A program made the translations under genes and the position numbers. Below the pieces are notes generated by a model. The model worked only from the letters and a program-made list of their open reading frames with translations. It made no database searches and was not told where the DNA came from. Shown here piece after piece: positions 1 to 64,000 of a DNA stretch of 64,000 nt (its first letter is position 1; each line of letters starts with the position of its first letter). Source of the stretch: Pseudomonadota bacterium (GTDB lineage: Bacteria > Pseudomonadota > Alphaproteobacteria > Rhizobiales > Aestuariivirgaceae); assembly GCA_020161855.1 (NCBI GenBank), contig JAIUNJ010000003.1:62001-126000 (forward strand), given 5' to 3'.

Positions 1-145
1 ACATCACCAGAAAGAAGGCCATCATGGCGGTGACGAAGTCGGCATAGGCGATCTTCCACGCGCCACCCTTGTGCGCAGCATTATCGTCGCCACCGCCACG
101 GCGGATGATCAGCAGTTCCTGCTTCGGCTGCGCATCGTCGGTCAC
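1..145 (-). CDS. motB: Flagellar stator protein MotB, 5' part only (gene runs off the left edge)
   Basis: Only the first 48 codons are in the window. MotB is the peptidoglycan-anchored stator subunit that conducts protons with MotA. The visible part ends in the family's membrane entry, KIAYADFVTAMMAFFLVM at about residues 31-48, and Asp36 corresponds to the essential proton-binding aspartate. I chose the GTG start at 143-145 because it overlaps the TGA stop of the upstream FliH-like gene (GTGA), which suggests translational coupling. The N-terminus is polar and hydrophilic, as expected for a cytoplasmic tail. The peptidoglycan-binding domain would lie outside the window. Identification is firm; the exact start is inferred. 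Confidence 0.85.
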   Translation of the reverse strand, partial: MTDDAQPKQELLIIRRGGGDDNAAHKGGAWKIAYADFVTAMMAFFLVM

Positions 146-711
146 GTCGTCAGCATCCTCTCCAGGTTCTGAATCGCCGGCTTGGTCTGTGTCTCGATCC
201 GGGTGTCAGCAACCTGCAGGACCAGTTCGTCCTCGTCGACCGGTTCGGTCGAGAGAACAAGTCCACGCCGAGACAGCTCCGACACAAACATGGGGTGCAT
301 GGCTTCCGGCACACGGACCACTGTGTCGTGCGGCAAGATATTGGAGAACTTGCTCTCCAGCATTCCGCAGACTTCCTCAACGGCCTTTGCCCTGAGCGAT
401 TCCTTGACGATTGGCCCAACAATCTCTGCCATGGCGCGCATCAGGCGGAGCTTGATTTCACGCACCTGCGCTTCAACGCTTGAGGTCACAAGAGCGCTTT
501 GATCCTGCACCCAGGCCCCTAGAACGTCTCTTTGTCTGGTCGCACACTCGAGAACGCCATAGAGCGGCATGCCTTCGAGCAATTTCTGAGAAATGCCATC
601 AAGTTCATCGCCATGCGCTTCGGCCTCCGCAAGCCGATCGGCTTCCTCCTGCTGCGCAAATCCCAGGTCACGGCTCAAGCGATCCCTTGACCATGCCAGA
701 AAGCTCTTCAT
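142..711 (-). CDS. Putative FliH-like flagellar export-apparatus protein
   Basis: A 189-residue soluble protein lying between fliF and motB. It is rich in charged helical segments, with an Arg/Glu/Ala-rich stretch at about residues 20-110 that could form a stalk, and it has no signal peptide or membrane segment. Size, composition and position suit FliH, the stator and inhibitor of the export ATPase FliI; no other FliH candidate is seen in this window. I set the start at the ATG at 709-711, which overlaps the fliF stop (ATGA), rather than ten codons further upstream. I do not recognise a decisive motif, so the function is inferred from location and general form; it could instead be a lineage-specific flagellar protein. 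Confidence 0.5.
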   Translation of the reverse strand: MKSFLAWSRDRLSRDLGFAQQEEADRLAEAEAHGDELDGISQKLLEGMPLYGVLECATRQRDVLGAWVQDQSALVTSSVEAQVREIKLRLMRAMAEIVGPIVKESLRAKAVEEVCGMLESKFSNILPHDTVVRVPEAMHPMFVSELSRRGLVLSTEPVDEDELVLQVADTRIETQTKPAIQNLERMLTT

Positions 712-2330
712 GCCGCTTCCTTGGCCGGCTTGTCGAGCCACTGCTTGAGAACCTGGGCGGCGCGGTCAACATCGATGCCCACCATCTTGTTCAACTTGTC
801 GACGGATTCGGGTTGTTGAGTGCTGTCGCCAGCACCAAAGTCGCCCATTGCCATCGGGAGCGCCATTGAGCCGCCAAGATCAGGCAGCGCAGTCCCCATG
901 CCCCCCATATCGCCCATCCCGGGCGAGGCGGCTGGTGCTTCGAGAAGCATTTTCATTGCAGGGCGCAAGCCAAGCATGATGACAACGACCAAGGCCACGA
1001 TCAGGCCAATCACGTTGATGATCGTTCCCAGGTTGCCTTGCAGCGTCTCCATGATGGACGGCCCAGCGGCGGGCTCCATGACGGTTTCATCCGTCACGAA
1101 GTCAATCAGAGACACGGTCACGGTATCATTACGGTTTGCATCAAAGCCGGAAGCGGACTTGACCAGTTGTTCGATCTGAGCCACGCGCTCCTTGATTTTT
1201 GCCTCATCCGGCGCGCTGCCATCTGCAGGCAAGAAGATCTTGCGATTGATGACGACAGCAACAGACATCTTCTGGACTCTGAAGCCCTGAGACACCGTTG
1301 CCGTCTGCCGGCTGTCAACCTCATAGTTGATCAGCTCTTCCTTGCTTTCTCGCTTCTTGGAGGAAGAATCATCCGGCGCGGGCGCGGTCACCTCCCGCGG
1401 AACATTCTGGTCTGCCGAAACCGGCCGCGCCGAGGTGCTGTCACTGGTCTGGTCAGACGACTTGACGAGACGTGTCGAGCGCTCGACCTTTGACTCCGGA
1501 TCGTAGTTTGTCTCCGTCGTCTGCCGCTTGTCGAGATCAAGCTGGGAAGCAACGCTTACACGCAGATTCGTCAGGCCCGTTACGGGGCCAAGGGTCCGCT
1601 CGATGCGCTCTTGCGCCTCAGTTGAAATGCGGGCTTCGAGCTCAATCATCCTGTTTGGCTCTTCGCCTTCGGTCTCACCGGCGGTCGACAAAAGCCGTCC
1701 GTCGGTCGTCATCACCGTGACCTGCTCAGCCTTGAGACCTGGGATCGCCGCCGCCACGATCTGACGGATGGAGGCCGCAGTGGCTTGCGATGGCGCCCCG
1801 TCAGCACGAATCACTACAGAAGCGGATGGCTGCTCTTCTCTGTTGCGAAAGGCGCCATCGGACTTGAGCGCAAGATGGACGCGTGCAGCCTTGATGCCTT
1901 CGAGTTGCTGGATGGTGCGCACAAGTTCGCCTTCCAACGCGCGCACACGCGTCACCTGCTGCATGAAGGACGTGAGTCCCAGGGAACCCATCTGGTCGAA
2001 GAGCTCGTAGCCGGACTTGTCGCTCTTCGGGAGGCCCTTCTGGGCAAGGATCATACGGGCCTGTGAAGACTTGCCATAGTCGACGAGCACGGCGTTGCCC
2101 GCCTCATTGACGTCAAAGGCAATCCCCACCTCCGACAGCACGGAGCCGATCCGGTTCACATCGTCGGCGTCGAGGCCGGAATAGAGCGTTTCCCGAGACG
2201 GCTTGTTGAGGAGCAGGATACTCGTCGAAAGCATCGCGACGAAGATCACGGCCAGAGCACCAAGGAGAAGCACGCGCTTCTGGCCCAACCCACCGACAGA
2301 CGAAAGAAACTGCGACACAAAGCTCTTCAC
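708..2330 (-). CDS. fliF: Flagellar MS-ring protein FliF
   Basis: A 540-residue protein, the normal family length. FliF forms the MS ring in the inner membrane, around the export gate and above the C-ring. An N-terminal membrane helix (about residues 19-42) is followed by the YscJ/FliF ring-building domains. Then comes a polar low-complexity stretch rich in Ser, Thr, Pro and Asp (about 290-330), a second membrane helix (about 437-458), and a C-terminal tail (about 500-540) with the NKMVGIDVDRAAQVLKQWL segment that normally binds FliG. It starts a minus-strand unit with the FliH-like gene and motB (4-bp overlaps). A short gap of 75 bp separates it from the preceding flagellin gene. Confidence 0.97.
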   Translation of the reverse strand: MKSFVSQFLSSVGGLGQKRVLLLGALAVIFVAMLSTSILLLNKPSRETLYSGLDADDVNRIGSVLSEVGIAFDVNEAGNAVLVDYGKSSQARMILAQKGLPKSDKSGYELFDQMGSLGLTSFMQQVTRVRALEGELVRTIQQLEGIKAARVHLALKSDGAFRNREEQPSASVVIRADGAPSQATAASIRQIVAAAIPGLKAEQVTVMTTDGRLLSTAGETEGEEPNRMIELEARISTEAQERIERTLGPVTGLTNLRVSVASQLDLDKRQTTETNYDPESKVERSTRLVKSSDQTSDSTSARPVSADQNVPREVTAPAPDDSSSKKRESKEELINYEVDSRQTATVSQGFRVQKMSVAVVINRKIFLPADGSAPDEAKIKERVAQIEQLVKSASGFDANRNDTVTVSLIDFVTDETVMEPAAGPSIMETLQGNLGTIINVIGLIVALVVVIMLGLRPAMKMLLEAPAASPGMGDMGGMGTALPDLGGSMALPMAMGDFGAGDSTQQPESVDKLNKMVGIDVDRAAQVLKQWLDKPAKEAA

Positions 2331-2380
2331 AACGTACTCGCTGCCAGCTTGTTACTAAACCCACAGATAGTCAGGAGGCG

Positions 2381-2401
2381 CGGCCTTAGGCCGTCAGGCC
2401 G
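2381..2401 (-). terminator. Short GC-rich hairpin after the first flagellin gene
   Basis: Inverted arms CGGCCT and AGGCCG flank a 9-nt loop, directly downstream of the flagellin stop at 2406. No clear U-tract follows on the minus strand, so it may only weakly terminate or stabilise the flagellin mRNA end before fliF. Confidence 0.35.
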
Positions 2402-2405
2402 GCGA

Positions 2406-3332
2406 CTAGTTGCGGAAGAGAGAGAGAATCGTCTGGCTGTTCTGGTTGGCAATGCTCAGGGACTGCACACCAAGCTGCTGCTGCACCTGCAAGGCCTGCA
2501 GCCGGGTGGATTCCTGGGTCATGTCCGCGTCAACCAGTGCGCCAACACCACGTTCAACAGCTTCCATCAGCGACTTCACGAAGCTCGCCTGTGTATTGAG
2601 GCGATTCTTGAGGGCGCCGAGATTCGCCGCTGCCGTTGTCATGGCGCTAAGAGCGGTGTCGACCCACCGGATCATCTGTTCGAGATCGCTCGTATCGTCC
2701 GGATTGGACGTAAGAGTGGAGATATCCAGTGTAAATACGGAATAGGTGACGCCGCCGTTGCCGGTTGTGTCTTCCATGTCGAGGATGCCGGACTGGTCAT
2801 TGTCGTCGAAAAGCTTGCCGGCATCGCCATCAAAGGTGATGGTCTGGATGGTGACCCCACTTGGGCCGCGGGCGAAGGATGATACAATGGACTTGGTCGG
2901 ATTATAACTCGCCTGAGACGAGTCGACTGAAAGCCAGTTCTCACCTGAGAAGGATGCCGAGTCGGAAATTGAGCGGAGCTGGTTCTGGCGCTCCTGGATC
3001 TCGGCCTGGATCTTGAGCTTGTCCACGCCAGACTGGCGTGCTGCAACCAGCTTATCTTTGATTTCTTTGGTCGCCTCGATGGCGCTGTTCATCGCCGTGT
3101 AGGTGACGTCCACTGTGGCCGCGCCAAGGCCCAAGGCGTCCTGAACGGTCGAAAGCGAGGAATTGTCCGACCGCATCGTTGTGGCGATCGACCAGTAGGC
3201 GGCGTTGTCGGAGGCAGAAGCGACGCGCAAACCGGTGGCGATACGCTGCTGGGTGGCCTCAAGACGCGCATTTGTCGTATTGAGACTCTGCAGCGCAGTC
3301 ATTGCGGCCCGGTTGGTATTGATGCTCGTCAT
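2406..3332 (-). CDS. Flagellin (first of two tandem copies)
   Basis: A 308-residue flagellin, the filament subunit exported through the flagellar channel. The conserved N-terminal coiled-coil region (about 1-140, including RIATGLRVASASDNAAYWSI) and C-terminal region (about 215-308, ending ILSLFRN) are intact. The surface-exposed middle is short, as in rhizobial flagellins. Within it, at about residues 175-187, is an acidic DNDQSGILDMED loop that fits the spacing of an EF-hand calcium loop. A GGGGA ribosome site lies 8-12 bases before the ATG. It is clearly paralogous to the flagellin at 3562-4485 and has its own upstream regulatory region. Confidence 0.97.
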   Translation of the reverse strand: MTSINTNRAAMTALQSLNTTNARLEATQQRIATGLRVASASDNAAYWSIATTMRSDNSSLSTVQDALGLGAATVDVTYTAMNSAIEATKEIKDKLVAARQSGVDKLKIQAEIQERQNQLRSISDSASFSGENWLSVDSSQASYNPTKSIVSSFARGPSGVTIQTITFDGDAGKLFDDNDQSGILDMEDTTGNGGVTYSVFTLDISTLTSNPDDTSDLEQMIRWVDTALSAMTTAAANLGALKNRLNTQASFVKSLMEAVERGVGALVDADMTQESTRLQALQVQQQLGVQSLSIANQNSQTILSLFRN

Positions 3333-3370
3333 TTGGATGTCCCCAAGACAAATGAATCTCAGTCAAGGAC

Positions 3371-3390
3371 ATGCCGGATCGAAACCGGAA
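3371..3390 (-). promoter_or_regulatory. Candidate 5' UTR hairpin of the first flagellin gene
   Basis: On the minus strand, CCGG arms at 3385-3388 and 3374-3377 enclose a 7-nt loop, followed by CATGTCC. The same arrangement occurs at nearly the same distance before the second flagellin gene. It may be an mRNA element for post-transcriptional control; FlbT is known to act on flagellin 5' UTRs in alphaproteobacteria. Confidence 0.45.
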
Positions 3391-3454
3391 TGACGAAATG
3401 GCCTCATGCCGGATGGAGTTCTCCACCATCGTCATGAGACCTGCATATTCCAAA

Positions 3455-3474
3455 CGCGGTTAATGCGCGGTTAA
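3455..3474 (-). promoter_or_regulatory. Direct repeat CGCGGTTAA-TG-CGCGGTTAA upstream of the first flagellin
   Basis: Two perfect 9-bp copies with an 11-bp period lie 123-142 bp before the flagellin start. The spacing of one helical turn is typical of OmpR-family binding sites, and the FtcR gene at 18105 encodes such a protein. A related repeat lies at the same distance before the second flagellin gene (4612-4630). Confidence 0.5.
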
Positions 3475-3496
3475 CGTGTTGTTTTGTGCAGAAACA

Positions 3497-3549
3497 CCGG
3501 CTGCCAGGCCTGCTCTGGGGAGAGAGGCGTCGTCTGGCCTGGCAGCCGG
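3497..3549 (-). terminator. Perfect 14-bp inverted repeat after the second flagellin gene
   Basis: Arms at 3497-3510 and 3536-3549 (CCGGCTGCCAGGCC and its exact complement) enclose a 25-nt loop, starting 12 bp past the flagellin stop. On the minus strand the hairpin is followed by TGTTTC, a weak U-rich tail. It most likely ends or protects the abundant flagellin mRNA before the next flagellin promoter. Confidence 0.7.
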
Positions 3550-3561
3550 CTTAGCCGCCGA

Positions 3562-4485
3562 TTAGCGGAACAGCGACAGGATCGTCTGCGAGCTCTGGTT
3601 GGCGATGCTGAGCGCCTGCACGCCAAGCTGCTGCTGGACCTGCAGCGCCTGGAGGCGGGTGGACTCTTCAGTCATGTCAGCGTCAACGAGAGCGCCGATG
3701 CCACTGTCAATGGCGTCGGTCAGGGCCTGCACGAAGTCTTTCTGCGTGTTGATGCGCTGCTTGGCCGAGCCGAGATTGGCGGCGGCATCGGTCATGCTGC
3801 TGATCGAGTCGTCGACCCAGGAAATCATCTGCTCAAGGTCAGCGATATCGTCGTCGCCGTTGCCAAGGGCAGAGATGTCAAGGGTGAACACTGAGTAAGC
3901 AACGCCACCATTTGTGGTCGTATCTTCGGCGTCGAGAATGCCGGACTGGTCATTGTCGTCGAAGAGCTTCACGTTGCCGACGTTGATCGAAATCGTGCCG
4001 ATGCTGACCGCGCCACCGGAGCGGGTAAAGGAGGCAACAATCGTCTGGGTCGCATTGTAGTCAGAAGCGCTCGAGTCGACAGCAAGCCAGTTCTGGCCAG
4101 AGAAGGAGCTCGAGTCGGCGGCGCTGCGCAGGGAGTTCTGAAGCTCGGTGATTTCCGTCTGAACCTTCGCACGATCAACACCCGGCTGACGGGCGGCGAC
4201 CAGCTTGTTCTTGATTTCCTTGGCGGTTTCGATGGCAGCGTTGACGCCGGTATAGGCCACATCAACCGTGGCAGCGCCAAGGCCGAGAGCATCCTTCACC
4301 GTGGAAAGTGCCGACTTGTCCGAACGCATCGTGGTCGCGATCGACCAGTAGGCCGCGTTGTCGGAAGCTGTGGCAACGCGCAGGCCCGTCGAGATGCGCG
4401 ACTGGGTCTTTTCCAGGTTGTTGTTGGTGAGCGTAAGGCTCCGCAATGCGGTCATTGCAGCGCTGTTCGTAATGATGCTAGCCAT
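3562..4485 (-). CDS. Flagellin (second of two tandem copies)
   Basis: A 307-residue filament subunit, very similar to the copy at 2406-3332 in both conserved ends (RISTGLRVATASDNAAYWSI near residue 30; ILSLFR at the end) and more divergent in the middle. The short variable region keeps the DNDQSGILDAED acidic loop. A strong AGGAG ribosome site precedes the ATG at 4483-4485. It lies downstream of fliP but is separated by 193 bp of its own promoter and leader region, so it is probably transcribed independently as a late gene. A strong hairpin follows the stop. Confidence 0.97.
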   Translation of the reverse strand: MASIITNSAAMTALRSLTLTNNNLEKTQSRISTGLRVATASDNAAYWSIATTMRSDKSALSTVKDALGLGAATVDVAYTGVNAAIETAKEIKNKLVAARQPGVDRAKVQTEITELQNSLRSAADSSSFSGQNWLAVDSSASDYNATQTIVASFTRSGGAVSIGTISINVGNVKLFDDNDQSGILDAEDTTTNGGVAYSVFTLDISALGNGDDDIADLEQMISWVDDSISSMTDAAANLGSAKQRINTQKDFVQALTDAIDSGIGALVDADMTEESTRLQALQVQQQLGVQALSIANQSSQTILSLFR

Positions 4486-4526
4486 GGCTAAGCTCCTGTA
4501 ATTGCATTATTTTTTTAAGGAGAACA

Positions 4527-4543
4527 TGCCGGGCAAAGCCGGA
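4527..4543 (-). promoter_or_regulatory. Candidate 5' UTR hairpin of the second flagellin gene
   Basis: Minus-strand CCGG arms at 4539-4542 and 4529-4532, followed by CATGTTCTCC, mirror the element before the first flagellin (start distance 44 versus 42 bp). Conservation of position and of the TCCGG-loop-CCGGCATGT pattern in two otherwise diverged leaders argues for a function. Confidence 0.45.
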
Positions 4544-4611
4544 GAAGTGGACCGTCACGCATGACGTAGCGCAATCCATCCCGCGCCCCACGAGAAGCAA
4601 TCTAGCGGCAA

Positions 4612-4630
4612 CGGCTTAATGCGGTCCTAA
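4612..4630 (-). promoter_or_regulatory. TTAA-type direct repeat upstream of the second flagellin
   Basis: The plus-strand string CGGCTTAATGCGGTCCTAA is a degenerate version of the perfect repeat before the first flagellin and lies 127-145 bp before the start. Shared core: TTAATGCG with a second TAA half-site about 10-11 bp away. Candidate FtcR site; binding is inferred. Confidence 0.42.
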
Positions 4631-4678
4631 CAGCTTCCGGAAAGCGGGATGAGGTCAACAGTGCGTTAAGGCGCGATT

Positions 4679-5452
4679 CTAGTGGAAGGATCTGACGAGG
4701 CTGCCGATCAGAAGCGTCCACCCATCGACAAGCACGAAGAACAGCACCTTGAACGGCAAGGACACGACGGTGGGCGGCAACATCATCATACCCATCGACA
4801 TGGTCACGGTCGCAACCACCAGATCAATGATCAGAAACGGCAGAGCAATGAGAAAGCCGATTTCAAAGCCCCGGCGCAGTTCCGAAACCATGAAGGCCGG
4901 GACAAGTATGCGCAGATCGCGCTCCGAAGCCTCTGTTCCAAATGACGATTCGGCCGCCATGTTCTGAAAGAACACCAGTTCCTTCTCCTGGACGTTCTTC
5001 AGCATGAATTCACGGAATGGATCCGTCATCTTGTCATACGCTTCGGCCTCGCTGATGCGCTTCTCCATCAGGGGCTGAAGGCCCTCGCGCCACGCCTGGT
5101 CGAATGTCGGCGCCATGATGAACATGGTCAGGAACATGGCCAGGGAAATCATCACGAGGTTTGCCGGTGTGGTCTGGAGGCCGATGCTCGTGCGCAGGAA
5201 GGAAAAGGCAATCACGATGCGCGTGAAGCTCGTCACCATGACGGCAATGCCCGGCGCAATGGACAACAGCGTAATGAGGACCAGCGACTGGATGATGGTG
5301 TCGGAGGTCGACCCCGTCAGCGTATCAAGAAGCTGCAGTGCCGGTTGCTGCGGCCCGGGCGCTGGGGCCTGGGTTGTCGCCTGCGCGAAGGCGAGACCTG
5401 CCATGAAGGGCAGCGCCAACAGAAAGCCGAATTGCCGGTAGAACCGTATCAT
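4679..5452 (-). CDS. fliP: Flagellar export gate protein FliP
   Basis: FliP (257 residues, usual length) is a core membrane component of the flagellar type III export gate. It has a cleavable signal peptide (about 1-23, ending AFA), an Ala/Pro-rich linker, two membrane helices at about 60-105, a large periplasmic loop, and two helices at about 190-255. The RRGFEIGFLIALPFLIIDLVV and MMMLPPTVVSLPFKVLFFVL signatures are typical of FliP. The start overlaps the fliL stop by 4 bp (ATGA). It is the last gene of the long motA-to-fliP unit before the flagellin promoter. fliQ and fliR are not in the window. Confidence 0.97.
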   Translation of the reverse strand: MIRFYRQFGFLLALPFMAGLAFAQATTQAPAPGPQQPALQLLDTLTGSTSDTIIQSLVLITLLSIAPGIAVMVTSFTRIVIAFSFLRTSIGLQTTPANLVMISLAMFLTMFIMAPTFDQAWREGLQPLMEKRISEAEAYDKMTDPFREFMLKNVQEKELVFFQNMAAESSFGTEASERDLRILVPAFMVSELRRGFEIGFLIALPFLIIDLVVATVTMSMGMMMLPPTVVSLPFKVLFFVLVDGWTLLIGSLVRSFH

Positions 5453-6027
5453 TCAACGATCAATCCGGTAATCAGGACTTCGCGAACCTGTCCGCCATTG
5501 AGTGAACGGACGATATTGTTGATGTCTTCGCTGACAAAATGGATGCCGTCGGTGCCCTGAAGATCACTCAGCTTCAATGTGCGGAGATAGTTCACGATCT
5601 GCTCCGACACCGTGGGGGCAAGGACATCCGGCTTCTTCTCGCCGGATTTCCTGTAAGTGATCTCCCCTTCGAGGCGGACCCATACGGACTGTGGATCAGC
5701 GATGTTGGTCACGACCGGAGGAAGGAAAGTCACGCCAATATCCGACGGGTCGATTGGCTCGTCCTCTTCGGTGGCGGCCTGGTCCTGGCTGGCCTCACCC
5801 TCTTTTTCAGGTTTGGGCGCCGGACCATGAGCCCCTTCGCCGGCCTTCGCAGCCTCAGCTGCCCCGCCGGCAGGTGCTTTTGCAGCATCCTCGGGGACCG
5901 AACTGCCCTGCAGAAAGTTCCCGACGCCATACCCGGCGCCAACTCCAACCAGAACGACGATAAGCGCCGGCATGAGGAGCCCCATGAGCCCTCCACCTTT
6001 GCCAGCCGAATCCTTGTTGGAAGCCAT
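5449..6027 (-). CDS. fliL: Flagellar basal-body protein FliL
   Basis: FliL (192 residues) is a single-pass inner-membrane protein that associates with the stator and supports torque. A membrane helix lies at about residues 14-34 (LLMPALIVVLVGVGAGYGVG), followed by a linker rich in Ala, Glu, Pro and Lys (about 40-95) and a periplasmic domain (about 97-192) with the FliL-type PPVVTNIADP and VREVLITGLIVE segments. It lies between flgH (7-bp gap) and fliP (4-bp overlap), as in rhizobial clusters. Confidence 0.95.
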   Translation of the reverse strand: MASNKDSAGKGGGLMGLLMPALIVVLVGVGAGYGVGNFLQGSSVPEDAAKAPAGGAAEAAKAGEGAHGPAPKPEKEGEASQDQAATEEDEPIDPSDIGVTFLPPVVTNIADPQSVWVRLEGEITYRKSGEKKPDVLAPTVSEQIVNYLRTLKLSDLQGTDGIHFVSEDINNIVRSLNGGQVREVLITGLIVE

Positions 6028-6034
6028 GCCCCTA

Positions 6035-6742
6035 CTAGAAGGGGTTAACCTTGTCCCAAAGTTGCAGGCCCCAGCCCGGGCGCTTCACGTCGCTGACCTT
6101 GCCCTCGCCGCCATACTGGATGCGCGCCTCGGCAATCTTGCTGAACTCGACGCTGTTGTCTGGCTCGACATCGGTCGGGCGCACAAGGCCCGAGACCTTT
6201 ACATCGCGGCGCTCAAGGTCAACCATCGTTTCCTGCGAGCCTTCGATGTAAAGCATGCCATTGGGATACACCTGACGCACGACGGCAGCGAGGGAGACGC
6301 TCAGCTTTTCTGAACGGCTGACTGTGCCCTGCCCGCTGGCCGAAGAGCTCGTATTCGCGCTGGCTTCCCCGGCACCCTGGCCGATGATCGAGAACAATCC
6401 CACATCAAAGCCGGTTGAAGCCTTTGCATCACCTTTGCGTGTGCGGGCCGAAGAGCTGTTGAAGCTTGCCCTGTCGTCCAGTTCGATTTTCACCGTGATG
6501 AGATCGCCGCGGCGGAGGCCGCGCTGGTCCCGGAAATAGTCCGCCGGCCCGCCGATCCAGTTGTCGCGCGAGCGGTCTTCGGGCGTGAAGGTTTCATCCA
6601 TCACGGAGGATGTACTGGCGGTCGTCATCCCGGAACCGACAGGAGAAAGCTCAGGATCGGAAAGGAAAGTCTGACGGCTGGTCGAGCAACCTGCCAGCAA
6701 CAGCGCACAGGCAGCAACGCCCAGAAGCTTATACACACTCAC
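6035..6742 (-). CDS. flgH: Flagellar L-ring lipoprotein FlgH
   Basis: FlgH (235 residues) forms the outer-membrane L ring around the rod. It begins with a lipoprotein signal peptide with the lipobox LLAGC (acylated Cys19). The FlgH core follows (DYFRDQRGLRRGDLITVKI at about 68-86, then a Ser-rich stretch and LYIEGSQE at about 160). The C-terminus YGGEGKVSDVKRPGWGLQLWDKVNPF is characteristic. The start overlaps the motE stop by 4 bp. Confidence 0.96.
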   Translation of the reverse strand: MSVYKLLGVAACALLLAGCSTSRQTFLSDPELSPVGSGMTTASTSSVMDETFTPEDRSRDNWIGGPADYFRDQRGLRRGDLITVKIELDDRASFNSSSARTRKGDAKASTGFDVGLFSIIGQGAGEASANTSSSASGQGTVSRSEKLSVSLAAVVRQVYPNGMLYIEGSQETMVDLERRDVKVSGLVRPTDVEPDNSVEFSKIAEARIQYGGEGKVSDVKRPGWGLQLWDKVNPF

Positions 6743-7245
6743 GATTTGACATCTCCCTTGTCCTGGCCACGCAATGACATCAGCGCGACCAGCCTCGCCG
6801 CTTTGGCGGGCTCCATGATCGACAGGATTTCACCCGACTTCTTCGGCGCAAGGCGAATGAGGAGCTCGGCCGCCGTATTCGGATCGAGCTTCGCCATCTG
6901 CTGGGCGGCAGCCTCGGATTCCACCGTGGAATAAATCTTGAGAAGAGATTCGCTGACCTTGGCCCGCGCTGCATCACGCTCGGCAATCAGCGTTTGCAAT
7001 GTCTGTGTCTTCTCGGTCAGCTCCGCAAGCTTCTGTTCAATGTCAGCGCGGATTGTATCGAGTTGCTTCTTCTGGTTGGCCGCACGTACTTCGGCAGCGG
7101 CGTCAACGAAGCTGCTGCAGAAATCATCATTGGGCTTTGGCGCTGCTGCGCCAACACCGGTACTTTCGGCAAATGCCATGCCTGGCGCCAGAGTGTTGGC
7201 AGCAACAAGTGCCGCGACGGCCATATGGCGCACAAAAGTTCTCAT
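6739..7245 (-). CDS. motE: MotE-like periplasmic motility chaperone
   Basis: A 168-residue secreted protein. A signal peptide (about 1-26, ending AFA) precedes a coiled coil of Lys, Glu, Ala and Leu heptads (about 55-105) and a C-terminal MgtE-N-like helical repeat (about 115-160, AAQQMAKLDPNTAAELLIRL and KKSGEILSIMEPAKAARL). This layout and the location between flgI and flgH match rhizobial MotE. MotE is known in Sinorhizobium as the periplasmic chaperone of the motility protein MotC. motC itself is not in the window. It overlaps flgI and flgH by 4 bp on either side. Confidence 0.85.
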   Translation of the reverse strand: MRTFVRHMAVAALVAANTLAPGMAFAESTGVGAAAPKPNDDFCSSFVDAAAEVRAANQKKQLDTIRADIEQKLAELTEKTQTLQTLIAERDAARAKVSESLLKIYSTVESEAAAQQMAKLDPNTAAELLIRLAPKKSGEILSIMEPAKAARLVALMSLRGQDKGDVKS

Positions 7246-8345
7246 TGCACGACGAGCTCCGCCTGAAGAGCGCCCGCAGACTTGATGGTCTGGAGGATCG
7301 ATGTGATTTCTGGCGGCTTGAGGCCCATGCTGTTCAACCCGCGCACAAGGCTCTCCAGTGTCGGCCCCTGGAGGACAGCCACTTGCCCGCCCTCCTGGGA
7401 AACATCGATGGTTGTCGAAGGGACAACCACTGTCTTGCCGTCGGAAAATGGGTTGGGTTGCGATACGGCCGGATCTTCGGTGATCTTGATGGTGATGCTG
7501 CCATGGGAGACAGCGACTGGCGAAATGCGAACATTCTCGCCCATGACGATCGTGCCATTGCGTTCGTCGATGACGATGCGGGCCGGAACGTCGGCATCGA
7601 CCCGCAGCAGGCCGATTTCGGCGAGAAGGCGGGAGGCAGGTATTGTCTCTGGCCGGATCACACGAACACTGCGGAAATCCAGCTCCGAAGCGATCTTCTT
7701 ACCGAATTTCTTGCGCGCATAGGCGTTGATCTTGTCAGCAATCTTTGCGGCCGTACCGAAATCGGGATTCTGCAGTTCAAGCGTGAGATGCGGGATCGAA
7801 TTGATATCGGCACCATTGTCGCGTTCGACGATTGCACCGTTCGGCACCCTGCCGGTTGTCGGAACACCCTTGGTCACGCTGGCGGCCTGGCCGTTTGCAG
7901 AAAAGCCGTTCACAGTAACGGAACCTTGCGCCACGGCATAAGTGTCGCCATTGGCAGCGACGAGCGGCGTCATCACCAGCGTACCACCGGAGAGGGATGT
8001 TGCATCGCCAAGCGAAGAAACTGTCACATCGAGGCGGGCACCCTGGCTCACGAAAGGTGGCAACGTGGCCGTGGTGACTACGGCCGCCACGTTCTTGGAC
8101 TGCAAGGTGAGATCGCCAAGGCCCACACCCATGCGCTGCAACATCGAACGCATCGAGATGTCGGTAAAGGGCGCACCTCGCAGGCTGTCGCCTGTTCCAG
8201 CCAACCCGATCACCAGGCCATAACCCACCAGTTGATTGTCTCTGATGCCCTGCACGACGGTAATGTCTTTGATGCGCGCATCGGCATGGACTGGACCTGC
8301 CAAGGCGAGCGCAATGGCCACCGACGCCACGATCCGCCGCAACAT
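7242..8345 (-). CDS. flgI: Flagellar P-ring protein FlgI
   Basis: FlgI (367 residues, normal length) builds the periplasmic P ring. A signal peptide (about 1-22) is followed by the family core: RIKDITVVQGIRDNQLVGYG at about 24-43, GTGDSLRGAPFT, SMRSMLQRMGV, and the C-terminal LVRGLNSMGLKPPEITSILQ with the terminal SAGALQAELVVQ. It sits between flgA (1-bp gap) and motE in the rod/ring operon. Confidence 0.97.
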   Translation of the reverse strand: MLRRIVASVAIALALAGPVHADARIKDITVVQGIRDNQLVGYGLVIGLAGTGDSLRGAPFTDISMRSMLQRMGVGLGDLTLQSKNVAAVVTTATLPPFVSQGARLDVTVSSLGDATSLSGGTLVMTPLVAANGDTYAVAQGSVTVNGFSANGQAASVTKGVPTTGRVPNGAIVERDNGADINSIPHLTLELQNPDFGTAAKIADKINAYARKKFGKKIASELDFRSVRVIRPETIPASRLLAEIGLLRVDADVPARIVIDERNGTIVMGENVRISPVAVSHGSITIKITEDPAVSQPNPFSDGKTVVVPSTTIDVSQEGGQVAVLQGPTLESLVRGLNSMGLKPPEITSILQTIKSAGALQAELVVQ

Positions 8346-8346
8346 C

Positions 8347-8811
8347 TCAGTTGCCTCCCACGGACAGCGAGCCGTCGGCCTTCACCTTGGCGAGCAATGT
8401 CACACCGGTCTGCGGGTTCTTGACCTTGATCACTTCCCCGGCCGAGCCATCCTGCTCAGGCACGAGGAAACCCTGGATCTCGATCCCACCCTCCGCATAG
8501 CGGGCGATTGCCGCCTGTCCCTTGCGAGCATCAGCCTTGCGCTTGATGGCGCGCAGCATGACCGGCTTTCCGGCCGGCAACACCCGAAGGGCCACCGACT
8601 TTCCGACACCTTCGGTATCCAGCAGATAGTTCCGCTTGATACTCTCGTTGACGATGAATTCCTTCGTTGCGAAATCGCCGTCCTGCAATTCGTCGTTCGG
8701 ATAGATGGTCCGCACCGGCACCGGCAGGGGCATGACCTCTGCCATAGCCAACTGCGCCGGAAGCAACAGCCCCAGCGCAGCAACGGCAGAAATCACGGCG
8801 ATTCGGCCCAA
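8347..8811 (-). CDS. flgA: P-ring assembly chaperone FlgA
   Basis: FlgA (154 residues) is a periplasmic chaperone for FlgI polymerisation. A signal peptide (about 1-25, ending AMA) precedes the SAF-type fold, with VPVRTIYPNDELQDGD near residue 31 and RVLPAGKPVMLRAIKR near residue 77. The C-terminal half carries KVKNPQTGVTLLAKVKADGSL, the typical FlgA ending. The protein is short, as in rhizobia. The gene abuts flgG directly and flgI follows after 1 bp. Confidence 0.9.
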   Translation of the reverse strand: MGRIAVISAVAALGLLLPAQLAMAEVMPLPVPVRTIYPNDELQDGDFATKEFIVNESIKRNYLLDTEGVGKSVALRVLPAGKPVMLRAIKRKADARKGQAAIARYAEGGIEIQGFLVPEQDGSAGEVIKVKNPQTGVTLLAKVKADGSLSVGGN

Positions 8812-9597
8812 CTAGCGGATTCCCTTCGAGACAATGCCCGCCATGTCATCTGCTGCCTGGATGACCTTGGAATTGAGTTCATAAGCGCGCTGTGCCGAGA
8901 TCAGTTCCGTGATCTCCTGAACAGGATCAACATTCGACTCTTCGAGATAGCCCTGCTCCAGAACGCCGACGGGAGACGTTCCAGGATTGGCAACTGTTGC
9001 CGTGCCAGAGGCTTCGGTAGCCTGGAAAAGGTTTCCACCCAGGGCATGAAGGCCCGCGGGGTTGGCAAAGGATGCGAGCGTGATCTGGCCCACCTGCGTC
9101 TCGGTGCCAGTCGAGGAGCGGGCAAAGACTTCACCGGTCTTGTTGATGGTCACCGCCACGGTTTCAGGTGGAATGGTGATGGCAGGTTCGATCGGCAACC
9201 CGTCGCCATTGACCAGTTGGCCATTGGCATCCGTATTGAGGCTGCCGGCGCGCGTATAGGCAATCTCGCTGTTCAGGGTGCGCACCTGCAACCAGCCATC
9301 ACCATTGATGGCGATATCCAGCTGGTTGCCGGTATTGCTGATCGGCCCCTGGATATTGATATTGCGGATTGATGAAAGCCGCGTGCCAAGGCCGAGCTCC
9401 GCACCTTCCGGCACAACCGTATCTCCGGCTGCAGAAGGCACGGAAGAACTACGCTCGATCTGATACAGAAGATCGGTAAACTCCGCCCGTGAACGCTTGA
9501 AGCCCGTCGTATTCACGTTGGCAATGTTGTTGGCGATCACTTCGACGTTCAGCTGCTGGGCACTCATGCCCGTAGCTGCAATAGACAATACACGCAT
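8812..9597 (-). CDS. flgG: Distal rod protein FlgG
   Basis: FlgG (261 residues, usual length) forms the distal flagellar rod. The N-terminal rod motif LNVEVIANNIANVNTTGFKR is at about 17-36, the central FlgE/F/G-type domain (NGDGWLQV, YTRAGSLNTDANGQLV) at about 90-125, and the C-terminal coiled coil (SNVDPVQEITELISAQRAYE) at about 220-240. It follows fliE (7-bp gap) in the operon. Confidence 0.98.
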   Translation of the reverse strand: MRVLSIAATGMSAQQLNVEVIANNIANVNTTGFKRSRAEFTDLLYQIERSSSVPSAAGDTVVPEGAELGLGTRLSSIRNINIQGPISNTGNQLDIAINGDGWLQVRTLNSEIAYTRAGSLNTDANGQLVNGDGLPIEPAITIPPETVAVTINKTGEVFARSSTGTETQVGQITLASFANPAGLHALGGNLFQATEASGTATVANPGTSPVGVLEQGYLEESNVDPVQEITELISAQRAYELNSKVIQAADDMAGIVSKGIR

Positions 9598-9604
9598 GTT
9601 TACC

Positions 9605-9892
9605 TCAGATCTGCATCCGCGTCATTTCAAGATAGGCGCTCACAATCTTGTCGCGGATCGACACAGCGGTTGTCAGCGTACGTTCGGCCTCGAGCACCTT
9701 CTCGACCACTTGCTGCATCGGTACTTCGCCCTTGATGCCCGAGATCGCGGCACTTTCGCCGGCCTGCAGCGTATTTGAGAAGCGCTGCAGCATCTCTGCA
9801 AAGCCGTTGTGTTCGACAGGCGCCGCCTCGGCGGGCTTGGCCACAAGGGCCGGCGCCGGGGATATCGATACGCCGCTAACTGCAGTAACCAT
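9605..9892 (-). CDS. fliE: Hook-basal body protein FliE
   Basis: FliE (95 residues) joins the MS ring and export gate to the proximal rod. The conserved C-terminal helix (about 58-95) contains MQQVVEKVLEAERTLTTAVSIRDKIVSAYLEMTRMQI-type sequence, the family's hallmark; the N-terminus is Ala/Pro rich. The ATG at 9890-9892 shares one base with the flgC stop (TGATG). Confidence 0.95.
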   Translation of the reverse strand: MVTAVSGVSISPAPALVAKPAEAAPVEHNGFAEMLQRFSNTLQAGESAAISGIKGEVPMQQVVEKVLEAERTLTTAVSIRDKIVSAYLEMTRMQI

Positions 9893-10308
9893 CAGGTGCT
9901 CCGCAACAGGTCGACGAGGCTTGCGGACATTTCACGGCCCTGCCTGATCACCTGGAGATTGGCTTCATAGGACCGCGCAGCCATGCGCATGTCCGTCATT
10001 TCAACGATCATGTTGACATTGGGCATCTTCACATTGCCCTTGTCGTCGGCCGCCGGGTGGCCGGGCTGATATTCGACCACGAAAGGTGACGGGTCGACGC
10101 CCACCTCTGATACTCTGACCACATTTGCGCCGCTCAGGCTGTCAAGCTCCTGGGCAAAACTAACAGTCTTGCGGCGATAAGGGTCGGCGCCTGCGGTGCT
10201 GCCGGTCGATTCTGCGTTGGAAATGTTCTCTGCGGTGATCCGCATGCGCATTGATTGCGCCGCCAGTCCGGAATAGGCAGAAGCCGATGCGGCCTTGAGA
10301 GGATCCAT
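9892..10308 (-). CDS. flgC: Proximal rod protein FlgC
   Basis: FlgC (138 residues) is a proximal rod subunit. The rod-family N-terminus (MRMRITAENISNAESTG) is at about 20-36 and the C-terminal helix (VNMIVEMTDMRMAARSYEAN) at about 97-116. Two residue blocks, DPYRRKTVSF and GNVKMPNVN, are also diagnostic. It follows flgB by 1 bp and precedes fliE. Confidence 0.97.
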   Translation of the reverse strand: MDPLKAASASAYSGLAAQSMRMRITAENISNAESTGSTAGADPYRRKTVSFAQELDSLSGANVVRVSEVGVDPSPFVVEYQPGHPAADDKGNVKMPNVNMIVEMTDMRMAARSYEANLQVIRQGREMSASLVDLLRST

Positions 10309-10309
10309 C

Positions 10310-10696
10310 TTACTGAGACCTTACGCTGGTGAGGATCATGCGATGGAAGAGCTTGTAGATGGACGTATCCATCGACATCTGGCGGGTGGACTCGCCAAGT
10401 GTCTTCATTTCGTCTTCCAATGAGACATTGTTGCCGGACTGGGTCTCATCGGCAGCACCTTTGTTGTAGACGGTATAGTCTGTCTGGCCGACAGTCCCGG
10501 ACCCGAGATGCCCCGATTGCGTAACCTTCAGGCGCTCGCCCGCGTGGTCGAATTCAAGCTTGAAGGCCTCGATATCCTTGGCGCGAAATCCGGGCGTGTC
10601 GATGTTGGCAACATTGGACGCAGCAACAGCGTAGCGCTGGCTCAACCAGTCCACATGTTTGGACACAACATCAAAAACGCTCACTGGAGACCTCAT
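10310..10696 (-). CDS. flgB: Proximal rod protein FlgB
   Basis: FlgB is the rod subunit nearest the MS ring. I start it at the ATG at 10694-10696 (128 residues), with a GGAG ribosome site just upstream. An open frame continues upstream into flhB, but that part is not FlgB-like. The rod motif YAVAASNVANIDTPGFRAKD lies at about residues 19-38, and the C-terminal helix LEDEMKTLGESTRQMSMDTSIY at about 92-113. It lies 37 bp after flhB and 1 bp before flgC. Confidence 0.95.
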   Translation of the reverse strand: MRSPVSVFDVVSKHVDWLSQRYAVAASNVANIDTPGFRAKDIEAFKLEFDHAGERLKVTQSGHLGSGTVGQTDYTVYNKGAADETQSGNNVSLEDEMKTLGESTRQMSMDTSIYKLFHRMILTSVRSQ

Positions 10697-10733
10697 ATCC
10701 CGCTCCGCTGCAGGATAGACCCAGGGGCTTGCC

Positions 10734-11825
10734 TCAAGCTTGAGAGGTGGCGCGGTAGCCCTGCTTCTTGCGCAGTTCCACAAAATGGATGATCTCGGCA
10801 ACGGCGCGATAGAAATCCGCCGGGATCATGGTGCCCACATCGGTCGCGGCATAGAGCGAACGCGCCAGCGCCTTGTTCTCGATCACCGGCGTGCCAAGCT
10901 CTTCGCAGGTGGAGCGGATGCGAAGTGCCAGATGGTCAATACCCTTGGCGATCACCAGCGGTGCACCACCTTCGGACGGGACATAGCGCAGGGCCACGGC
11001 GTAGTGGGTTGGGTTGGCGATCACCAGCGTTGCCTTCGGAAGGTCCGCCATCATCCTGGATTTCAGGCGCTGCCGCGCTGTGGCGCGAATGCGTTCCTTG
11101 ATATAGGGGTCGCCTTCACTTTGCTTGTGCTCGTCCTTCAGTTCCTGCTTTGTCATCTTAATGTCAGTAAACCATTTCAGGCGCACAAAGACGATATCAA
11201 TGATGGCGATGAGCAAGGCGACGATCGTCAGCGGTGCCAGGACCGACATCACCAGCCGCTGGATCGTGGCCGGAATGGAACGGATATCGCTGACGGCCGA
11301 TACGAAGATGTCGTGAATACTGCCCTTGAGCGCCCAATAGGAAACACCGGTGACGGCCAGAACCTTGAGCAGCATCTTCAGGAAGTCGAAGGCACCCTGC
11401 TTGCCGAATATCCGGTTGAAATTCGCCGCCGGCGACAGCTTCTGCATCTTCGGCGTAAGCCGTTCCAGGTTGGCCTGCGGCACATTCTGGGCGAGAGGGC
11501 CGATGACGCCGCCGATACAGACAACGATCAATACCGGAAACAGGATCAGGAAGATCGTCTTCAGCTCAGTGAGGATGAAACGAAGCGCATCGGCACTGTT
11601 ATTGAGTTCCAGCGTGCCCGCATTCTCAAGAATGCCCGCCAGCGACATCGCAAGCTTGTCGGCAGCCGTCGATGACATGAGCAGACCGATGACCAGGAAG
11701 GCAGAGAAGCTGCTTAGAACACCCACTTCAGGGGAAAAAGGCACATTGCCCTTCTCGACAGTATCCCTGACTTTCTTGTCTGACGGGGCCTCTGTTTTAC
11801 TTTCCTTGTCCGGCGCGTCGCTCAT
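10734..11825 (-). CDS. flhB: Flagellar export switch protein FlhB
   Basis: FlhB (363 residues) is the membrane protein that switches export specificity from rod/hook to filament substrates. It has an N-terminal polar leader (about 1-30), four membrane helices (between about 35 and 215), and a cytoplasmic domain with the self-cleaving NPTH motif at residues 271-274. ETPDKESKTEAPS-type acidic leader residues are also family-like (here DAPDKESKTEAPS). It overlaps fliG by 4 bp at its start. Confidence 0.97.
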   Translation of the reverse strand: MSDAPDKESKTEAPSDKKVRDTVEKGNVPFSPEVGVLSSFSAFLVIGLLMSSTAADKLAMSLAGILENAGTLELNNSADALRFILTELKTIFLILFPVLIVVCIGGVIGPLAQNVPQANLERLTPKMQKLSPAANFNRIFGKQGAFDFLKMLLKVLAVTGVSYWALKGSIHDIFVSAVSDIRSIPATIQRLVMSVLAPLTIVALLIAIIDIVFVRLKWFTDIKMTKQELKDEHKQSEGDPYIKERIRATARQRLKSRMMADLPKATLVIANPTHYAVALRYVPSEGGAPLVIAKGIDHLALRIRSTCEELGTPVIENKALARSLYAATDVGTMIPADFYRAVAEIIHFVELRKKQGYRATSQA

Positions 11826-12886
11826 GCCGCGGCCTTCGCATCACCTTCCACGGCCTCGCTCTCGGGCTTGTCGGGATCCGGCAATTCGATATCACCGTTC
11901 TTTGCGGCCTGGATTGCCGCCTCGGCGATGCGGCGGCGCGCATCGGGCGTGTCTTTGCGGGGTGGCGCTCCTTCCGGCGGCAGTTCGGATTCGACCATGC
12001 GCCGGGTCCGGGCGCTGAGCGATTGCAGGATGACTTCCTGAAATTCCTTGTCCATGCCGAACAGGGCCGAAATGATAAGCTCCGTCGAAACCCGGTCGAG
12101 CAGCTTGGCGCGGTGCTGCGATTGCAGATTGACGACATCCTCGAACATGAAGATGAGCTTACGCAGTTTCTTTCCGTCTTCCGGGCTCTCGCGAATGAGA
12201 TCGTCGAGCAGTTCCTGCGACTGGCTGCGATCAAGCCTGTTGATCACGGCCGCAAGCTTGTCGAGCTTGCCGGTATCGCTGGTTTCCGTCTTGGTGGTGA
12301 ACATGTCCTCGGCAATGGCCTGTTCGAGGAGCTCCTGCACGGCGCGCGGCACGTCACCGAGATGCAGCATCCGCGCTGTCACACCAACCCGCACCGATGT
12401 CGGCAACTGCTCGAGGCAGCGCGCCGCGATATCGGCGTTCACGCGCGAGAGGATATAGGCAGCTGTCTGCTGGTTCTCATCAAGCAGGTAGGGAACGAGC
12501 GACGACACCATGGCCGGCGTGAAACGCGCCCATGAGAATCCGGAGGACGGTGGCGGTGCCGTGCCGAGGAATGAGGCAATCTGGTCCGTCGTAAAGGCCG
12601 CCTCCAGCAATGCCATCAATTGCTTGGGGCTGGCGGAAATGCCGAGGGCCGAGGCAAACTCTCCGGCAAACTCGTCAACAAGCGGCTCCACGTCACCCGA
12701 AGTCAGCGGCCCGAGCTTCGCTGAGGACTCAAGGATCTGCTTGACGTCATCGGCCTCGAGCTTCTTCAGCAGGTCAACGGCGAGATCGCTCTGCAAAGCG
12801 GCCAGCAGAATAGCCACTTTCTCGGTGGATGTCCGGCTGCGGCCCAGCAGCGGCGCATTCGTAAGGGGAGCAATCATCGCCGCCAT
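11822..12886 (-). CDS. fliG: Flagellar motor switch protein FliG
   Basis: FliG (354 residues) is the C-ring subunit that touches MotA and generates torque. The N-terminal domain with TSTEKVAILLAALQSDLAVDLL is at about 17-38, the middle armadillo-like domain at about 120-215, and the C-terminal torque domain at about 235-300 (LIFMFEDVVNLQSQHRAKLLDRV, LSARTRRMVESEL). A long acidic Ala-rich tail follows (about 305-354). FliG C-domain charges are recognisable though diverged. The gene lies 10 bp after fliN. Confidence 0.95.
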   Translation of the reverse strand: MAAMIAPLTNAPLLGRSRTSTEKVAILLAALQSDLAVDLLKKLEADDVKQILESSAKLGPLTSGDVEPLVDEFAGEFASALGISASPKQLMALLEAAFTTDQIASFLGTAPPPSSGFSWARFTPAMVSSLVPYLLDENQQTAAYILSRVNADIAARCLEQLPTSVRVGVTARMLHLGDVPRAVQELLEQAIAEDMFTTKTETSDTGKLDKLAAVINRLDRSQSQELLDDLIRESPEDGKKLRKLIFMFEDVVNLQSQHRAKLLDRVSTELIISALFGMDKEFQEVILQSLSARTRRMVESELPPEGAPPRKDTPDARRRIAEAAIQAAKNGDIELPDPDKPESEAVEGDAKAAA

Positions 12887-12896
12887 GATCTTGACC

Positions 12897-13217
12897 TCAG
12901 ATCGGCATCGCGCCTTCGAAGATCTCGCTGATCTTCACGCCAAAACGTTCATCCTCGCCTTCGAGAACATAGAGTTCGCCCTTGGCAATGGTGCAGCCAT
13001 TGACGAGAACGGTCACAGGATCGCCGGGCTTCTCGACGAGCGATAGTTCGGCGCCGCTTTGCAGCGACAGAAGTTCCGACAGGGGAAGCTTCGCAGTGCC
13101 CAGCACCACCTGTACCGTGACCGGCACCCGCGACAGGGACGGCGAAAACGCACCGGCTTCAATGCCGGCTCCCGCCCTGCTCTCGGCATTTGCCCTTCTG
13201 TCCATCGCTGTTGTCAC
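12897..13217 (-). CDS. fliN: Flagellar motor switch protein FliN
   Basis: FliN (106 residues) forms the base of the C-ring and binds FliH. The SpoA (surface presentation of antigens) fold spans about 32-100, with VPVTVQVVLGTAKLPLSELL, VLVNGCTIAKGELYVLEGED and FGVKISEI motifs, all typical of FliN. The N-terminal 30 residues are poorly conserved. It lies 31 bp after fliM and 10 bp before fliG. Confidence 0.95.
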   Translation of the reverse strand: MTTAMDRRANAESRAGAGIEAGAFSPSLSRVPVTVQVVLGTAKLPLSELLSLQSGAELSLVEKPGDPVTVLVNGCTIAKGELYVLEGEDERFGVKISEIFEGAMPI

Positions 13218-13248
13218 AGTTTGTCTCCGATTTTCTTCTTCATGTCTC

Positions 13249-14109
13249 TCAGGCGATGGCCAATGCCACGCTGTTGCTTCTTAGTTCAAAAGTTGCCCGC
13301 GCAATCTCGGTGTTGCCCATCTTCAATTGCAGCTGGTGCGAAGGTGTCGCGGAAAGCTTGAGAACAGAACCGGGTTGCAACGCCAGGATCTGGCTCAACG
13401 AAATCTGTTCAGGCGGCAGAAGGGCGGTCAATTCGAAGGGGCATGTCATCATCACCTGGCGGGCCGTGCGCTTGCCGCGCTGTTCCGCCGGAATCTGGAC
13501 AGCCAGGAGATTTTCCAATTCCGCCTGCGGAAACAGGCAGGTCACTTCCGTTGACAGGCTGAACGCGTTGACCAGCATCGTCACAGAGATGCAATGCAGA
13601 TCGGTTGCGGCCGTCTGGCTCTTTGCCGGGCCTTCAGCTTCAACCGGTGTGATCTGCAAGTCCGTCATGGATTGCAGGGCGGCAGGCAACCGCCCAAAGA
13701 TTTCCTTGATGATCAGCTCCCGCAGGCGGCGCTCGATCTTGCTGCTGGGCCTGTGAACGTCATCTTCGGCCTTGTGCACGGCACCTGCCCCACCGAAGCA
13801 GATTTCGCAGCTCAGGGCATCAAACTGGCTGTCTGTCCTCACCAGCGCACGCAGGTTTCCACGTGGTGTTGCGTATTGCCGGCCTTCCGCAGTGAAGGCC
13901 TCGGACGACACAACTTCGTTGACCGAGTTCTGCAGTGTGCACTTCAGCGGAGCGGATGAGACGGTTTGATAGGCGCCGGTCACCTGTTCGGCTAGCGCAA
14001 GAAAGAACGTCCGGAACGGCTTGAGGGCAGACTCAGCACGCTGATGTTGCGCCTGAAGCACCTTCTCCCTGACGAGAGTGGCACGGTCCAGGGTGGCGCT
14101 GTCCGGCAT
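13249..14109 (-). CDS. fliM: Divergent flagellar motor switch protein FliM
   Basis: At 286 residues this is shorter than standard FliM (about 330). FliM is the C-ring subunit that normally receives phosphorylated CheY. The C-terminal SpoA domain (about 205-282: RTARQVMMTCPFELTALLPPEQISL, LKMGNTEIARATFEL) supports the call, together with its place between motA and fliN. The usual N-terminal CheY-binding peptide (LSQxEIDALL) is absent, and the middle domain is weakly conserved. The rhizobial FliM branch is known to be divergent. The start lies 2 bp from the motA stop. Confidence 0.82.
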   Translation of the reverse strand: MPDSATLDRATLVREKVLQAQHQRAESALKPFRTFFLALAEQVTGAYQTVSSAPLKCTLQNSVNEVVSSEAFTAEGRQYATPRGNLRALVRTDSQFDALSCEICFGGAGAVHKAEDDVHRPSSKIERRLRELIIKEIFGRLPAALQSMTDLQITPVEAEGPAKSQTAATDLHCISVTMLVNAFSLSTEVTCLFPQAELENLLAVQIPAEQRGKRTARQVMMTCPFELTALLPPEQISLSQILALQPGSVLKLSATPSHQLQLKMGNTEIARATFELRSNSVALAIA

Positions 14110-14111
14110 CG

Positions 14112-14981
14112 CTAGGCTGCCTTCTTGGAAGCGGCATCAATCGTTGCCTGCTCCAGTTCGCCGACTGTCGGCCGCTCATAGGCCGAAACCGCCTTGCGGC
14201 CATGCTCGACCGCAACCTGAGGCATGCTGCCATTCATAAAGGCGATGATCGTCTGCTTTACGATGACAAAAATGCGCACCTTCTTCTCGCGCACCGTCTT
14301 GATCTTGGCGGCGAGCGGGCCGAACAGGCCGTAAGAGAAGAGAATGCCGGCGAAGGTTCCGACGAGTGCCGCACCAATCAGGTGGCCGAGGACTTCCGGC
14401 GGCTGATCAAGCGCTCCCATCGCCTTGATCACACCCAGAACGGCGGCAACGATGCCGAGCGCCGGCAGTGCTTCAGCCATGGCCGTGATCGCGGCATAGA
14501 CCTTGAGCTTGTCACGCATCATGGTCTGAATCTCTTCTTCCATGAGCGCTTCAATTTCATGCGGCCTGGCGCTGCCGATGAGCACGAGACGGCAATAGTC
14601 GCAGATGAAGCTTGTCAGATCGTGGTTTGCGAGAATTCTCGGATAGGCCTTGAAGATATCGGAATCCTGCGGCTGGTCGATGTGGCTTTCCATCTCGGAT
14701 TTCGTCTTGCCCTTCATTTCGCGCAGGAGAACGAACAGCAAGGCGAGCACATCGATATAGTCCGAATGCTTGGGCACGGACTCCTTGATGGCTTCCATCG
14801 TTGCCTTGCCGGCATCCTTGATGACCTTGAGCGGATTGGCGACCAGAAAGGTGCCTATGGCACAGCCGAGAATGATCACATACTCGAAGGGCTGCCAGAG
14901 CACTGCGAGATGTCCTCCCATCATGACAAAACTGCCCAGCAAACAGACAGTAACTACAATTAGGCCGATTATGAACATCAT
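14112..14981 (-). CDS. motA: Flagellar stator proton-channel protein MotA
   Basis: MotA (289 residues) is the four-helix stator subunit that pairs with MotB. Membrane helices lie at about 2-22, 30-50, 165-190 and 200-225, with a long cytoplasmic loop between. ALPALGIVAAVLGVIKAMG and GHLIGAALVGTFAGILFSYG are family signatures. The open frame extends far upstream across the divergent gene, but FIIGLIVVTVCLLGSFVMMGGHL is the natural N-terminus; I start at the ATG at 14979-14981, with an AGGA site upstream. It heads the 14-gene minus-strand unit that ends with fliP. Confidence 0.95.
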   Translation of the reverse strand: MMFIIGLIVVTVCLLGSFVMMGGHLAVLWQPFEYVIILGCAIGTFLVANPLKVIKDAGKATMEAIKESVPKHSDYIDVLALLFVLLREMKGKTKSEMESHIDQPQDSDIFKAYPRILANHDLTSFICDYCRLVLIGSARPHEIEALMEEEIQTMMRDKLKVYAAITAMAEALPALGIVAAVLGVIKAMGALDQPPEVLGHLIGAALVGTFAGILFSYGLFGPLAAKIKTVREKKVRIFVIVKQTIIAFMNGSMPQVAVEHGRKAVSAYERPTVGELEQATIDAASKKAA

Positions 14982-15122
14982 GATGGAGATTCCTGCACTT
15001 GCGACGCTAGGCGTCCTACCTTGTGCGTAGCTTTTCGATTGCCACCAGACACAGGCAAGGAAGTCAGGACACAATAGGGTTTGCTTTTGCAGACCGAGGA
15101 ACGGAATCCAGGGCCGACAAGG
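14982..15122. promoter_or_regulatory. Divergent promoter region between motA and the DUF1217-flgF-fliI unit
   Basis: This 141-bp gap must hold the start of transcription for the long motA-to-fliP operon (minus) and for the DUF1217-flgF-fliI unit (plus). I see no clean consensus promoter and no copy of the TTAA repeat found before the flagellins. Confidence 0.5.
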
Positions 15123-15902
15123 ATGACCACTGCCGCCATTAGTTACCAGATCCTTACCAAGGATCTGACAAAGAGCATGACGCGGCTCGCCAAGGACCCG
15201 CGGACACAGCGCGAGGTCGATTACTATCTGGCCAACATCGGCAAGGTCAAAACCATTGATGACTTCATGAAGAACACGCGCCTCCTTAACTTTGCGATGG
15301 AGGCGCATGGGCTGGGTGATATGGCCTATGCCAAGGGTATGATCCGCAAGGTTCTGACGGAAGGCGTCGATACGGCGGATGCCTTCGCCATGAAGCTGAC
15401 CGACACGCGCTTCCGCGAGTTCGCCCAGACATTCAATTTCAAGCAGTTCGGCACGGCGACCACGGCCTTCACCAAGACCCAGCAGGGCACGGTCGACAAG
15501 TATCTCAGGAACGCTCTTGAGGAGAAGGCCGGCGAGAACAACGAGGCCGTGCGCCTGGCGCTCTACTTCGACCGGAAGTCGCCGGACCTCGCAACAGAAT
15601 ACAGCATTCTCGCTGACACGGCACTCTATACCGTCGTCCGCACAGCCCTCGGTCTCCCCGACGCAATCGCCGGCTCGGACATCGACAGGCAAGTCAAGCT
15701 CATCAAGTCGAAGATCAACATCGCCGACTTCGATGATCCCACCAAGCGCGCGGCCTTTATCAAGAAGTTCCTTGCCATGTCCGATGCCAAGAGCGCTGCC
15801 ACGGCTTCAAGCCCGCTGCTCAGCCTCTATTCCGGCTCGCCCTCGGGCGTGGAGATGAGCACCATTCTTTCCCTGCAATCATTGAAAAGGTTCGGTCGTT
15901 AG
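15123..15902 (+). CDS. DUF1217-family flagellar-cluster protein
   Basis: A 259-residue helical protein of unknown function, of the type found beside flgF in rhizobial flagellar clusters. The segments ISYQILTKDLTKSMTRLAKDP (about 6-26) and FAQTFNFKQFG (about 95-115) are typical of the DUF1217 family. I see no signal peptide or membrane segment. I prefer the ATG at 15123, whose product starts MTTAAISYQ, with an AGGG upstream, over the in-frame ATG at 15081. It stops 2 bp before flgF, so the two are probably translated together. Its constant neighbours suggest a role in flagellar assembly, but no function can be assigned. Confidence 0.85.
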   Translation: MTTAAISYQILTKDLTKSMTRLAKDPRTQREVDYYLANIGKVKTIDDFMKNTRLLNFAMEAHGLGDMAYAKGMIRKVLTEGVDTADAFAMKLTDTRFREFAQTFNFKQFGTATTAFTKTQQGTVDKYLRNALEEKAGENNEAVRLALYFDRKSPDLATEYSILADTALYTVVRTALGLPDAIAGSDIDRQVKLIKSKINIADFDDPTKRAAFIKKFLAMSDAKSAATASSPLLSLYSGSPSGVEMSTILSLQSLKRFGR

Positions 15903-15904
15903 TC

Positions 15905-16627
15905 ATGGCCACGAGTTCATTCGTCTCGCTCTCCGGGCAGCTTGCGCTGGATCGCAGGCTGTCCACCATCGCCAACAACATCGCCAATGCCAAGACAGCA
16001 GGATACAGGGCCAGCGGGGTGAATTTCGGTCCCATCGTCTCAAGCACCGCTCCCTTTGAGACGGTCTTTGCATCGGCTGGCGGCAATCATATCAACATGG
16101 CGTCCGGTGCATTTGCGCGCACCAGCAATGCGCTTGATGTGGCCATTCAGGGCGAAGGTTTCTTTGCCATCCAATCGCCCACTGGCACCTACTATTCGCG
16201 CGACGGACGCCTGTCGCTGACCGAAGCCGGAGAACTCGTGAACACGCTCGGTCATCAGGTGATGGACGCAGGTGGCGCGCCGATTTCCCTCGATCCCAAG
16301 GCGGGGCCGCCCGTCATTCAGAAGGATGGCGGCATCTACCAGAACGGCCAGAAGGCTGCCCAGCTCGGCCTTTATCAGATCAACACCGCGCAGGGTTTCA
16401 CACGTTCCGAAGGCTCAGGCATCGTCCCGTCACAACCGGCGGAACTGATCACTGACTACATGCGCAATGGTGTCGCGCAGGGCTTTGTAGAGGACTCCAA
16501 CGTCAATTCCGTCACCGAGATGGTCAAGCTCATTCAGGTCACGCGCGCCTTCGAGGCCGCCAGCACCATGTCCGACAAGGTTCTCGAGTCGGAAATGGAA
16601 GCCATCCGCACCCTCGGTTCCCGTTGA
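15905..16627 (+). CDS. flgF: Flagellar rod protein FlgF
   Basis: FlgF (240 residues) is a rod protein of the FlgE/F/G family. The N-terminal rod motif LSTIANNIANAKTAGYRASG lies at about 19-38, the central domain (IQGEGFFAIQSPTGTYYSRDGRLSL) at about 80-104, and the C-terminal helix (EDSNVNSVTEMVKLIQVTRAFE) at about 198-219. It follows the DUF1217 gene by 2 bp and precedes fliI by 18 bp. Confidence 0.96.
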   Translation: MATSSFVSLSGQLALDRRLSTIANNIANAKTAGYRASGVNFGPIVSSTAPFETVFASAGGNHINMASGAFARTSNALDVAIQGEGFFAIQSPTGTYYSRDGRLSLTEAGELVNTLGHQVMDAGGAPISLDPKAGPPVIQKDGGIYQNGQKAAQLGLYQINTAQGFTRSEGSGIVPSQPAELITDYMRNGVAQGFVEDSNVNSVTEMVKLIQVTRAFEAASTMSDKVLESEMEAIRTLGSR

Positions 16628-16645
16628 TGAGGAACGCAAGGCAAG

Positions 16646-18037
16646 ATGTCATCGCTCCCCGCCAGAACTAGCGGAACTGTCCCGGCTTCGGCACCGCCCG
16701 TCAGGCAGACGATTGAAGCTTCGCTGCAAAGCTTCTCGCACTTCATTGATCGGGTGCAGAAGCCCATGGAACTGGTGAAGGTGTCGGGCCGCGTGGCCTC
16801 GGTCACCGGTTCAGGCATTGCCGTCAAGGGCCTGTCACCTTTCACAAAGGTTGGAGACTTCGTGCGGCTAGGCCTCGAACAGGACTCAGCCCTTGCCGAG
16901 GTTCTTTCAATCAATGCCAGCGAAGTCATGGTGAAGTCACTCGATAGCACCGCAGGCGTGAGGATCGGCAGCCCCGCCCAGTTTGTCGGCCCGCTGCGCT
17001 TCGCTCCTTCAAATGCCTGGCGTGGCCGGGTCATTTCCGCCCTGGCGGAGCCGCTCGATGGCCTTGGCCCCCTGGAAATGGGGCCGGAAGACATTGCCAT
17101 CACCGGCCTGCCGCCGCCCTCTATGGCCCGCGCTGCGGTCAGCCAGAGGGTGACAACAGGCGTCAAGGGCATTGATGTCTTCACACCGATCTGCCTCGGC
17201 CAGCGCGTTGGCATCTTCGCGGGTTCGGGTGTCGGCAAGTCCACGCTCATGTCGATGCTGGTGCGGGCACCGGGCTTTGATACCGCCGTCATCGCCCTCG
17301 TCGGCGAGCGCGGCCGCGAGGTCACCGAGTTTGTCCACGAGACCTTGGGCGACGCAATCAAGAAGTCTGTCGTGATCGTCTCGACGAGTGATGAATCTGC
17401 AGGCCGACGCAAGATGGTGCCACTGCTCGCAACAGCAGTGGCCGAGCACTTCCGTGACCAGGGCCAGCAGGTGCTGCTGATCATGGACTCTGTCACCCGC
17501 TACGCCCATGCCTTGCGGGAACTTGCCCTGGCTTCTGGCGAGCCGCCGGTGGCGCGAGGTTATCCACCCAGCGTTTTCGGTCTCCTGCCGCAACTTCTGG
17601 AGCGCGCCGGCCCCGGCCGCATCGGCACGGGCGCCATCACTGCCTTCTATGCCGTGCTCGTCGACGGCGACAACCACAACGAGCCTGTGGCCGACACGCT
17701 ACGTGGCATTCTCGATGGCCATATCGTCCTCAACCGGAACATCGCGGCCGCGGGGCGCTATCCGGCAATCGACATTCTTGCCTCCATCTCTCGCTTGTCA
17801 GGCAAGGCGTGGACCAATGACGAAAGAAAGATCGCCCAGGAAATGCGGCGGCTGATGAGCCGCTTCGAGGAAACCAAGGATCTTAGGGCGCTCGGCGGTT
17901 ATCAGCCGGGTGCCGATCTGGACCTGGATCGCGCCGTGGCTTTCGTGCCGAAGCTCTATGGCGCCCTGCAGCAAAGCGTCACGGAGGCGTTCTGCAGCGA
18001 TCCATTCGGGCAGGTCGCCCGGCAGACGAAGGCTTGA
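16646..18037 (+). CDS. fliI: Flagellum-specific export ATPase FliI
   Basis: FliI (463 residues) is the F1-like ATPase that delivers substrates to the flagellar export gate. Walker A (AGSGVGKSTL) is at about 191-200, and Walker B (QQVLLIMDSVTRYAHALRE) at about 270-290. The DELSD-like and SLACQARRG-equivalent C-terminal segments (ISRLSGKAWTNDERKIAQEM) are present. It shares the plus-strand unit with the DUF1217 gene and flgF. A bidirectional terminator follows the stop. Confidence 0.97.
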   Translation: MSSLPARTSGTVPASAPPVRQTIEASLQSFSHFIDRVQKPMELVKVSGRVASVTGSGIAVKGLSPFTKVGDFVRLGLEQDSALAEVLSINASEVMVKSLDSTAGVRIGSPAQFVGPLRFAPSNAWRGRVISALAEPLDGLGPLEMGPEDIAITGLPPPSMARAAVSQRVTTGVKGIDVFTPICLGQRVGIFAGSGVGKSTLMSMLVRAPGFDTAVIALVGERGREVTEFVHETLGDAIKKSVVIVSTSDESAGRRKMVPLLATAVAEHFRDQGQQVLLIMDSVTRYAHALRELALASGEPPVARGYPPSVFGLLPQLLERAGPGRIGTGAITAFYAVLVDGDNHNEPVADTLRGILDGHIVLNRNIAAAGRYPAIDILASISRLSGKAWTNDERKIAQEMRRLMSRFEETKDLRALGGYQPGADLDLDRAVAFVPKLYGALQQSVTEAFCSDPFGQVARQTKA

Positions 18038-18051
18038 GCACACAAAATGAA

Positions 18052-18076
18052 AAGGGCCTCCCCAGTGGAAGCCCTT
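18052..18076. terminator. Bidirectional terminator between fliI and ftcR
   Basis: Inverted arms AAGGGC and GCCCTT, extended by a further pair of TCC/GGA bases, form a stem in the 67-bp gap between convergent genes. The flanking A and T runs are short, but its placement supports termination of both genes. Confidence 0.7.
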
Positions 18077-18104
18077 CGCGTGTTCTCTTCAGGTATGGGC
18101 TAGA

Positions 18105-18797
18105 TCAGGCGGCCATCGCGGTGCGGCCGACAAGCTGATAGCCGAGGTAGCGCTGCGTATCGATGGGATCATAGCCCAGCTCGTTGCGCAGCTTCTTGCG
18201 CAGCTTGCTGATATGGCTCTCAACCACACACTCTTCGACATGCTCGTCGAAAACGCCGTAGACCGAGGCAAAGATCTGGGCGCGGGTCGAACGGCGGCCC
18301 TTGTTGGCTGCAAGATATTCAAGGATGCGCAGCTCACGGCGCGGAACCTGGAACACGTTAGCATTGATTTCAGGATTCCGGCCACCACCGAAGATGGTCA
18401 GGCCGTCGAGATCCCAAAGGGCCTGCTTCTGCGAACCTTCGTTACGGCGCCGGATGGCGGCAATGCGCGCGATGATCTCCCGGGCATGAACCGGCTTGCG
18501 GACGACATCATCAATGCCGGCGGCAAAGAGGCGGAGCGTCGTCTCGAGCGCTGCCACATCATTCAGGGCAATGGTCGGGACACCGGCCTTGCTCTTGATG
18601 TTCTTGGCGATCTGCACACGGTCCTCGAACTCGCCCAGCACAAGCGCATCGACAGCAGAAAGATCAACTTCAATCGTTGATTGAAACCACGATAGGAAAT
18701 CCATCGGGCTAAATGAGACAACGGAGTAGCCTTCCTTGCTGATGGAAGACTTGTAGGCCTCGGTAACGTCGTGTCTTTCGTCCACAACAACAATCAT
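18105..18797 (-). CDS. ftcR: FtcR/Rem-type flagellar response regulator with a non-standard receiver
   Basis: A 230-residue OmpR-family regulator with a receiver-like domain (about 1-115) and a winged-helix DNA-binding domain (about 130-225, RRELRILEYLAANKGRRSTRAQIFASVYG and VESHISKLRKKLRNELG). FtcR in Brucella and Rem in Sinorhizobium are known activators of flagellar genes, and the position at the end of the flagellar cluster fits. I start at the ATG at 18795-18797, which has an AGGAGA site; the frame continues upstream. The receiver keeps D6-E7 and a KP near residue 103, but the phosphoacceptor position is Gly55 (VDALVLGEF). No kinase lies nearby. Confidence 0.9.
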   Translation of the reverse strand: MIVVVDERHDVTEAYKSSISKEGYSVVSFSPMDFLSWFQSTIEVDLSAVDALVLGEFEDRVQIAKNIKSKAGVPTIALNDVAALETTLRLFAAGIDDVVRKPVHAREIIARIAAIRRRNEGSQKQALWDLDGLTIFGGGRNPEINANVFQVPRRELRILEYLAANKGRRSTRAQIFASVYGVFDEHVEECVVESHISKLRKKLRNELGYDPIDTQRYLGYQLVGRTAMAA

Positions 18798-19151
18798 GAC
18801 CGTCTCCTGATTCTCGCGAACATGCACCCCAGTGCCTTGTCCACAAGCTATCAGCGCAATGGTTAACGAAAACCTAATCATGTTGGTTTTATCATTTTAT
18901 ATCAGGTACTTAATATGAATATAGGGAATGTAGTTAACCTAAGTTAACTTATGTGATCATGATATTTTTATTGAAGTTGGAGCCATTGAGAGACGCCCGT
19001 TAAGCTCCTTCCGGCCAGTCAGCCATCTCCTGATAAGGCATGAATAATGGCTTAAGCGTCCAGCTTCCCCAAGGAGTGCAGCGTCAGCTTGCCACAAGCT
19101 CTGCAATCAAACCTTGAATCAGGATCGAATCGGCAGAAATCGGAGGCAGGC
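18798..19151. promoter_or_regulatory. AT-rich divergent gap between ftcR and the MerR-like gene
   Basis: This 354-bp stretch has no gene and is distinctly AT-rich (18870-18975) compared with its surroundings. It contains three GTTAAC hexamers: 18862-18867, 18933-18938 and 18943-18948; the last two are spaced 10 bp, resembling the repeat before the flagellins. This is the likely promoter region of ftcR on the minus strand and of the MerR-like gene on the plus strand. I cannot place -35/-10 boxes confidently. Confidence 0.55.
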
Positions 19152-19589
19152 ATGTCCGAGGACGTACAAGACCTTGAACTCAAAGAGCTTTCCATGGAAG
19201 CGAACAACCCCACTACCGGCGGTTTGAGCGATGGCGATGTCTTTCTGATTGGAGAGTTCGCCGTTGCCGTCGGTATGGAACCCAAGACAATCCGCTTCTA
19301 CGAAAAAGCTGGCCTGATGAAGCCGAAGCGTCTCGGCCGCATGCGGGTCTACCGCGCAGGCGATGTGGGCCGCCTCAAGGCCATCAAATACCTTCGCCAG
19401 ATCGGATTGCCGATCCGCCAGATCAAGACCCTGGTGGAACGTTCGGACGACTTCTCGATGAAAACGATCGCAACGCCGGAAGTTGCTGCACAGCTCTCCC
19501 GCCATCTCGAAGTCATGCATCGCAAGCACCAGGATTTTGAGAACGCCATCAAGGATCTATCGGCAAGGCTCAGCACCCAGGCGGCCTGA
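19152..19589 (+). CDS. MerR-family transcriptional regulator lacking cysteines
   Basis: A 145-residue protein with a MerR winged-helix domain at about 32-100 (FLIGEFAVAVGMEPKTIRFYEKAGLM, RMRVYRAGDVGRLKAIKYLRQIGLPI) and a C-terminal helix (about 115-140) for dimerisation. A Shine-Dalgarno GGAGG sits 5 bases before the ATG at 19152; an in-frame ATG 63 bp upstream lacks one. There is no cysteine in the product, so a metal-thiolate sensor is unlikely. The ligand is unknown. Located between ftcR and fnrN, it could serve either region. Confidence 0.85.
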   Translation: MSEDVQDLELKELSMEANNPTTGGLSDGDVFLIGEFAVAVGMEPKTIRFYEKAGLMKPKRLGRMRVYRAGDVGRLKAIKYLRQIGLPIRQIKTLVERSDDFSMKTIATPEVAAQLSRHLEVMHRKHQDFENAIKDLSARLSTQAA

Positions 19590-19616
19590 GCTTGGTTGCC
19601 TAGCCGCCGCAAGGCG

Positions 19617-19631
19617 CTGCATGTCATGCAG
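19617..19631. repeat. Perfect 15-bp palindrome between the MerR-like gene and fnrN
   Basis: CTGCATG-T-CATGCAG lies 28 bp past the MerR-like stop and about 65 bp before fnrN. The 1-nt centre rules out a normal terminator hairpin of this size, so an operator is more likely. No regulator is assigned. Confidence 0.45.
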
Positions 19632-19696
19632 TTGCCTGTGACAATACACGGCATCGCCGATGTTGCTTTGCTGCCGGACACGGCTACAAACGGGTC

Positions 19697-20434
19697 ATGG
19701 ACCGCCGTGACATCCACAACTCGGACCTGCCCCTGCTCTGCCAATCCTGTGAGGCAAGGCACAAAGGCATCTGCGGCGTGCTCTCACCGGCGCAGCTCGG
19801 TGAACTCAGCAAGCACACGGCCAAGTCATCATTCTCTGCTGAAAGTGAAATTGCCCCAGCGGGCCAGCCGGTGCTCCGGCATGCGAATATTCTCAGCGGT
19901 GTCGTCAAGCTCAGCAAACTCACGGCCGATGGCCGCCAGCAGATCGTTGGCCTGCAGTTTGCGCCGGATTTCCTGGGCCGTCCCTTCGCCCGGCAGCAGG
20001 ACACCGCGGTCGAAGCTGCAACAAACGTGCGTGTCTGTTCGTTCCCAGCCTCCGTCCTCGAGGCCATGGTGCGCCAGTCACCGGAACTTGAGCATCGATT
20101 GCATGAACAGACGCTCAAGGAGCTCGACGAGGCCCGTGACTGGATGCTGACGCTCGGCCGCAAGACAGCGGCGGAAAAAGTGGCGAGCTTTATCTATCTG
20201 ATCGCCACACACATCGATCCCGACGCGACCAAAGCCAATGCCAGGCGCTTTGAGCTTCCGCTAAAGCGCAGCGACATTGCCGATTTTCTCGGGCTGACCA
20301 TCGAAACTGTCAGCCGCCAGGTCACGAAGCTGCGCCAGGCAGGCATCATTACACTGATCAGCAACCGTGAAGTCGAAGTGCCTGACCTGGAACGCCTGAA
20401 GTCGGCCACCGAACAGGACACCGAAGGCCGCTGA
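19697..20434 (+). CDS. fnrN: FnrN-type oxygen-sensing transcription activator
   Basis: A 245-residue Crp/Fnr-family regulator. The N-terminus carries Cys15, Cys18 and Cys26 (CQSC-x7-C), and a fourth, Cys114 (VRVCSF), fits the oxygen-labile [4Fe-4S] set of FNR. An effector fold (about 30-140) is followed by a long dimer helix and a helix-turn-helix (about 195-215) with ETVSR, the recognition pattern for TTGAT-N4-ATCAA sites. A perfect such site is present at 22353-22366, between hemN/hemerythrin and ccoNOQP. FnrN is known in rhizobia to switch on fixNOQP and hemN under low oxygen. The ribosome site is weak. Confidence 0.92.
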   Translation: MDRRDIHNSDLPLLCQSCEARHKGICGVLSPAQLGELSKHTAKSSFSAESEIAPAGQPVLRHANILSGVVKLSKLTADGRQQIVGLQFAPDFLGRPFARQQDTAVEAATNVRVCSFPASVLEAMVRQSPELEHRLHEQTLKELDEARDWMLTLGRKTAAEKVASFIYLIATHIDPDATKANARRFELPLKRSDIADFLGLTIETVSRQVTKLRQAGIITLISNREVEVPDLERLKSATEQDTEGR

Positions 20435-20447
20435 CCGCCAGTGTCGA

Positions 20448-21803
20448 TCAGACCGCCTTCGAGTAACGCCGGGTTCCCACATCGAGCCAGGCATCAAAGC
20501 GCGAGGCCACAATCCGCACCAACGGCCACGCCTCCGGCGTCACCGAGAACAGGCCACATGCGATGTGGCACAGCCCATCGCGATCGAATGCCGCAATCTG
20601 CTGCGCAAAGTCCACCAGATCGTCAGCCGCCTCGCCAAAGCGCTGCCGTAGCTCTTCCAGGCTGAAGGCATAGTCGCACATCAGCCGTTCGATCACCCAG
20701 CCCCGCATGCGGTCATCGTCCGTCAGTGCCAGGCCGCGGGCCAGCGGCAGGCCGCCAGCCGAGACACGCGCCGTGTACTGCCCGGTCGCCACTTCATTCT
20801 GCAGGTAGCCGCCATGGAAGCGGCCAATCGAGGACGGTCCGAGACCGATGAGCACCGGCGCATCATCATCGGTATAGCCTTGAAAATTCCGGTGCAGGCG
20901 GCCGTCGTGCACTGCAACGGCCAGCCCATCCTGCGGCAGCGCGAAATGATCGATGCCGATGGCCTCGTAACCCGACGCCACCAGCATCTGCGCCGCCATT
21001 CGGGCATTGTCAAAGCGCGCTGCATTGTCCGGCAACTCGTCTTCCGGGATCAGCTTCTGATGCGGCTTCATCCAGGGGACATGGGCATAACCGAAGAGCG
21101 CTACACGCTCGGGCTTGAGGCTGATGACCTGCGCAATCGTGTTACGCAGGCGTTCTTCAGTCTGCAACGGCAGGCCATAAAGCGCATCGATATTGACAGA
21201 GGCCACGCCATGGGCCCGCAGCTCTCCGACCACACGCGCCGTGTCCTCATAGGACTGAAGCCGGTTGATGGCTTTCTGCACAGCCGGGTCAAAGTCCTGA
21301 ACGCCGAGGCTGGCACGCGTCAGCCCGAACTCCATCAGCGCCGCAATGCTGCCGTCCTTGATGTCCGTCGGATCGATCTCGATGCTGATTTCAGCATCGG
21401 CCATGGTAAAGGTCTGATCGAGTGCAGCCTTCAGGCGGCGAAGATCGTCCCGCGTGAGAAGGCTGGGACTGCCACCACCGAGATGAAGCTTCGAAATGCG
21501 GGCACGCAAAGGTAATCTTTCACGCCAAAGTGCGATTTCCTGCAGAAGCACATCAATGTAGGCCTTCACCGGCTCGTAGCGCAGCGTATGTTTGGTGTGG
21601 CAACCGCAAAACCAGCACAGCCGGTCACAGAAGGGGATGTGGATATAGAGCGAGATGGCATCGGCATCTCTCGCTGCATCGACAAAAGCCGATTCGAGTT
21701 TTGCGCCTTCACCGGCTGCAAAATGATTGGCGGGTGGATAGCTCGTGTAGCGCGGTACCGTGCTGTCCTGCCGCGTCAGAATGCGCCGAGCGAAGTCGCT
21801 CAT
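20448..21803 (-). CDS. hemN: Oxygen-independent coproporphyrinogen III dehydrogenase HemN
   Basis: HemN (451 residues) is a radical-SAM enzyme that makes protoporphyrinogen IX without oxygen, supplying heme when oxygen is scarce. The cluster motif is Cys59-x3-Cys63-x2-Cys66, plus Cys68 (PFCDRLCWFCGC). LGGGSPSLL (about 106-114) and GLPLQTEERLRNTIAQV (about 210-226) are typical. Its start overlaps the hemerythrin-like gene's stop by 4 bp, so both are on one transcript. It is convergent with fnrN (13 bp). Confidence 0.96.
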   Translation of the reverse strand: MSDFARRILTRQDSTVPRYTSYPPANHFAAGEGAKLESAFVDAARDADAISLYIHIPFCDRLCWFCGCHTKHTLRYEPVKAYIDVLLQEIALWRERLPLRARISKLHLGGGSPSLLTRDDLRRLKAALDQTFTMADAEISIEIDPTDIKDGSIAALMEFGLTRASLGVQDFDPAVQKAINRLQSYEDTARVVGELRAHGVASVNIDALYGLPLQTEERLRNTIAQVISLKPERVALFGYAHVPWMKPHQKLIPEDELPDNAARFDNARMAAQMLVASGYEAIGIDHFALPQDGLAVAVHDGRLHRNFQGYTDDDAPVLIGLGPSSIGRFHGGYLQNEVATGQYTARVSAGGLPLARGLALTDDDRMRGWVIERLMCDYAFSLEELRQRFGEAADDLVDFAQQIAAFDRDGLCHIACGLFSVTPEAWPLVRIVASRFDAWLDVGTRRYSKAV

Positions 21804-22312
21804 AGAGTCGCGCCCCCATCGGCCAGACGCGGCAGGAGATAATCACGCTCAAACGCGAGATGCCGCCGCAGGCCTTCGAAGAAGCCGCGCAGCATCCAGG
21901 CGAGTGATTCGACGTTGCAGCTTTTGCGGTCGGTCGCAAACTGCCGCAGCGCATGACACAGGTCTTCGGCGAACACTTCGTCGCCCATGTGCTCGAAGCG
22001 CAGGCGCTCCAGCGTTCCGGCAAGATCCGTGCTGTTGCTGGCATACCTCAATAAAACCGGATGCAACTCCTGCTCCTCAAACATGTGCGAGCGCCGCATC
22101 AGGGGCAGCACCGTCATTGCCGCCACCAGGCAATCGTGCGGATCTGCCGCGTCAGGTAATTGATCCGCAAGGGTTTCCAGCGCGTTGCAGAAACGTTCCT
22201 GCTCCTCGATATGTTGTTTCAGGACATCGGCAATGGCGCCGCGGGCGTCAGGCGCGACGCCTGACGGCGGCGATGCGGCAAAGGAAGACGATGGCTGGCT
22301 CTGTTTGCTCAT
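21800..22312 (-). CDS. Hemerythrin-like domain protein coupled to hemN
   Basis: A 170-residue helical protein. Histidine/glutamate positions on four helices fit a hemerythrin-type di-iron bundle: [11 protein letters not shown] (about 31-41), [16 protein letters not shown] (about 72-87), [10 protein letters not shown] (about 104-113) and [15 protein letters not shown] (about 149-163). The N-terminal 20 residues are polar. Such proteins bind oxygen or nitric oxide, or help repair Fe-S clusters; here the function is inferred only. It sits 40 bp from an FNR box and is translationally coupled to hemN, so it is likely induced by low oxygen. Confidence 0.85.
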
Positions 22313-22352
22313 TGCTTATGCGACACACTGACCAATCGGGCAAAGGGCCTCA

Positions 22353-22366
22353 TTGATCTGGATCAA
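22353..22366. promoter_or_regulatory. Perfect FNR box TTGATCTGGATCAA in the hemerythrin/hemN-ccoN gap
   Basis: The sequence matches the FNR/FnrN/FixK consensus TTGAT-N4-ATCAA at every fixed position. Its centre is 47 bp from the hemerythrin-like start on one side and about 133 bp from the ccoN start on the other, so one site can serve both divergent operons. FnrN encoded at 19697 is the obvious candidate regulator. Confidence 0.93.
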
Positions 22367-22492
22367 GGCTGGGGCATTGTTGCGCTGCCACACAATGAGA
22401 CTGCCGCCACACACCCGAGCACGCAACAGTTCCCGGCGTGCGGTTCCCCCCGTGTGGCGGCAAACGAGAACTGGCTAGAAAGGTTCGCCACG

Positions 22493-24121
22493 ATGAAAAA
22501 TGGTTCAATTGCAATCGCTGTCAGCGTGGCAGCCTTTCTGGCACTTCTAGGCGCGGCACTGGGGCACGATGCCCTGTTCCGCATTCACTTCTGGATCATC
22601 TTTGCGGCCCTCGCGCTGGGTGCACTCGCGCTCTTCAGGCAGGTCAGCTTCGCACCTGCCGGCGGCGGATCAGCCGCGCTGCGCGACGATCCCAACGGCT
22701 ACATGGATGGCGTCGTGCGATACGGCGTTATCGCCACCATGTTCTGGGGTGTTGCCGGCCTGCTTGTCGGTGTCATCGCCGCGCTGCAGCTCGCCTATCC
22801 TGATCTGAACCTTCCGCCATTCCTGAACTTCGGGCGCCTCCGGCCGCTGCATACCTCGGCCGTGATCTTTGCCTTCGGCGGCAATGCCCTCATCGCCACA
22901 TCCTTCTATGTCGTGCAGCGCACCACCCGTGCCCGCCTGTGGGGCGGATTGCTGCCGTGGTTCGTGTTCTGGGGCTATCAGCTTTTCATCATCGCCGCGG
23001 CCACCGGCTATCTTCTGGGCATCACCCAGGGCCGCGAATATGCCGAGCCGGAATGGTACGTCGATATCTGGATCACCATTGTCTGGGTGTCCTATCTGCT
23101 GGTCTTCCTCGGCACGCTGGTAAAGCGCAAGGAACCGCACATCTACGTCGCCAACTGGTTCTATCTCTCTTTCATCGTCACCATTGCCATGCTGCACCTG
23201 GTGAACAATCTGGCCGTTCCCGTGTCGCCACTGGGTGTGAAGAGCTATTCCGCCTTCTCCGGCGTGCAGGACGCATTGACCCAGTGGTGGTATGGCCATA
23301 ACGCCGTCGGCTTCTTCCTCACCGCCGGCTTCCTCGGCATGATGTATTACTTCGTGCCGAAGCAGGCCAATCGCCCGGTTTACTCCTACCGGCTCTCGAT
23401 CGTGCACTTCTGGTCCCTGATCTTCATGTATATCTGGGCTGGCCCGCACCATCTTCACTACACGGCGCTGCCTGACTGGGCCCAGACCCTCGGCATGGTG
23501 TTCTCCGTCATGCTCTGGATGCCCTCATGGGGCGGCATGATCAACGGCCTGATGACGCTCTCCGGCGCCTGGGACAAGCTGCGCACCGATCCCATCCTGC
23601 GCATGCTGGTGATGTCGCTCGCCTTCTACGGCATGTCGACCTTCGAAGGCCCGCTGATGTCGATCAAGGCCGTGAACTCCCTCAGCCACTATACGGACTG
23701 GACCATCGGCCATGTGCACTCCGGCGCCCTCGGCTGGGTCGGCATGGTCACCTTCGGCTCGGTCTACTTCCTTGTGCCGAAGCTCTGGGGCCGCACGCAG
23801 CTCTACAGCCTGCGCCTGGTCAACTGGCACTTCTGGCTCGCCACCCTCGGCATCGTTGTCTACGCCGCCGTGATGTGGGTCTCGGGCATCATGCAGGGCC
23901 TCATGTGGCGCGAGTATGATGACCAGGGCTTCCTCGTCTACTCCTTCGCCGAAACTACCGCCGCAATGCACCCCTACTACGTGCTGCGCGTCGTCGGTGG
24001 CCTCCTCTACCTGCTCGGCATGCTCGTCATGGTCTTCAATGTCTGGAAGACCATCCGTGGCGATGTCCGGGAGGAAATCCCGCTGGGTGCTGAAGCGCCC
24101 GCCCTGAAGCCCGCTGAATAA
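22493..24121 (+). CDS. ccoN: Cytochrome cbb3 oxidase subunit I CcoN (FixN)
   Basis: The catalytic subunit of the high-affinity cbb3 oxidase, carrying heme b and the heme b3-CuB centre. It has about 12 membrane helices in 542 residues. Metal ligands are visible: RPLHTSAV (low-spin heme), [11 protein letters not shown] and [13 protein letters not shown] (CuB), and [19 protein letters not shown] (heme ligands). I start at the ATG at 22493 (AAAGG upstream) because the product [22 protein letters not shown] matches the family's N-terminus. An in-frame GTG 39 bp upstream is possible. First gene of the ccoNOQPGHIS operon. Confidence 0.97.
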
Positions 24122-24135
24122 GGAGCCTGAATATC

Positions 24136-24882
24136 ATGGCATCGGACAACTCACAGGCGCTTGGCTTCCACGGCAAGATTGAGCGCAACGTCACCCTCCT
24201 CCTCGTGCTGTCGCTGCTGGTTGTGACAGTCGGCGGCATCGTGGAAATCGCCCCGCTGTTCTGGCTGCAGAATACCATCGAGAAAGTGACGGGCATGCGC
24301 CCCTACTCGCCTCTCGAGCTGGCTGGCCGCAACATCTACATCCGCGAAGGCTGTTATGTCTGCCATTCGCAGATGATCCGCCCCTTCCGTGACGAGGTGG
24401 AGCGCTACGGCCACTACAGCCTCGCCGCAGAATCCATGTACGATCATCCCTTCCAGTGGGGCTCGAAGCGCACCGGCCCGGACCTTGCCCGCGTCGGCGG
24501 CCGCTACTCGAACGACTGGCACGTGCAGCACCTGATCAATCCGCGCAATGTGGTGCCGGAGTCGGTCATGCCGCCCTACGCCTTCCTGCTCAACAACGAG
24601 CTTGATCCGAGCACCATCGCAGAGCACCTGGTCGCCAACACCTATGTCGGCGTTCCCTACACCGAGGACCAGATCAAGAGTGCCGCTGAAGACATGGCCG
24701 CGCAGGCCAATCCCGATGCGGATACTGAAGGCCTCATCGCCCGCTATCCCAAGGCTCCTGTTGGAAACTTCGATGGCGATGCAACACGCCTGACCGAGAT
24801 GGACGCCCTCGTGGCCTATCTCCAGATGCTGGGCACACTCGTCGACTTCTCGGCCTACAAGCCGGAAGAGAACGAACGCTGA
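24136..24882 (+). CDS. ccoO: Cytochrome cbb3 oxidase subunit II CcoO (FixO)
   Basis: CcoO (248 residues) is the membrane-anchored monoheme c subunit that hands electrons to CcoN. One N-terminal membrane helix (about 20-44) is followed by the heme-binding Cys73-x2-Cys76-His77 (GCYVCHSQM). An axial methionine is likely within [11 protein letters not shown] (about 135-150). It lies 14 bp after ccoN with an AGGAG site. Confidence 0.97.
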
Positions 24883-24893
24883 GGGAGGCTGTC

Positions 24894-25046
24894 ATGGATC
24901 TCGATTATCAAACCATGCGGACCTTCGCTGATAGCTGGGGCCTGCTCTTCATGTTCCTTGTCTTCGTCTTCGTGATCTTCTGGGCCCTGCGGCCATCGGC
25001 CAAGCGCCTGCACGACGACGCAGCCAACATCCCCTTCAAGGAGTAG
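24894..25046 (+). CDS. ccoQ: Small cbb3 oxidase subunit CcoQ (FixQ)
   Basis: A 50-residue single-span protein (MDLDYQTMRTFADSWGLLF...). One membrane helix spans about 16-36, and the C-terminal tail ends HDDAANIPFKE, the usual CcoQ tail, which is thought to stabilise the oxidase. It has a GAGGGAGG ribosome site and lies between ccoO (11 bp) and ccoP (4 bp). It was too short to appear among longer ORFs but is clear from the context. Confidence 0.93.
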   Translation: MDLDYQTMRTFADSWGLLFMFLVFVFVIFWALRPSAKRLHDDAANIPFKE

Positions 25047-25050
25047 TTCC

Positions 25051-25926
25051 ATGTCCGGCAAACGCGAAATCGATGAAATCTCGGGCGTGGAAGTCACCGG
25101 CCACGAATGGGACGGCATCAAGGAACTCAACAACCCGCTGCCGCGCTGGTGGCTCTATACGCTCTACGGCACGATCATCTGGTCGCTTGGATACGTGGTT
25201 GTCTATCCGGCCATTCCGGGCCTCACCGATGCCACCAAGGGCCTGTGGGGCTGGTCGAGCCGGGCCGACATCCGCAATGAAATGAACATGGTGGCCGAGG
25301 GCCAGAAGGCGATCACCGACAAGATCAGCGCCATGGACATCACTGCCATCATGGCCGATCCCGAAGTCCGGGCCTTCGCCATCTCGGCCGGCGCTTCCAC
25401 CTTCAAGGTGAATTGCGTGCAGTGCCATGGTTCGGGCGCCCAGGGCGGCCCCGGCTATCCCAACCTCAATGACGACTCATGGCTCTGGGGCGGCACGCCG
25501 GAAGCAATCGTTCAGACCATCCAGCACGGCATCCGCGACCCGATCGATCCGGATACCCGGATCACCGCCGACATGCCGGCCTTCGGCAAGGATGGCATGC
25601 TGACGCCGGAACAGATTTCGCAGGTGGGCAACTACGTGCTGAAGATCGCCGGCCTTGGTAACGACGAGGCGCTCGCCACGCCGGGTGCCGAGGTCTTCAA
25701 GGCAAACTGCGCCTCCTGTCATGGCGACAATGGCGAAGGCAAGCAGGACATGGGTGCGCCACAGCTGAACGATGCCGTCTGGCTCTTCGGCGGCACCTTG
25801 CAGGACATCACCCATCAGCTCAACACGCCGCGCCATGGTGTGATGCCGGCCTGGGAAGCAAGGCTGGGTGACACCAAGGTCAAGGAACTGGCGGCTTACG
25901 TTCTTTCTCTGGGAGGCGGACAGTAA
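25051..25926 (+). CDS. ccoP: Cytochrome cbb3 oxidase subunit III CcoP (FixP)
   Basis: CcoP (291 residues) is the diheme c subunit that accepts electrons from soluble or bc1-linked cytochromes. One membrane helix (about 34-54) is preceded by ELNNPLPRWW, the family's signature, and followed by two heme sites, Cys122-x2-Cys125-His126 and Cys220-x2-Cys223-His224. Axial methionines lie in ADMPAFG (about 175) and HGVMPAW (near 268). It follows ccoQ by 4 bp. Confidence 0.97.
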   Translation: MSGKREIDEISGVEVTGHEWDGIKELNNPLPRWWLYTLYGTIIWSLGYVVVYPAIPGLTDATKGLWGWSSRADIRNEMNMVAEGQKAITDKISAMDITAIMADPEVRAFAISAGASTFKVNCVQCHGSGAQGGPGYPNLNDDSWLWGGTPEAIVQTIQHGIRDPIDPDTRITADMPAFGKDGMLTPEQISQVGNYVLKIAGLGNDEALATPGAEVFKANCASCHGDNGEGKQDMGAPQLNDAVWLFGGTLQDITHQLNTPRHGVMPAWEARLGDTKVKELAAYVLSLGGGQ

Positions 25927-25930
25927 GGCT

Positions 25931-27490
25931 TTGGCCACGACGACTCTTATCGACAAGCAGGACGTCAAGGCCGTCAACACAGGCGCAAAGACGGCTGGCT
26001 CCCTCTATGCCGCGCGGAAGAAGATCTTTCCGAAGCGCGCCCAGGGAGCCTTTCGCCGTCTGAAGTGGATCATCATGGCGGTGACGCTGGGGATCTACTA
26101 TCTCACGCCTTGGCTGCGCTGGGACCGTGGCGCGCATGCCCCGGATCAGGCCGTGCTGATCGACATGGCCAGCCGGCGCTTCTACTTCTTCTTCATCGAA
26201 ATCTGGCCGCAGGAATTCTATTTCGTCGCCGGACTGCTGGTGATGGCCGGCGTCGGCCTTTTCCTGGTGACGTCCGTCGTCGGCCGGGCCTGGTGCGGTT
26301 ACACCTGTCCGCAGACTGTCTGGACCGACCTTTTCATCAAGGTCGAAGAGCTGATCCAGGGCGACCGGAATGCTCGCATGCGGCTCGACAAGGCCTCCTG
26401 GGGCCCGCGCAAGCTGTTCCTCATCGGCTCCACCCATCTGACCTGGCTGCTGGTGGCCGTGGCAACCGGCGGCGCCTGGATTTTCTATTTTGCCGACGCC
26501 CCGACGCTGCTCAAGAATTTCGTCACCTTGCAGGCGCCATTTGTCGCCTATGCCACTGTCGGCGTCTTGACCGCCACCACCTATGTCTTCGGCGGCCTCA
26601 TGCGCGAGCAGGTCTGCATCTACATGTGCCCCTGGCCGCGCATCCAGGCGGCCATGCTCGACGAGGATTCGCTCGTCGTCACATACAATGACTGGCGGGG
26701 AGAACCCCGCAGCCAGGGCACCAAGAAGGCCGCGGCTGCCGGCCTCGCTGTCGGCGATTGCATCGATTGCAATGCCTGTGTGGCTGTCTGCCCCACCGGC
26801 ATCGACATCCGCGATGGCCAGCAGTTGGAATGCATCACCTGTGCCCTCTGCATTGATGCCTGCAACGGCATCATGGACAAGATCGGAAAGCCTCGCGGCC
26901 TGATCTCCTACTCGACGCTGCGCGACTACAATCACAACATGGCAGTGGCGAGCCCCGCCCCCGGTGTGATCGATCCGCATCGCGTGCGCAACGCCCTCGG
27001 CCAGTTCGTCGATACGCTGAGGCACTTCGAATGGCGCGTCTTCTTCCGCACCCGCACCGTTCTCTATTCTGCTGCCTGGGCGGCGATTGGTCTGGCGCTT
27101 GTCTTCGCCCTGCTCACCCGCGACCGGCTTGAGGTCAACGTCTTGCATGACCGCAATCCCGTGGCGATCAAGATGTCCGATGGTTCAGTGCGCAACGGCT
27201 ACGTCATCAAGCTGCTGAACATGGTGCCCGAGCCGCGTATCGTGAAGCTGTCAATCGAAGGCCTGCCCGGTGCGGAAATCTCGATCGCCGGACTGGAAGG
27301 TGTGCGCGGCCGCAGCACCGACATCCCGGTGGAACCGGACAAGCTGCGCTCGCTCCATGTTTTTGTGACGGTGGCACCGCAGCTCCTCAAGGCCGGTAAC
27401 ACCAGCTTCCGCATCACGGCCAGCGACATGCAGTCCTTTGAATCTGATGTCTATGATGCCATCTTCGAAGTTCCGGAGAACATGAAATGA
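25931..27490 (+). CDS. ccoG: cbb3 oxidase assembly ferredoxin-like protein CcoG (FixG)
   Basis: CcoG (519 residues) is a polyferredoxin that reduces copper during cbb3 assembly. Several membrane helices (about 40-60, 90-112, 170-190, 200-222 and 370-395) flank two [4Fe-4S] motifs, CIDCNACVAVCP (about 280) and CITCALCIDACN (about 302). VGRAWCGYTCPQTVW near residue 125 is typical. No ATG fits after the ccoP stop. I propose a TTG start at 25931, giving an N-terminus ATTTLIDKQD; the frame open upstream lies in ccoP. It overlaps ccoH by 4 bp. Confidence 0.92.
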   Translation: MATTTLIDKQDVKAVNTGAKTAGSLYAARKKIFPKRAQGAFRRLKWIIMAVTLGIYYLTPWLRWDRGAHAPDQAVLIDMASRRFYFFFIEIWPQEFYFVAGLLVMAGVGLFLVTSVVGRAWCGYTCPQTVWTDLFIKVEELIQGDRNARMRLDKASWGPRKLFLIGSTHLTWLLVAVATGGAWIFYFADAPTLLKNFVTLQAPFVAYATVGVLTATTYVFGGLMREQVCIYMCPWPRIQAAMLDEDSLVVTYNDWRGEPRSQGTKKAAAAGLAVGDCIDCNACVAVCPTGIDIRDGQQLECITCALCIDACNGIMDKIGKPRGLISYSTLRDYNHNMAVASPAPGVIDPHRVRNALGQFVDTLRHFEWRVFFRTRTVLYSAAWAAIGLALVFALLTRDRLEVNVLHDRNPVAIKMSDGSVRNGYVIKLLNMVPEPRIVKLSIEGLPGAEISIAGLEGVRGRSTDIPVEPDKLRSLHVFVTVAPQLLKAGNTSFRITASDMQSFESDVYDAIFEVPENMK

Positions 27491-27963
27491 CAAGAGCAGT
27501 CACGCGTCCCTTCACCGGCAGGCATATGCTCGCCATCCTCCTCGCCTTCTTCGGCACGGTGCTCGCGGCCAACATGGTGATGGTCTATTACGCCAACCAT
27601 TCCTGGACCGGCCTTGTCGTCAAGAATTCCTATGTCGCTAGCCAGGAATTCAACGAGACGACGGAAAAACTCGCGCGCGCGGAGGCTGGCGTTCATGTGA
27701 CCCCCGCCTACCAGAACGGTAGTCTGTCGGTGCGGCTTGTCAGCGATACGGGCGAGCCCGTCATCGCCGGCAATGTCGTCATCAAGCTGGGCCGTCCTTC
27801 CCACGAGGGGGAAGACCGCGAAGTGAAGCTTGAGAGCCTGGGCAACGGCAACTACGCCGCCCCGCATGTGCTGGGCAAAGGCCAGTGGTCGGGCAGTGTC
27901 ACGGCCGATGTTCCCGGGCATGAAAGCTGGATGAGGCCTGTCCTCATACTGGTCAGGGACTAG
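27487..27963 (+). CDS. ccoH: cbb3 oxidase assembly protein CcoH (FixH)
   Basis: CcoH (158 residues) is a small single-span membrane protein required for cbb3 assembly. The membrane helix spans about 14-36 (MLAILLAFFGTVLAANMVMVYY), and the periplasmic FixH domain follows, beginning SWTGLVVKNSYVASQEFN. It overlaps ccoG by 4 bp (ATGA) and precedes ccoI by 4 bp. Confidence 0.94.
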   Translation: MTRAVTRPFTGRHMLAILLAFFGTVLAANMVMVYYANHSWTGLVVKNSYVASQEFNETTEKLARAEAGVHVTPAYQNGSLSVRLVSDTGEPVIAGNVVIKLGRPSHEGEDREVKLESLGNGNYAAPHVLGKGQWSGSVTADVPGHESWMRPVLILVRD

Positions 27964-27967
27964 TGTC

Positions 27968-30265
27968 ATGACCTGTTGCGCCGGCCCCATCGTTGCAGAC
28001 TGTGCCAGGGAGAACATCTCGGCGGCCCGCTATGCCCTGCTCGATGAAATGAAGGCCAACGCGCGCACCTTGTCCGATGGCTCGGTCAACTATTCCCTCT
28101 CGGTGCCGCAGATCCACTGCGGCAATTGTATCACCACCATAGAGCGCGGGCTTGGCAAGCTGCCGGGCGTAAAGGCCGTGCGGGCAAATCTCTCGCTGCG
28201 CCGGGTCTCCGTCACGCTCGAGTCCATGGCCCGCTCGCCTCTGATGATTGCCGACGGGCTTGATGATCTGGGCTATCCGGCCCAGCCCCTGTCGCGCGAA
28301 GAAGCTGACGCTGGAGATCCCGAGCTCAAGATGCTGATCAGGGCCATGGCCGTCGCGGGCTTCGCCTTTGCCAATGTCATGCTGCTCTCCGTGTCGGTGT
28401 GGAACGGTGCGGAGAATGCCACGCGCGACCTGTTTCATTTCGTCTCGGCGCTGATTGCCATTCCTGCCGTCGTCTATGGCGGCTTGCCGTTCTTCCGCTC
28501 GGCTCTGTCGGCGTTGAAGCGACGGCGCATGAACATGGATGTTCCCATCTCGCTGGGCGTCAGCCTGGCCACTGCCATGTCGCTTTATGAGAGTTTCCAG
28601 GGCGGGCGGCATGCCTATTTCGATGCCGCCACCTCCCTGCTCTTCTTCCTGCTCATCGGCCGCACGCTCGACCATCTCATGCGCAGCCGGGCCCGCGCAG
28701 CCGCGGATCGTCTGGCCCGCCTCTCGGCCAAGGGTGGCTTTGTCGTCGGTGCCGCAGGCGAAACCAGCTATCTGCCACTTGCCGCGCTGCAGCCTGGCAT
28801 GATCATCCGCGTCGCTGCCGGCGAACGTTTCCCGGTGGACGGGACGGTCGTCGAAGGTGAGAGCGACGTGGACCGAGCGCTCGTCACCGGCGAAAGCGAC
28901 CCGCAGCATCTCGGCCGGGGCACGGGCGTCGAGGCTGGTACGCTCAATCTCACGGGCTCCATTGATATCCGCGCCACGCGGGCCGCAGGCGACTCCTTCC
29001 TTGCCGAAGTCACCCGTATGATGGCCGCCGCAGAGCGTGGGCGCGGCACCTATGAGCGCCTGGCAGACCGCATGGCCCGGCTTTATTCGCCCGTCGTTCA
29101 CATACTCGCCCTCACCTCGTTCCTCGGCTGGATGATCTACACCGGCGGTGGCTGGCATCAGTCGCTCACGGTCGCCGTTGCCGTCCTCATCATCACCTGT
29201 CCCTGTGCGCTCGGCCTTGCTGTGCCTGTCGCGCATGTTGTGGCCTCGGGCCGCCTCTTTGCGGCCGGCATCCTCATGAAGGATGGTTCGGCACTGGAGC
29301 GCATGGCGACGGTCACCGACGCCGTCTTCGACAAGACCGGCACGCTCACCACGGGCGAACCCCGGGTGCGCCACTGCGCCATTCCGGCCGGTGAACTGTC
29401 AGGCATTGCCAAGGCCCTGGCCAGCCGCAGCATTCATCCCGCCGCCCGCGCCCTTGCAGCCTTCATCGCCGTTCCTGCCGCCATCAATCTGCAGAAGCTG
29501 CACGAAGTGCCGGGCCATGGCGTCGAAGCCGATTACAACGGCAGGACCGTACGCCTCGGCCGCATCAGTTGGGTTCAGGAAATCGCGGCAGCGGGCAAGA
29601 ATGACGAAATCCTGTCGGGTGTTGCCTTCGCCGTGGCCGGCGGCCCGGTCTATGTGACGACCCTGTCGGAGCAGGTTCGCCCCGGCGCGCGCGCCATGGT
29701 CGCAAGCCTCGAAGCGCAGGGCCTTGGCCTTTCGGTCCTCTCCGGCGATGCCGAGGCCCAGGTTGCATCGCTCGCCCGCAGCATCGGCATTGACCACTAT
29801 GAAGCGGGCCTGAAGCCCGGCGAGAAGCTGGCCCGCCTCAAGTCCATGGCCGAAGACGGCGCCCGGGCGCTCATGGTTGGCGACGGCCTCAACGACGCCC
29901 CGGCGCTCGCCGCAGCACACGTCTCGATGGCGCCGGCCTCCGCCTCCGACATCGGCCGCACCGCCGCCGACTTCGTCTTCACCCGCGAAAGTCTGGCAAG
30001 CGTCTCCTTCGCTCATCACGCGGCACTGGCCACCAGCCGCATCGTCAAGCAGAACTTCGCACTCGCTATCATCTACAACATCTTCGCCGTGCCGCTGGCG
30101 ATGGCAGGCCAGCTCAATCCACTCATCGCCGCCATTGCCATGTCGACATCCTCGATCATCGTGGTGGGAAACAGCCTCCGCCTCTACCGCCTTGAAATGA
30201 ACGAAACCGCGGCCGAGGATCAGGCCTCCACACGGGGCATGGCCCCCGGGAGGGCTGCAGCATGA
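27968..30265 (+). CDS. ccoI: Copper-transporting P-type ATPase CcoI (FixI)
   Basis: CcoI (765 residues) exports copper for insertion into the cbb3 oxidase. The N-terminus begins MTCCAGP, followed by a heavy-metal domain with CGNC (about residue 54). Copper-ATPase hallmarks are visible: CPCALGL (about 411), DKTGTLT (about 455) and GDGLNDAPAL (about 638). Eight membrane helices are expected. The gene follows ccoH by 4 bp and overlaps ccoS (ATGA). The C-terminal extension after VGNSLRLYRLE is polar. Confidence 0.96.
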   Translation: MTCCAGPIVADCARENISAARYALLDEMKANARTLSDGSVNYSLSVPQIHCGNCITTIERGLGKLPGVKAVRANLSLRRVSVTLESMARSPLMIADGLDDLGYPAQPLSREEADAGDPELKMLIRAMAVAGFAFANVMLLSVSVWNGAENATRDLFHFVSALIAIPAVVYGGLPFFRSALSALKRRRMNMDVPISLGVSLATAMSLYESFQGGRHAYFDAATSLLFFLLIGRTLDHLMRSRARAAADRLARLSAKGGFVVGAAGETSYLPLAALQPGMIIRVAAGERFPVDGTVVEGESDVDRALVTGESDPQHLGRGTGVEAGTLNLTGSIDIRATRAAGDSFLAEVTRMMAAAERGRGTYERLADRMARLYSPVVHILALTSFLGWMIYTGGGWHQSLTVAVAVLIITCPCALGLAVPVAHVVASGRLFAAGILMKDGSALERMATVTDAVFDKTGTLTTGEPRVRHCAIPAGELSGIAKALASRSIHPAARALAAFIAVPAAINLQKLHEVPGHGVEADYNGRTVRLGRISWVQEIAAAGKNDEILSGVAFAVAGGPVYVTTLSEQVRPGARAMVASLEAQGLGLSVLSGDAEAQVASLARSIGIDHYEAGLKPGEKLARLKSMAEDGARALMVGDGLNDAPALAAAHVSMAPASASDIGRTAADFVFTRESLASVSFAHHAALATSRIVKQNFALAIIYNIFAVPLAMAGQLNPLIAAIAMSTSSIIVVGNSLRLYRLEMNETAAEDQASTRGMAPGRAAA

Positions 30266-30423
30266 ACAACCTCACCATCCTCATTCCCGTCGCACTCGGC
30301 CTTGGCGGGCTGGGCCTCGGGGCCTTTCTCTGGAGCCTGTCGTCCGGCCAGTATGACGACCTTGATGGCGCAGCCTACCGCATCCTCAACGACGACGACG
30401 ACAACGGTCCGGCCCCGGGCTGA
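30262..30423 (+). CDS. ccoS: cbb3 oxidase maturation protein CcoS (FixS)
   Basis: A 53-residue single-span protein (MNNLTILIPVALGLGGLGLGAF...). The membrane helix spans about 4-24, followed by the family's FLWSLSSGQYDDLDGAAYRIL segment and an acidic tail with four Asp residues. CcoS is needed for cofactor insertion. Its ATG overlaps the ccoI stop. Last gene of the ccoNOQPGHIS operon. Confidence 0.94.
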   Translation: MNNLTILIPVALGLGGLGLGAFLWSLSSGQYDDLDGAAYRILNDDDDNGPAPG

Positions 30424-30490
30424 CGTCATGACCCCCATGTTTTGATCCCGCCGTGATCTGTGCCACAAGGCCGGCACGGAAGGGATCATC

Positions 30491-31327
30491 ATGTTCAACG
30501 GCCTCGATAGCGAAACGCTGCTGCTCATGGCGGGCCTGCTGGCAGTGGCCGGCGGCCTCACCGGCATTCTCGCGGGGCTCTTCGGTGTCGGCGGCGGCAC
30601 CATCACTGTTCCCATTCTCTATTACTGTTTCGGCCTCATCGGTGTGCCGGATACGGTGGCCATGCCGCTGGCGGTCGGAACCTCGCTGGCCATCATCGTC
30701 CCAACCTCGATCAAGTCGGCCCGCGGCCACCATGCCAGGGGGGCCGTCGACATGGCGCTGGTCAAGGCCTGGGCAATCCCGATTGTCCTCGGTGTCGTGA
30801 TGGGCGCTGTCGTGGCGCGCTATTCCTCGCCCTGGGTCTTCCAGCTTGTCTTTGTCGGTGTTGCCACATCGAATGCCATCAAGCTGCTCTGGGGCAGCAA
30901 CAGCTGGCGCCTCGGCGACAAGCTGCCGGATGGTCCGCTGTCTCTCTTCTATGGCTGGCTGGTCGGCATCTGCTCCGCCCTGATGGGCATTGGCGGCGGC
31001 GCCATCTCAAACCTCATCTTCACGCTCTACAACAAGCCGATCCACAATGCGGTCGCCACATCGGCAGCGCTCGGCGTGTTGATCTCCATTCCCGGGGCCC
31101 TCGGCTATGTCTTCGCAGGTCTTGGCAAGGAAGGCCTGCCGCCCGCCTCGCTGGGCTTTGTCTCCTTCCTCGCCTTCGCCCTGATGGTGCCGACAACCCT
31201 GCTGACCACCGGCATCGGTGTGCGCCTTGCGCACCGCCTGTCGCGCCGCAAGCTGGAGCTGGCCTTCGGGCTTTATCTCGCAGCCGTGAGCCTGCGCTTC
31301 ATCCTGCGCCTGCTCGGCATCGTCTGA
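30491..31327 (+). CDS. TSUP-family (TauE/SafE) membrane permease
   Basis: A 278-residue membrane protein with about eight helices. Two repeat-like Gly-rich motifs, GILAGLFGVGGGTITVPIL (near 28-46) and CSALMGIGGGAISNLIFTLY (near 160-180), mark the TSUP family. Members move sulfite, sulfur-containing organics or other anions; the substrate here is not evident. It lies 67 bp after ccoS with an AAGGGA site, so it may be expressed with or separately from the cco genes. It is convergent with the amidohydrolase (9 bp). Confidence 0.87.
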   Translation: MFNGLDSETLLLMAGLLAVAGGLTGILAGLFGVGGGTITVPILYYCFGLIGVPDTVAMPLAVGTSLAIIVPTSIKSARGHHARGAVDMALVKAWAIPIVLGVVMGAVVARYSSPWVFQLVFVGVATSNAIKLLWGSNSWRLGDKLPDGPLSLFYGWLVGICSALMGIGGGAISNLIFTLYNKPIHNAVATSAALGVLISIPGALGYVFAGLGKEGLPPASLGFVSFLAFALMVPTTLLTTGIGVRLAHRLSRRKLELAFGLYLAAVSLRFILRLLGIV

Positions 31328-31336
31328 GCGATGCGC

Positions 31337-32971
31337 TCAGCCCGCGAAGGATGGATCGCGCCACACCTCCGCGCCGCCAAGCAGCGTCAGCAGCACCGAG
31401 GTATCACCCAGCTCATAGTCACCGCAGGCCAGGATGTCGCGGTCGAGAATGATCACATCGGCAAGCATGCCGGGCGATAGCGCCCCGGTATCAGCCCCGC
31501 GCCAGGCCGCGCGCGCGGCATTCACCGTATAGCCCTTGAGGCATTCCGCGCGCGTCATGCGCTGCTCCGGCAGGAACACCGGATGCTTGCCCTTCTTGGC
31601 CGGAAGCTGGCGGGTCACGGCTGTTTCCATGATCTTGAAGGGATTGAGCGTGGAAACGCCCCAGTCGCTGGAGAGTGCATAGTCGGCACCGGCGTCGATG
31701 AGCGTGCGGAAGGCATACATGAGCTTGCCGCGCTCCGGCCCCATCATCGGCAGCGCCACATCATCCGTTGAGGCCTCATGCCGCGCCCACAGCGGCTGGA
31801 TGTTCATCATGGCGCCCAGCTGGTGGAAGCGCGGCGCGTCACGGGGATCAAGCGCCTGCACATGCGCAATCTGGTGCAGGCTCGGCCATGGTCCGTTCGC
31901 CCTCAGGGCCATCTCCAGCCCGTCGAGCGAGGCCCGCAACGCAAGATCGCCGATCACATGCACATGGATCTGGAAACGCGCCGCATCGAAAGCCGTGAAC
32001 ATGTCGTTGATCAACTGCGGCGGGAACATCAGCGGCGCATTGCCGCCAACTGCATCGCTGTAAGGCGCGATCATCGCCGCGGTGCGGTTCTCGAACACGC
32101 CATCCAGAAAGAACTTGGCGGAATGCACCTTGAACATCCCGTCGGAATGGGCCTCGCGCATGGCCAGCACGCGCTCCAGCGCGCCCTTCACGCTTTCATC
32201 CGGGTCGATCTTCGCCGTGGAGGCAACGCGCACGGTCAGGGCAGCCTCCGCCGCCATCTTGCCATAGACGCGCACATGGCGCTCCTTCACCATGGCGTCG
32301 AGCACGCTGGTGAAACCATGCCGGTTGCACAGCGCCTGGCCGTAGCGCACGCCGTCTTCATAGTCGCTGTCGGTCGGCTCCGGCATGAACTGCCGCACCC
32401 AGTAGATGGCGTCCTCATGCAGCATGCCCGTGGGCTCGCCGCTTGCATCCTTCACGATATGGCCGTTCGGCGGGTCTGGCGTATCGCGGGTAATCCCTGC
32501 TGCCGCCACGCCAAGGGAATTGAGGCAGGCGTTGTGGCCATCGGAGGCATAGATGAAGCAGGGCCGGTCCGGCACGGCGGCATCAAGCTCCTTCTTCGTC
32601 AGGTTCGCATCATGGAAAATTCCTGTGTACCAGCCGGTGCCATTCACCCAGCTGCCGGTATGCTTCGCGGCAAAATCGCGGATCAGCCGCTGCAGCTCGG
32701 AGATGCTGCGCGCCGCTTCCAGGTCAACGCCGCGGGCATGCTCGAAGCCAGAATCCTGCATGTGGATATGCGTGTCCTGGAATCCGGGCAGCACCATGCG
32801 CCCACCCGCGTCGATCACGCGTGCCCCCCGCCCGGCCAGTGCCCTTATCTCGGAGGTCGCCCCAACGGCCAGCACACGGCCGCCGCGCATTGCCAGCGCT
32901 TCCGCCCTGGGCCGCAGCGGGTCCATGGTGATGATATTGCCATTGATGAGAACGCAATCAGCCTGCGTCAT
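31337..32971 (-). CDS. YtcJ-like amidohydrolase (last gene of the 11-gene operon)
   Basis: A 544-residue metal-dependent hydrolase of the amidohydrolase superfamily. The N-terminal part is a beta-sandwich region (MTQADCVLINGNIITMDP), and the metal motif is DTHIHMQ at about 67-73. Further ligands lie within QIHVHVIGDLALR (near 330) and DWGVSTLNPF (near 440). The family acts on amide or cyclic amide bonds with varied substrates; none can be named. It overlaps the DddQ-like gene by 4 bp and would be transcribed last. Confidence 0.85.
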   Translation of the reverse strand: MTQADCVLINGNIITMDPLRPRAEALAMRGGRVLAVGATSEIRALAGRGARVIDAGGRMVLPGFQDTHIHMQDSGFEHARGVDLEAARSISELQRLIRDFAAKHTGSWVNGTGWYTGIFHDANLTKKELDAAVPDRPCFIYASDGHNACLNSLGVAAAGITRDTPDPPNGHIVKDASGEPTGMLHEDAIYWVRQFMPEPTDSDYEDGVRYGQALCNRHGFTSVLDAMVKERHVRVYGKMAAEAALTVRVASTAKIDPDESVKGALERVLAMREAHSDGMFKVHSAKFFLDGVFENRTAAMIAPYSDAVGGNAPLMFPPQLINDMFTAFDAARFQIHVHVIGDLALRASLDGLEMALRANGPWPSLHQIAHVQALDPRDAPRFHQLGAMMNIQPLWARHEASTDDVALPMMGPERGKLMYAFRTLIDAGADYALSSDWGVSTLNPFKIMETAVTRQLPAKKGKHPVFLPEQRMTRAECLKGYTVNAARAAWRGADTGALSPGMLADVIILDRDILACGDYELGDTSVLLTLLGGAEVWRDPSFAG

Positions 32972-33609
32972 GCCCGTTGCTCCAGTTGAGGCCAGTCGTT
33001 GCTGGGAATCACGCGCGCAAGCGCATCCGCATCACGGGTCCAGCAGTAGATGCAGAGAAAGGGAACAGCGCCGGTCATGGTCGCATGCGGTGCCCAGGGC
33101 GCGTTCCAGATGGGTTCATGGGCAGGCTTCCATTGCAGCTGATCGCCGGGCTTGAAACGCCAGCCATGGGGGCCGGTCAGCGGCGCATAGAGTTCGGGTG
33201 CTGCATGATGATGATCGCGATAGAAGATGTCGGGGGCGATCACGAAAAGCCCGAGGTCGAAATCCTCGGCGGCATGGAAGCCGCCATCGCCGATGAGCGA
33301 TGCGAAGGCATGGCCACCGGCAAAGGCAGCGCCGATGTCCTCGAGCGGATAGGCGTCGTAACCACCCCAGCGCAGGAACGGCCGTGCTGCTGCAATCGCC
33401 GCCGCCAGCTCTGGGGGTGTTGCCGCTGCCAGCGCGGCATCGAGATGCTGGCAGGCTGCGGTCTCAAGCGGCGTCATCTCCGTGAGTGCTCCCTGCCCCC
33501 ACGTCGCAAGCCCGCGCCGCACCTCCGCAACGCCCTCATGCTCAAAGCGCGCCAGGTAACTGTCGATCCCTGCGAGCAATGCCGCAATGGCCGATTCCGC
33601 TGCCATCAC
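32968..33609 (-). CDS. DddQ-like cupin protein (DMSP-lyase family)
   Basis: A 213-residue protein ending in a cupin barrel. The pattern Tyr130, His133-135, Glu139, Tyr141 (FYRDHHHAAPELY) closely resembles the metal-binding motif of dimethylsulfoniopropionate lyase DddQ, and a further histidine at 164 or 175 may complete the site. DddQ cleaves DMSP into dimethyl sulfide and acrylate; cupin relatives may act on other betaines by beta-elimination. Length fits the family. The gene is inside the 11-gene unit with 4-bp overlaps on both sides, so it acts in the same pathway. DMSP as substrate is only one possibility. Confidence 0.7.
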   Translation of the reverse strand: MMAAESAIAALLAGIDSYLARFEHEGVAEVRRGLATWGQGALTEMTPLETAACQHLDAALAAATPPELAAAIAAARPFLRWGGYDAYPLEDIGAAFAGGHAFASLIGDGGFHAAEDFDLGLFVIAPDIFYRDHHHAAPELYAPLTGPHGWRFKPGDQLQWKPAHEPIWNAPWAPHATMTGAVPFLCIYCWTRDADALARVIPSNDWPQLEQRA

Positions 33610-35624
33610 AGGGCGAGAGCCAGCACGCGCTCGCGCTTCTCGGCCACCTCAGGCTCGCCAAAAGCCCGTGCCGCCCTGTGTCCATCATAGACCGCCTGGG
33701 CGATGATGCCCGGTGCCTTGCAATCGCCGATGCGTTCGACCGTGAGGCCCAGTGCCTCCCGCAGTTCGTCCCACAGCGCCGTTGCGGGTTCACGCGAGGT
33801 GACCGCCACAAAGCCTTCACAGGCCAGTTCCTCGGTTCTGCCGGAATAGACGCAGCTCAGTTCGACGCCGCCCTTCACCAGACCCGACACCGATTTGCTG
33901 ACGATGACCTTCACGCCGGCCTCGATCAGGGCCGCCTGGATACGGGCCTGTTCGAAGGTATAGCCGGTAAACGGCGCCACCACGCCTTCTGACGAAACAA
34001 AGGTAACGTCATGCCCCTCTTTCGCCAGCAGTTCGGCAATCGACGTGGCCATGTAATAGTAATCGTCATCAAAGATCACCACCGGCCCCTTGGGCCGCTT
34101 GCCTGCCATGATATCATCCGGTGTCAATGTGCGGGCATCGTCGTAGCTCGCGATCGGCACCGGCGACATGCGGCCGAGGCCATTGCGCCGCCAGTCCGCA
34201 CCTGTCGCCAGCATCACATGCCTGGCTCCCGTCGCCAGGACATCCTCCGCCGTCATGGCGCTGCCCCGGAAGACTTCGACGGTTGAGAGCTTCTGGATCT
34301 GCTGCACCCGCCAGTCACGCACGCGCACCCATTCGGAAAGACGCGGCAGCTTTGCCTCCAGCGTCACGCGCCCGCCCAGTTCATTGCGGGCCTCTGCGAG
34401 CATCACGGGAACACCACGGCGACCGAGCGTCACCGCTGCTTCGAGCCCGGCCGGCCCCGAACCCACGATCAGGACCTGATCCTTGCGCGTGGCGACATTC
34501 ACCTTCTCGGGATGCCAGCCGCGCCGCCACTCCTCGCCCATGGTGGGATTCTGCGTGCAGCGGATCGGCACACCGAGATAGTCATTTGCGTAGCAGATGT
34601 TGCAGCCGATGCATTCGCGGATGTCGTCGAAGCGGCCTTCCTTGATCTTCTGCGGAATGAAGGGATCGGCAATCGAGGGCCGCGCCGCGCCGATGAGATC
34701 GATGATGCCGCGCTTCACCTGCGACAGCATCGTCTCCGGGCTGGTGAAACGGCCGACCGAGACCACGGGCTTCTTCGTCAGCGCGCGCACATGCGCGATC
34801 TCGCTTTCCAGTGAAGCTTCCTTGATGAAGCGCGAGGCGCCCATCTCGTGGCCGTAGTCGGGCACTGTCACGTCGAAAAGGTCGACATAGGATGCAACCC
34901 GCGACAGGAGGATGCTGCGCTCGTCCTTGCCGCTGCCGTCCTCGTCGGTCACTTCCACGCGCGTGGCAAGTGCGGCCTTTCCGTCCACCAGTTCGCGCGT
35001 ATCCTGCAGCACTTCGAGATAGAGGCGGGAACGGTTCTCCAGCACACCGCCATAGGCATCCTTGCGCTGGTTGACGCGCGGATCGAGAAACTGCGCCAGA
35101 AGATACGTGTGGGCAGCATAGACATACACAATGTCGAAGCCCGCCTGCAGCGCCCGCCGCACCGCCGCCTTGTGCCACTCGCGATATTGCTTGATGTCGG
35201 CGAGGTCCATGCGCTGGCACTGCCAGGGAGCCGCCGTCACCGGCATGGAATTGGGCGCGAGCCCCACGCGGCGCGAATGATGGTTGGGCGAGCGCTGCCC
35301 GCCATACCAGAGTTCGACACCGGCCAGCGCACCGTGGCCCTGCACATTCTCTACCATCAGCGCCATGTTCTTCACGTCGCCATCGTCCCAGAGGCTGCAG
35401 AAAGGTGCTGGAATATCGTCCGAGGTCGGATGAATGGAGCAGTATTCCGTATTGACTACGCCCCAGCCGCCTTCGGCCTTGATGCCACGCATGGTGGCAA
35501 GGGTTGCCGGCGACAGGTAACCCATGCCGGTGCAATGCGGCACCTGATAGAAACGGTTCGGTGCTGTCTTCGGGCCGATCTTCACAGGCTCGAACAGAAT
35601 GGCAAAGCGCGGGTCAAGGCTCAT
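33606..35624 (-). CDS. Trimethylamine-dehydrogenase-like FMN/[4Fe-4S] oxidoreductase (StcD/DgcA type)
   Basis: A 672-residue flavoprotein with an N-terminal old-yellow-enzyme barrel (about 1-330), a [4Fe-4S] motif (CIGCNIC-x11-C near 340-360) and a C-terminal pyridine-nucleotide/FAD-like region (VLIVGSGPAGLEAAVTLG near 390). VPHCTG places Cys31 where TMADH attaches its covalent FMN. Relatives demethylate tri- and dimethylamines, dimethylglycine or N-methylproline (StcD). It fits as the enzyme that strips remaining N-methyl groups after the Rieske oxygenases. It lies 24 bp after the small protein gene and overlaps the DddQ-like gene by 4 bp. Confidence 0.9.
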   Translation of the reverse strand: MSLDPRFAILFEPVKIGPKTAPNRFYQVPHCTGMGYLSPATLATMRGIKAEGGWGVVNTEYCSIHPTSDDIPAPFCSLWDDGDVKNMALMVENVQGHGALAGVELWYGGQRSPNHHSRRVGLAPNSMPVTAAPWQCQRMDLADIKQYREWHKAAVRRALQAGFDIVYVYAAHTYLLAQFLDPRVNQRKDAYGGVLENRSRLYLEVLQDTRELVDGKAALATRVEVTDEDGSGKDERSILLSRVASYVDLFDVTVPDYGHEMGASRFIKEASLESEIAHVRALTKKPVVSVGRFTSPETMLSQVKRGIIDLIGAARPSIADPFIPQKIKEGRFDDIRECIGCNICYANDYLGVPIRCTQNPTMGEEWRRGWHPEKVNVATRKDQVLIVGSGPAGLEAAVTLGRRGVPVMLAEARNELGGRVTLEAKLPRLSEWVRVRDWRVQQIQKLSTVEVFRGSAMTAEDVLATGARHVMLATGADWRRNGLGRMSPVPIASYDDARTLTPDDIMAGKRPKGPVVIFDDDYYYMATSIAELLAKEGHDVTFVSSEGVVAPFTGYTFEQARIQAALIEAGVKVIVSKSVSGLVKGGVELSCVYSGRTEELACEGFVAVTSREPATALWDELREALGLTVERIGDCKAPGIIAQAVYDGHRAARAFGEPEVAEKRERVLALAL

Positions 35625-35648
35625 GGCGGGCTCGCTCTCTTGGAAAGA

Positions 35649-35918
35649 TCAGGATCGGGGACTGGATGAAGGACGAGCCGGAACGCGCCCGGCCGGCCCA
35701 AGCTGGCGCAGCAGGGGAGCGGGGTCTTCGGCGTCGAGCCGCGATAGGATGCGATAGACCTCCAGCGCCTCGTCGCTGATCTCCCCTGCCATACGGAAAT
35801 ACATTGCAGCGGCATAGCGCACGCGGCCGGAACCTTCGCCGCCCAGCGGCGCATGCAGCAGTGCAAGTTGCATGTCGCGCTCCTCTGGCTTTGCATCCCT
35901 CTGCGGCATCCGGTCCAT
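35649..35918 (-). CDS. Small unknown protein inside the operon
   Basis: An 89-residue soluble protein of no recognised family. The N-terminal half is charged (MDRMPQRDAKPEERDMQLALL), the middle is predicted helical (VRYAAAMYFRMAGEISDEALEVYRILS), and the C-terminus is Pro/Arg/Ser rich. The ATG at 35916-35918 is 1 bp from the potC-like stop, so it is probably translated with it. The reading frame stays open upstream, but that part overlaps potC and is not used. Its place between the transporter and the TMADH-like gene suggests a pathway accessory role. Confidence 0.65.
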   Translation of the reverse strand: MDRMPQRDAKPEERDMQLALLHAPLGGEGSGRVRYAAAMYFRMAGEISDEALEVYRILSRLDAEDPAPLLRQLGPAGRVPARPSSSPRS

Positions 35919-35919
35919 G

Positions 35920-36759
35920 CTATTTGTTCGCCGCAATCGCCATCTGGATGTCGCGCTCGCGGCGGGCATCGGCCCGGTGCATGACCACCCCGGCGATGGC
36001 CACACCCACGCCGACGACAACGATCATCAATGTTGCCAGCGCATTGATGTCAGGGGTCACGCCAAGACGCACCTTGCTCCAGATCAGGATCGGCAAGGTC
36101 GTGGAGCCCGGTCCGGTCACGAAATTGGTGATCACCACATCATCGAGCGAGATGGTGAAGGCGAGAAGCCAGCCCGAGAGAATGGCAGGCGAGATGATTG
36201 GCAGGGTCACGTCGATCAGCACCTGCCAGGGCCGCGATCCCAGGTCCATCGCCGCCTCCTCGACGGAGGTGTCCATCGACGAGAGCCGCGCCTGCACGAT
36301 CGTCGCCACATAGGTCATCGAGAAAGTAATGTGCGCGATGGTGATGGTGGTGAAACCGCGGCTGCCCGGCCAGCCGATCCACTCGGCCATCATGATGAAA
36401 AGCAACAGCATCGAAATGCCGGTGATCACCTCCGGCATGATGAGCGGCGCCGTCACCAGCCCGGAGAACAGTGTGCGCCCGCGGAATTTCTTGAAACGCG
36501 CCAGTGCCAGTCCGGCCAGCGTGCCGAGGATGGTCGCGAAGGTCGCGCTGATCAGTGCGATCTTGAGCGACAGCAACGCTGCATTGATGATCTGGTCATT
36601 CTCGAAGAGCTTGCCATACCATTGCGTCGAGAAACCGCCCCACACCGTCGCCAGCCGCGAGCGGTTGAAGGAAAACACGATCATCGACAGGATGGGAATG
36701 TAGAAGAAGGCAAAGCCGAAGCAGAGGCAGGTGATCAGGAAGATGGGCCGCCGGTTCAT
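35920..36759 (-). CDS. ABC transporter permease, PotC type
   Basis: A 279-residue inner-membrane permease with six predicted helices. The coupling EAA loop (EEAAMDLGSRPWQVLIDVTLP) at about 170-190 is typical of polyamine/betaine-type PotC. It starts within the end of the potB-like gene (4-bp overlap). Together with the PotB-, PotA- and PotD-like genes it forms a complete importer whose substrate is probably the compound degraded by the operon. Confidence 0.92.
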   Translation of the reverse strand: MNRRPIFLITCLCFGFAFFYIPILSMIVFSFNRSRLATVWGGFSTQWYGKLFENDQIINAALLSLKIALISATFATILGTLAGLALARFKKFRGRTLFSGLVTAPLIMPEVITGISMLLLFIMMAEWIGWPGSRGFTTITIAHITFSMTYVATIVQARLSSMDTSVEEAAMDLGSRPWQVLIDVTLPIISPAILSGWLLAFTISLDDVVITNFVTGPGSTTLPILIWSKVRLGVTPDINALATLMIVVVGVGVAIAGVVMHRADARRERDIQMAIAANK

Positions 36760-37673
36760 GGCTTGCCCCCGGCCTGGGCTTTCGCCTCGAAGTGGTTGTA
36801 GGCCATCAGCGGCACCACCAGCAGCAGGAGCAGCGCCACCGCCACGGCAGAGGCCATCGGCCAGTGCCGCGCCGTCAGGAACTCGTCATTGATCACGCGC
36901 CCGATCATGGGGTCGGAAGCGTTGCCGACAAGGCTGGGGATCACCAGTTCACCGGACGCCGGGATGAAGACAAGAAGCCCGCCCGCGATGATGCCCGGAA
37001 TGGAAAGCGGCAGCGTCACATCCTTGAACACCTGCCAGGGCCTGGAGCCCAGATCCATCGCCGCTTCGTTCAGCGTCGTGTCGAGCTTCTCGAGGTTCGC
37101 ATAGAGCGGCAGGATCATGAAAGGCAGGTAGGAATAGACCAGCACCAGCACGACCGCGAAATTGCTGTTCATCATCGGAATGTTGCGGAAGGCCATGTCG
37201 GCCGGCAGCACGCTGTTCACGATCGCAGTCAGCAGCTTGTTGAACCAGCTGTTCGAGCCCATGAGCCCGATCCAGGCGTAGACGCGCAGCAGGAACGATG
37301 TCCAGAACGGCAGGATCACCAGCATGAGCAGGATGTTGCGCCAGCTCTTGTTCACCCGGGTGATGCCGAGCGCCATGGGATAGCCCACGATGAGGCAAAG
37401 GATCGTCGCCATGAAGGCGTTGATGATCGAGGTCGAATAGGCGCGGATATAGACCCAGTCGCCGACCAGCCGTCCGTAGTTCTCGAAGGTCACATAGGGA
37501 AAGTCCGGCAGGAAGCCGACCGGCGGCGACGTCGCCGTGCGCTCGGCAAAGCTCATCACCACCACGATGGCGAAGGGAATGAGAAAGAAGAAGACCAGCC
37601 AGAAATACGGTATGGCGATGATGCTCTTGCTCCAGCCATCCCGGTTGAACCATGTGTTGAACCACGACGGCAT
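36756..37673 (-). CDS. ABC transporter permease, PotB type
   Basis: A 305-residue permease with six predicted helices. EAA loop: NEAAMDLGSRPWQVFKDVTLP near 213-233. I start at the ATG at 37671-37673, which has a GAGG site, giving MPSWFNTWFNRDG; the frame extends 23 codons upstream into the ATPase gene. It lies 8 bp after the ATPase gene and overlaps the PotC-like gene by 4 bp. Substrate is inferred from the context only. Confidence 0.92.
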   Translation of the reverse strand: MPSWFNTWFNRDGWSKSIIAIPYFWLVFFFLIPFAIVVVMSFAERTATSPPVGFLPDFPYVTFENYGRLVGDWVYIRAYSTSIINAFMATILCLIVGYPMALGITRVNKSWRNILLMLVILPFWTSFLLRVYAWIGLMGSNSWFNKLLTAIVNSVLPADMAFRNIPMMNSNFAVVLVLVYSYLPFMILPLYANLEKLDTTLNEAAMDLGSRPWQVFKDVTLPLSIPGIIAGGLLVFIPASGELVIPSLVGNASDPMIGRVINDEFLTARHWPMASAVAVALLLLLVVPLMAYNHFEAKAQAGGKP

Positions 37674-37681
37674 GGCGGACC

Positions 37682-38794
37682 TCACTGCGTCAGCAGAAGC
37701 GCCGAGGATGGCTCGAAGCTGAGCCAAACCTTGTCTTCCCACTGCGCCACGCGCTGGTCTTCCCGCACGCGGATGGCGTTGACGCTGTTGACCGAGACTA
37801 CGGTGCCGCTCGCCATCTTCACGCGATAGAGCGAATCCTTGCCGAAATAGCCGAGGTCCTTCACCGTGCCGGGAAAGGCATTGCCGCCCTTCGGCCTCGC
37901 TCGCGAAATGGCAATCTTCTCGGGCCGCACCGCAACGGTGATGGCCGCACCCTTCTCTGCCACGGCATCGGAGGCGAGCAGCACCTTGCCGCCCAGTTCC
38001 GGCACATCGGCCTCGACCTCGCCCTTGGTGGCTGCCGTCACCTTGCCTTCAAACATGTTGATCGAACCGATGAAGCCCGCCACGAACTTGCTTGCGGGAT
38101 ATTCATAGATCGATGTCGGCGTGCCCACCTGGCGGATCACGCCACGGTCCATGACCGCGATGCGGCTCGCCAGCGTCATCGCCTCTTCCTGGTCATGCGT
38201 CACCACCACGAAGGTAATGCCGGTGCGGTCCTGGATGTTCATGATCTCGAACTGCGTGTGCTCACGCAGCTTCTTGTCGAGGGCGCCCAGCGGCTCGTCG
38301 AGCAGCAGGAGCTTGGGCTGGCGGGCAAGGGCGCGCGCCAGTGCCACGCGCTGCCGCTGTCCGCCGGAAAGCTGGTGCGGCTTGCGGCCGGCCAGTTCCG
38401 TGAGCTTCACGAGATCGAGCATCTGCTTCACGCGGTCGCGGCGGTCGCCCGCCGTCATGTTGCGCTCATGCTTCAGGCCATAGCCCACGTTCTTCTCCAC
38501 CGACATGTGCGGGAAGAGCGCGTAGGACTGGAACATCATGTTGACGGGCCGGTCATAGGGGGCGATCCCCGCCATGTCCTGCCCGTCGATGAAGATGCGG
38601 CCGGCACTCGGCATCTCGAATCCGGCCAACATGCGCAGCAGCGTGGTCTTGCCGCAGCCGGAGCCGCCGAGAAGGGCGAAGAGCTCGCCCTTCCCGATAT
38701 CGAGCGAGACATTGTCAACCGCAGCGAAGGTGCCAAACTTCTTGGTGACGTTCTCGATGCGGATGAACGGCGCCGAACCCCCGGATTCTGCCAT
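37682..38794 (-). CDS. ABC transporter ATP-binding protein, PotA type
   Basis: A 370-residue ATPase of a spermidine/putrescine-type importer. Walker A GGSGCGKTT near 38-46, signature LSGGQRQRVALARAL near 143-157, Walker B LLLLDEPLGALD near 162-173, and the switch histidine in VTHDQEEAM near 199. A C-terminal TOBE-like domain (about 290-370) is present. It starts 4 bp after the PotD-like gene's stop. Confidence 0.94.
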   Translation of the reverse strand: MAESGGSAPFIRIENVTKKFGTFAAVDNVSLDIGKGELFALLGGSGCGKTTLLRMLAGFEMPSAGRIFIDGQDMAGIAPYDRPVNMMFQSYALFPHMSVEKNVGYGLKHERNMTAGDRRDRVKQMLDLVKLTELAGRKPHQLSGGQRQRVALARALARQPKLLLLDEPLGALDKKLREHTQFEIMNIQDRTGITFVVVTHDQEEAMTLASRIAVMDRGVIRQVGTPTSIYEYPASKFVAGFIGSINMFEGKVTAATKGEVEADVPELGGKVLLASDAVAEKGAAITVAVRPEKIAISRARPKGGNAFPGTVKDLGYFGKDSLYRVKMASGTVVSVNSVNAIRVREDQRVAQWEDKVWLSFEPSSALLLTQ

Positions 38795-38798
38795 GATC

Positions 38799-39917
38799 TC
38801 AACCGGTCTTGATCGTCTGCCACACCCGCGTCATCACGCGGTCCTGTTCGGTGCTGTAGGGCTTCGGCGCCCACAGCCGCTTCATCACTTCCTCGTTGGG
38901 ATAGACCGCCGGATTGGCAAGCACCGAAGGATCGACGAACTGGTCGGCCTTGGTATTGGCGTTGGCGTAGTTCGTGAAGTTGGTGCACTTGCCGACCACT
39001 TCCGGCTGCAGCATATATTCCAGGAACTTGTGGGCGTTGTCCTTGTTCTTTGCGTCGGCCGGGATGCACCAGTTGTCGGACCATGCGGGCGCACCCGTCT
39101 TGGGCACGAAATAGGCGAGGTCGATCTTGACGCCCGCTTCCTCGGCGCGCGTCTTGGCCGTGGAGTAATCGCCCGACCAGTTGTTGATCACGCAGAGCTC
39201 GCCATTGGGAATGGCGTTGAGATAGTTCGTGTTGTCGAAGGTCTTGATATATTGCCGGATCGGCTTGAAGGCCTCGGCCACCTTGTCGTAGTCGGCCGTG
39301 TTGGTCGTGTCGCCATCGATCCCCAGATACTTGAGGATCATCGGCATCACGTCGGTGGGACTGTCGAGAATGGAGATGCCGCAGTCGGCGAGCTTCGCTG
39401 CGTTCTCGGGCTTGAACAGGAAATCGAGGGTCTCGAGGTCGGCGCCGGGCAGGCGCTCCTTCACCATATCGAGGTTGAAGGTGAAGCCGACAGAGCCCCA
39501 CATATAGGGCAGGCTGTGCTCAAGGCCCGGATCGTAATTGTCCATGATGCGCAGCACTTCCGGGTTCAGGTTACCCCAGCTCGGCAGCTTGCTGCGGTCA
39601 AGCTTGTCATAGATGTTGGCCTTCTGCATTTCCGGAAAGCCGAGGCCGGACTGGATTACCACGTCATAGCCGGTAGACCCTGCCAGCATCTTGGCCTGCA
39701 TCTCTTCGGCCGAGCTGTAGGTGTCATAGGTCACGGCAATGCCCGAGGCCTTCTGGAAATCCTCGATCGTCGTTTCGCCGATATAGTCGGCCCAGTTGTA
39801 GATGTTGAGAACGGCATCCTGCGCCTTGGCCCGCTGCACGAAGGGCATGGCGAGCGCTGTGCTGCCGAGCCCCGCCAGGGCGGTACGCCTGGAAATCCTG
39901 AGAAGAGAAGATGGCAT
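38799..39917 (-). CDS. Periplasmic substrate-binding protein, PotD type
   Basis: A 372-residue exported binding protein. The N-terminus SLLRISRRTALAGLGSTALA looks like a Tat signal (RR followed by a hydrophobic stretch), ending near AKAQ. The mature protein begins VLNIYNWADYIGETTIEDFQKASG, characteristic of PotD-type proteins that bind polyamines, and relatives that bind betaines. An AGGAGG site 7 bases from the ATG at 39915-39917 supports the start. It lies 36 bp after the second Rieske gene. Confidence 0.92.
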   Translation of the reverse strand: MPSSLLRISRRTALAGLGSTALAMPFVQRAKAQDAVLNIYNWADYIGETTIEDFQKASGIAVTYDTYSSAEEMQAKMLAGSTGYDVVIQSGLGFPEMQKANIYDKLDRSKLPSWGNLNPEVLRIMDNYDPGLEHSLPYMWGSVGFTFNLDMVKERLPGADLETLDFLFKPENAAKLADCGISILDSPTDVMPMILKYLGIDGDTTNTADYDKVAEAFKPIRQYIKTFDNTNYLNAIPNGELCVINNWSGDYSTAKTRAEEAGVKIDLAYFVPKTGAPAWSDNWCIPADAKNKDNAHKFLEYMLQPEVVGKCTNFTNYANANTKADQFVDPSVLANPAVYPNEEVMKRLWAPKPYSTEQDRVMTRVWQTIKTG

Positions 39918-39953
39918 CGACTTGTCCTCCTTGGTGGGCACGAAAGGCCCTTG

Positions 39954-41153
39954 TTATGCACGCCTCATGCGGGCGTTGAGAGCTTCAAGATCATCTGTTT
40001 GCGGAGCTTTGTCCAGCTTCATAACCGGCAGAAGCTGGCGCAATTCGTCGTGGTGGGCGCGCACGCCCTTCTCCAGATCGGAGAGGTAGAAGCCGTCGAA
40101 GGCCGATGATTTCATCGACTCGTTGGACCAGGTGGAAAGCTGGATATCCTCCTCCACCGTCTCCCGGTCGATGCGATAGGAGAGATAGCGCGCCATGCGC
40201 AGCGCGCGGTCTTCTTCCGGGTAGCGGTAGATCATGCCGCGCACTCGCGTGCGGTCCGGCGCGATCGGCAGTTCCTGGTAGAACTGCACTGTCTCCGGCG
40301 TGGTGATGATCACGGCATTGGGGAAAATGCCGTAATAGGCCCAGAGATTGCGCCGCTCCGCCGGCAGCCAGGAAGGCCCGCCCGCCCATTTCAGGTAGTT
40401 GCGCACGCTCCAGCGCCGCCCGGCATGGGGCTGGAAGGTTCCCTTCGACACATTGAGTCCGCCCGGAAGCGAAACGTCATAATAGGTCGAGCCATAGAGA
40501 TCCTGCAGCGCCGGATGCGCCATGGCCACATGGTAGCCTTCATTGTCGACATCCCGCACCGACTTCCAGTTCACTGGCAGTTCCTGGCCCCAGTTGGTGC
40601 CGGCAGGCACCATCGTCTCCATGCGATGCGGCGCCACATCTTCGAGATAGGGCGAGAGATAATCGGCGACCGAACCTTGCGGCCCCGCCTTGAAGCGCAG
40701 GAAGATGAAGCCCTGCCAGATCTCGCTTTCGATGGGCTTCAGCCCGAAGGCATGCTTGTCGAGCGGCGGATAGCTCTGCGGCCGCGCCGCACCACGCAGC
40801 GTGCCATTGAGATTGTAGACCCAGCCGTGGAAGGGGCAGACCAGCGCATGCTTGCAATGGCCCTTGTCGCCGGTCACCACGCGCGAACCGCGGTGGCGGC
40901 AGAGATTGTGAAAGGCCCGCACCGTTCCGTCATCGCCACGCACCACGAAGGCGCGCTCGTCACCGAGATCGAAGGTCAGGTAGTCGCCATTTTTGGCGAT
41001 GTCATTCACATGGCCGACGATCTGCCAGTGCGTGAGCATGGCCTCTTCCGTCTCGAGCTTGAGCATGGCAGCACTGTGATAGGTCCAGGCCGGCAGGCCG
41101 CGGCGGTCCCAGTCCTGCCCTGCGTCGTTCCCCTTGCGCTCCATCCTGTCCAT
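39954..41153 (-). CDS. Rieske non-heme iron oxygenase, catalytic subunit (second copy)
   Basis: A 399-residue aromatic-ring-hydroxylating-type oxygenase alpha subunit. The Rieske motif CRHRG...CPFHGW (Cys/His at about 86-106) binds the [2Fe-2S] cluster, and DVDNEGYHVAMAH near 201-213 supplies the Fe(II) histidines. Members of this branch demethylate glycine betaine, stachydrine or carnitine-type compounds. No ferredoxin reductase is encoded in the operon. It lies 9 bp after the first Rieske gene, from which it is clearly different in sequence. Confidence 0.9.
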   Translation of the reverse strand: MDRMERKGNDAGQDWDRRGLPAWTYHSAAMLKLETEEAMLTHWQIVGHVNDIAKNGDYLTFDLGDERAFVVRGDDGTVRAFHNLCRHRGSRVVTGDKGHCKHALVCPFHGWVYNLNGTLRGAARPQSYPPLDKHAFGLKPIESEIWQGFIFLRFKAGPQGSVADYLSPYLEDVAPHRMETMVPAGTNWGQELPVNWKSVRDVDNEGYHVAMAHPALQDLYGSTYYDVSLPGGLNVSKGTFQPHAGRRWSVRNYLKWAGGPSWLPAERRNLWAYYGIFPNAVIITTPETVQFYQELPIAPDRTRVRGMIYRYPEEDRALRMARYLSYRIDRETVEEDIQLSTWSNESMKSSAFDGFYLSDLEKGVRAHHDELRQLLPVMKLDKAPQTDDLEALNARMRRA

Positions 41154-41162
41154 GCCTGCCTC

Positions 41163-42308
41163 CTACGCCACCTGCCGCCGCACCCAGTTCTGGAAACCGT
41201 GCACGTCGAATTCCTGCGGCATCAGCCGCCCGCCCTTGAAGGCTGAGGATTTCAGCCCCTTCTGGTTCATCTCGCAGGCCGCTCCGTCCTGCATCATCAC
41301 CATGGTGGCAAAGTCCGTCACCTGCACCGGGTCGAAGCCGGGCATTTTCAATGTCTCCTCGGGAAACAGCCATTCGGCGCAGAGCTCGGTGCGCTCGGGC
41401 CCGAGCGGCCTCAGCGTCACGATCCGCACATAGTCCACATGAGCCACGATGTAGCAGGTGGGATAGAGCGTCACGAAGGTCTGGCCCTTCTCGCGCTCCT
41501 CCGCCGTCAGCTTTGGAAACTCGGGCCCACAGGGCAAGCCGTTCATCGTCCAGCTCTTCGCACCGGCCTTCAGCTCTGTGCCGCTGGCGCCCTGCTCCGG
41601 TGTCCAGTCCGGCGCCTCATTCGCCGCCATGTAACCCTTGCCGTAGATCGGCACCATCTCGCAGAGCTCCGGGTGAATGCCGGGGCAATGCAGGCATTCG
41701 TTGTAATTCTCCCAGAAGATCTTCCAGTTGCAGGCCATCTCCTTGACCAGCCTGTGCCCGGAAACGAGGTCTTCCATCGGCCAGTTGTCGAGCACGCTGG
41801 CGCCAAGGTCGGGTGCCTTCTCGAACGCCGGCGGATCGTATGCGAGGCACACAAAGATAAGACCGTTCCACAGCTTCACGTGAACCGGGATGAGCCCGTA
41901 ATACGCCTTGTCGAAATCCGCCGTCTCGGAAACAAAGGGTGTGCGCACCAGCTTGCCCGCCAGGTCATAGCTCCAGGCGTGATAGGGGCAGGTGATAAGC
42001 TTGGTCTTCAGCTTCTGCTCATGCGCGAGGCAGATTTCCGAACCCCGGTGGCGGCAGACATTGTGAAAGCACGAAACCTGCCCGGCCTGATCCTTCACCA
42101 GCATCAGGTTCTCGCCCGCCACCTCGATGCGGCGCAGCGTCATTGCAGGCAAATCTTTGACCCGGCCCACATGCACCCACTGCCGCGCCCAGATGCGCTT
42201 CAGCTCCAGTGCATGATGGTCCGCATCGTAGTACCACGCAGCAGGCAGCGTCTCCGGGCAATGATCCAGAAGCGGCGAGCCTTTCGGGGTCTGCGTGACC
42301 TGGTTCAT
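41163..42308 (-). CDS. Rieske non-heme iron oxygenase, catalytic subunit (first copy)
   Basis: A 381-residue oxygenase subunit. The Rieske motif CRHRG...CPYHAW is near 85-110 and the iron motif NYNECLHCPGIHPEL near 200-214. I use the ATG at 42306-42308, which has GAGG just upstream, and lies 4 bp after the aminotransferase stop; the frame continues upstream inside the aminotransferase gene. The layout resembles GbcA/stachydrine demethylase, which oxidise N-methyl groups to release formaldehyde, but the substrate is unknown. Confidence 0.9.
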   Translation of the reverse strand: MNQVTQTPKGSPLLDHCPETLPAAWYYDADHHALELKRIWARQWVHVGRVKDLPAMTLRRIEVAGENLMLVKDQAGQVSCFHNVCRHRGSEICLAHEQKLKTKLITCPYHAWSYDLAGKLVRTPFVSETADFDKAYYGLIPVHVKLWNGLIFVCLAYDPPAFEKAPDLGASVLDNWPMEDLVSGHRLVKEMACNWKIFWENYNECLHCPGIHPELCEMVPIYGKGYMAANEAPDWTPEQGASGTELKAGAKSWTMNGLPCGPEFPKLTAEEREKGQTFVTLYPTCYIVAHVDYVRIVTLRPLGPERTELCAEWLFPEETLKMPGFDPVQVTDFATMVMMQDGAACEMNQKGLKSSAFKGGRLMPQEFDVHGFQNWVRRQVA

Positions 42309-42312
42309 GACC

Positions 42313-43695
42313 TCACACCGTGTGCTTGCCGAGGGCCTCCGGCGCCGTGGCGCCCTTCTTCTTTTCGGCCGCCAGTTGTTCAAGCGTCAGGTCGACGCCG
42401 GTCTCGAAGGCATGCAGCGTGTCCTTGAAGCAGCTTTCGTCATGGGCTTCGCAGATGAACAGCGGCTCGCGCGAGTCCGGTTCGCAGATGATGTATTGAT
42501 CGTGCAGATGCCGGGCGAGCTTGTCGTAGAAGCTGTAGTCCGAGGTCTTCCAGGCGCGGTAGTCCTTCGGTGGCTCGGGCGCGAAGAACACACCGAACAT
42601 CGAAGGATGGCCCGAGAAGGAATGCACGATCTTGCGCCGGTCGAGGATCTGCTTGATGCCCGCCTGCAATCGCGTGCCGTAGTCGGCAATCGTCTGCAGC
42701 GCCGGCGTCTCGTCGAGAATCTCCAGGCATTTTTCCGTCGCCGCCAGCGACACCGAATGCGCCGTATAGGTGCCGCCATGGGCAGCACCACCATAGCGGA
42801 ACGTGCGCATCACCTCTTCTCGGCCGCAGACCGCGGAGATCGGATAGCCATTGCCCATGGCCTTGGCGAAGGTGCAGATATCCGGCACCACGCCATGGAT
42901 CGACTGGATGCCGCCCTTGGCCACGCGGAAGCCGGTCTTCACCTCGTCGATGATCAGCAGCACGCCGTATTTCGTGCAGAGCTCGCGCGCCAGTTTCACA
43001 AATTCCGTCGTCGCCGCGATGGCGCAGCAATTGCCCATCATCGGTTCGATGAGCATCGCCGCAAGGTCGTTGTGGTGGCGCTTGAAGATGTCTTCCAGCC
43101 GGTTGGCGTCGTTCATGGGCGTCAGATGCACCATGTCCTTCAGCCGCTGCGGCACACCCTTCGAATAGGGCGCCTTCACCGGATCGAGGCCGGAGCCCGG
43201 GTCCCAGCTGTCCATGCTCGCCATCCACATGGCGGCGTCGAACAGGCCATGATAGCTGCCCTCGACGAGGATGTAGCTCTCCTTGCCCGTATGGGCCCGG
43301 GCCAGCCGCAGCGCCGCCATCACGGCTTCGGTGCCGCTGTTGGAGAAGCGCACGAGGTCGACACCCTTCACCATCTTGGCGATGCGGTCGGCGACTGTCA
43401 GTTCCCGCTCGGTCGAGAGCGCGAAAACGCCGCCGACTTCCATGCCCTTGCGGGCCGCCTCGTCCACCCGGTCATCGGCATAGCCGAGGATCGCCGGGCC
43501 ATAGCCGAGTCGGTAATCCACGTAGCAGTTGTCGTCGATGTCCCAGGTCCGGCCGCCCTTGCCCTTCTTCACATAGACCGTGCGGTCGTCGCCCCAGTAG
43601 CGGAAGGTGGACGACACACCGAGCGGCAGGCGCTTCAGGGCCTTCTGGAACTGGGCATTGGACTTGGTCAGGTCGCGGGCATTGCGGCGGAGCAT
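42313..43695 (-). CDS. Class III PLP-dependent aminotransferase (GSA-like), first gene of the operon
   Basis: A 460-residue aminotransferase of the glutamate-1-semialdehyde aminomutase-like branch. NSGTEAVMAALRLARAHTGKES (about 110-131), IDEVKTGFR (about 240) and the PLP lysine in FAKAMGNGYPI (about 276) are visible. It would convert an omega-amino group or move an amino group of a pathway intermediate. It is first in the 11-gene operon, divergently arranged to the TetR gene with a 187-bp promoter gap containing a palindrome. Confidence 0.9.
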   Translation of the reverse strand: MLRRNARDLTKSNAQFQKALKRLPLGVSSTFRYWGDDRTVYVKKGKGGRTWDIDDNCYVDYRLGYGPAILGYADDRVDEAARKGMEVGGVFALSTERELTVADRIAKMVKGVDLVRFSNSGTEAVMAALRLARAHTGKESYILVEGSYHGLFDAAMWMASMDSWDPGSGLDPVKAPYSKGVPQRLKDMVHLTPMNDANRLEDIFKRHHNDLAAMLIEPMMGNCCAIAATTEFVKLARELCTKYGVLLIIDEVKTGFRVAKGGIQSIHGVVPDICTFAKAMGNGYPISAVCGREEVMRTFRYGGAAHGGTYTAHSVSLAATEKCLEILDETPALQTIADYGTRLQAGIKQILDRRKIVHSFSGHPSMFGVFFAPEPPKDYRAWKTSDYSFYDKLARHLHDQYIICEPDSREPLFICEAHDESCFKDTLHAFETGVDLTLEQLAAEKKKGATAPEALGKHTV

Positions 43696-43771
43696 GAAAT
43701 CCTCGGTTTGGGGCCTGGGTGGGCGGCCTCATCGGGGCCGCCGATTGCTATTGTTAAAGTCTCCCTTGATT

Positions 43772-43787
43772 TTGACTGCCAAGTCAA
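43772..43787. promoter_or_regulatory. Palindromic operator TTGACT-GCCA-AGTCAA in the aminotransferase/TetR gap
   Basis: Six-bp perfect arms separated by 4 bp, with further TTGATT/TCAAAA flanks, lie between the aminotransferase start (43695) and the TetR-like start (43883). Its location and dyad form suit binding by the divergently encoded TetR/BetI-like protein. Confidence 0.6.
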
Positions 43788-43882
43788 TCAAAATGAATGC
43801 TGCAGTGCAACATGGCAATGGGCCTTGGCGACGCTGCGCTGGCCGTTATGTTCCCTCGCTTGCCGAGACCCGCAGAATCACC

Positions 43883-44536
43883 ATGAATCTCTCCGTTCAG
43901 GCCGAAAAAGTGCTGCCCGCCTCCCGCAAGGCGAGCAAGGAAGTGCGCCGCCAACAGCTCATCGAGGCCACCATCGAGACCCTGGCCCGCAAGGGCTATG
44001 CCCAGCTCACCCTCACGGATGTGGCAGTCACGGCCGGCGTCTCCCACGGGCTTGTGAACTTCCACTTCCAGAGCAAGGAAAAGCTCTTCGCCGAAACCCT
44101 GCTGCACCTTGCAGCCGAGTACCAGGCCAACTGGCAGGCCTATCTCGCCACCGCCGGCACCGCCCCTGCCCTTCAGCTTGATGCCTTGCTGCGCGCCGAT
44201 CTCGATCCGAAGGTCTGCGCACCCGTCAAGGTGATCTGCTGGGCCGCCTTCTGGGGCGAGTCCCAGAGCCGTCCCATCTACCAGCAGGAATATGGCGCCA
44301 ACGACGAGGCCTACAGCGCCATGCTGGCCGAAATCTGCGAACGCCTCACCGCCGCGGGCGGCTATGCCCTCGATGGCCACATGGCCAGCCGCGTCTTCCG
44401 CGCCATCGGCGATGGCGTCTGGCAGGACATCGCCTTCTCCGCCCGGCCCTACTCGCTCGATGAAGCCCGCAAGACCATGTACGCAGGCGCCGCGGCACTC
44501 TTTCCGAAACACTTCACGGCAACCGGCCTGCGCTGA
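43883..44536 (+). CDS. TetR/BetI-like transcriptional repressor
   Basis: A 217-residue TetR-family regulator. The helix-turn-helix (about 25-70) contains RRQQLIEATIETLARKGYAQLTLTDVAVTAGVSHGLVNFHF, which closely resembles the choline-responsive BetI. The rest is an all-helical ligand domain. I start at the ATG at 43883 although its ribosome site is weak; the longer upstream frame has no TetR sequence. Divergent position and the palindrome at 43772-43787 suggest it controls the adjacent operon and binds its substrate or an intermediate. Confidence 0.88.
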   Translation: MNLSVQAEKVLPASRKASKEVRRQQLIEATIETLARKGYAQLTLTDVAVTAGVSHGLVNFHFQSKEKLFAETLLHLAAEYQANWQAYLATAGTAPALQLDALLRADLDPKVCAPVKVICWAAFWGESQSRPIYQQEYGANDEAYSAMLAEICERLTAAGGYALDGHMASRVFRAIGDGVWQDIAFSARPYSLDEARKTMYAGAAALFPKHFTATGLR

Positions 44537-44564
44537 CCTGCACGCCCGCCCGCGCTCAACACTT

Positions 44565-44682
44565 CGTCATTGCAGAGCCTACGGCGTCATTCCAGCGCAA
44601 GGCCGTCATCGCGAGTAAGCTCGTTATTCCAGCGCCAGACCGTCATTCCAGCGCAAGGTCGTCATTCCAGCGAAAGCTGGAA
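44565..44682. repeat. Six tandem 19-bp CGTCATTCCAGCGCAAGGC-like repeats
   Basis: Copies begin at 44565, 44585, 44604, 44622, 44641 and 44660, with spacing 18-20 bp and several mismatches. The last copy runs into CCAGCGAAAGCTGGAA, a hairpin, and matches the dispersed GTCATTCCAGC-type repeat known from many proteobacteria. It appears that one half of the element has amplified here. Confidence 0.85.
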
Positions 44683-44778
44683 CCCCGCTTCGTTTCCGAA
44701 TGAACCTCTCCAAACCTGGATCAGCCCCATCCCACCCACGTCGTCCTCAGTCGGCTTGCAGGACCCTTGTTGGCGGCA

Positions 44779-44839
44779 TGAAAAAGGCAGAGGGGCGTTT
44801 CCGCCACTCTGCCTTGTCTCTGAACCCATTTCTGGATTG
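44779..44839 (-). ncRNA. Candidate small RNA (about 60 nt) with its own promoter and terminator
   Basis: Transcription from the consensus promoter at 44846-44874 would start near 44839 and stop at the U5 tract near 44781. The RNA would consist of a roughly 25-nt 5' part and a strong hairpin: 9-bp AAGGCAGAG/CTCTGCCTT arms, one mismatch, GGCG/CGCC and a GAAA tetraloop. There is no ORF in it. The identity is unknown and no family match can be tested here. It could also be the remnant of a tRNA-type unit that lost its body. Confidence 0.55.
44784..44815 (-). terminator. Intrinsic terminator of the candidate small RNA
   Basis: On the minus strand, AAGGCAGAG-T-GGCG, GAAA loop, CGCC-C-CTCTGCCTT followed by TTTTT. 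The stem is nearly perfect and the U-tract is on the minus strand, fixing direction. It could additionally end readthrough from the exoD-like gene. Confidence 0.88.
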
Positions 44840-44845
44840 TCCACA

Positions 44846-44874
44846 AATCTAGTGAAACACCGCGCGCCTGTCAA
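44846..44874 (-). promoter_or_regulatory. Near-consensus sigma-70 promoter (TTGACA-17-TAGATT)
   Basis: On the minus strand, TTGACA (44869-44874) and TAGATT (44846-44851) are separated by exactly 17 bp. It is the strongest promoter match I see in the window and leads directly into the terminator at 44784-44815. Confidence 0.82.
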
Positions 44875-44942
44875 GCACTAAATTCATATCGAGGGATAAA
44901 ATTTATTCCCATTGAAATTCCACAACTTGCGCCACCCTCTTC

Positions 44943-45566
44943 TTACATTCCGAAAAGACTCGTGATGAAGGCCTTGGCACCGGCATAGAGCGCCGCCGAC
45001 ACCGCGAAGAGCAGAAGCCCGGTTGCCGCCGCCATGGCGTAACCCACCAACACCGCGATGCCGTCGCGTTCCGCGAGGCCCAGCGCCAGGCAGGCGATGG
45101 CCGCGCCCGGCAGCATGTTCACCAGCGGGATGGGCAGGAACAGGATCACCGCCAGCACGAAGGTGACAATGCCGATCACGCGTTCGGCAAGGTTTGACGA
45201 CACCGCGACGCCGAAACGCGGCTTCAGCACGCGCTCAAAGCGATTGAGGAAGGGCGAGGCCTTGGTTTTGAAGACATCGGCGAAATGCCCGGAAATCGGG
45301 CGCCGGCGCACCGATTCCGGTAGCCATATTGTTTGTCGGCCAAGCATCAGCTGGAAGGTCAGGAAGACCAGCGGCAGCCCCAGAACCGCCGACGTCCCCG
45401 GCGGCAGCGGCACCACATTGGGAATGGCGAAGATGAACATCAGGGCCCCGAAGGCCCGTTCGCCAAACATGTCGATCAGCTTGCCCACGGTAAACTCCGT
45501 GCTGCCGTCGATCGATGCTACAATGTCGGAAAGGCGGCGTGGTTTCTCTTTTGGCGCGGCGTTCAA
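44943..45566 (-). CDS. ExoD-family membrane protein
   Basis: About 207 residues with four or more membrane helices (near 55-95, 130-155 and 160-200). RRLSDIVASID, GERAFGALMFIFAIPNVVPLPPG and FLPIPLVNMLPGAAIACLALGL are typical of ExoD, a family linked in rhizobia to exopolysaccharide production and alkaline tolerance. No ATG exists near the 5' end. I propose the TTG at 45566 (AGGA upstream) over the TTG at 45620, which has no ribosome site. Single gene with no clear partner. Confidence 0.83.
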   Translation of the reverse strand: MNAAPKEKPRRLSDIVASIDGSTEFTVGKLIDMFGERAFGALMFIFAIPNVVPLPPGTSAVLGLPLVFLTFQLMLGRQTIWLPESVRRRPISGHFADVFKTKASPFLNRFERVLKPRFGVAVSSNLAERVIGIVTFVLAVILFLPIPLVNMLPGAAIACLALGLAERDGIAVLVGYAMAAATGLLLFAVSAALYAGAKAFITSLFGM

Positions 45567-45726
45567 ATCGGGGTCCTGTATCCGGTTATCTCTTTGGAGG
45601 TTGCCCGCCGATTTTGTCAAATGGACAAAGGTTCAGGGGCCACCCGGAAAGAGGCACTGTCTAGCGCGCAGGCCAGGCTCATGGGCTAGGTGACAGTACC
45701 GATGGCTTCGTGCCGTTCAGCGCGGT

Positions 45727-46323
45727 TCAGGAACCGATGAGTTTGCGCAGCTTGCCGAGCGCCACCGCGTCCGGCTCGTGGACATCAAGCGTTCCCCGGA
45801 ATGCGCCACTGGCATCGTAAAGGTAGACGCCTGCCGAATGATCCATGGTGTAGCTGCCATCGGCCGTCGGAACCTTCTTGTAGTAGAACTTGTAGGCCTT
45901 GGCGAAAGCCTCGAGCTGCGTGTTCGTCCCCGTCAGGCCGACAAAGCGTTCATCGAAAGCCTCGACATAGACATTGAGCAGATCCGGCGTATCGCGCTCG
46001 GGATCGACAGAAACCAGGATCACCTTGAGGCGGTCCGCGGCAGGCCCCAGCGCCTTCATGAACTCCGCCATGCGGGTCATGGTCGTCGGGCAGATGTCCG
46101 GGCAGGATGTGAAGCCGAAGAACATCGCCCGTGCCGTTCCGGCAAAGTCCTTTTCTGTTACTGCCCGCCCGGTGTGATCGGTCATGGAGAAGGCGCCACC
46201 GATCTCGAAGGCAACCGGCTTCAGCGTCTCCTCGCTGCTGCCGCGAAAGCTGTAAAACGCCAGAGCGCCGGAGGCCATGGCCACCGCAACCCAGAGCATG
46301 ATCCGCAGGGTGCGCACGCTCAT
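45727..46323 (-). CDS. Sco1/SenC-family copper chaperone
   Basis: A 198-residue membrane-anchored thioredoxin-like protein with one N-terminal helix (about 7-24). The copper ligands are CPDIC (Cys near 75 and 79) and the histidine in YTMDHSAG (near 165). Sco1 delivers copper to the CuA centre of aa3-type oxidases, or acts as a thiol reductase. It overlaps the PCu(A)C gene by 4 bp, a pairing known from copper delivery to cytochrome oxidase. Confidence 0.93.
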   Translation of the reverse strand: MSVRTLRIMLWVAVAMASGALAFYSFRGSSEETLKPVAFEIGGAFSMTDHTGRAVTEKDFAGTARAMFFGFTSCPDICPTTMTRMAEFMKALGPAADRLKVILVSVDPERDTPDLLNVYVEAFDERFVGLTGTNTQLEAFAKAYKFYYKKVPTADGSYTMDHSAGVYLYDASGAFRGTLDVHEPDAVALGKLRKLIGS

Positions 46324-46823
46324 CCGCTGTGCCCGGAATGCAGTTGCTTCGGCGCCGCTTCGCCTTCCGGAATGATCGGCACATCGAAATCGACCGTGCC
46401 CGCATCGCGGAACACCATTGTCACCGGCAGGGCCGTTGCTTCATCAACGGCACGTGAAATGCCGGAGAGCAGGATGTGAAAGCCGCCCGGCTTCATGACC
46501 ACTTCGCCATGCGCTGGAAGCGGCAGGCCGAAGGGCAAGGGCCGCTCGTTCTTTTCGCCATCAGCACTCGTGTCTTCGTTGACCGATGTCGCGCCCGCCG
46601 CCGGACTGTCGACGGCAATCAGCAATTCCTCGTCGCCGGACTTGTTGTGGACCGTGAGATAGACGGCGGCCTTGCGCTCATCGCCCGGCAGCAGCCGGGC
46701 CCAGGCCTGTTCGACAACGATGTCGCCGAGCGACCATGGCCCGCCGGGGCTGGTGTTCGCGGCGGCCGTCGGGATGCCTGCCAGGGCAAACAGCAAAGCC
46801 ACGGCCGGGCGCCACTTGCTCAT
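46320..46823 (-). CDS. PCu(A)C-type periplasmic copper chaperone
   Basis: A 167-residue secreted protein (signal peptide about 1-22). AAVYLTVHNKSGDEELLIAVDSP (about 52-74), HGEVVMKPGGFHILLSGI (about 103-120) and PVTMVFRDAGTVDFDVPI (about 131-148) define the PCu(A)C family, whose His/Met residues bind Cu(I). The C-terminus is His-containing (KQLHSGHSG). Overlapping start with lspA and stop with the Sco1 gene implies one transcript. Confidence 0.9.
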   Translation of the reverse strand: MSKWRPAVALLFALAGIPTAAANTSPGGPWSLGDIVVEQAWARLLPGDERKAAVYLTVHNKSGDEELLIAVDSPAAGATSVNEDTSADGEKNERPLPFGLPLPAHGEVVMKPGGFHILLSGISRAVDEATALPVTMVFRDAGTVDFDVPIIPEGEAAPKQLHSGHSG

Positions 46824-47296
46824 GAGGCAGACCTCTTAGAGTCAGACATGGCCTGCGCCCGCGGCGAAAGGATCAGGAGCGCCACACCGAGGCAGATCAG
46901 GATGTCGGCCACGTTGAAGGCCGGCCAGCGCCAGTTCCGCCAGTACAGGTCGATGAAATCCGTCACCAGGCCATCTGGCACGCGATCGAGCATGTTGCCA
47001 AGCGCCCCGGCGATGAGGAGGCCAAAGGCAACCCTGCCCTCCATGTGCGGCGCCCGCGCGAGAAACCACGCAAGCATGGCAACGAGTCCGCTCTGCACCA
47101 GAAGAAGAAGCGCAGTCCCCATCGGGCTTTCGGCGGGGGCCAGGCCAAAGGCGACGCCTGCGTTGAAACCGAGCGTCAGGTTGATAGAGGGCGCCACGGC
47201 CACAGGGTCATGCGGCAGCAACCTCGCGAGCGCGGCCTGTTTCGTCAGCAGGTCAAGCGCAACCCCGCCCGCAACCATCGCTGCCACTCTCAGCAT
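46820..47296 (-). CDS. lspA: Signal peptidase II (LspA), metal-cluster copy
   Basis: A 158-residue membrane aspartic protease that cleaves prolipoproteins. Four helices; catalytic aspartates in GNMLDRVPDG (near 110) and FNVADI (near 133). I start at the ATG at 47294-47296; the open frame upstream lies in the ATPase gene. LspA next to a ZntA-like ATPase recalls pbr/cad metal-resistance loci, where an LspA-like PbrC follows the ATPase, so this may be a metal-linked paralogue rather than the housekeeping gene. Confidence 0.92.
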   Translation of the reverse strand: MLRVAAMVAGGVALDLLTKQAALARLLPHDPVAVAPSINLTLGFNAGVAFGLAPAESPMGTALLLLVQSGLVAMLAWFLARAPHMEGRVAFGLLIAGALGNMLDRVPDGLVTDFIDLYWRNWRWPAFNVADILICLGVALLILSPRAQAMSDSKRSAS

Positions 47297-47298
47297 GC

Positions 47299-49449
47299 TC
47301 ACGCAGCCCGGAAGCGCAGCAGGCGCAGCGCATTTGCCGTCACCAGCACTGTGGCGCCCGTGTCGGCGAGAATGGCGATCCACAAGCCGGTGATGCCCAG
47401 AACCGTGGTCACCAGAAACACCACTTTGAGGCCAAGCGCGATGGTCACGTTCTGCCGGATCACCGCAAGCGTCTTGCGCGAAAGCCCGATCAACGCGGCG
47501 ATATCTCCGATCCGGTTGTTCAGCACGGCGGCATCGGCGGCCTCCAGCGCCACATCTGTGCCAGAGCCCATGGCGATGCCCACAGTGGCCGCCGCAAGTG
47601 CCGGGGCATCGTTGATACCATCGCCGACCTTGGCGATCCCGCCTTCAACGGCACGCTCCTTGATCACGGCAAGCTTGTCCTCCGGCAGAAGCTCGGCCTT
47701 TACTTCCATGCCCAGCAGCTTGCCCACGGCCTCGGCATTGGCCCGGTTGTCGCCGGTCAGCATCACCGGGCTGAGCCCGAGCGCCTTGATCGTGGCGACA
47801 CCCTTCACCGCGTCATCGCGGGGCTCGTCACGCATGGCGATCAATCCCACCGGCACATCATCGCTGAGGATGGCGGCAACGCTCTTGCCCTCCGCTTCAA
47901 GAGCGGCAGCCCGCGCCAGCACGTTTTCGTCCTTGACGCCGATCCGCGCCGCAGCACCAACCAGAACGAGCTTGCCGTCAATCTTCGCACTCAGCCCCTT
48001 GCCGGGAATGGCTGTCGAAGGCACCGGCGCGAAGGCCACCCCCTTCGCCTTGGCGTGATTGAGAATGGCAAGCGCCAGAGGATGCGACGAACCGGATTCT
48101 GCCGAAGCGGCCATACGCAACACATCGGTCTCGCTCAGCTTGCCAAGCGCCACCACATCGGTCACCCGCGGCTTGCCTTCAGTCAACGTGCCCGTCTTGT
48201 CGAAGGCGATATGCTTCACCTTGCCGATTGCCTCCAGCACACCACCGCCTTTCACCAGCAGGCCACGGCGCGCACCCGCCGCAAGGGCGGAAGCAATCGA
48301 GGCGGGCGTCGAGATCACCAGCGCACAGGGACAACCGATCAGCAGCAGGCCAAGCGCGCGATAAAGCCAGGTATCCCAGGGCTGCTGCATCAGCAGCGGC
48401 GGCACGAGGGCCACGGCAAGGGCGAGCAGGCAGATCACCGGCATGTACCAGCGCGCAAACTGGTCGATGAAGCGCTCCGATGGCGCCTTGGCATCGGCGG
48501 CTTCCTCCACGAGCGCGACAACCCGGGCGATGACGGTTTCAGACGCCGCCTTCTCCACCCGAATGCGAAGCACAGCCTCTGTGTTGATGGAGCCAGCCAG
48601 CACCGTGTCGCCTTCCGTCTTGCTGCGCGGCACGGATTCGCCCGTCAGCGCCGATTCATCGACGGACGAGGTTCCGCTGACGATGATGCCATCGGCCGGA
48701 ATGCGGTCACCCGGACGCGCGACAACAATACTGCGCAGGGCAATCTGCTCGATCGGCGTTTCCACAAGGCCACCGGGCGTTTCCACCATGGCTGTCTGCG
48801 GTGCGATCTTGGCCAGGGCCTTGATGCCCGAGCGTGCGCGCCCGGCAGCGATGCCTTCAAGCAGCTCGCCGACGGCAAAAAGGAAGACGACAATCGCCGC
48901 CTCCTCGACCGCGTTGATGGCCAGCGCACCGATGACGGCGATCGTCATCAGCATTTCGATGGTGAAGAACGAACCTGCGCGCAGGGCTGCAAGGGCCCGC
49001 CGGGCCACCGGGAATGTCCCGACCAGTGTCGCGGCCCAGAAGACCAGCGTCGAGCCATAGGGCAGCAACGCCTGCTCGCCATAGGCAAAGGCGATCATCA
49101 CACCTGTGACGATGACCAGAATGCCCTTGGACGATTCCCACCACGCGCCTTCGATGGGCTCGCCATGATCGGAGTGATCATGGCCATCGTCATCGTGATG
49201 ATGCTCACCACCCTTGCCAGCGGCGGCGGGCGCAGCCCCTTTGGGCTGCACCTTGTAGCCAAGGTCGCGCACGGCCTGGGCCACCTGCTCGGCCTGCGCC
49301 GCGCCACCCACCGTCGCCGACAGGGTTTCGCTCTGAAGCCCGACCTTCACATCCGTTACACCGGCAATGCGCTGCACGGCCTTTTCGATCTTGGCCACGC
49401 AGGCGGCGCAGTCCATGCCGCCCACGTGAAGCTTCAGCGATTGTGTCAT
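47299..49449 (-). CDS. Zinc/cadmium/lead-exporting P-type ATPase (ZntA/CadA-like)
   Basis: A 716-residue P1B-ATPase. The N-terminal metal domain carries GMDCAAC (Cys near 15-18), followed by a His/Asp-rich linker (about 83-97, HHHDDDGHDHSDHGE). CPCALVIS (near 370), DKTGTLTEG (near 415) and GDGINDAPAL (near 605) are the P-type hallmarks; CPCALVIS plus the His-rich linker point to Zn(II)/Cd(II)/Pb(II) rather than copper. It is part of the MerR-controlled minus-strand cluster, 3 bp after the transpeptidase gene. Confidence 0.94.
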   Translation of the reverse strand: MTQSLKLHVGGMDCAACVAKIEKAVQRIAGVTDVKVGLQSETLSATVGGAAQAEQVAQAVRDLGYKVQPKGAAPAAAGKGGEHHHDDDGHDHSDHGEPIEGAWWESSKGILVIVTGVMIAFAYGEQALLPYGSTLVFWAATLVGTFPVARRALAALRAGSFFTIEMLMTIAVIGALAINAVEEAAIVVFLFAVGELLEGIAAGRARSGIKALAKIAPQTAMVETPGGLVETPIEQIALRSIVVARPGDRIPADGIIVSGTSSVDESALTGESVPRSKTEGDTVLAGSINTEAVLRIRVEKAASETVIARVVALVEEAADAKAPSERFIDQFARWYMPVICLLALAVALVPPLLMQQPWDTWLYRALGLLLIGCPCALVISTPASIASALAAGARRGLLVKGGGVLEAIGKVKHIAFDKTGTLTEGKPRVTDVVALGKLSETDVLRMAASAESGSSHPLALAILNHAKAKGVAFAPVPSTAIPGKGLSAKIDGKLVLVGAAARIGVKDENVLARAAALEAEGKSVAAILSDDVPVGLIAMRDEPRDDAVKGVATIKALGLSPVMLTGDNRANAEAVGKLLGMEVKAELLPEDKLAVIKERAVEGGIAKVGDGINDAPALAAATVGIAMGSGTDVALEAADAAVLNNRIGDIAALIGLSRKTLAVIRQNVTIALGLKVVFLVTTVLGITGLWIAILADTGATVLVTANALRLLRFRAA

Positions 49450-49452
49450 CCC

Positions 49453-50127
49453 TTAATCCTCGTCATCCATGCCGCCGAAGAGCCAGCGGCGCTTGCGGCG
49501 GGCCACCCGCGGCGGCTCGTCCTGAGATCTGATTGAACGTCCCTGCAGCACCACCACGCGTGTGCCCGTTGGCACCCGCTCATAGAGATGCGCTACGTCG
49601 GCATTGATCAGGCGGATACAGCCCGAGGACACGGCCTTGCCGATCGATGACGGCACATAGGTGCCATGGATGCGGTAGAGCGTGTCGACGTTGCCCTGAA
49701 ACAGATAGAGCGCTCGGGCGCCCAGCGGGTTCTTCGGGCCGCCGGGCATTCCATTCGCCCATTCGGCAGCAAACTTGTCGCGCTTCACCATCTCGGCAGG
49801 CGGCGTCCAGCGCGGCCACTTCGCCTTGCGCTTGATCACGGCCGCACCGGACCAGGAAAAGCCCTGCCGCCCGACACCGATGCCATAGCGGATGGCCCTG
49901 CCACCCGGCTGCACCAGATAGAGATACTTCTGGCGCGTATCGACCACGATGGTGCCGGGCTCATAGGGCGCATCGAAGCGCACCGTGCGGCGGCGATACC
50001 GGCGCGGAACAAGGTTTGCGTCGGATTGATTGATGGGGAAGGCATCGTCATCCCGGGCCAGTGCCGGCCGGGACAGGCCAACGGCCGTCAGTCCGGCAAG
50101 GAGGGAGAAGATGTCGCGTCGGTTCAT
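49453..50127 (-). CDS. L,D-transpeptidase (ErfK/YbiS family)
   Basis: A 224-residue exported enzyme that makes 3-3 peptidoglycan cross-links or anchors lipoproteins. An N-terminal signal (about 1-24, starting [17 protein letters not shown]) is followed by the YkuD fold (about 55-190). The catalytic Cys lies in [19 protein letters not shown] (Cys near 168) with the His in [11 protein letters not shown] (near 151). The C-terminal tail is basic, with RRKRRW. The link to a metal exporter and DsbA-like protein is unusual and suggests envelope maintenance under metal stress. Confidence 0.93.
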
Positions 50128-50163
50128 GGGTCTCGTTCCTGTTTGCTGCTTGCTTGCTATTGC

Positions 50164-50196
50164 GATGACGGCCAGACCCCGCAGCGGGCCGTCATC
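50164..50196 (-). terminator. 10-bp stem hairpin between the DsbA-like and transpeptidase genes
   Basis: Arms GATGACGGCC and GGCCGTCATC enclose a 13-nt loop, overlapping the end of the DsbA-like gene. No U-tract follows, so it may be an mRNA-processing or partial-termination site in the 67-bp gap. Confidence 0.45.
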
Positions 50197-50845
50197 AATT
50201 CGCCTGCGCCAACTGGGCGTCGATAAAGCTCCTGACTTGCTCAGGATCCTTGTGGCCGTCCAGATAGGTGCCGTTGACGAAGAAGGTGGGCGTGCCCTTC
50301 ACGCCGAATGTCTTGTTTGCTGTTTCGAGCGTGGCCTGGATATCGTTGAAGAGCTTGCGGTTCTTGATGCAGGCCGAAGCGCCCTTCTCATCCAGGCCGG
50401 CACTCTCCATGATCTTGAACAGCTCTTCTTTCGGATTGTTCTTGGTCCACACCTGCTGCTTCTCGAACATCATGTCGATGGCATCGAAATAGCGATCCGC
50501 GGGCGCACAGCGCGCCAGCATGAAGGCGCCCAGCGCCAGCTCGTCAGTCGGAAACTCGCGGAAGACGAAGAACACCTTGCCCGTGTCCACGTAGTCCTTC
50601 TTGATCGTCGGCCAGACGTCGTTGTGGAACTCGGCACAATGCGGGCAGGTCGCGGAGGCATATTCGATCATGGTCACCGGCGCCTGCGGATCGCCCAGCG
50701 TGCGCTCGCCATGGGGCGGCACCGCCGCCATCAGGCGCTTGGCCAGTTCCTTCGGATCGTCGGCGGCCTGCAACCCACCGCCACCCAGCAGCAAAGCCAC
50801 GCCCGGCAGGGCAAGAAGCGCATTTCGGCGGCGAAATTTCAGCAT
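50195..50845 (-). CDS. DsbA-family thiol:disulfide oxidoreductase
   Basis: A 216-residue secreted thioredoxin-fold protein (signal peptide about 1-28). The redox motif is CPHC (Cys near 70 and 73), followed by a helical insertion and the cis-Pro loop [17 protein letters not shown] (near 175-191). DsbA-like proteins oxidise or isomerise periplasmic disulfides; metal ions such as zinc and cadmium attack these thiols, which may explain its presence in a MerR-controlled cluster. First gene after the MerR promoter. Confidence 0.93.
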
Positions 50846-50896
50846 TTTAGTCTCCGGACAGGTTTCGGTCGCGCGCCTGGATTGCGCCGCAATGCT

Positions 50897-50927
50897 GGTC
50901 TAGAATCTACAGCCACCAGAGGTTCAA
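50897..50927 (-). promoter_or_regulatory. MerR-type promoter with 19-bp spacer and dyad
   Basis: On the minus strand, TTGAAC (50922-50927) and TAGACC (50897-50902) are 19 bp apart, the stretched spacing typical of MerR-regulated promoters. The spacer has an imperfect dyad CTCTGGTGGCTGTAGAT that resembles CadR/ZntR sites. It faces the DsbA-like-to-Sco1 cluster; the adjacent MerR gene is the expected regulator. Confidence 0.7.
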
Positions 50928-50939
50928 GAGGAAAATGCG

Positions 50940-51359
50940 ATGTCCGGAATTGCCATCGGAAAGCTCGCCGGCCTGGCCGCAACCAAGGTCCAAACCGTTC
51001 GCTACTATGAAGAAATCGGCCTGATCGCGCCGTTCATGCGCAGCGAGGGCGGCCACCGCCTGTATAATCCGGAAGATGTGCGCCGCCTGAAATTCGTGCG
51101 TCACGCCCGTGAGCTGGGTTTCGGTATCGAGGAGATTCGCGAGCTGCTGCAGCTCGTCGACAAACCCGAAACGAGCTGTGCCGCAGCCGACGCCATCGCA
51201 CGTTCACACCTCGAACAGGTGGAAATCAGGATCGAGAAGCTCAAGGCCCTGCGCAAGGAGCTTCGCCGGATGGTCGAAGATTGCAGCCATGGCCATGTCA
51301 GCGAATGCCGGGTCATCGAAATTCTCAGCGATCACCGCCATTGTGGCGGGGAGCACTGA
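50940..51359 (+). CDS. ZntR/CadR-like MerR-family metal sensor
   Basis: A 139-residue MerR regulator. The winged helix spans about 5-75 (IGKLAGLAATKVQTVRYYEEIGLI), and a long dimer helix about 80-118. Cysteines suit Zn/Cd sensing: Cys80, a C-terminal Cys118-x-His pair (EDCSHGHVSEC, Cys at 118 and 125), and DHRHCGGEH at the end, resembling ZntR. It is transcribed divergently from the cluster it most likely activates; an AGAGG site lies just before the ATG. Confidence 0.9.
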   Translation: MSGIAIGKLAGLAATKVQTVRYYEEIGLIAPFMRSEGGHRLYNPEDVRRLKFVRHARELGFGIEEIRELLQLVDKPETSCAAADAIARSHLEQVEIRIEKLKALRKELRRMVEDCSHGHVSECRVIEILSDHRHCGGEH

Positions 51360-51389
51360 CAGCACGCCTGTGCGTCACCTTTCTGACCG

Positions 51390-52859
51390 TTAGGATTTTG
51401 GAAGGCCGCCCACGAGGCTTGCAACCGTCTGCTTTGCGCCATGGTCAAAGAGCGATGCCAGATGGCCAGAGACATGGCTGCGCAATATGGCGTTGCGGCC
51501 AAGATCTTCGCCGAACACTTCCTTCACTTGCAGCAGGCCATCAACAAGCGCCACTGGGTTTCGCCGTGCCGCTGCGCCAATCGCCTTCAGCCTTTCGGCC
51601 AGAGGATCCCTGACATCGATGGCATTGCCGCTTTCATCCTCACCGGTCACGTAACGCATCCATGCTGCAACACCGAGTGACAGGCGCGCCACAGGCAGGC
51701 CGCGCGCCAGCCTGTCACGGATCGTGCCCAGCAGGCGCTGGGGCAGTTTCTGCGAGCCATCCATGGCGATCTGCCATGTGCGGTGCTTCAAAGCCGGATT
51801 GGTGAAGCGCTCCAGCAGCGCATCGCGGTACCGGGTGAGGGCATGTCGCTCCATCGGAAGTGTCGCCATCACCTCTTCGGTCATCAAGCCATGAATGAGG
51901 CTGCGATAGTCGGCGTTGGCCATGGCCTGGCTCACATACTCATAACCCGCCAGATAGCCGAGGTAGGCCAGCGTCGAATGACTGCCATTGAGCATGCGGA
52001 GCTTCATGAACTCGAAGGGCCGGACATCTTCCACCATCTCGACGCCGAGGCCCTCCAGCGCAGGGCGGCCGGAGGGAAAGCGGTCTTCCACAACCCACTG
52101 GCAGAACGGCTCGGTCATCACCGGCCAGGCATCGTCGAGGCCGGTGGCCTCGCGCACCAGGGCACGATCCTCATCGGTGGTGGCAGGAACAATCCTGTCG
52201 ACCATCGTCGACGGGAACGACACCTCGCGGGCCACATGGTCTCCCAATGCGGCGTCTCGCTCCCGCGCGAAGGCCGTGACGATACGGCCGACGGTTTCCC
52301 CATTGGCCGGCTGGTTGTCACAACACAGCACGGTGAAGGGCTTCACATTGCGCATCCGCCGCAGTTCAAGCGCACGGACAATCAATCCGGCGGCGCTGAC
52401 AGGCGACTCCGGATGCGCGAGATCATGGCGAATGTCAGGATGGTTGAGATCGAGCTTGCCCGTCGCCGGATCGTGGCAATAGCCCTTCTCGGTGATGGTC
52501 AGGGAGACAATGCGCACCCGCGGATCTGCCATGGCATCAAGCAGCGCGTCGCGCTGCGCCGTCGCGTCCAGCACATCGAGCAGGCTGCCGATCACCCGCG
52601 TGTCTGTGCCCGCGGCGCTCCGCACGGCCAGCGTATAGAGGAAATCCTGCGGCAGTAGCGCGTTGCGTGTGTCCGGCCGCTTCAGGGAGGCGCCGATCAC
52701 GCCCCAGGACGGATCCTCCTTCAGCACACTGTCGAGATAGACCGCCGCGTGCGAACGGAAGAAGGCACCAATGCCCAGATGCACGATGCCAGGCGTCACC
52801 CGGCTGCGATCATAAGGGAGCAGCGCCCCGGCATTTGCCAGCGTCAGTCTTTGCGCCAT
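51390..52859 (-). CDS. Mannitol-dehydrogenase-family oxidoreductase (fructuronate/mannonate type)
   Basis: A 489-residue NAD-dependent long-chain polyol/uronate dehydrogenase. The N-terminal nucleotide fold (GIVHLGIGAFFRSHAAVYL near 24-42) and the catalytic Lys-x4-Asn-x3-His in KLRMLNGSHS (near 285-294) are visible. Family members include UxuB (fructuronate reductase) and mannitol dehydrogenase; UxuB-like activity on a sugar acid fits the neighbours best. It follows the alcohol dehydrogenase gene by 4 bp. Confidence 0.88.
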   Translation of the reverse strand: MAQRLTLANAGALLPYDRSRVTPGIVHLGIGAFFRSHAAVYLDSVLKEDPSWGVIGASLKRPDTRNALLPQDFLYTLAVRSAAGTDTRVIGSLLDVLDATAQRDALLDAMADPRVRIVSLTITEKGYCHDPATGKLDLNHPDIRHDLAHPESPVSAAGLIVRALELRRMRNVKPFTVLCCDNQPANGETVGRIVTAFARERDAALGDHVAREVSFPSTMVDRIVPATTDEDRALVREATGLDDAWPVMTEPFCQWVVEDRFPSGRPALEGLGVEMVEDVRPFEFMKLRMLNGSHSTLAYLGYLAGYEYVSQAMANADYRSLIHGLMTEEVMATLPMERHALTRYRDALLERFTNPALKHRTWQIAMDGSQKLPQRLLGTIRDRLARGLPVARLSLGVAAWMRYVTGEDESGNAIDVRDPLAERLKAIGAAARRNPVALVDGLLQVKEVFGEDLGRNAILRSHVSGHLASLFDHGAKQTVASLVGGLPKS

Positions 52860-52863
52860 CTGA

Positions 52864-53877
52864 CTAGCCGATCTCGATCATGGCCTTAATCAGGCCCGTC
52901 TTCTGCGTGGCCCAGACCGGCAAATCCTTGACCGCACCCGCAAGGCTTGTGCGATGGGTGATCAACCGGTCGATAGGCACCTTGCGATTGCGGATCGAGG
53001 AAATGACCCGATCGAAATCTTCAGACGTGGCGTTGCGGCTGCCGAGCAGGGTCATTTCCTTCCGATGAAAATCCGGATCGGCAAAGGTGATCTGCGTCTT
53101 CACCACACTCACCAGCACATAGCGCCCGCCATGCGCCACAAGATCGAAGCCCTGCTCCATGGCCGCCTGGTTGCCTGTGGCATCGAAGACCACATCAAAG
53201 CCCACGCCATCGCCATGGGCAGCGACGATATCGGCGGAACTGCCGGTGACGGCATGAGCGGCGGTGCCCACGATGTCGCCTGCCGATTTCGCGCGCTCGG
53301 GATCGCGGTCAAAGATCGTGACCGCCCCACCCGACAGCTTGGCAAAAAGTGCAGCCCCCAGGCCAATCGGGCCTGCCCCGACAACTGCAACCCTGTCGGC
53401 AGCCGTCACCGCACCGCGCCGCACGGCATGGGCACCGATGGCCAGAAACTCGACGGTGGCGCATTCGTCGGTGCTGAGCCCCTCAGCCGGCAACAGGTTC
53501 CTGGCCGGAACCGGCAGAAGCTCCTGCATGCCGCCGTCCTGATGCACGCCGAGCACCGAGATTTTCACGCAGCAATTCGGCTTGCCCGCCGCGCAGGCAA
53601 TGCAGACACCACAGGAGAGGTAAGGATTGACGACGCAAATCTGGCCTGCAGAAAGACCCGATCCGGCAGGTGCATCGACGACCTCGACCGCAAGCTCATG
53701 GCCCATGATGCGCGGATATTGCAGGAAAGGGTGCTTGCCCTCGAAGATGTGAAAATCCGTGCCGCAGATTCCGATGCGCCGAGGCCGCACCAGAACATCG
53801 CCCGGCCGGCGCGCAGGCGAAGGCCGCTTGTCGACCTGAAGCTGGCCGGGGGAAACACAAACCAATGAGTCAATCAT
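52864..53877 (-). CDS. Zinc-dependent MDR alcohol/sugar-acid dehydrogenase
   Basis: A 337-residue medium-chain dehydrogenase. The catalytic zinc region GICGTDFHIFEG (near 37-48) and PRIMGHELAVEV (near 56-67), and structural zinc cysteines (LSCGVCIACAAGKPNC, near 88-103), are present, with the Rossmann motif VAVVGAGPIGLGAA near 165. It resembles L-galactonate/sorbitol-type dehydrogenases. I prefer the ATG at 53877; a GTG two codons upstream is also possible. A palindrome lies 29-49 bp upstream. Confidence 0.88.
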   Translation of the reverse strand: MIDSLVCVSPGQLQVDKRPSPARRPGDVLVRPRRIGICGTDFHIFEGKHPFLQYPRIMGHELAVEVVDAPAGSGLSAGQICVVNPYLSCGVCIACAAGKPNCCVKISVLGVHQDGGMQELLPVPARNLLPAEGLSTDECATVEFLAIGAHAVRRGAVTAADRVAVVGAGPIGLGAALFAKLSGGAVTIFDRDPERAKSAGDIVGTAAHAVTGSSADIVAAHGDGVGFDVVFDATGNQAAMEQGFDLVAHGGRYVLVSVVKTQITFADPDFHRKEMTLLGSRNATSEDFDRVISSIRNRKVPIDRLITHRTSLAGAVKDLPVWATQKTGLIKAMIEIG

Positions 53878-53911
53878 GTTCACGATGAGATCCGTTCGCT
53901 GGAAACTTGAG

Positions 53912-53932
53912 GGAACCGGGCGAACCGGTTCC
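53912..53932. promoter_or_regulatory. Inverted repeat GGAACCGG-GCGAA-CCGGTTCC upstream of the dehydrogenase operon
   Basis: Perfect 8-bp arms; the right half includes GAACCGGTTC, the type of CG-centred palindrome bound by LacI-family proteins. It lies just upstream of the alcohol dehydrogenase gene in a 118-bp gap. No U-tract supports termination. The LacI regulator at 58736 is a candidate. Confidence 0.5.
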
Positions 53933-54001
53933 GGCAGTGTCGCGGCAGGTTCTTAGCGCAGACTGCCCGACTTGTCTTTTCTGTGGAAACCATGCGCGTG
54001 G

Positions 54002-54988
54002 TCATCCCGGGTACCAGATCTTGCGCGGCTCGCTGGCAGGCCGCCGGTATTGCCAGGCGGCATCAATCAGCCGTGCAAGATCGTAGTGCGGACGCCAGCC
54101 CAGCGCGAACTTCGCTGCGGCGTTGTCCATCCAGTTGGAACAATAGCTGCTCGGAATCCTGACGGAAGCGAGGCCATAATTGCGCGCCAGATGATCCGCC
54201 ACGGCGCCGTAGTCCACGGGCTCATCCATGCAGACATTGAAGAGCTTGCCACGCGCCTGCGGGTTGTCGAGTGCGAGGCCTATGGCGGAGACGAGATCAT
54301 CGACATGAACGAAGTTGCGCTTGAGGGGCCGGCCCCCGCCGTCCAGCAGCAACGGCACGGTTCCTGCCTGTGCATAGTGGCGCGCCTTCTCCGGCGGCAC
54401 CAGATCCTTCCAGACAGGGCCTCCGAACACATCGTCTCCGAAGGAAAGGCTGTATTTGAAATCGTCCTTCTCCATGATCCAGGGCGCACGGAGACAACAG
54501 ACATTGCTGCGATATTGTATGGCGTACTGAAACAGCATCACCTCTTCCAGAACCTTCGACAGGGCATAGCAGCCTGGATAGGCCCGGTGCGGCGTCTGCT
54601 CGGTGACGGGGCCGCCATGATCATAGAAGAAGTGGCCGATGGCTGCATCGCCGCCGATGAGGATGAACTGCCGCGCCGCCGGGCTTTCGCGGAATTCCTC
54701 AAGCAGCCAGAACAACCCCTTGACCGTGACATCCATCACATCCTCAGGCGTTTCCTTGCAGGTCGCCAGATGAACGACATGGGTCACATCCTTGAGGGCG
54801 GCACGGGCACAGTCCCTGTCGGCAATGGAACCCTTGACGACCTCGAGACCCTCGATCGTGCGATTGTGGCAGAGGGCACGAAGACTGGCCTTGCCGAAGC
54901 GTTCGTGGGAACGCAGATGATCGATCAGCCGCCTGCCCACCTTGCCGGTGGCCCCCGTAATCAGGATTTTCATATTCTCGGCGGCCAT
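54002..54988 (-). CDS. NAD-dependent epimerase/dehydratase (extended SDR)
   Basis: A 328-residue extended short-chain dehydrogenase. The NAD motif GATGKVGRRL (near 11-20) and the catalytic Tyr-x3-Lys in CYALSKVLEE (near 150-159) are present. I start at 54988, with an AAGGA ribosome site; an in-frame ATG 42 bp upstream lacks one. Substrate unknown; sugar or sugar-acid dehydrogenation is plausible. Divergent from the hydroxy-acid oxidase with a GntR-type palindrome in the gap. Confidence 0.87.
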   Translation of the reverse strand: MAAENMKILITGATGKVGRRLIDHLRSHERFGKASLRALCHNRTIEGLEVVKGSIADRDCARAALKDVTHVVHLATCKETPEDVMDVTVKGLFWLLEEFRESPAARQFILIGGDAAIGHFFYDHGGPVTEQTPHRAYPGCYALSKVLEEVMLFQYAIQYRSNVCCLRAPWIMEKDDFKYSLSFGDDVFGGPVWKDLVPPEKARHYAQAGTVPLLLDGGGRPLKRNFVHVDDLVSAIGLALDNPQARGKLFNVCMDEPVDYGAVADHLARNYGLASVRIPSSYCSNWMDNAAAKFALGWRPHYDLARLIDAAWQYRRPASEPRKIWYPG

Positions 54989-55048
54989 TCTCTTTCCTTC
55001 TCGTGGTTGAAATGATCCTGCTTTGAGCATCGCAAGCCGGGGTCAGTC

Positions 55049-55063
55049 ATTTGTCTGACAAAT
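55049..55063. promoter_or_regulatory. Perfect palindrome ATTTGTC-T-GACAAAT, GntR/FadR-type operator
   Basis: Seven-bp perfect arms around one central base, in the divergent gap between the epimerase and hydroxy-acid oxidase genes. The TTGTCTGACAA core is typical for FCD-domain GntR repressors. No GntR gene lies in this window, so the regulator would be encoded elsewhere. Confidence 0.65.
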
Positions 55064-55197
55064 AGGTGAATGGCGCAATCCTGTCCATGGCCGGATTGCT
55101 GGGTCAGCAGAGTCCACGCTGCAGCGCACAATCCGGGTCTGTTCGATTCAGGGTCAACATCCTAGGTTCAGGACCGAAACACGAATGGGAGACGGGC

Positions 55198-56361
55198 GTG
55201 GGCAGGAATTGGCAGAGCCGCAGCTACAGCATCACGGCCCTGCGCGAAGAGGCGCAGAAGATTCTGCCCCGGCCCGTGTTCGATTTTACCGACGGTGGTG
55301 CCGAGGATGAATGGACGCTCCGTCACAACGAATCCGACTTCGACAAGGTCAGCCTTCTGCCACGGCCGCTCGACGGTCCCGGCATGGCCAGCACCGCAAC
55401 CACGCTTTTCGGCCACAAGCTGTCCATGCCCGTCATCATCGGCCCGACCGGCCTCGCGGGCCTGATGTGGCCGGAAGGTGAGGCCTGTGCTGCGCGGGCT
55501 GCGGCGAAAGCGGGTGTTGCCTACTGCCTCAGCCACGGCTCGGTCTGCCGCCTTGAAGATCTTCCGGCACCGGCCGGCAGTCATCGCTGGATGCAGGTGT
55601 TCATGTATCGCGACCGGGGCTTCACCCGGGAACTGAGCGAGCGCGCCGCTGCCTCCGGCTACAATGCCCTTGTGCTGACAACCGACAACCAGACACTTGG
55701 CAACCGTGAGCGCGACATCCGCAATGGCTTCACCATTCCGCCGAAGTTCAAGGCCCGAGACGTGCTGGCAATGACGACAAAACTGCCCTGGTTGCTGCGC
55801 ATGCGACAGGAACTGCCCAAGATCACCTTCGGCAACTATGTGCGCGCCGGCGAAGCCATCGACATCGGAAGCCTCGCCAAGCGCATGTCGGAACTGCTCG
55901 ATCCGGCCCTGTCATGGCGTGACGTTGAATGGCTGCGCAGCATCTGGAAGGGGCCGCTTCTGCTCAAGGGCGTGCTGCATCCATCCGAGGCACAACGCGC
56001 CGTGGAAACCGGCATCGATGCGGTGATCGTTTCAAATCATGGTGGCCGCCAGCTTGATGGTGCTGCAACGTCGATATCCGCCCTGCCCGCCATCGCTGAC
56101 ACGGTCGCGGGCCGCATCCCCATCCTGCTCGATGGTGGAATCCGCAGAGGCACGGATGTGATCAAGGCGATAGCACTCGGTGCTGCCTGCTGCCTGGTTG
56201 CGCGCCCACAGCTCTGGGGATTGGCTGTTGCCGGAGAGGACGGCGTTGCCCACATGCTCGAGATCCTGCGCAAGGATATCCAGCGCGGCATGACCCTGCT
56301 CGGCGCAGCACAGGTCGACAAACTGACCCGCGATCTGGTTCAGCGCGGCATGCCTGCTTAG
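55198..56361 (+). CDS. FMN-dependent alpha-hydroxy-acid oxidase/dehydrogenase
   Basis: A 387-residue TIM-barrel flavoenzyme that oxidises 2-hydroxy acids such as lactate, glycolate or mandelate. FMN/substrate motifs include PVIIGPTGLAGLMWPEGE (near 93-110), the catalytic histidine in VSNHGGRQLDGA (near 280-291) and LLDGGIRRGTDVIKAIALGA (near 311-330). I use the GTG at 55198 with a GGGAGA site; the frame open upstream is not family-like. Convergent, with a 4-bp overlap, to the KPHMT-like gene. Confidence 0.9.
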   Translation: MGRNWQSRSYSITALREEAQKILPRPVFDFTDGGAEDEWTLRHNESDFDKVSLLPRPLDGPGMASTATTLFGHKLSMPVIIGPTGLAGLMWPEGEACAARAAAKAGVAYCLSHGSVCRLEDLPAPAGSHRWMQVFMYRDRGFTRELSERAAASGYNALVLTTDNQTLGNRERDIRNGFTIPPKFKARDVLAMTTKLPWLLRMRQELPKITFGNYVRAGEAIDIGSLAKRMSELLDPALSWRDVEWLRSIWKGPLLLKGVLHPSEAQRAVETGIDAVIVSNHGGRQLDGAATSISALPAIADTVAGRIPILLDGGIRRGTDVIKAIALGAACCLVARPQLWGLAVAGEDGVAHMLEILRKDIQRGMTLLGAAQVDKLTRDLVQRGMPA

Positions 56362-57170
56362 CGCGAAGCCTTCCCTGCCATCATGTTGCGAAAAGCCTCC
56401 ATCTCGGACTCGGGGGCCGAGACCAGCTCTGGCGCCGCCGGAAAGGCACCGCCCTGCACATCCTTGACGAAACTCCGGAAGGCTTCGATGCGCAGCGACT
56501 GGATGCGCTCATACTCATTCGCAAGGTTCGCATATTGCCGGGCATGGCGCGGCACATGCCCGGTGTTTGTGCCCAGCACGTCACAGCTGAAGAGATACTG
56601 GCAATCGCCACCTTTGCCACCTCCCATCGAAACGAGGAAAAGCGACGTATGCTTTGATATTTCTTCAGTCACCTCGGGTGGCACGACTTCAATTTCGACG
56701 CCGAAGGCGCCAATCTCCTCATAGCGGCGCACGCGCTCATAGACCTGCATGGCACTGGCCGCCGTCTTGCCGACAGCCTTGAAACCGCCAGTCCAGGTGC
56801 AGAAATGCGGAATGAGGCCAACATGACCGATGACTGGAATACTCTCGGCGGTCATGCGCTTCACCGTGTCGAAAGATGCCGCGCAATAGATGGCGTCCGC
56901 GCCGGCATTCATCATCTCGAAGGCCCAGCGCAGATAGTCATCGGTTGCGGCAGGCGCGGCATAGAGCGCAAGGCCCGGCACCGCGAAGACCGAAGGCGCC
57001 ACTTCCCGGAAACGCGGATCCTTGATCATCTCGGGCGAGACCGAGCACATGTCAATTCCGGCAGCTTCAGCAGCCGCCAGCTCATCCCAACTCTCCACCC
57101 GCATCATGGTGTATTGGTATCTGCCCTTGTTGGCCCGGACATCGGCAACGGTCGGCCGCTTGCGTGTCAT
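56358..57170 (-). CDS. KPHMT/PanB-like protein with altered metal site
   Basis: A 270-residue protein of the ketopantoate hydroxymethyltransferase family. Shared segments are IPVIGHVGLIPH (near 125-136), GGFKAVGKTAASA (near 141-153), GAFGVEIEVVPPEV (near 166-179) and CDVLG (near 208). Compared by eye with PanB, the aspartates that normally bind the metal (in the ITAYD and VGDS motifs) are replaced (TMMRV, CSVSP), so it is unlikely to make ketopantoate. I start at 57170 (AGGGA site). It may act on another 2-oxo acid in this cluster. Confidence 0.75.
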   Translation of the reverse strand: MTRKRPTVADVRANKGRYQYTMMRVESWDELAAAEAAGIDMCSVSPEMIKDPRFREVAPSVFAVPGLALYAAPAATDDYLRWAFEMMNAGADAIYCAASFDTVKRMTAESIPVIGHVGLIPHFCTWTGGFKAVGKTAASAMQVYERVRRYEEIGAFGVEIEVVPPEVTEEISKHTSLFLVSMGGGKGGDCQYLFSCDVLGTNTGHVPRHARQYANLANEYERIQSLRIEAFRSFVKDVQGGAFPAAPELVSAPESEMEAFRNMMAGKASR

Positions 57171-57205
57171 GACTTTCCCTTCCATGCAGGCCAGCAGAAT
57201 GGCCC

Positions 57206-57517
57206 TCAAATCTCGATCAGCACCCGACCGTTCTGCACCTTGGCTGGATAGGTCTTGAGGTTGATACAGGCGGGCATGCGCACCGCTTCGCCGGTACGAT
57301 AGTCGAACTGCCCATTATGCTTGGGGCATTCGATGGTGAAATCCATCACCAGACCATCGCAGAGATGTATTTTCTCATGGGTGCAGAGTCCGTCGGTGCA
57401 GTAGTAGCCGTCATCCGGGCTGCGATAGATGGCAAAGGTGCGCCCGCCATGATCGAAGCGGATCAGGTCTTCCGGGTCAATTTCATCGGCCGCGCAGGCA
57501 TCGATCCAGCTTGCCAT
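57206..57517 (-). CDS. Rieske-type [2Fe-2S] ferredoxin
   Basis: A 103-residue soluble ferredoxin with one Rieske site: CTH near 45-47 and CPKH near 64-67, about 17 residues apart, the usual spacing. Such small proteins deliver electrons to oxygenases or membrane hydroxylases. It lies 7 bp after the sterol-desaturase-family gene, so it is the likely electron donor to that hydroxylase. A dedicated reductase is not encoded nearby. Confidence 0.9.
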   Translation of the reverse strand: MASWIDACAADEIDPEDLIRFDHGGRTFAIYRSPDDGYYCTDGLCTHEKIHLCDGLVMDFTIECPKHNGQFDYRTGEAVRMPACINLKTYPAKVQNGRVLIEI

Positions 57518-57524
57518 GTCTTCC

Positions 57525-58544
57525 TCAGTTCCTTGATGTGTTGCCGGCGTTCAGTCTCTCGCGCTTCTGGCGGAAGCGCTCATTCATCATGGCTTCGCCT
57601 TCAGCGCTACCATCGTGCCAGGTGCCCAGCCACTTATCGAGCGGGATCACGCCATCGCCGCCGTAGTTCACCTCGAAATATCTGTGGTGCAGGTAGTGGG
57701 CGTAGGCATGACTGTCGAGCGTTGCTTCATCGGTCAGTTCCAGCTTGTCGAAGCCGATGTGGCCATTGATGGCACCAAAGCCCGCCACATGAAGCTGGAA
57801 CAAGGCGACGACAGGATTGGACGGGAGCAGCAAATGCCACAGCGCCACTGCATGATAGGCAAAGGCCTCGACGGGATGCATCGAGAGCGACGACCACGGT
57901 GATGGATTGATGGAATTGTGATGCACCGCGTGCACCCACTTGTAGAGCAAGGGGGAGTGAAGCGCCCGGTGAATGAGGAAGAAGTGAACTTCGTGGATCA
58001 TTGGCGCGGCAAGAACCAGAAACAGCAGACAGAGCGGATGATCGGCCCAGGACAGCCAAGGCACGAAGCCATTGGCGAAACACCAGAGCATCAGAACTTC
58101 CACAACCGTCCACGCTGGAATACTGATCAGAAAGCTGCGCAGAAAATTGTCGATGTTCTGGCTCTTGAACCAGAAAACATCGGAAGGATTCTCCGACGGG
58201 AACCTCGTATTGTATTTGAAGCGCGAGCCCTGCTTTCGCCTGACGTAGTAGAAGAGTTCAACAGCCCCATACATGGTGAAGATCGCGGCCGCGTTCACCG
58301 CATAGAGCCAGAGCGCCCAGCCGATGCTCAGCACCTTCATCGTCTCGATGTCCGGGACGACGAAGCACCAGTAGAGAAGTGCGGTCGCCATGTGAAAGGC
58401 GTTCCAAGGCCAGACATACCCGAGGAACCATCGCAGAAGCTTGCCGGGGCTCAGGGGCCAATCCCAGAAGGGCGCGACCTCCAACCTTTTTCGAGGCCGC
58501 CAATCGCCGCGCTTGTCGCGCGTGCCGTAGAGAAGATCGTCCAC
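57525..58544 (-). CDS. Sterol desaturase/fatty-acid hydroxylase-family membrane enzyme
   Basis: A 339-residue di-iron membrane enzyme. Helices near 55-75, 80-100, 145-165 and 175-200. His boxes: HFFLIHRALH (near 193-202), HAVHHNS (near 211-217), and a distal HYLHHRYFEVNYG (near 292-304). Family members hydroxylate or desaturate lipids, carotenoids or hydrocarbons; the substrate is unknown. It starts the unit with the Rieske ferredoxin and KPHMT-like genes and is divergent from the LacI gene. Confidence 0.88.
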   Translation of the reverse strand: MDDLLYGTRDKRGDWRPRKRLEVAPFWDWPLSPGKLLRWFLGYVWPWNAFHMATALLYWCFVVPDIETMKVLSIGWALWLYAVNAAAIFTMYGAVELFYYVRRKQGSRFKYNTRFPSENPSDVFWFKSQNIDNFLRSFLISIPAWTVVEVLMLWCFANGFVPWLSWADHPLCLLFLVLAAPMIHEVHFFLIHRALHSPLLYKWVHAVHHNSINPSPWSSLSMHPVEAFAYHAVALWHLLLPSNPVVALFQLHVAGFGAINGHIGFDKLELTDEATLDSHAYAHYLHHRYFEVNYGGDGVIPLDKWLGTWHDGSAEGEAMMNERFRQKRERLNAGNTSRN

Positions 58545-58735
58545 CCTCTGCGCCCTCCCTCAAGGTTCAGTCCCGCGCCGGGGACTTTAGGTGCGCGGGC
58601 CATTCCGGGTGGGATTTCTGTTGCACCGGAATCTCCGTCGCGCAACGGCCGCGGCCATCACCATCTGCATTTCATTTCATTTGATTTCGCGGGCAAGCTA
58701 AAGATGATGAGACGATTTGAGATATGGAGAACGCC

Positions 58736-59764
58736 ATGCCGAAAGCCACAATCCGTGATGTTGCCAGGCAGGCGGGCCTCTCGCTCTCAACTGTCAACCG
58801 GGTATTACATGAGCCGCAAAAGGTGCGCGAAGAGACAATCAGGATCGTCTATCAAGCAGCTGATAAAGTTGGGTTTTATGGGCTTGAATCAATCCGGGGC
58901 AGGCTGGCAGGAAGCAGGCCGAAACTGCGAATTGGCGTCCTGCTCCTGCAGCGTTCCCAGAGCTTCTACAGGAACCTCGCGCAATGCCTGGAGGAGGCCG
59001 CCATGGCTGTCAGCAGCCATGAAATCATGATACGAATTGAGTACACGGATGAGATCACGCCTCAGAATGTCTCCGAAGGCCTGCTGCGGCTCGGCGAACA
59101 CGCGGATTTCGTCGGCGTCGTTGCGCCCGAGCATCCCACTATCTCCGCCACGCTGGAGCAGCTTGCCGCTCGCGGCATCAGAACCTTCGCGCTCGTCTCG
59201 CAGCTCACGGCACGCTGCAATCTTGGCTTTGTCGGCCTCGACTCATGGAAGGTCGGCCGCACCTCGGGGTGGCTTTTCGACAATCTGTGCAAGCCCCCCG
59301 GCAAGATCGCCATTCTTGTCGGCAATCATCGCTATCGCTGTCAGGAGACAAACGAGAGTGGCTTCCGCTCCTATTTCCGGGAGCACGCACGCGGCTTCGA
59401 ATTGCTGGAGGCGCGTTCGACCTTCGAGACCGACAGCATTGCGCGGGAACTGACCGAGCAGCTCTGTGAAGAGCATCCTGATCTCGTCGGCCTCTATGTC
59501 TCCGGCGGCGGCATTGCCGGTGCCGTATCAGCGCTGCGCGACAGTGGCAGAGCCACAGACATCGTGACAGTGGGCTATGATCTCAGTGAGGTCACGCGTG
59601 CTGCGCTTCTCGACGGCACGATCAATGTTCTGCTTGCGCATCCCCTGCCGTTACTGGCCAGAGAAGCCATCGCCGCGATGATCCGGACCTTTGACGGCGG
59701 CGGGGATTTTCCACCGCAATCCATCGCCCTGCCCTTCGATATCTATACGCCTGAGAATATTTAA
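58736..59764 (+). CDS. LacI-family transcriptional regulator
   Basis: A 342-residue LacI-type repressor/activator. The N-terminal headpiece ATIRDVARQAGLSLSTVNRVLH (near 4-25) and hinge region are followed by a periplasmic-binding-like ligand domain (about 60-335). I start at the ATG at 58736 (GGAGA upstream) over an ATG 12 bp earlier. It is divergent from the membrane-hydroxylase unit and convergent with the hydroxyacid dehydrogenase gene, so it may control both; the ligand is probably a sugar or sugar acid. Confidence 0.9.
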   Translation: MPKATIRDVARQAGLSLSTVNRVLHEPQKVREETIRIVYQAADKVGFYGLESIRGRLAGSRPKLRIGVLLLQRSQSFYRNLAQCLEEAAMAVSSHEIMIRIEYTDEITPQNVSEGLLRLGEHADFVGVVAPEHPTISATLEQLAARGIRTFALVSQLTARCNLGFVGLDSWKVGRTSGWLFDNLCKPPGKIAILVGNHRYRCQETNESGFRSYFREHARGFELLEARSTFETDSIARELTEQLCEEHPDLVGLYVSGGGIAGAVSALRDSGRATDIVTVGYDLSEVTRAALLDGTINVLLAHPLPLLAREAIAAMIRTFDGGGDFPPQSIALPFDIYTPENI

Positions 59765-59773
59765 AAAGCGCGC

Positions 59774-60802
59774 CTAGTCCTGCTGCCAGCCCTTGACCCG
59801 GGCATGGCCCAGCGCGTCACGATTGACAACGAACTCCGGAACCTTGCCGCTGACCACATCGATGATGGATTTGATGGCGGTACGTGCAACGCCGTCCATG
59901 AAGGTGTCGGTCCAGCACAGGGAGTGCGGTGTCACGATCACATTATCCATGAAGAAGAGCGGGTTGTCGGGCTCCGGCGGCTCCTTCTCCACCACATCCA
60001 GCCCGGCACCGGCAATGGCGCCGGACTGCAGGGCCTGGATCAGCGCGGCTTCATCAATGATCGGCCCGCGCGCGATGTTGATCAGGAAGGCCGTTGGCTT
60101 CATCAACGCGAGGCGCGCGCCATTGAGCAAGTGCCGTGTGCTGGCATCCAGCAAACAGGCGACGATCACAAAATCGGACTGTGAGAGCAGGCCATCGAGA
60201 TCAACACGCTCAACACCATGCTTTGCGCAGACAGCGTCACTCGTGTGCGGATCCGCAACGAATGTGCGGAGGCCGAAGGGCGCCATGAGCCGGGCGATCT
60301 CCTGGCCAATGCCACCGAACCCGATGATGCCGATCGAACGCCCCGGCAGGCCGATCCCCGGAAAATCACCACGCTGCGCCCAGCGGCCCTCGCGCGGCAA
60401 ACGGGACTTCAGCGGCAGGCGAAGGCTGAGCGCCAGAACAAAGGCCAACGCCGTCGTCGCCACGGAATGACGGACGGCGACCGGGGTGTTCGTTACCAGA
60501 ATGCCACGCTTCGACAGCGACGGAAGCTCCAATGCATCGAAGCCGACGCCATTGCGCGCCAGGACGCGAAGCCTCCCCTTGTCCTGAGCCAGGGCCTGCT
60601 CATTCACCTTGGCCCCGCCGATGAACAGCGCATCGTAATTCGCAAGATGACCGGCGGAGATTGCCGGGCCATCGGGAGGCAGCTTCTCCCAGGCGAGGCC
60701 CGCATCCGTGAAAAGCTGCAGTGGCGCCGTGCCAAAGAGTGGCGTGCCAGCCGTATCGAACAGATCGGCCGTTACGCCAATGCGTATGTCGCTCTTGCTC
60801 AT
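59774..60802 (-). CDS. D-isomer-specific 2-hydroxyacid dehydrogenase
   Basis: A 342-residue NAD(P)-dependent dehydrogenase interconverting 2-hydroxy and 2-oxo acids. The cofactor motif GRSIGIIGFGGIGQEIA (near 150-166) and catalytic Arg/Glu/His are visible (NIARGPIIDEAAL near 246-258, VVEKEPPEPDNPL near 270-282, TPHSLCWTD near 293-301). It is last in the minus-strand unit with two Gfo/Idh/MocA genes and the RraA-like gene, 15 bp after the first of them. Confidence 0.92.
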   Translation of the reverse strand: MSKSDIRIGVTADLFDTAGTPLFGTAPLQLFTDAGLAWEKLPPDGPAISAGHLANYDALFIGGAKVNEQALAQDKGRLRVLARNGVGFDALELPSLSKRGILVTNTPVAVRHSVATTALAFVLALSLRLPLKSRLPREGRWAQRGDFPGIGLPGRSIGIIGFGGIGQEIARLMAPFGLRTFVADPHTSDAVCAKHGVERVDLDGLLSQSDFVIVACLLDASTRHLLNGARLALMKPTAFLINIARGPIIDEAALIQALQSGAIAGAGLDVVEKEPPEPDNPLFFMDNVIVTPHSLCWTDTFMDGVARTAIKSIIDVVSGKVPEFVVNRDALGHARVKGWQQD

Positions 60803-60817
60803 CTCAATCTCCCAAAC

Positions 60818-61867
60818 TTACAAGGACGGTGCGGCTGACGACTGGAGATCAACCGCCCTTCCGCTGCGCGCCGATTCATAGGCGCCGAAAACAAGGTCGT
60901 AGGTCCTGCGGCTGTCGGCGCCCGAAGTTTCCGCCGGCACACCCTTGCGGAGGCAATCAAGCCAATGCTGCTGGATCAGAACGACACTTTCCTGCGTGCC
61001 GTGCCAGGGTATGACAGACCACGGATAGAGCGTTGGGGACACGTCATGCGCCTGGGTCTTTCCATCGGAATGCACCGAAAGCCGGTATCCGGAATCAAGC
61101 CGCAGGCTGCCGCGCGTGCCCTCGATCTGCAGCGTCAGTTCCGGAAAGGGATCAGGATCGATCGGGCTGGCGTAGGAACATTCGACGACACTGGTCATGC
61201 CACCAACGTGATTGAGCATGACCGTTGCGAGATCTTCACCGCGGATGCCAGGCTTGATGCTCTGGCTCTGGCAATAGAGGCGCGTTGCCTCACCGAAGAG
61301 ATATCGCGCCACATCGAGCATGTGCACGCCAAGATCGAGAATTGCAAAGTGATCCTCGTTGGCGAGATAGGGCTGCTTGCCGTAGATGTTGTGGCCGGTA
61401 CGGAATGCGACCCGGCCCCACGTGACCTTTCCGATTGCGCCGGACGCGATAACCTCGCGCACCTTGCGCACCGGCCGCAGGAAGCGCGTGTTCTCATGGA
61501 CCATGAAGGGAATGCCGGCCGTCTCGCAGGTCTCGACGAGAGCCAGGCATTCCGCATGCGATGGCGCCAGGGGTTTCTGCACAATCGTCGGAATGCGCCG
61601 GCTGGCTGCAAGGCCAACCAGCTCGACGTGAGAGCGCATGGTCGTCGCGATATCCACGAAATCGACCTCACCGGAATCGAGAAGAGCCTCCGCCGACGAG
61701 AAGACTGACTTGGCGCCATATCGCGATGCCGCAGACTGCGCCTTTGCCTGGTCGAGATCACACACCGCCGCGAGCGTCACATCGGGCAGGTAGCTCCATG
61801 CCGCCAGATGGTTCTCGGCAAAGAAGCCGCAGCCGATGACTCCCACCCTGAGCTTTGCGTTTGTCAC
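60818..61867 (-). CDS. Gfo/Idh/MocA-family oxidoreductase (first)
   Basis: A 349-residue NAD-dependent sugar oxidoreductase. The dinucleotide motif VGVIGCGFFAENHLAAW (near 8-24), the EKP-like motif VQKPLAPS (near 95-102; Lys within) and DLGVHMLDVARYLFGE (near 172-187) are typical. Substrates are sugars or inositols; not determinable here. Paralogous to the gene at 62621-63664 (about the same length and motifs). It follows the RraA-like gene by 10 bp. Confidence 0.92.
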   Translation of the reverse strand: MTNAKLRVGVIGCGFFAENHLAAWSYLPDVTLAAVCDLDQAKAQSAASRYGAKSVFSSAEALLDSGEVDFVDIATTMRSHVELVGLAASRRIPTIVQKPLAPSHAECLALVETCETAGIPFMVHENTRFLRPVRKVREVIASGAIGKVTWGRVAFRTGHNIYGKQPYLANEDHFAILDLGVHMLDVARYLFGEATRLYCQSQSIKPGIRGEDLATVMLNHVGGMTSVVECSYASPIDPDPFPELTLQIEGTRGSLRLDSGYRLSVHSDGKTQAHDVSPTLYPWSVIPWHGTQESVVLIQQHWLDCLRKGVPAETSGADSRRTYDLVFGAYESARSGRAVDLQSSAAPSL

Positions 61868-61877
61868 TTCGCCCTCG

Positions 61878-62573
61878 TCAGTGAATTTCGCCGGATTGCT
61901 TCAGCGCGTCACGCAGCACGCGGCTGTTGAAACCCTGCTTCTTCGCAACATCGAGGATCACCTTCTCACGGCGCGACACAAGATCGATGGCCGCGGTCAG
62001 CTTCTTCACGGCATCGGCAGGGATCACCACCGCACCATGGAAATCAGCATGGATCACGTCGTCATGCTGGACCAGCATGCCGAAGATATTGGCGTCGCAG
62101 TTCATCTGCACCATGTGAATATGCGCATGGCTGGGGCCGATGCGTCCGCCGATGATCTGGAAGCCCGGTGCGAGCATGTCGAGATCGCGGAAGGACCCAT
62201 TCGTGACGCAGCCAAGAACGCCCAACGCCTTGTGAATGGTCGTCTGGACTTCGCCCCAGAAGGCTCCGAAGCCCGGCCGGTCATCAATGTCCTGGATGAC
62301 GGCGATGGTCGGCAGGTCCGTCGGCGACACATAGTCATACCACGCCTCGCGCTCAGGGATGGGACCGCGCGGCGGCTCCTTGGCGCGCACCAGGCCGGTT
62401 CTGGCGAGACCGACGATCGGCGGAAACTTGCGATCGACAGCCACCATCGGCTCGACAGTGAAGCCTACCGCGCGGCGCTCCGGAACGATCAGTTCGAGAC
62501 CGTTGCAGATCGTCGGCGTGTCCCACTGCTTCAGAACTTCAAGGTCGGCGGCATTGAAGGGAAATTTGCTCAT
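61878..62573 (-). CDS. RraA-like protein (aldolase/demethylmenaquinone-methyltransferase-like family)
   Basis: A 231-residue protein with the RraA-fold motif GVLGCVTNGSFRDLDML (near 118-134), where aldolase members bind the metal and oxalacetate-like substrates. In catabolic operons such proteins act as 4-hydroxy-4-methyl-2-oxoglutarate/oxaloacetate-type aldolases rather than RNase E inhibitors. Location between two sugar oxidoreductases supports a catabolic role. The next gene on the same strand lies 10 bp downstream. Confidence 0.85.
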   Translation of the reverse strand: MSKFPFNAADLEVLKQWDTPTICNGLELIVPERRAVGFTVEPMVAVDRKFPPIVGLARTGLVRAKEPPRGPIPEREAWYDYVSPTDLPTIAVIQDIDDRPGFGAFWGEVQTTIHKALGVLGCVTNGSFRDLDMLAPGFQIIGGRIGPSHAHIHMVQMNCDANIFGMLVQHDDVIHADFHGAVVIPADAVKKLTAAIDLVSRREKVILDVAKKQGFNSRVLRDALKQSGEIH

Positions 62574-62620
62574 TGTCTTATATCCTGCGTAAGGGGTTGG
62601 GTCAGGGTTGATGGGTGAAT

Positions 62621-63664
62621 TCAGGCTTTCGGGCGAACGCTGGCATGCGTGCGGGCCGACTCGTAGGCCGCCTCCACCAGCGCATAGGTCTTGAGATTGT
62701 CTTCGCCCGAAGTGTCAGCCGGAACACCGGCGCGCAAAGCATCGAGCATGTGCTTGCAGGTGTTGCGGGCAGCTTCCTGCGAGACGTGCCATGGCCGTGT
62801 CGTCCAGTGCAGCAGCGGCGTGCCGACACGCTCCTCGAAGGACAGGCCCTGCGTTGTGACCACCATGGTCTCGCCCTTCTTCATGATGAGCGAGCCTTGC
62901 GACCCCTCGATCTCGAGAAGTGTCTCCGGAAAGGCGTCGTCGGCGCGGCGCGCCTCATAGGTGCATTCGACGACCGACACTGCACCCGACGTGTGGCGCA
63001 GCATCATCGTGGCCGTATCCTCGGCCCGGACCTTGGGATTCCGCCGCTGCGTTTCGCAATAGACACGCTCGACTTCGCCCATGAACACGCGCGCCAGATC
63101 GAGAACGTGAATGCCGACATCCAGAATGGCGAGCCGCTCTTCGTTATAGAAATAGGGCTGCCCCTTGTAGACATCATAGCCCGTGCGGAAATTGATGCGC
63201 GCCCAACTCGGCTCGCCGATGGTTCCCGCAGCGATCACTTGCGCGACCCGCATCATGGCTGCAGCAAAACGGAAATTCTCATGCACCGCCAGCCAGGCGC
63301 CGTTCGCCTTGGCCGTCTCGACAATTGCCACGCATTCTTCCCACTGAGGGGCGAATGGCTTCTGCACCACGGTTGCAATCTTGCGCTTGGCCGTGAGCGC
63401 CGCCAGTTCACGGTGAGTGTCCATGCGGGTGGTGATGTCAACGAGATCGAGCTTCACGGAGTCGAGCATCTGGCCGGCGTCTGTGAACCATTGCGCGCCG
63501 AATTGCTCGCCCGCAGCCCGGGCCCTTGCCTCGTCGCGGTCGCAGACGGCAACCAGATGAGCGCCCTCCGCGGCAAGGTCTCGCCAGGAATTCAGATGGT
63601 TCTGAGCGTAAAATCCGCAGCCAATCAATCCGACACGGACAGGCGAGGCTTCAGCATTCTTCAT
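62621..63664 (-). CDS. Gfo/Idh/MocA-family oxidoreductase (second)
   Basis: A 347-residue paralogue of the gene at 60818. Dinucleotide motif VGLIGCGFYAQNHLNSW (near 9-25), VQKPFAPQ (near 97-104) and DVGIHVLDLARVFMGE (near 175-190) are all shared. Two such enzymes in one operon suggest two oxidation/reduction steps, or a heteromer. It lies 19 bp after the SDR gene and 47 bp before the RraA-like gene. Confidence 0.92.
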   Translation of the reverse strand: MKNAEASPVRVGLIGCGFYAQNHLNSWRDLAAEGAHLVAVCDRDEARARAAGEQFGAQWFTDAGQMLDSVKLDLVDITTRMDTHRELAALTAKRKIATVVQKPFAPQWEECVAIVETAKANGAWLAVHENFRFAAAMMRVAQVIAAGTIGEPSWARINFRTGYDVYKGQPYFYNEERLAILDVGIHVLDLARVFMGEVERVYCETQRRNPKVRAEDTATMMLRHTSGAVSVVECTYEARRADDAFPETLLEIEGSQGSLIMKKGETMVVTTQGLSFEERVGTPLLHWTTRPWHVSQEAARNTCKHMLDALRAGVPADTSGEDNLKTYALVEAAYESARTHASVRPKA

Positions 63665-63683
63665 GTGGCATGTCCTGTGAGTG

Positions 63684-64000
63684 CTAAAGTTGAATTGAGT
63701 AACCGCCGTCGACCGGGATGGCTGTACCCGTCACAAAGTCCGAGGCGCGGCTGGCCAGGAAAACCGCCAGGCCGGCAAGATCCCGTGGCTCGCCCCAGCG
63801 TCCCGCAGGCGTCCGCTCCACGACCTTGGAAAACATCTCCGGCGCTGACTGGCGGCCACCACGCGTCAGAGGCGTGTCAATGAAGCCTGGCAGTATGGCG
63901 TTGACCTGAACATTGTAGCGCGCCCAGGACACGGCCAGCGACTTCGTAAGCTGCACGACGCCGCCCTTGCTGGACGAATAGGGCCCGATAAGCGCACCCC
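63684..64000 (-). CDS. Short-chain dehydrogenase/reductase, 3' part (gene continues past the right edge)
   Basis: Only the C-terminal 104 or so codons are visible. Catalytic Tyr-x3-Lys in GPYSSSKGG lies at the window edge, followed by QLTKSLAVSWARYNVQVNAILPGFIDTPL and the SDR ending GTAIPVDGGYSIQL. This is a classical SDR of about 250 residues, cut by the window boundary. It is the most upstream gene seen of the minus-strand unit ending with the hydroxyacid dehydrogenase. Confidence 0.9.
   Translation of the reverse strand, partial: GALIGPYSSSKGGVVQLTKSLAVSWARYNVQVNAILPGFIDTPLTRGGRQSAPEMFSKVVERTPAGRWGEPRDLAGLAVFLASRASDFVTGTAIPVDGGYSIQL

Follow-up and report, generated by a model that had tools for sequence, protein, structure and literature searches.

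Methylated amines and betaines are large pools of nitrogen and one-carbon units in soil and sea, and many of the bacterial importers and oxygenases for these compounds are orphans. In the glycine betaine route, the Rieske oxygenase GbcA acts first and demethylation of dimethylglycine follows; to our knowledge, neither an aminotransferase nor PotF-type import is part of this route. The stachydrine (proline betaine) system combines the group-V Rieske demethylase Stc2 with StcD, which we take to be the TMADH-like enzyme of stachydrine demethylation, in one catabolic unit, and the same pairing occurs in the locus described here. The carnitine monooxygenase CntA, with its partner reductase CntB, is reported to release TMA from carnitine, and a Cys-x-x-Cys motif near the mononuclear iron is a feature of some group V Rieske oxygenases (PMC10952381). 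Among the papers listed by searches of the open-licence literature, preprints excluded, none describes the present operon.

The window, a 64,000-nucleotide stretch of alphaproteobacterial DNA, contains an operon of eleven co-directional genes running from 43695 to 31337 on the minus strand, with a BetI-like TetR gene divergent from it, as judged from the open reading frames and Pfam families. This extent agrees with the preliminary description, whose family assignments are likewise upheld by profile matches, including the BetI-type C-terminal domain of the repressor. The grouping is not a matter of chance, since other genomes carry orthologous strings of these genes. The features are as follows.

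43883..44536, plus strand: BetI-like TetR repressor, divergent (PF00440, PF13977); listed start 43607, ATG at 43883 preferred
43773..43790, no strand assigned: predicted operator, minus-strand TGATTGACTTGGCAGTCA, between TetR and AT3 (pattern match)
42313..43695, minus strand: AT3, class III aminotransferase, glutamate-1-semialdehyde aminotransferase-like, first operon gene (PF00202, 6e-62)
41163..42308, minus strand: RoA, Rieske oxygenase of quaternary-ammonium type, E-C-L-H-C motif (PF00355/PF00848)
39954..41153, minus strand: RoB, second Rieske oxygenase, N-E-G-Y-H-V, bridging Glu, without the Cys pair (PF00355/PF00848)
38799..39941, minus strand: SBP, PotF-type periplasmic binding protein (profile matches, PotF residue alignment)
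37682..38794, minus strand: ABC ATPase, PotG/PotA-like, with TOBE domain (PF00005, PF08402, TIGR01187 potA)
36756..37742, minus strand: ABC permease B, PotH-like, start perhaps ATG at 37673 (PF00528)
35920..36759, minus strand: ABC permease C, PotI-like (PF00528)
35649..35918, minus strand: small protein of 89 aa, unnamed domain (homologues, codon-position GC)
33606..35624, minus strand: TMADH/histamine-dehydrogenase-like Fe-S flavoenzyme (PF00724)
32968..33609, minus strand: cupin of a DMSP-lyase-like family, H-x-H-x3-E-x-Y and a later H (PF16867, 5.8e-23)
31337..32971, minus strand: Amidohydro_3 metal hydrolase, last operon gene (PF07969, 1.7e-86)

After start correction, the intergenic gaps range from -4 to +24 bp, except for the ATPase/permease B pair: if permease B starts at the listed GTG, the two genes overlap by 61 bp, and if it starts at the in-frame ATG at 37673, 8 bp lie between them. 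The start of RoA is more likely the ATG at 42308 than the TTG at 42383, and that of TetR more likely the ATG at 43883 than the GTG at 43607. The small open reading frame first placed at 35621-35896 was a misreading in the wrong frame; the gene at 35649-35918 has clear homologues and a codon-position GC like that of the cupin gene. A promoter scan returned 0 sites, and a terminator scan 15 against 8.0 expected.

On balance, we consider it moderately probable that this is a substrate-induced operon through which a quaternary N-methylated, short-chain cationic compound would be used for nitrogen, one-carbon units and carbon. Both Rieske proteins possess the CxH and CxxH ligands and the NWK...H catalytic region, whereas the Cys-x-x-Cys beside the mononuclear iron is present in RoA and absent from RoB. 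The E-C-L-H-C form of this motif occurs in all six RoA sequences of at least 49% identity, the window among them, and three relatives at 26-28% identity have E-C-Y-H-C; in RoB, D-N-E-G-Y-H-V is found in the window and in 17 of 17 sequences of at least 48% identity. The closest solved structure to RoA is 3vca, presumably that of Stc2, at some distance (3e-45), and those to RoB are CntA and then 3vca. The best NCBIfam model for both is GbcA, at 183 and 135 bits, far under its cutoff of 670. RoA and RoB are predicted to act on a quaternary ammonium substrate.

The aminotransferase AT3 scores best against GntE (441 bits, cutoff 525) and reaches 340 bits against HemL, below the 527 set for a glutamate-1-semialdehyde (GSA) aminomutase. 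Its nearest solved structures are GSA aminomutases, with which the PLP Lys, the Arg of SSxxR and the C-terminal Glu align. In a count of 14 other AT3 loci, which includes four from one genus as well as the source of the FADox and GcvT queries (L090), FADox2 and GcvT lie nearby in 13 and FADox1, the other of the two flavoproteins, in 12. This set looks like one for folate-linked demethylation, and the best model for GcvT is TMAO demethylase, although it scores under that cutoff. Where those 13 loci have FADox2 and GcvT, the window has the TMADH-like enzyme, so that different demethylase-type genes occupy the same place in the system, and the TMADH-like enzyme is a probable substitute for the FADox1/FADox2/GcvT set. 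With FADox1 alone as query (30 candidates scored), the window genome yielded no relative at E 1e-10, and the same query finds FADox1 in the congeners G566 and G608. In the stretch that separates permease C from the TMADH-like gene, no FADox or GcvT remnants were found. RoB and FADox1 stand on the same plasmid records in 7 of 7 cases. Production of an aldehyde by AT3 would also agree with L105, where the genes after the AT3 set encode an aldehyde dehydrogenase and a CoA ligase. A glutarate route through a glutaryl-CoA dehydrogenase in L107 was discarded, the ACAD there matching other ACADs better.

The covalent-FMN cysteine attributed to the TMADH-like flavoenzyme in the preliminary description is borne out by alignment: the protein has the Cys context RFYQVPHC (QVPHC at its core) together with a CxxCxxC...C cluster motif, residues that we take to bind FMN and a 4Fe-4S cluster. 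By sequence, its nearest solved structures are histamine dehydrogenase, then 6l6j, then TMADH, with matches to 3k30 at 8e-191 and to 1djn at 2.2e-164; histamine dehydrogenases deaminate. Y60, Y169 and H172 of TMADH are kept, and W264, W355 and D267 are replaced by Y, D and E; assuming that Y60, W264 and W355 form the bowl and Y169, H172 and D267 the triad in the standard numbering, bowl and triad of TMADH sensu stricto are not conserved as a set. The gene is not a stable member of the system. Among 80 loci anchored on TMADH, RoA and the cupin occur in none and the aminotransferase in one. Of the gene families of the window, the nearest relatives (L003-L011, L014, L036, L184-L186) have only, in some cases, an importer or ATPase, a TetR or a GcvT-like neighbour.

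Of the E. coli PotF ligand residues, 8 of 10 are identical in the SBP of the importer (W37, D39, Y40, S85, W244, D247, D278 and Y314), with the changes E185D and F276W; S38 is Ala. All four importer proteins have polyamine models as their best NCBIfam matches. The ATPase scores 378 bits against TIGR01187 potA, above the cutoff of 355.6, while permease C (338 bits against NF007889, cutoff 476) and the SBP (328 against the PotF equivalog, cutoff 636) fall below theirs. As most of the diamine residues are kept, glycine betaine is a poorer fit than a methylated diamine, a basic amino acid or an omega-amino-acid betaine. The best substrate classes would be dications, namely basic amino acids or diamines that carry methyl groups, or else omega-amino-acid betaines of C4-C6 length such as gamma-butyrobetaine and delta-valerobetaine. 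For the compound first called N-methylated or betaine-like, N-methylated remains the best reading; betaine-like is not established, given the residues kept in the pocket. Homarine was considered as a substrate and set aside, the papers listed by searches of the open-licence literature (preprints excluded) offering no operon for comparison.

The same pocket and polyamine models, with histamine dehydrogenase as best solved relative of the TMADH-like enzyme, would also suit catabolism of an unmethylated polyamine or diamine, in which that enzyme and AT3 deaminate and the Rieske enzymes hydroxylate carbon. This is unlikely, given that RoA bears the group-V quaternary-ammonium motif, that the repressor and putative operator are BetI-like, and that the TMADH-like gene replaces a GcvT-containing set, folate-linked GcvT suiting demethylation over deamination.

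Across genomes, the system is real but modular. Much the same gene string is found on a Fuscovulum ytuae plasmid and in the congener G566. RoA, RoB, the importer and the small/cupin genes stand alone in three congeners (G515, G450, G588), in which no AT3 was detected at E 1e-150 and no amidohydrolase at E 1e-130; FADox1 is absent from G515 at E 1e-30 and represented in G450 and G588 only by 32% relatives. G388 has its AT3 set on one contig (L107) and its amidohydrolase on another (L213). Such a distribution would suit a mosaic in which one switch governs two pathways, the RoA-RoB-importer-small/cupin set fully handling one compound and AT3, TMADH and amidohydrolase a second. Yet the window, L090 and L103 each contain both sets, the cupin accompanies either (L104; L151-L153), and the same kind of operator-like site lies upstream of both, which leaves the mosaic improbable. 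L104 (G608) lacks RoA and has a different importer beside AT3, the FADox set, cupin and amidohydrolase, so the substrate may vary from locus to locus. Neighbourhood comparison, on which the preliminary description had staked the unity of the operon, does divide it into modules, with the TMADH-like gene unstable, but the pieces recombine with one another and several share the operator-like site.

The operator pattern TGATTGA-N4-TCARTCA was derived from some of the very loci that it matches. With at most one mismatch allowed, the window has it, as do 10 of the 36 loci scanned (L090, L091, L103, L104, L107, L151, L152, L153, L213, L013). It covers modules of both kinds as well as an amidohydrolase operon that stands by itself, is absent at that threshold from 9 of the 14 AT3 loci (L058, L092-L096, L105, L106, L108), and did not arise in 20 shuffles of the window. 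Scanning six genomes gave 14 such places, 6 of them at the operons; among the other 8, the five outside G566 comprise four inside mechanical open reading frames and a fifth, G450:C21, that sits at such a frame's 5' edge. With the pattern reversed, five genomes gave 0 matches and G450 gave 1 on each strand. The repressor scores 95 bits against TIGR03384 (BetI), below the cutoff of 201.

The cupin carries the metal-ligand and catalytic Tyr motif of the DMSP lyases DddQ/W/K, H-x-H-x3-E-x-Y, kept in 13 of 13 aligned cupins, with residue roles that we carry over from those enzymes. The name DddQ-like holds for family and motif; similarity to solved DMSP lyases is weak (5cu1, 2.5e-6; DddQ 5jso, 1.8e-5). 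A true DMSP lyase, with the other genes serving related osmolytes, is very improbable despite PF16867 and the motif: no NCBIfam model matches the cupin at 0.001, none of the eleven genes belongs to a family known to us for acrylate use, and, in the seven genomes of the order with a cupin of at least 48% identity, it adjoins RoA/RoB or AT3 genes in six, the exception being G627 (L211). That genome has both cupin and amidohydrolase without recognised partner genes (L211, L212). The small protein has the motif G-S-G-R-x-R-Y-x-A-A-M ... L-E-x-Y-R and no Pfam match at E 5. Five relatives have its domain and the cupin in one fusion protein, and the two are fused or paired in six loci (window, L090, L103, L151-L153); in the window, a fused gene may have been split or separate genes kept, and the cupin tree fits either. 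A rather doubtful idea is that cupin and partner form a C-N lyase or isomerase acting on a Rieske product in an undescribed betaine or methylated-diamine pathway, the small domain being a new oxygenase-linked subunit; this would be a nitrogen counterpart of DMSP-lyase chemistry. The amidohydrolase has weak NCBIfam matches, far under cutoffs, and, among solved structures, matches to two uncharacterised hydrolases.

For the favoured reading, use of an N-methylated cation, we infer substrate, reactions, step order and repressor binding from the families, gene order, co-occurrence, exchange of demethylase-type genes and recurring operator-like site. When the compound is present, the BetI-like repressor would leave its site and the PotF-type ABC importer would take the compound up. 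RoA and RoB would oxidise the quaternary nitrogen, a methyl group leaving as formaldehyde, and the TMADH-like flavoenzyme would remove the remaining N-methyl, one protein doing the job of FADox1, FADox2 and GcvT in relatives. AT3 would transaminate the freed primary amine to a semialdehyde, and cupin and amidohydrolase may finish the carbon skeleton. Of the import, demethylations and carbon breakdown proposed earlier, import, Rieske/flavin demethylation and transamination stand as the best reading, the main support being the TMADH-like gene in the FADox2/GcvT place. Several observations point the other way: the histamine dehydrogenases as nearest relatives and the loss of W264, W355 and D267; nine other GcvT-like places in the window genome (best 34%); the PotF pocket kept in loci lacking RoA (L051, L056, L105, L106, L108); the AT3 loci without an operator site; a cupin and an amidohydrolase to which no particular step is assigned and which in G627 lack recognised partners; and no Rieske reductase gene among the eleven.

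Since gene order, probable enzyme replacement and a recurring operator-like site tie these orphan genes together, a single screen, whether for induction or for a ligand, could give functions to RoA, RoB, AT3, FADox1/2, the cupin branch and the small domain at once, across several groups of alphaproteobacteria. That the same parts occur in other combinations, several under the same kind of switch, makes the nutrient testable.

Compared with known systems, the importer shares its gene set and most ligand residues with the E. coli putrescine importer PotFGHI, but differs at E185D, F276W and S38A and, the ATPase subfamily TIGR01187 excepted, scores under the Pot cutoffs. E. coli BetI is also a TetR protein with the BetI-type C domain, and the betI-betT intergenic region holds TGATTGGACGTTCAATAT, which differs from the operator pattern at 3 positions; unlike there, no bet genes are among the eleven. 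The cupin shares Pfam family and metal and Tyr motif with DddQ and DddW, but is set apart by weak similarity, small-domain fusion or pairing and an amine-type gene context. RoB has in common with CntA the Glu at the bridging position, but lacks the Cys pair, and CntA has its reductase CntB where this operon encodes none. As in glycine betaine demethylation, a Rieske step followed by flavin N-demethylation is predicted for the window. What sets the window apart from the stachydrine system is its second Rieske oxygenase, its importer of PotF type, its class III aminotransferase, the cupin together with the small protein, and the amidohydrolase.

The eleven genes form one minus-strand unit from 43695 to 31337 with the BetI-like repressor gene (TetR) opposite, as proposed in the preliminary description and confirmed by the ORF listing and the Pfam and NCBIfam scans. 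With corrected starts, the intergenic spacings are 4, 9, 12, 4, -61, -4, 1, 24, -4, and -4 bp; the -61 bp becomes 8 bp with a permease B start at 37673. The small ORF called earlier was wrong, as its codon-position GC (0.53/0.67/0.75) is out of line with the other genes; the adjacent frame 35649-35918 (0.77/0.53/0.69) resembles the cupin gene (0.72/0.53/0.69). The surroundings are a metal-handling neighbourhood, a reading based on the following genes.

27968-30265, heavy-metal P-type ATPase, on one side of the region
44946-45620, ExoD
45730-46323, SCO1/SenC copper gene
46323-46823, PCu(A)C copper gene
47302-49449, heavy-metal P-type ATPase, on the other side

The operon is real and modular. 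The idea that all eleven genes belong to one system holds in part: the class III aminotransferase (AT3), Rieske oxygenase (RoA/RoB), importer, and cupin modules recur in relatives, but the TMADH-like gene is inconstant. At E 1e-100, AT3 occurs in 7 of the 385 genomes of the class; among the 297 order genomes it is present in 7 (E 1e-150), RoB in 23 (E 1e-80), and the amidohydrolase in four (E 1e-130), the own genome counted throughout. Outside the window, 14 AT3 loci (L-numbers denote loci, G-numbers genomes) came from the class and order searches (12), a plasmid search (L090, Fuscovulum ytuae), and a TMADH search (L058).

Partners at the 14 AT3 loci outside the window, scored at fixed identity thresholds (FADox, GcvT, and methyltransferase queries from L090, CoA ligase query from L091)
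TetR, 13
FADox1, 12
FADox2, 13
GcvT, 13
CoA ligase, 8
Cupin, 3
RoA, 2
RoB, 2
Amidohydrolase, 2
TMADH-like, 1

The models matched are those of FAD amine oxidases for FADox1 and FADox2, and that of the folate-binding domain for GcvT. Four of these loci (L093-L096) represent a single genus, with the FADox/GcvT genes several kb from AT3 behind a further TetR gene, and L092, where AT3 lies at a contig end, has no partners. Among the best 80 of 591 confirmed loci anchored on the TMADH-like gene, RoB occurs at three, AT3 and the amidohydrolase at one each, and RoA and the cupin at none; being almost without operon partners there, this gene looks like a newcomer to the operon. At L004 (Defluviimonas MAG, 8477-12043), an MttB-family methyltransferase gene is directly followed by a TMADH-like gene (66% identical). 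A SAM-dependent methyltransferase gene, odd for a demethylating system, lies near TetR or the operon end at four of the 14 AT3 loci, including the query source.

L090, 26816-27589
L103, 4024-4806
L105, 4319-5158
L107, 16991-17863

Three genomes of the same genus (G515, G450, G588) carry TetR followed by RoA, RoB, the binding protein (SBP), ATPase, permeases (permease B not separately called in L151 and L152), and small domain/cupin. AT3 and the amidohydrolase are absent there, and neither was detected in these genomes at E 1e-150 and E 1e-130, respectively. G515 yielded no FADox1 at E 1e-30, G450 and G588 contain only relatives of about 32% identity, and G515 and G450 have unlinked TMADH-like genes (62-63% identity). 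The converse case is the congener G608, where the importer that accompanies AT3, the FADox set, cupin, and amidohydrolase is an unrelated one; it has no RoA, the best match (25%) being its RoB, located elsewhere in the genome.

Among plasmids, seven records match RoB (E 1e-70), and the same seven match FADox1 (E 1e-120): three Shinella, Ensifer adhaerens, Rhizobium sp. SL42, F. ytuae, and Parasedimentitalea marina. The Shinella, Ensifer, and Rhizobium records examined carry another class III enzyme as their aminotransferase, and where importer permeases were compared (Shinella, Ensifer), they are only 32-35% identical to those here; thus neither the importer nor the aminotransferase that accompanies RoB and FADox1/FADox2/GcvT is always the same. 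The Parasedimentitalea annotations list an aminotransferase, two FAD oxidoreductases, an aminomethyltransferase, and ring-hydroxylating enzymes.

Regulation is probably of the BetI type. Two features lie upstream of AT3.

43773-43790, minus strand, predicted operator in the TetR-AT3 intergenic region, TGATTGACTTGGCAGTCA
43722-43742, GC-rich stem-loop of nine pairs between the predicted operator and the AT3 start

The pattern TGATTGA-N4-TCARTCA, at no more than one mismatch, was found at 10 of 36 loci, which were picked for carrying these gene families and some of which supplied the pattern; besides the window, L090, L091, L103, L104, L107 (two sites), L151, L152, L153, L213, and L013 match. 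Twenty mononucleotide-shuffled copies of the window gave no match, and the own genome has two further sites, both within ORFs. The telling case is L213 of G388, which holds the amidohydrolase and a polyamine-type ABC importer and has a perfect site, although the AT3 set of that genome (L107) is on a different contig. A similar site in the Escherichia coli betI-betT intergenic region (three mismatches) makes the operator BetI-like, and a resident BetI could be an additional reader of it. The pattern is present at five of the 14 AT3 loci and absent at nine.

Of the FADox/GcvT set, FADox1 and GcvT were sought in the window genome. No FADox1 relative was detected at E 1e-10 (30 candidates scored; genome about 92% complete); the same query gives 77% and 74% matches adjoining AT3 in the congeners G566 and G608. 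Judging from gene content, the TMADH-like gene, one of four in this genome, is probably a non-orthologous replacement of the set, which argues for demethylation by its product. Against this, the solved structures closest to it are histamine dehydrogenases, and alignment indicates an altered TMADH bowl (TMADH numbering), with Y60 kept, W264 replaced by Y, and W355 by D. The genome also has nine GcvT-like places outside the operon (best 34% identical). These and the nine operator-less AT3 loci slightly weaken the N-methylated-amine reading and slightly raise two others, namely polyamine/diamine catabolism and a mosaic of two pathways under one switch. The operon most likely serves an N-methylated amine.

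RoA carries E-C-L-H-C, the motif of group-V quaternary-ammonium Rieske enzymes described in PMC10952381. RoB retains the Glu and lacks the Cys pair. The SBP retains eight of the ten ligand residues of PotF, three aspartates among them, with E185D and F276W; S38 is Ala. W37, D39, Y40, W244, D247, D278, Y314, and W at 276 are kept in the SBPs of L090, L103, L151, L152, and L153, with S85 replaced by Ala in L151 and L153. Several SBPs from RoA-less loci (L051, L056, L105, L106, L108) keep almost the same set, which means that the pocket is not peculiar to the operon; it speaks for a ligand carrying one or two cationic amines. AT3 retains Arg and Glu aligning with GSA aminomutase residues, and this favours a substrate that has a terminal amine as well as a carboxylate. 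Beside the AT3 set lie a CoA ligase and an aldehyde dehydrogenase at L105 and an ACAD at L105-L108, as expected if the product is a semialdehyde. Methylated basic amino acids, methylated diamines, and C4-C6 omega-amino-acid betaines would fit as substrates, and glycine betaine and choline less well.

The small protein matched no Pfam model; its family profile matches at ten of the loci scanned, including the window copy (L176). The domain is fused N-terminally to the cupin in L090, L103, L151, L152, and L153. It is a separate protein in L164 (Shinella), L166 (Rhizobium), L150, and L032, and also in the window, where the TMADH-like gene separates its gene from that of the cupin. RoB accompanies it at 10 of 10 loci, up to about 12 kb away, in a biased sample mostly retrieved via the same gene families; the profile has no match at RoB loci such as L051, L081, L148, L149, and L165. 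In the cupin tree, the fused L103 pairs with L104, which is unfused (0.934), and the window copy joins them next (0.902); the fusion therefore either split or arose more than once. The cupin occurs in 12 of 297 order genomes (E 1e-25, own included), seven with at least 48% identity, and six of these seven have it inside operons of this kind; in G627, no recognised partner adjoins the cupin (L211) or amidohydrolase (L212). A second cupin of the family (38% identical) lies near another ABC ATPase in the own genome (contig C18, L214, 2450-3088). On a Mesorhizobium sp. 131-2-1 plasmid (L167, 8156-12621), the neighbours of a cupin relative of 52% identity are a PanB-like hydroxymethyltransferase, a desaturase-type protein, a 2Fe-2S ferredoxin, and an FAD oxidoreductase. 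Rhizobium sp. SL42 has a comparable set of the MocE type (L166, 979-4473), a few kb away from its RoB/FADox locus.

No description of the operon was found among the papers listed in searches of an open-licence library without preprints. It is a new arrangement of known kinds of enzymes, together with a small domain that has no name and an orphan branch of cupins.
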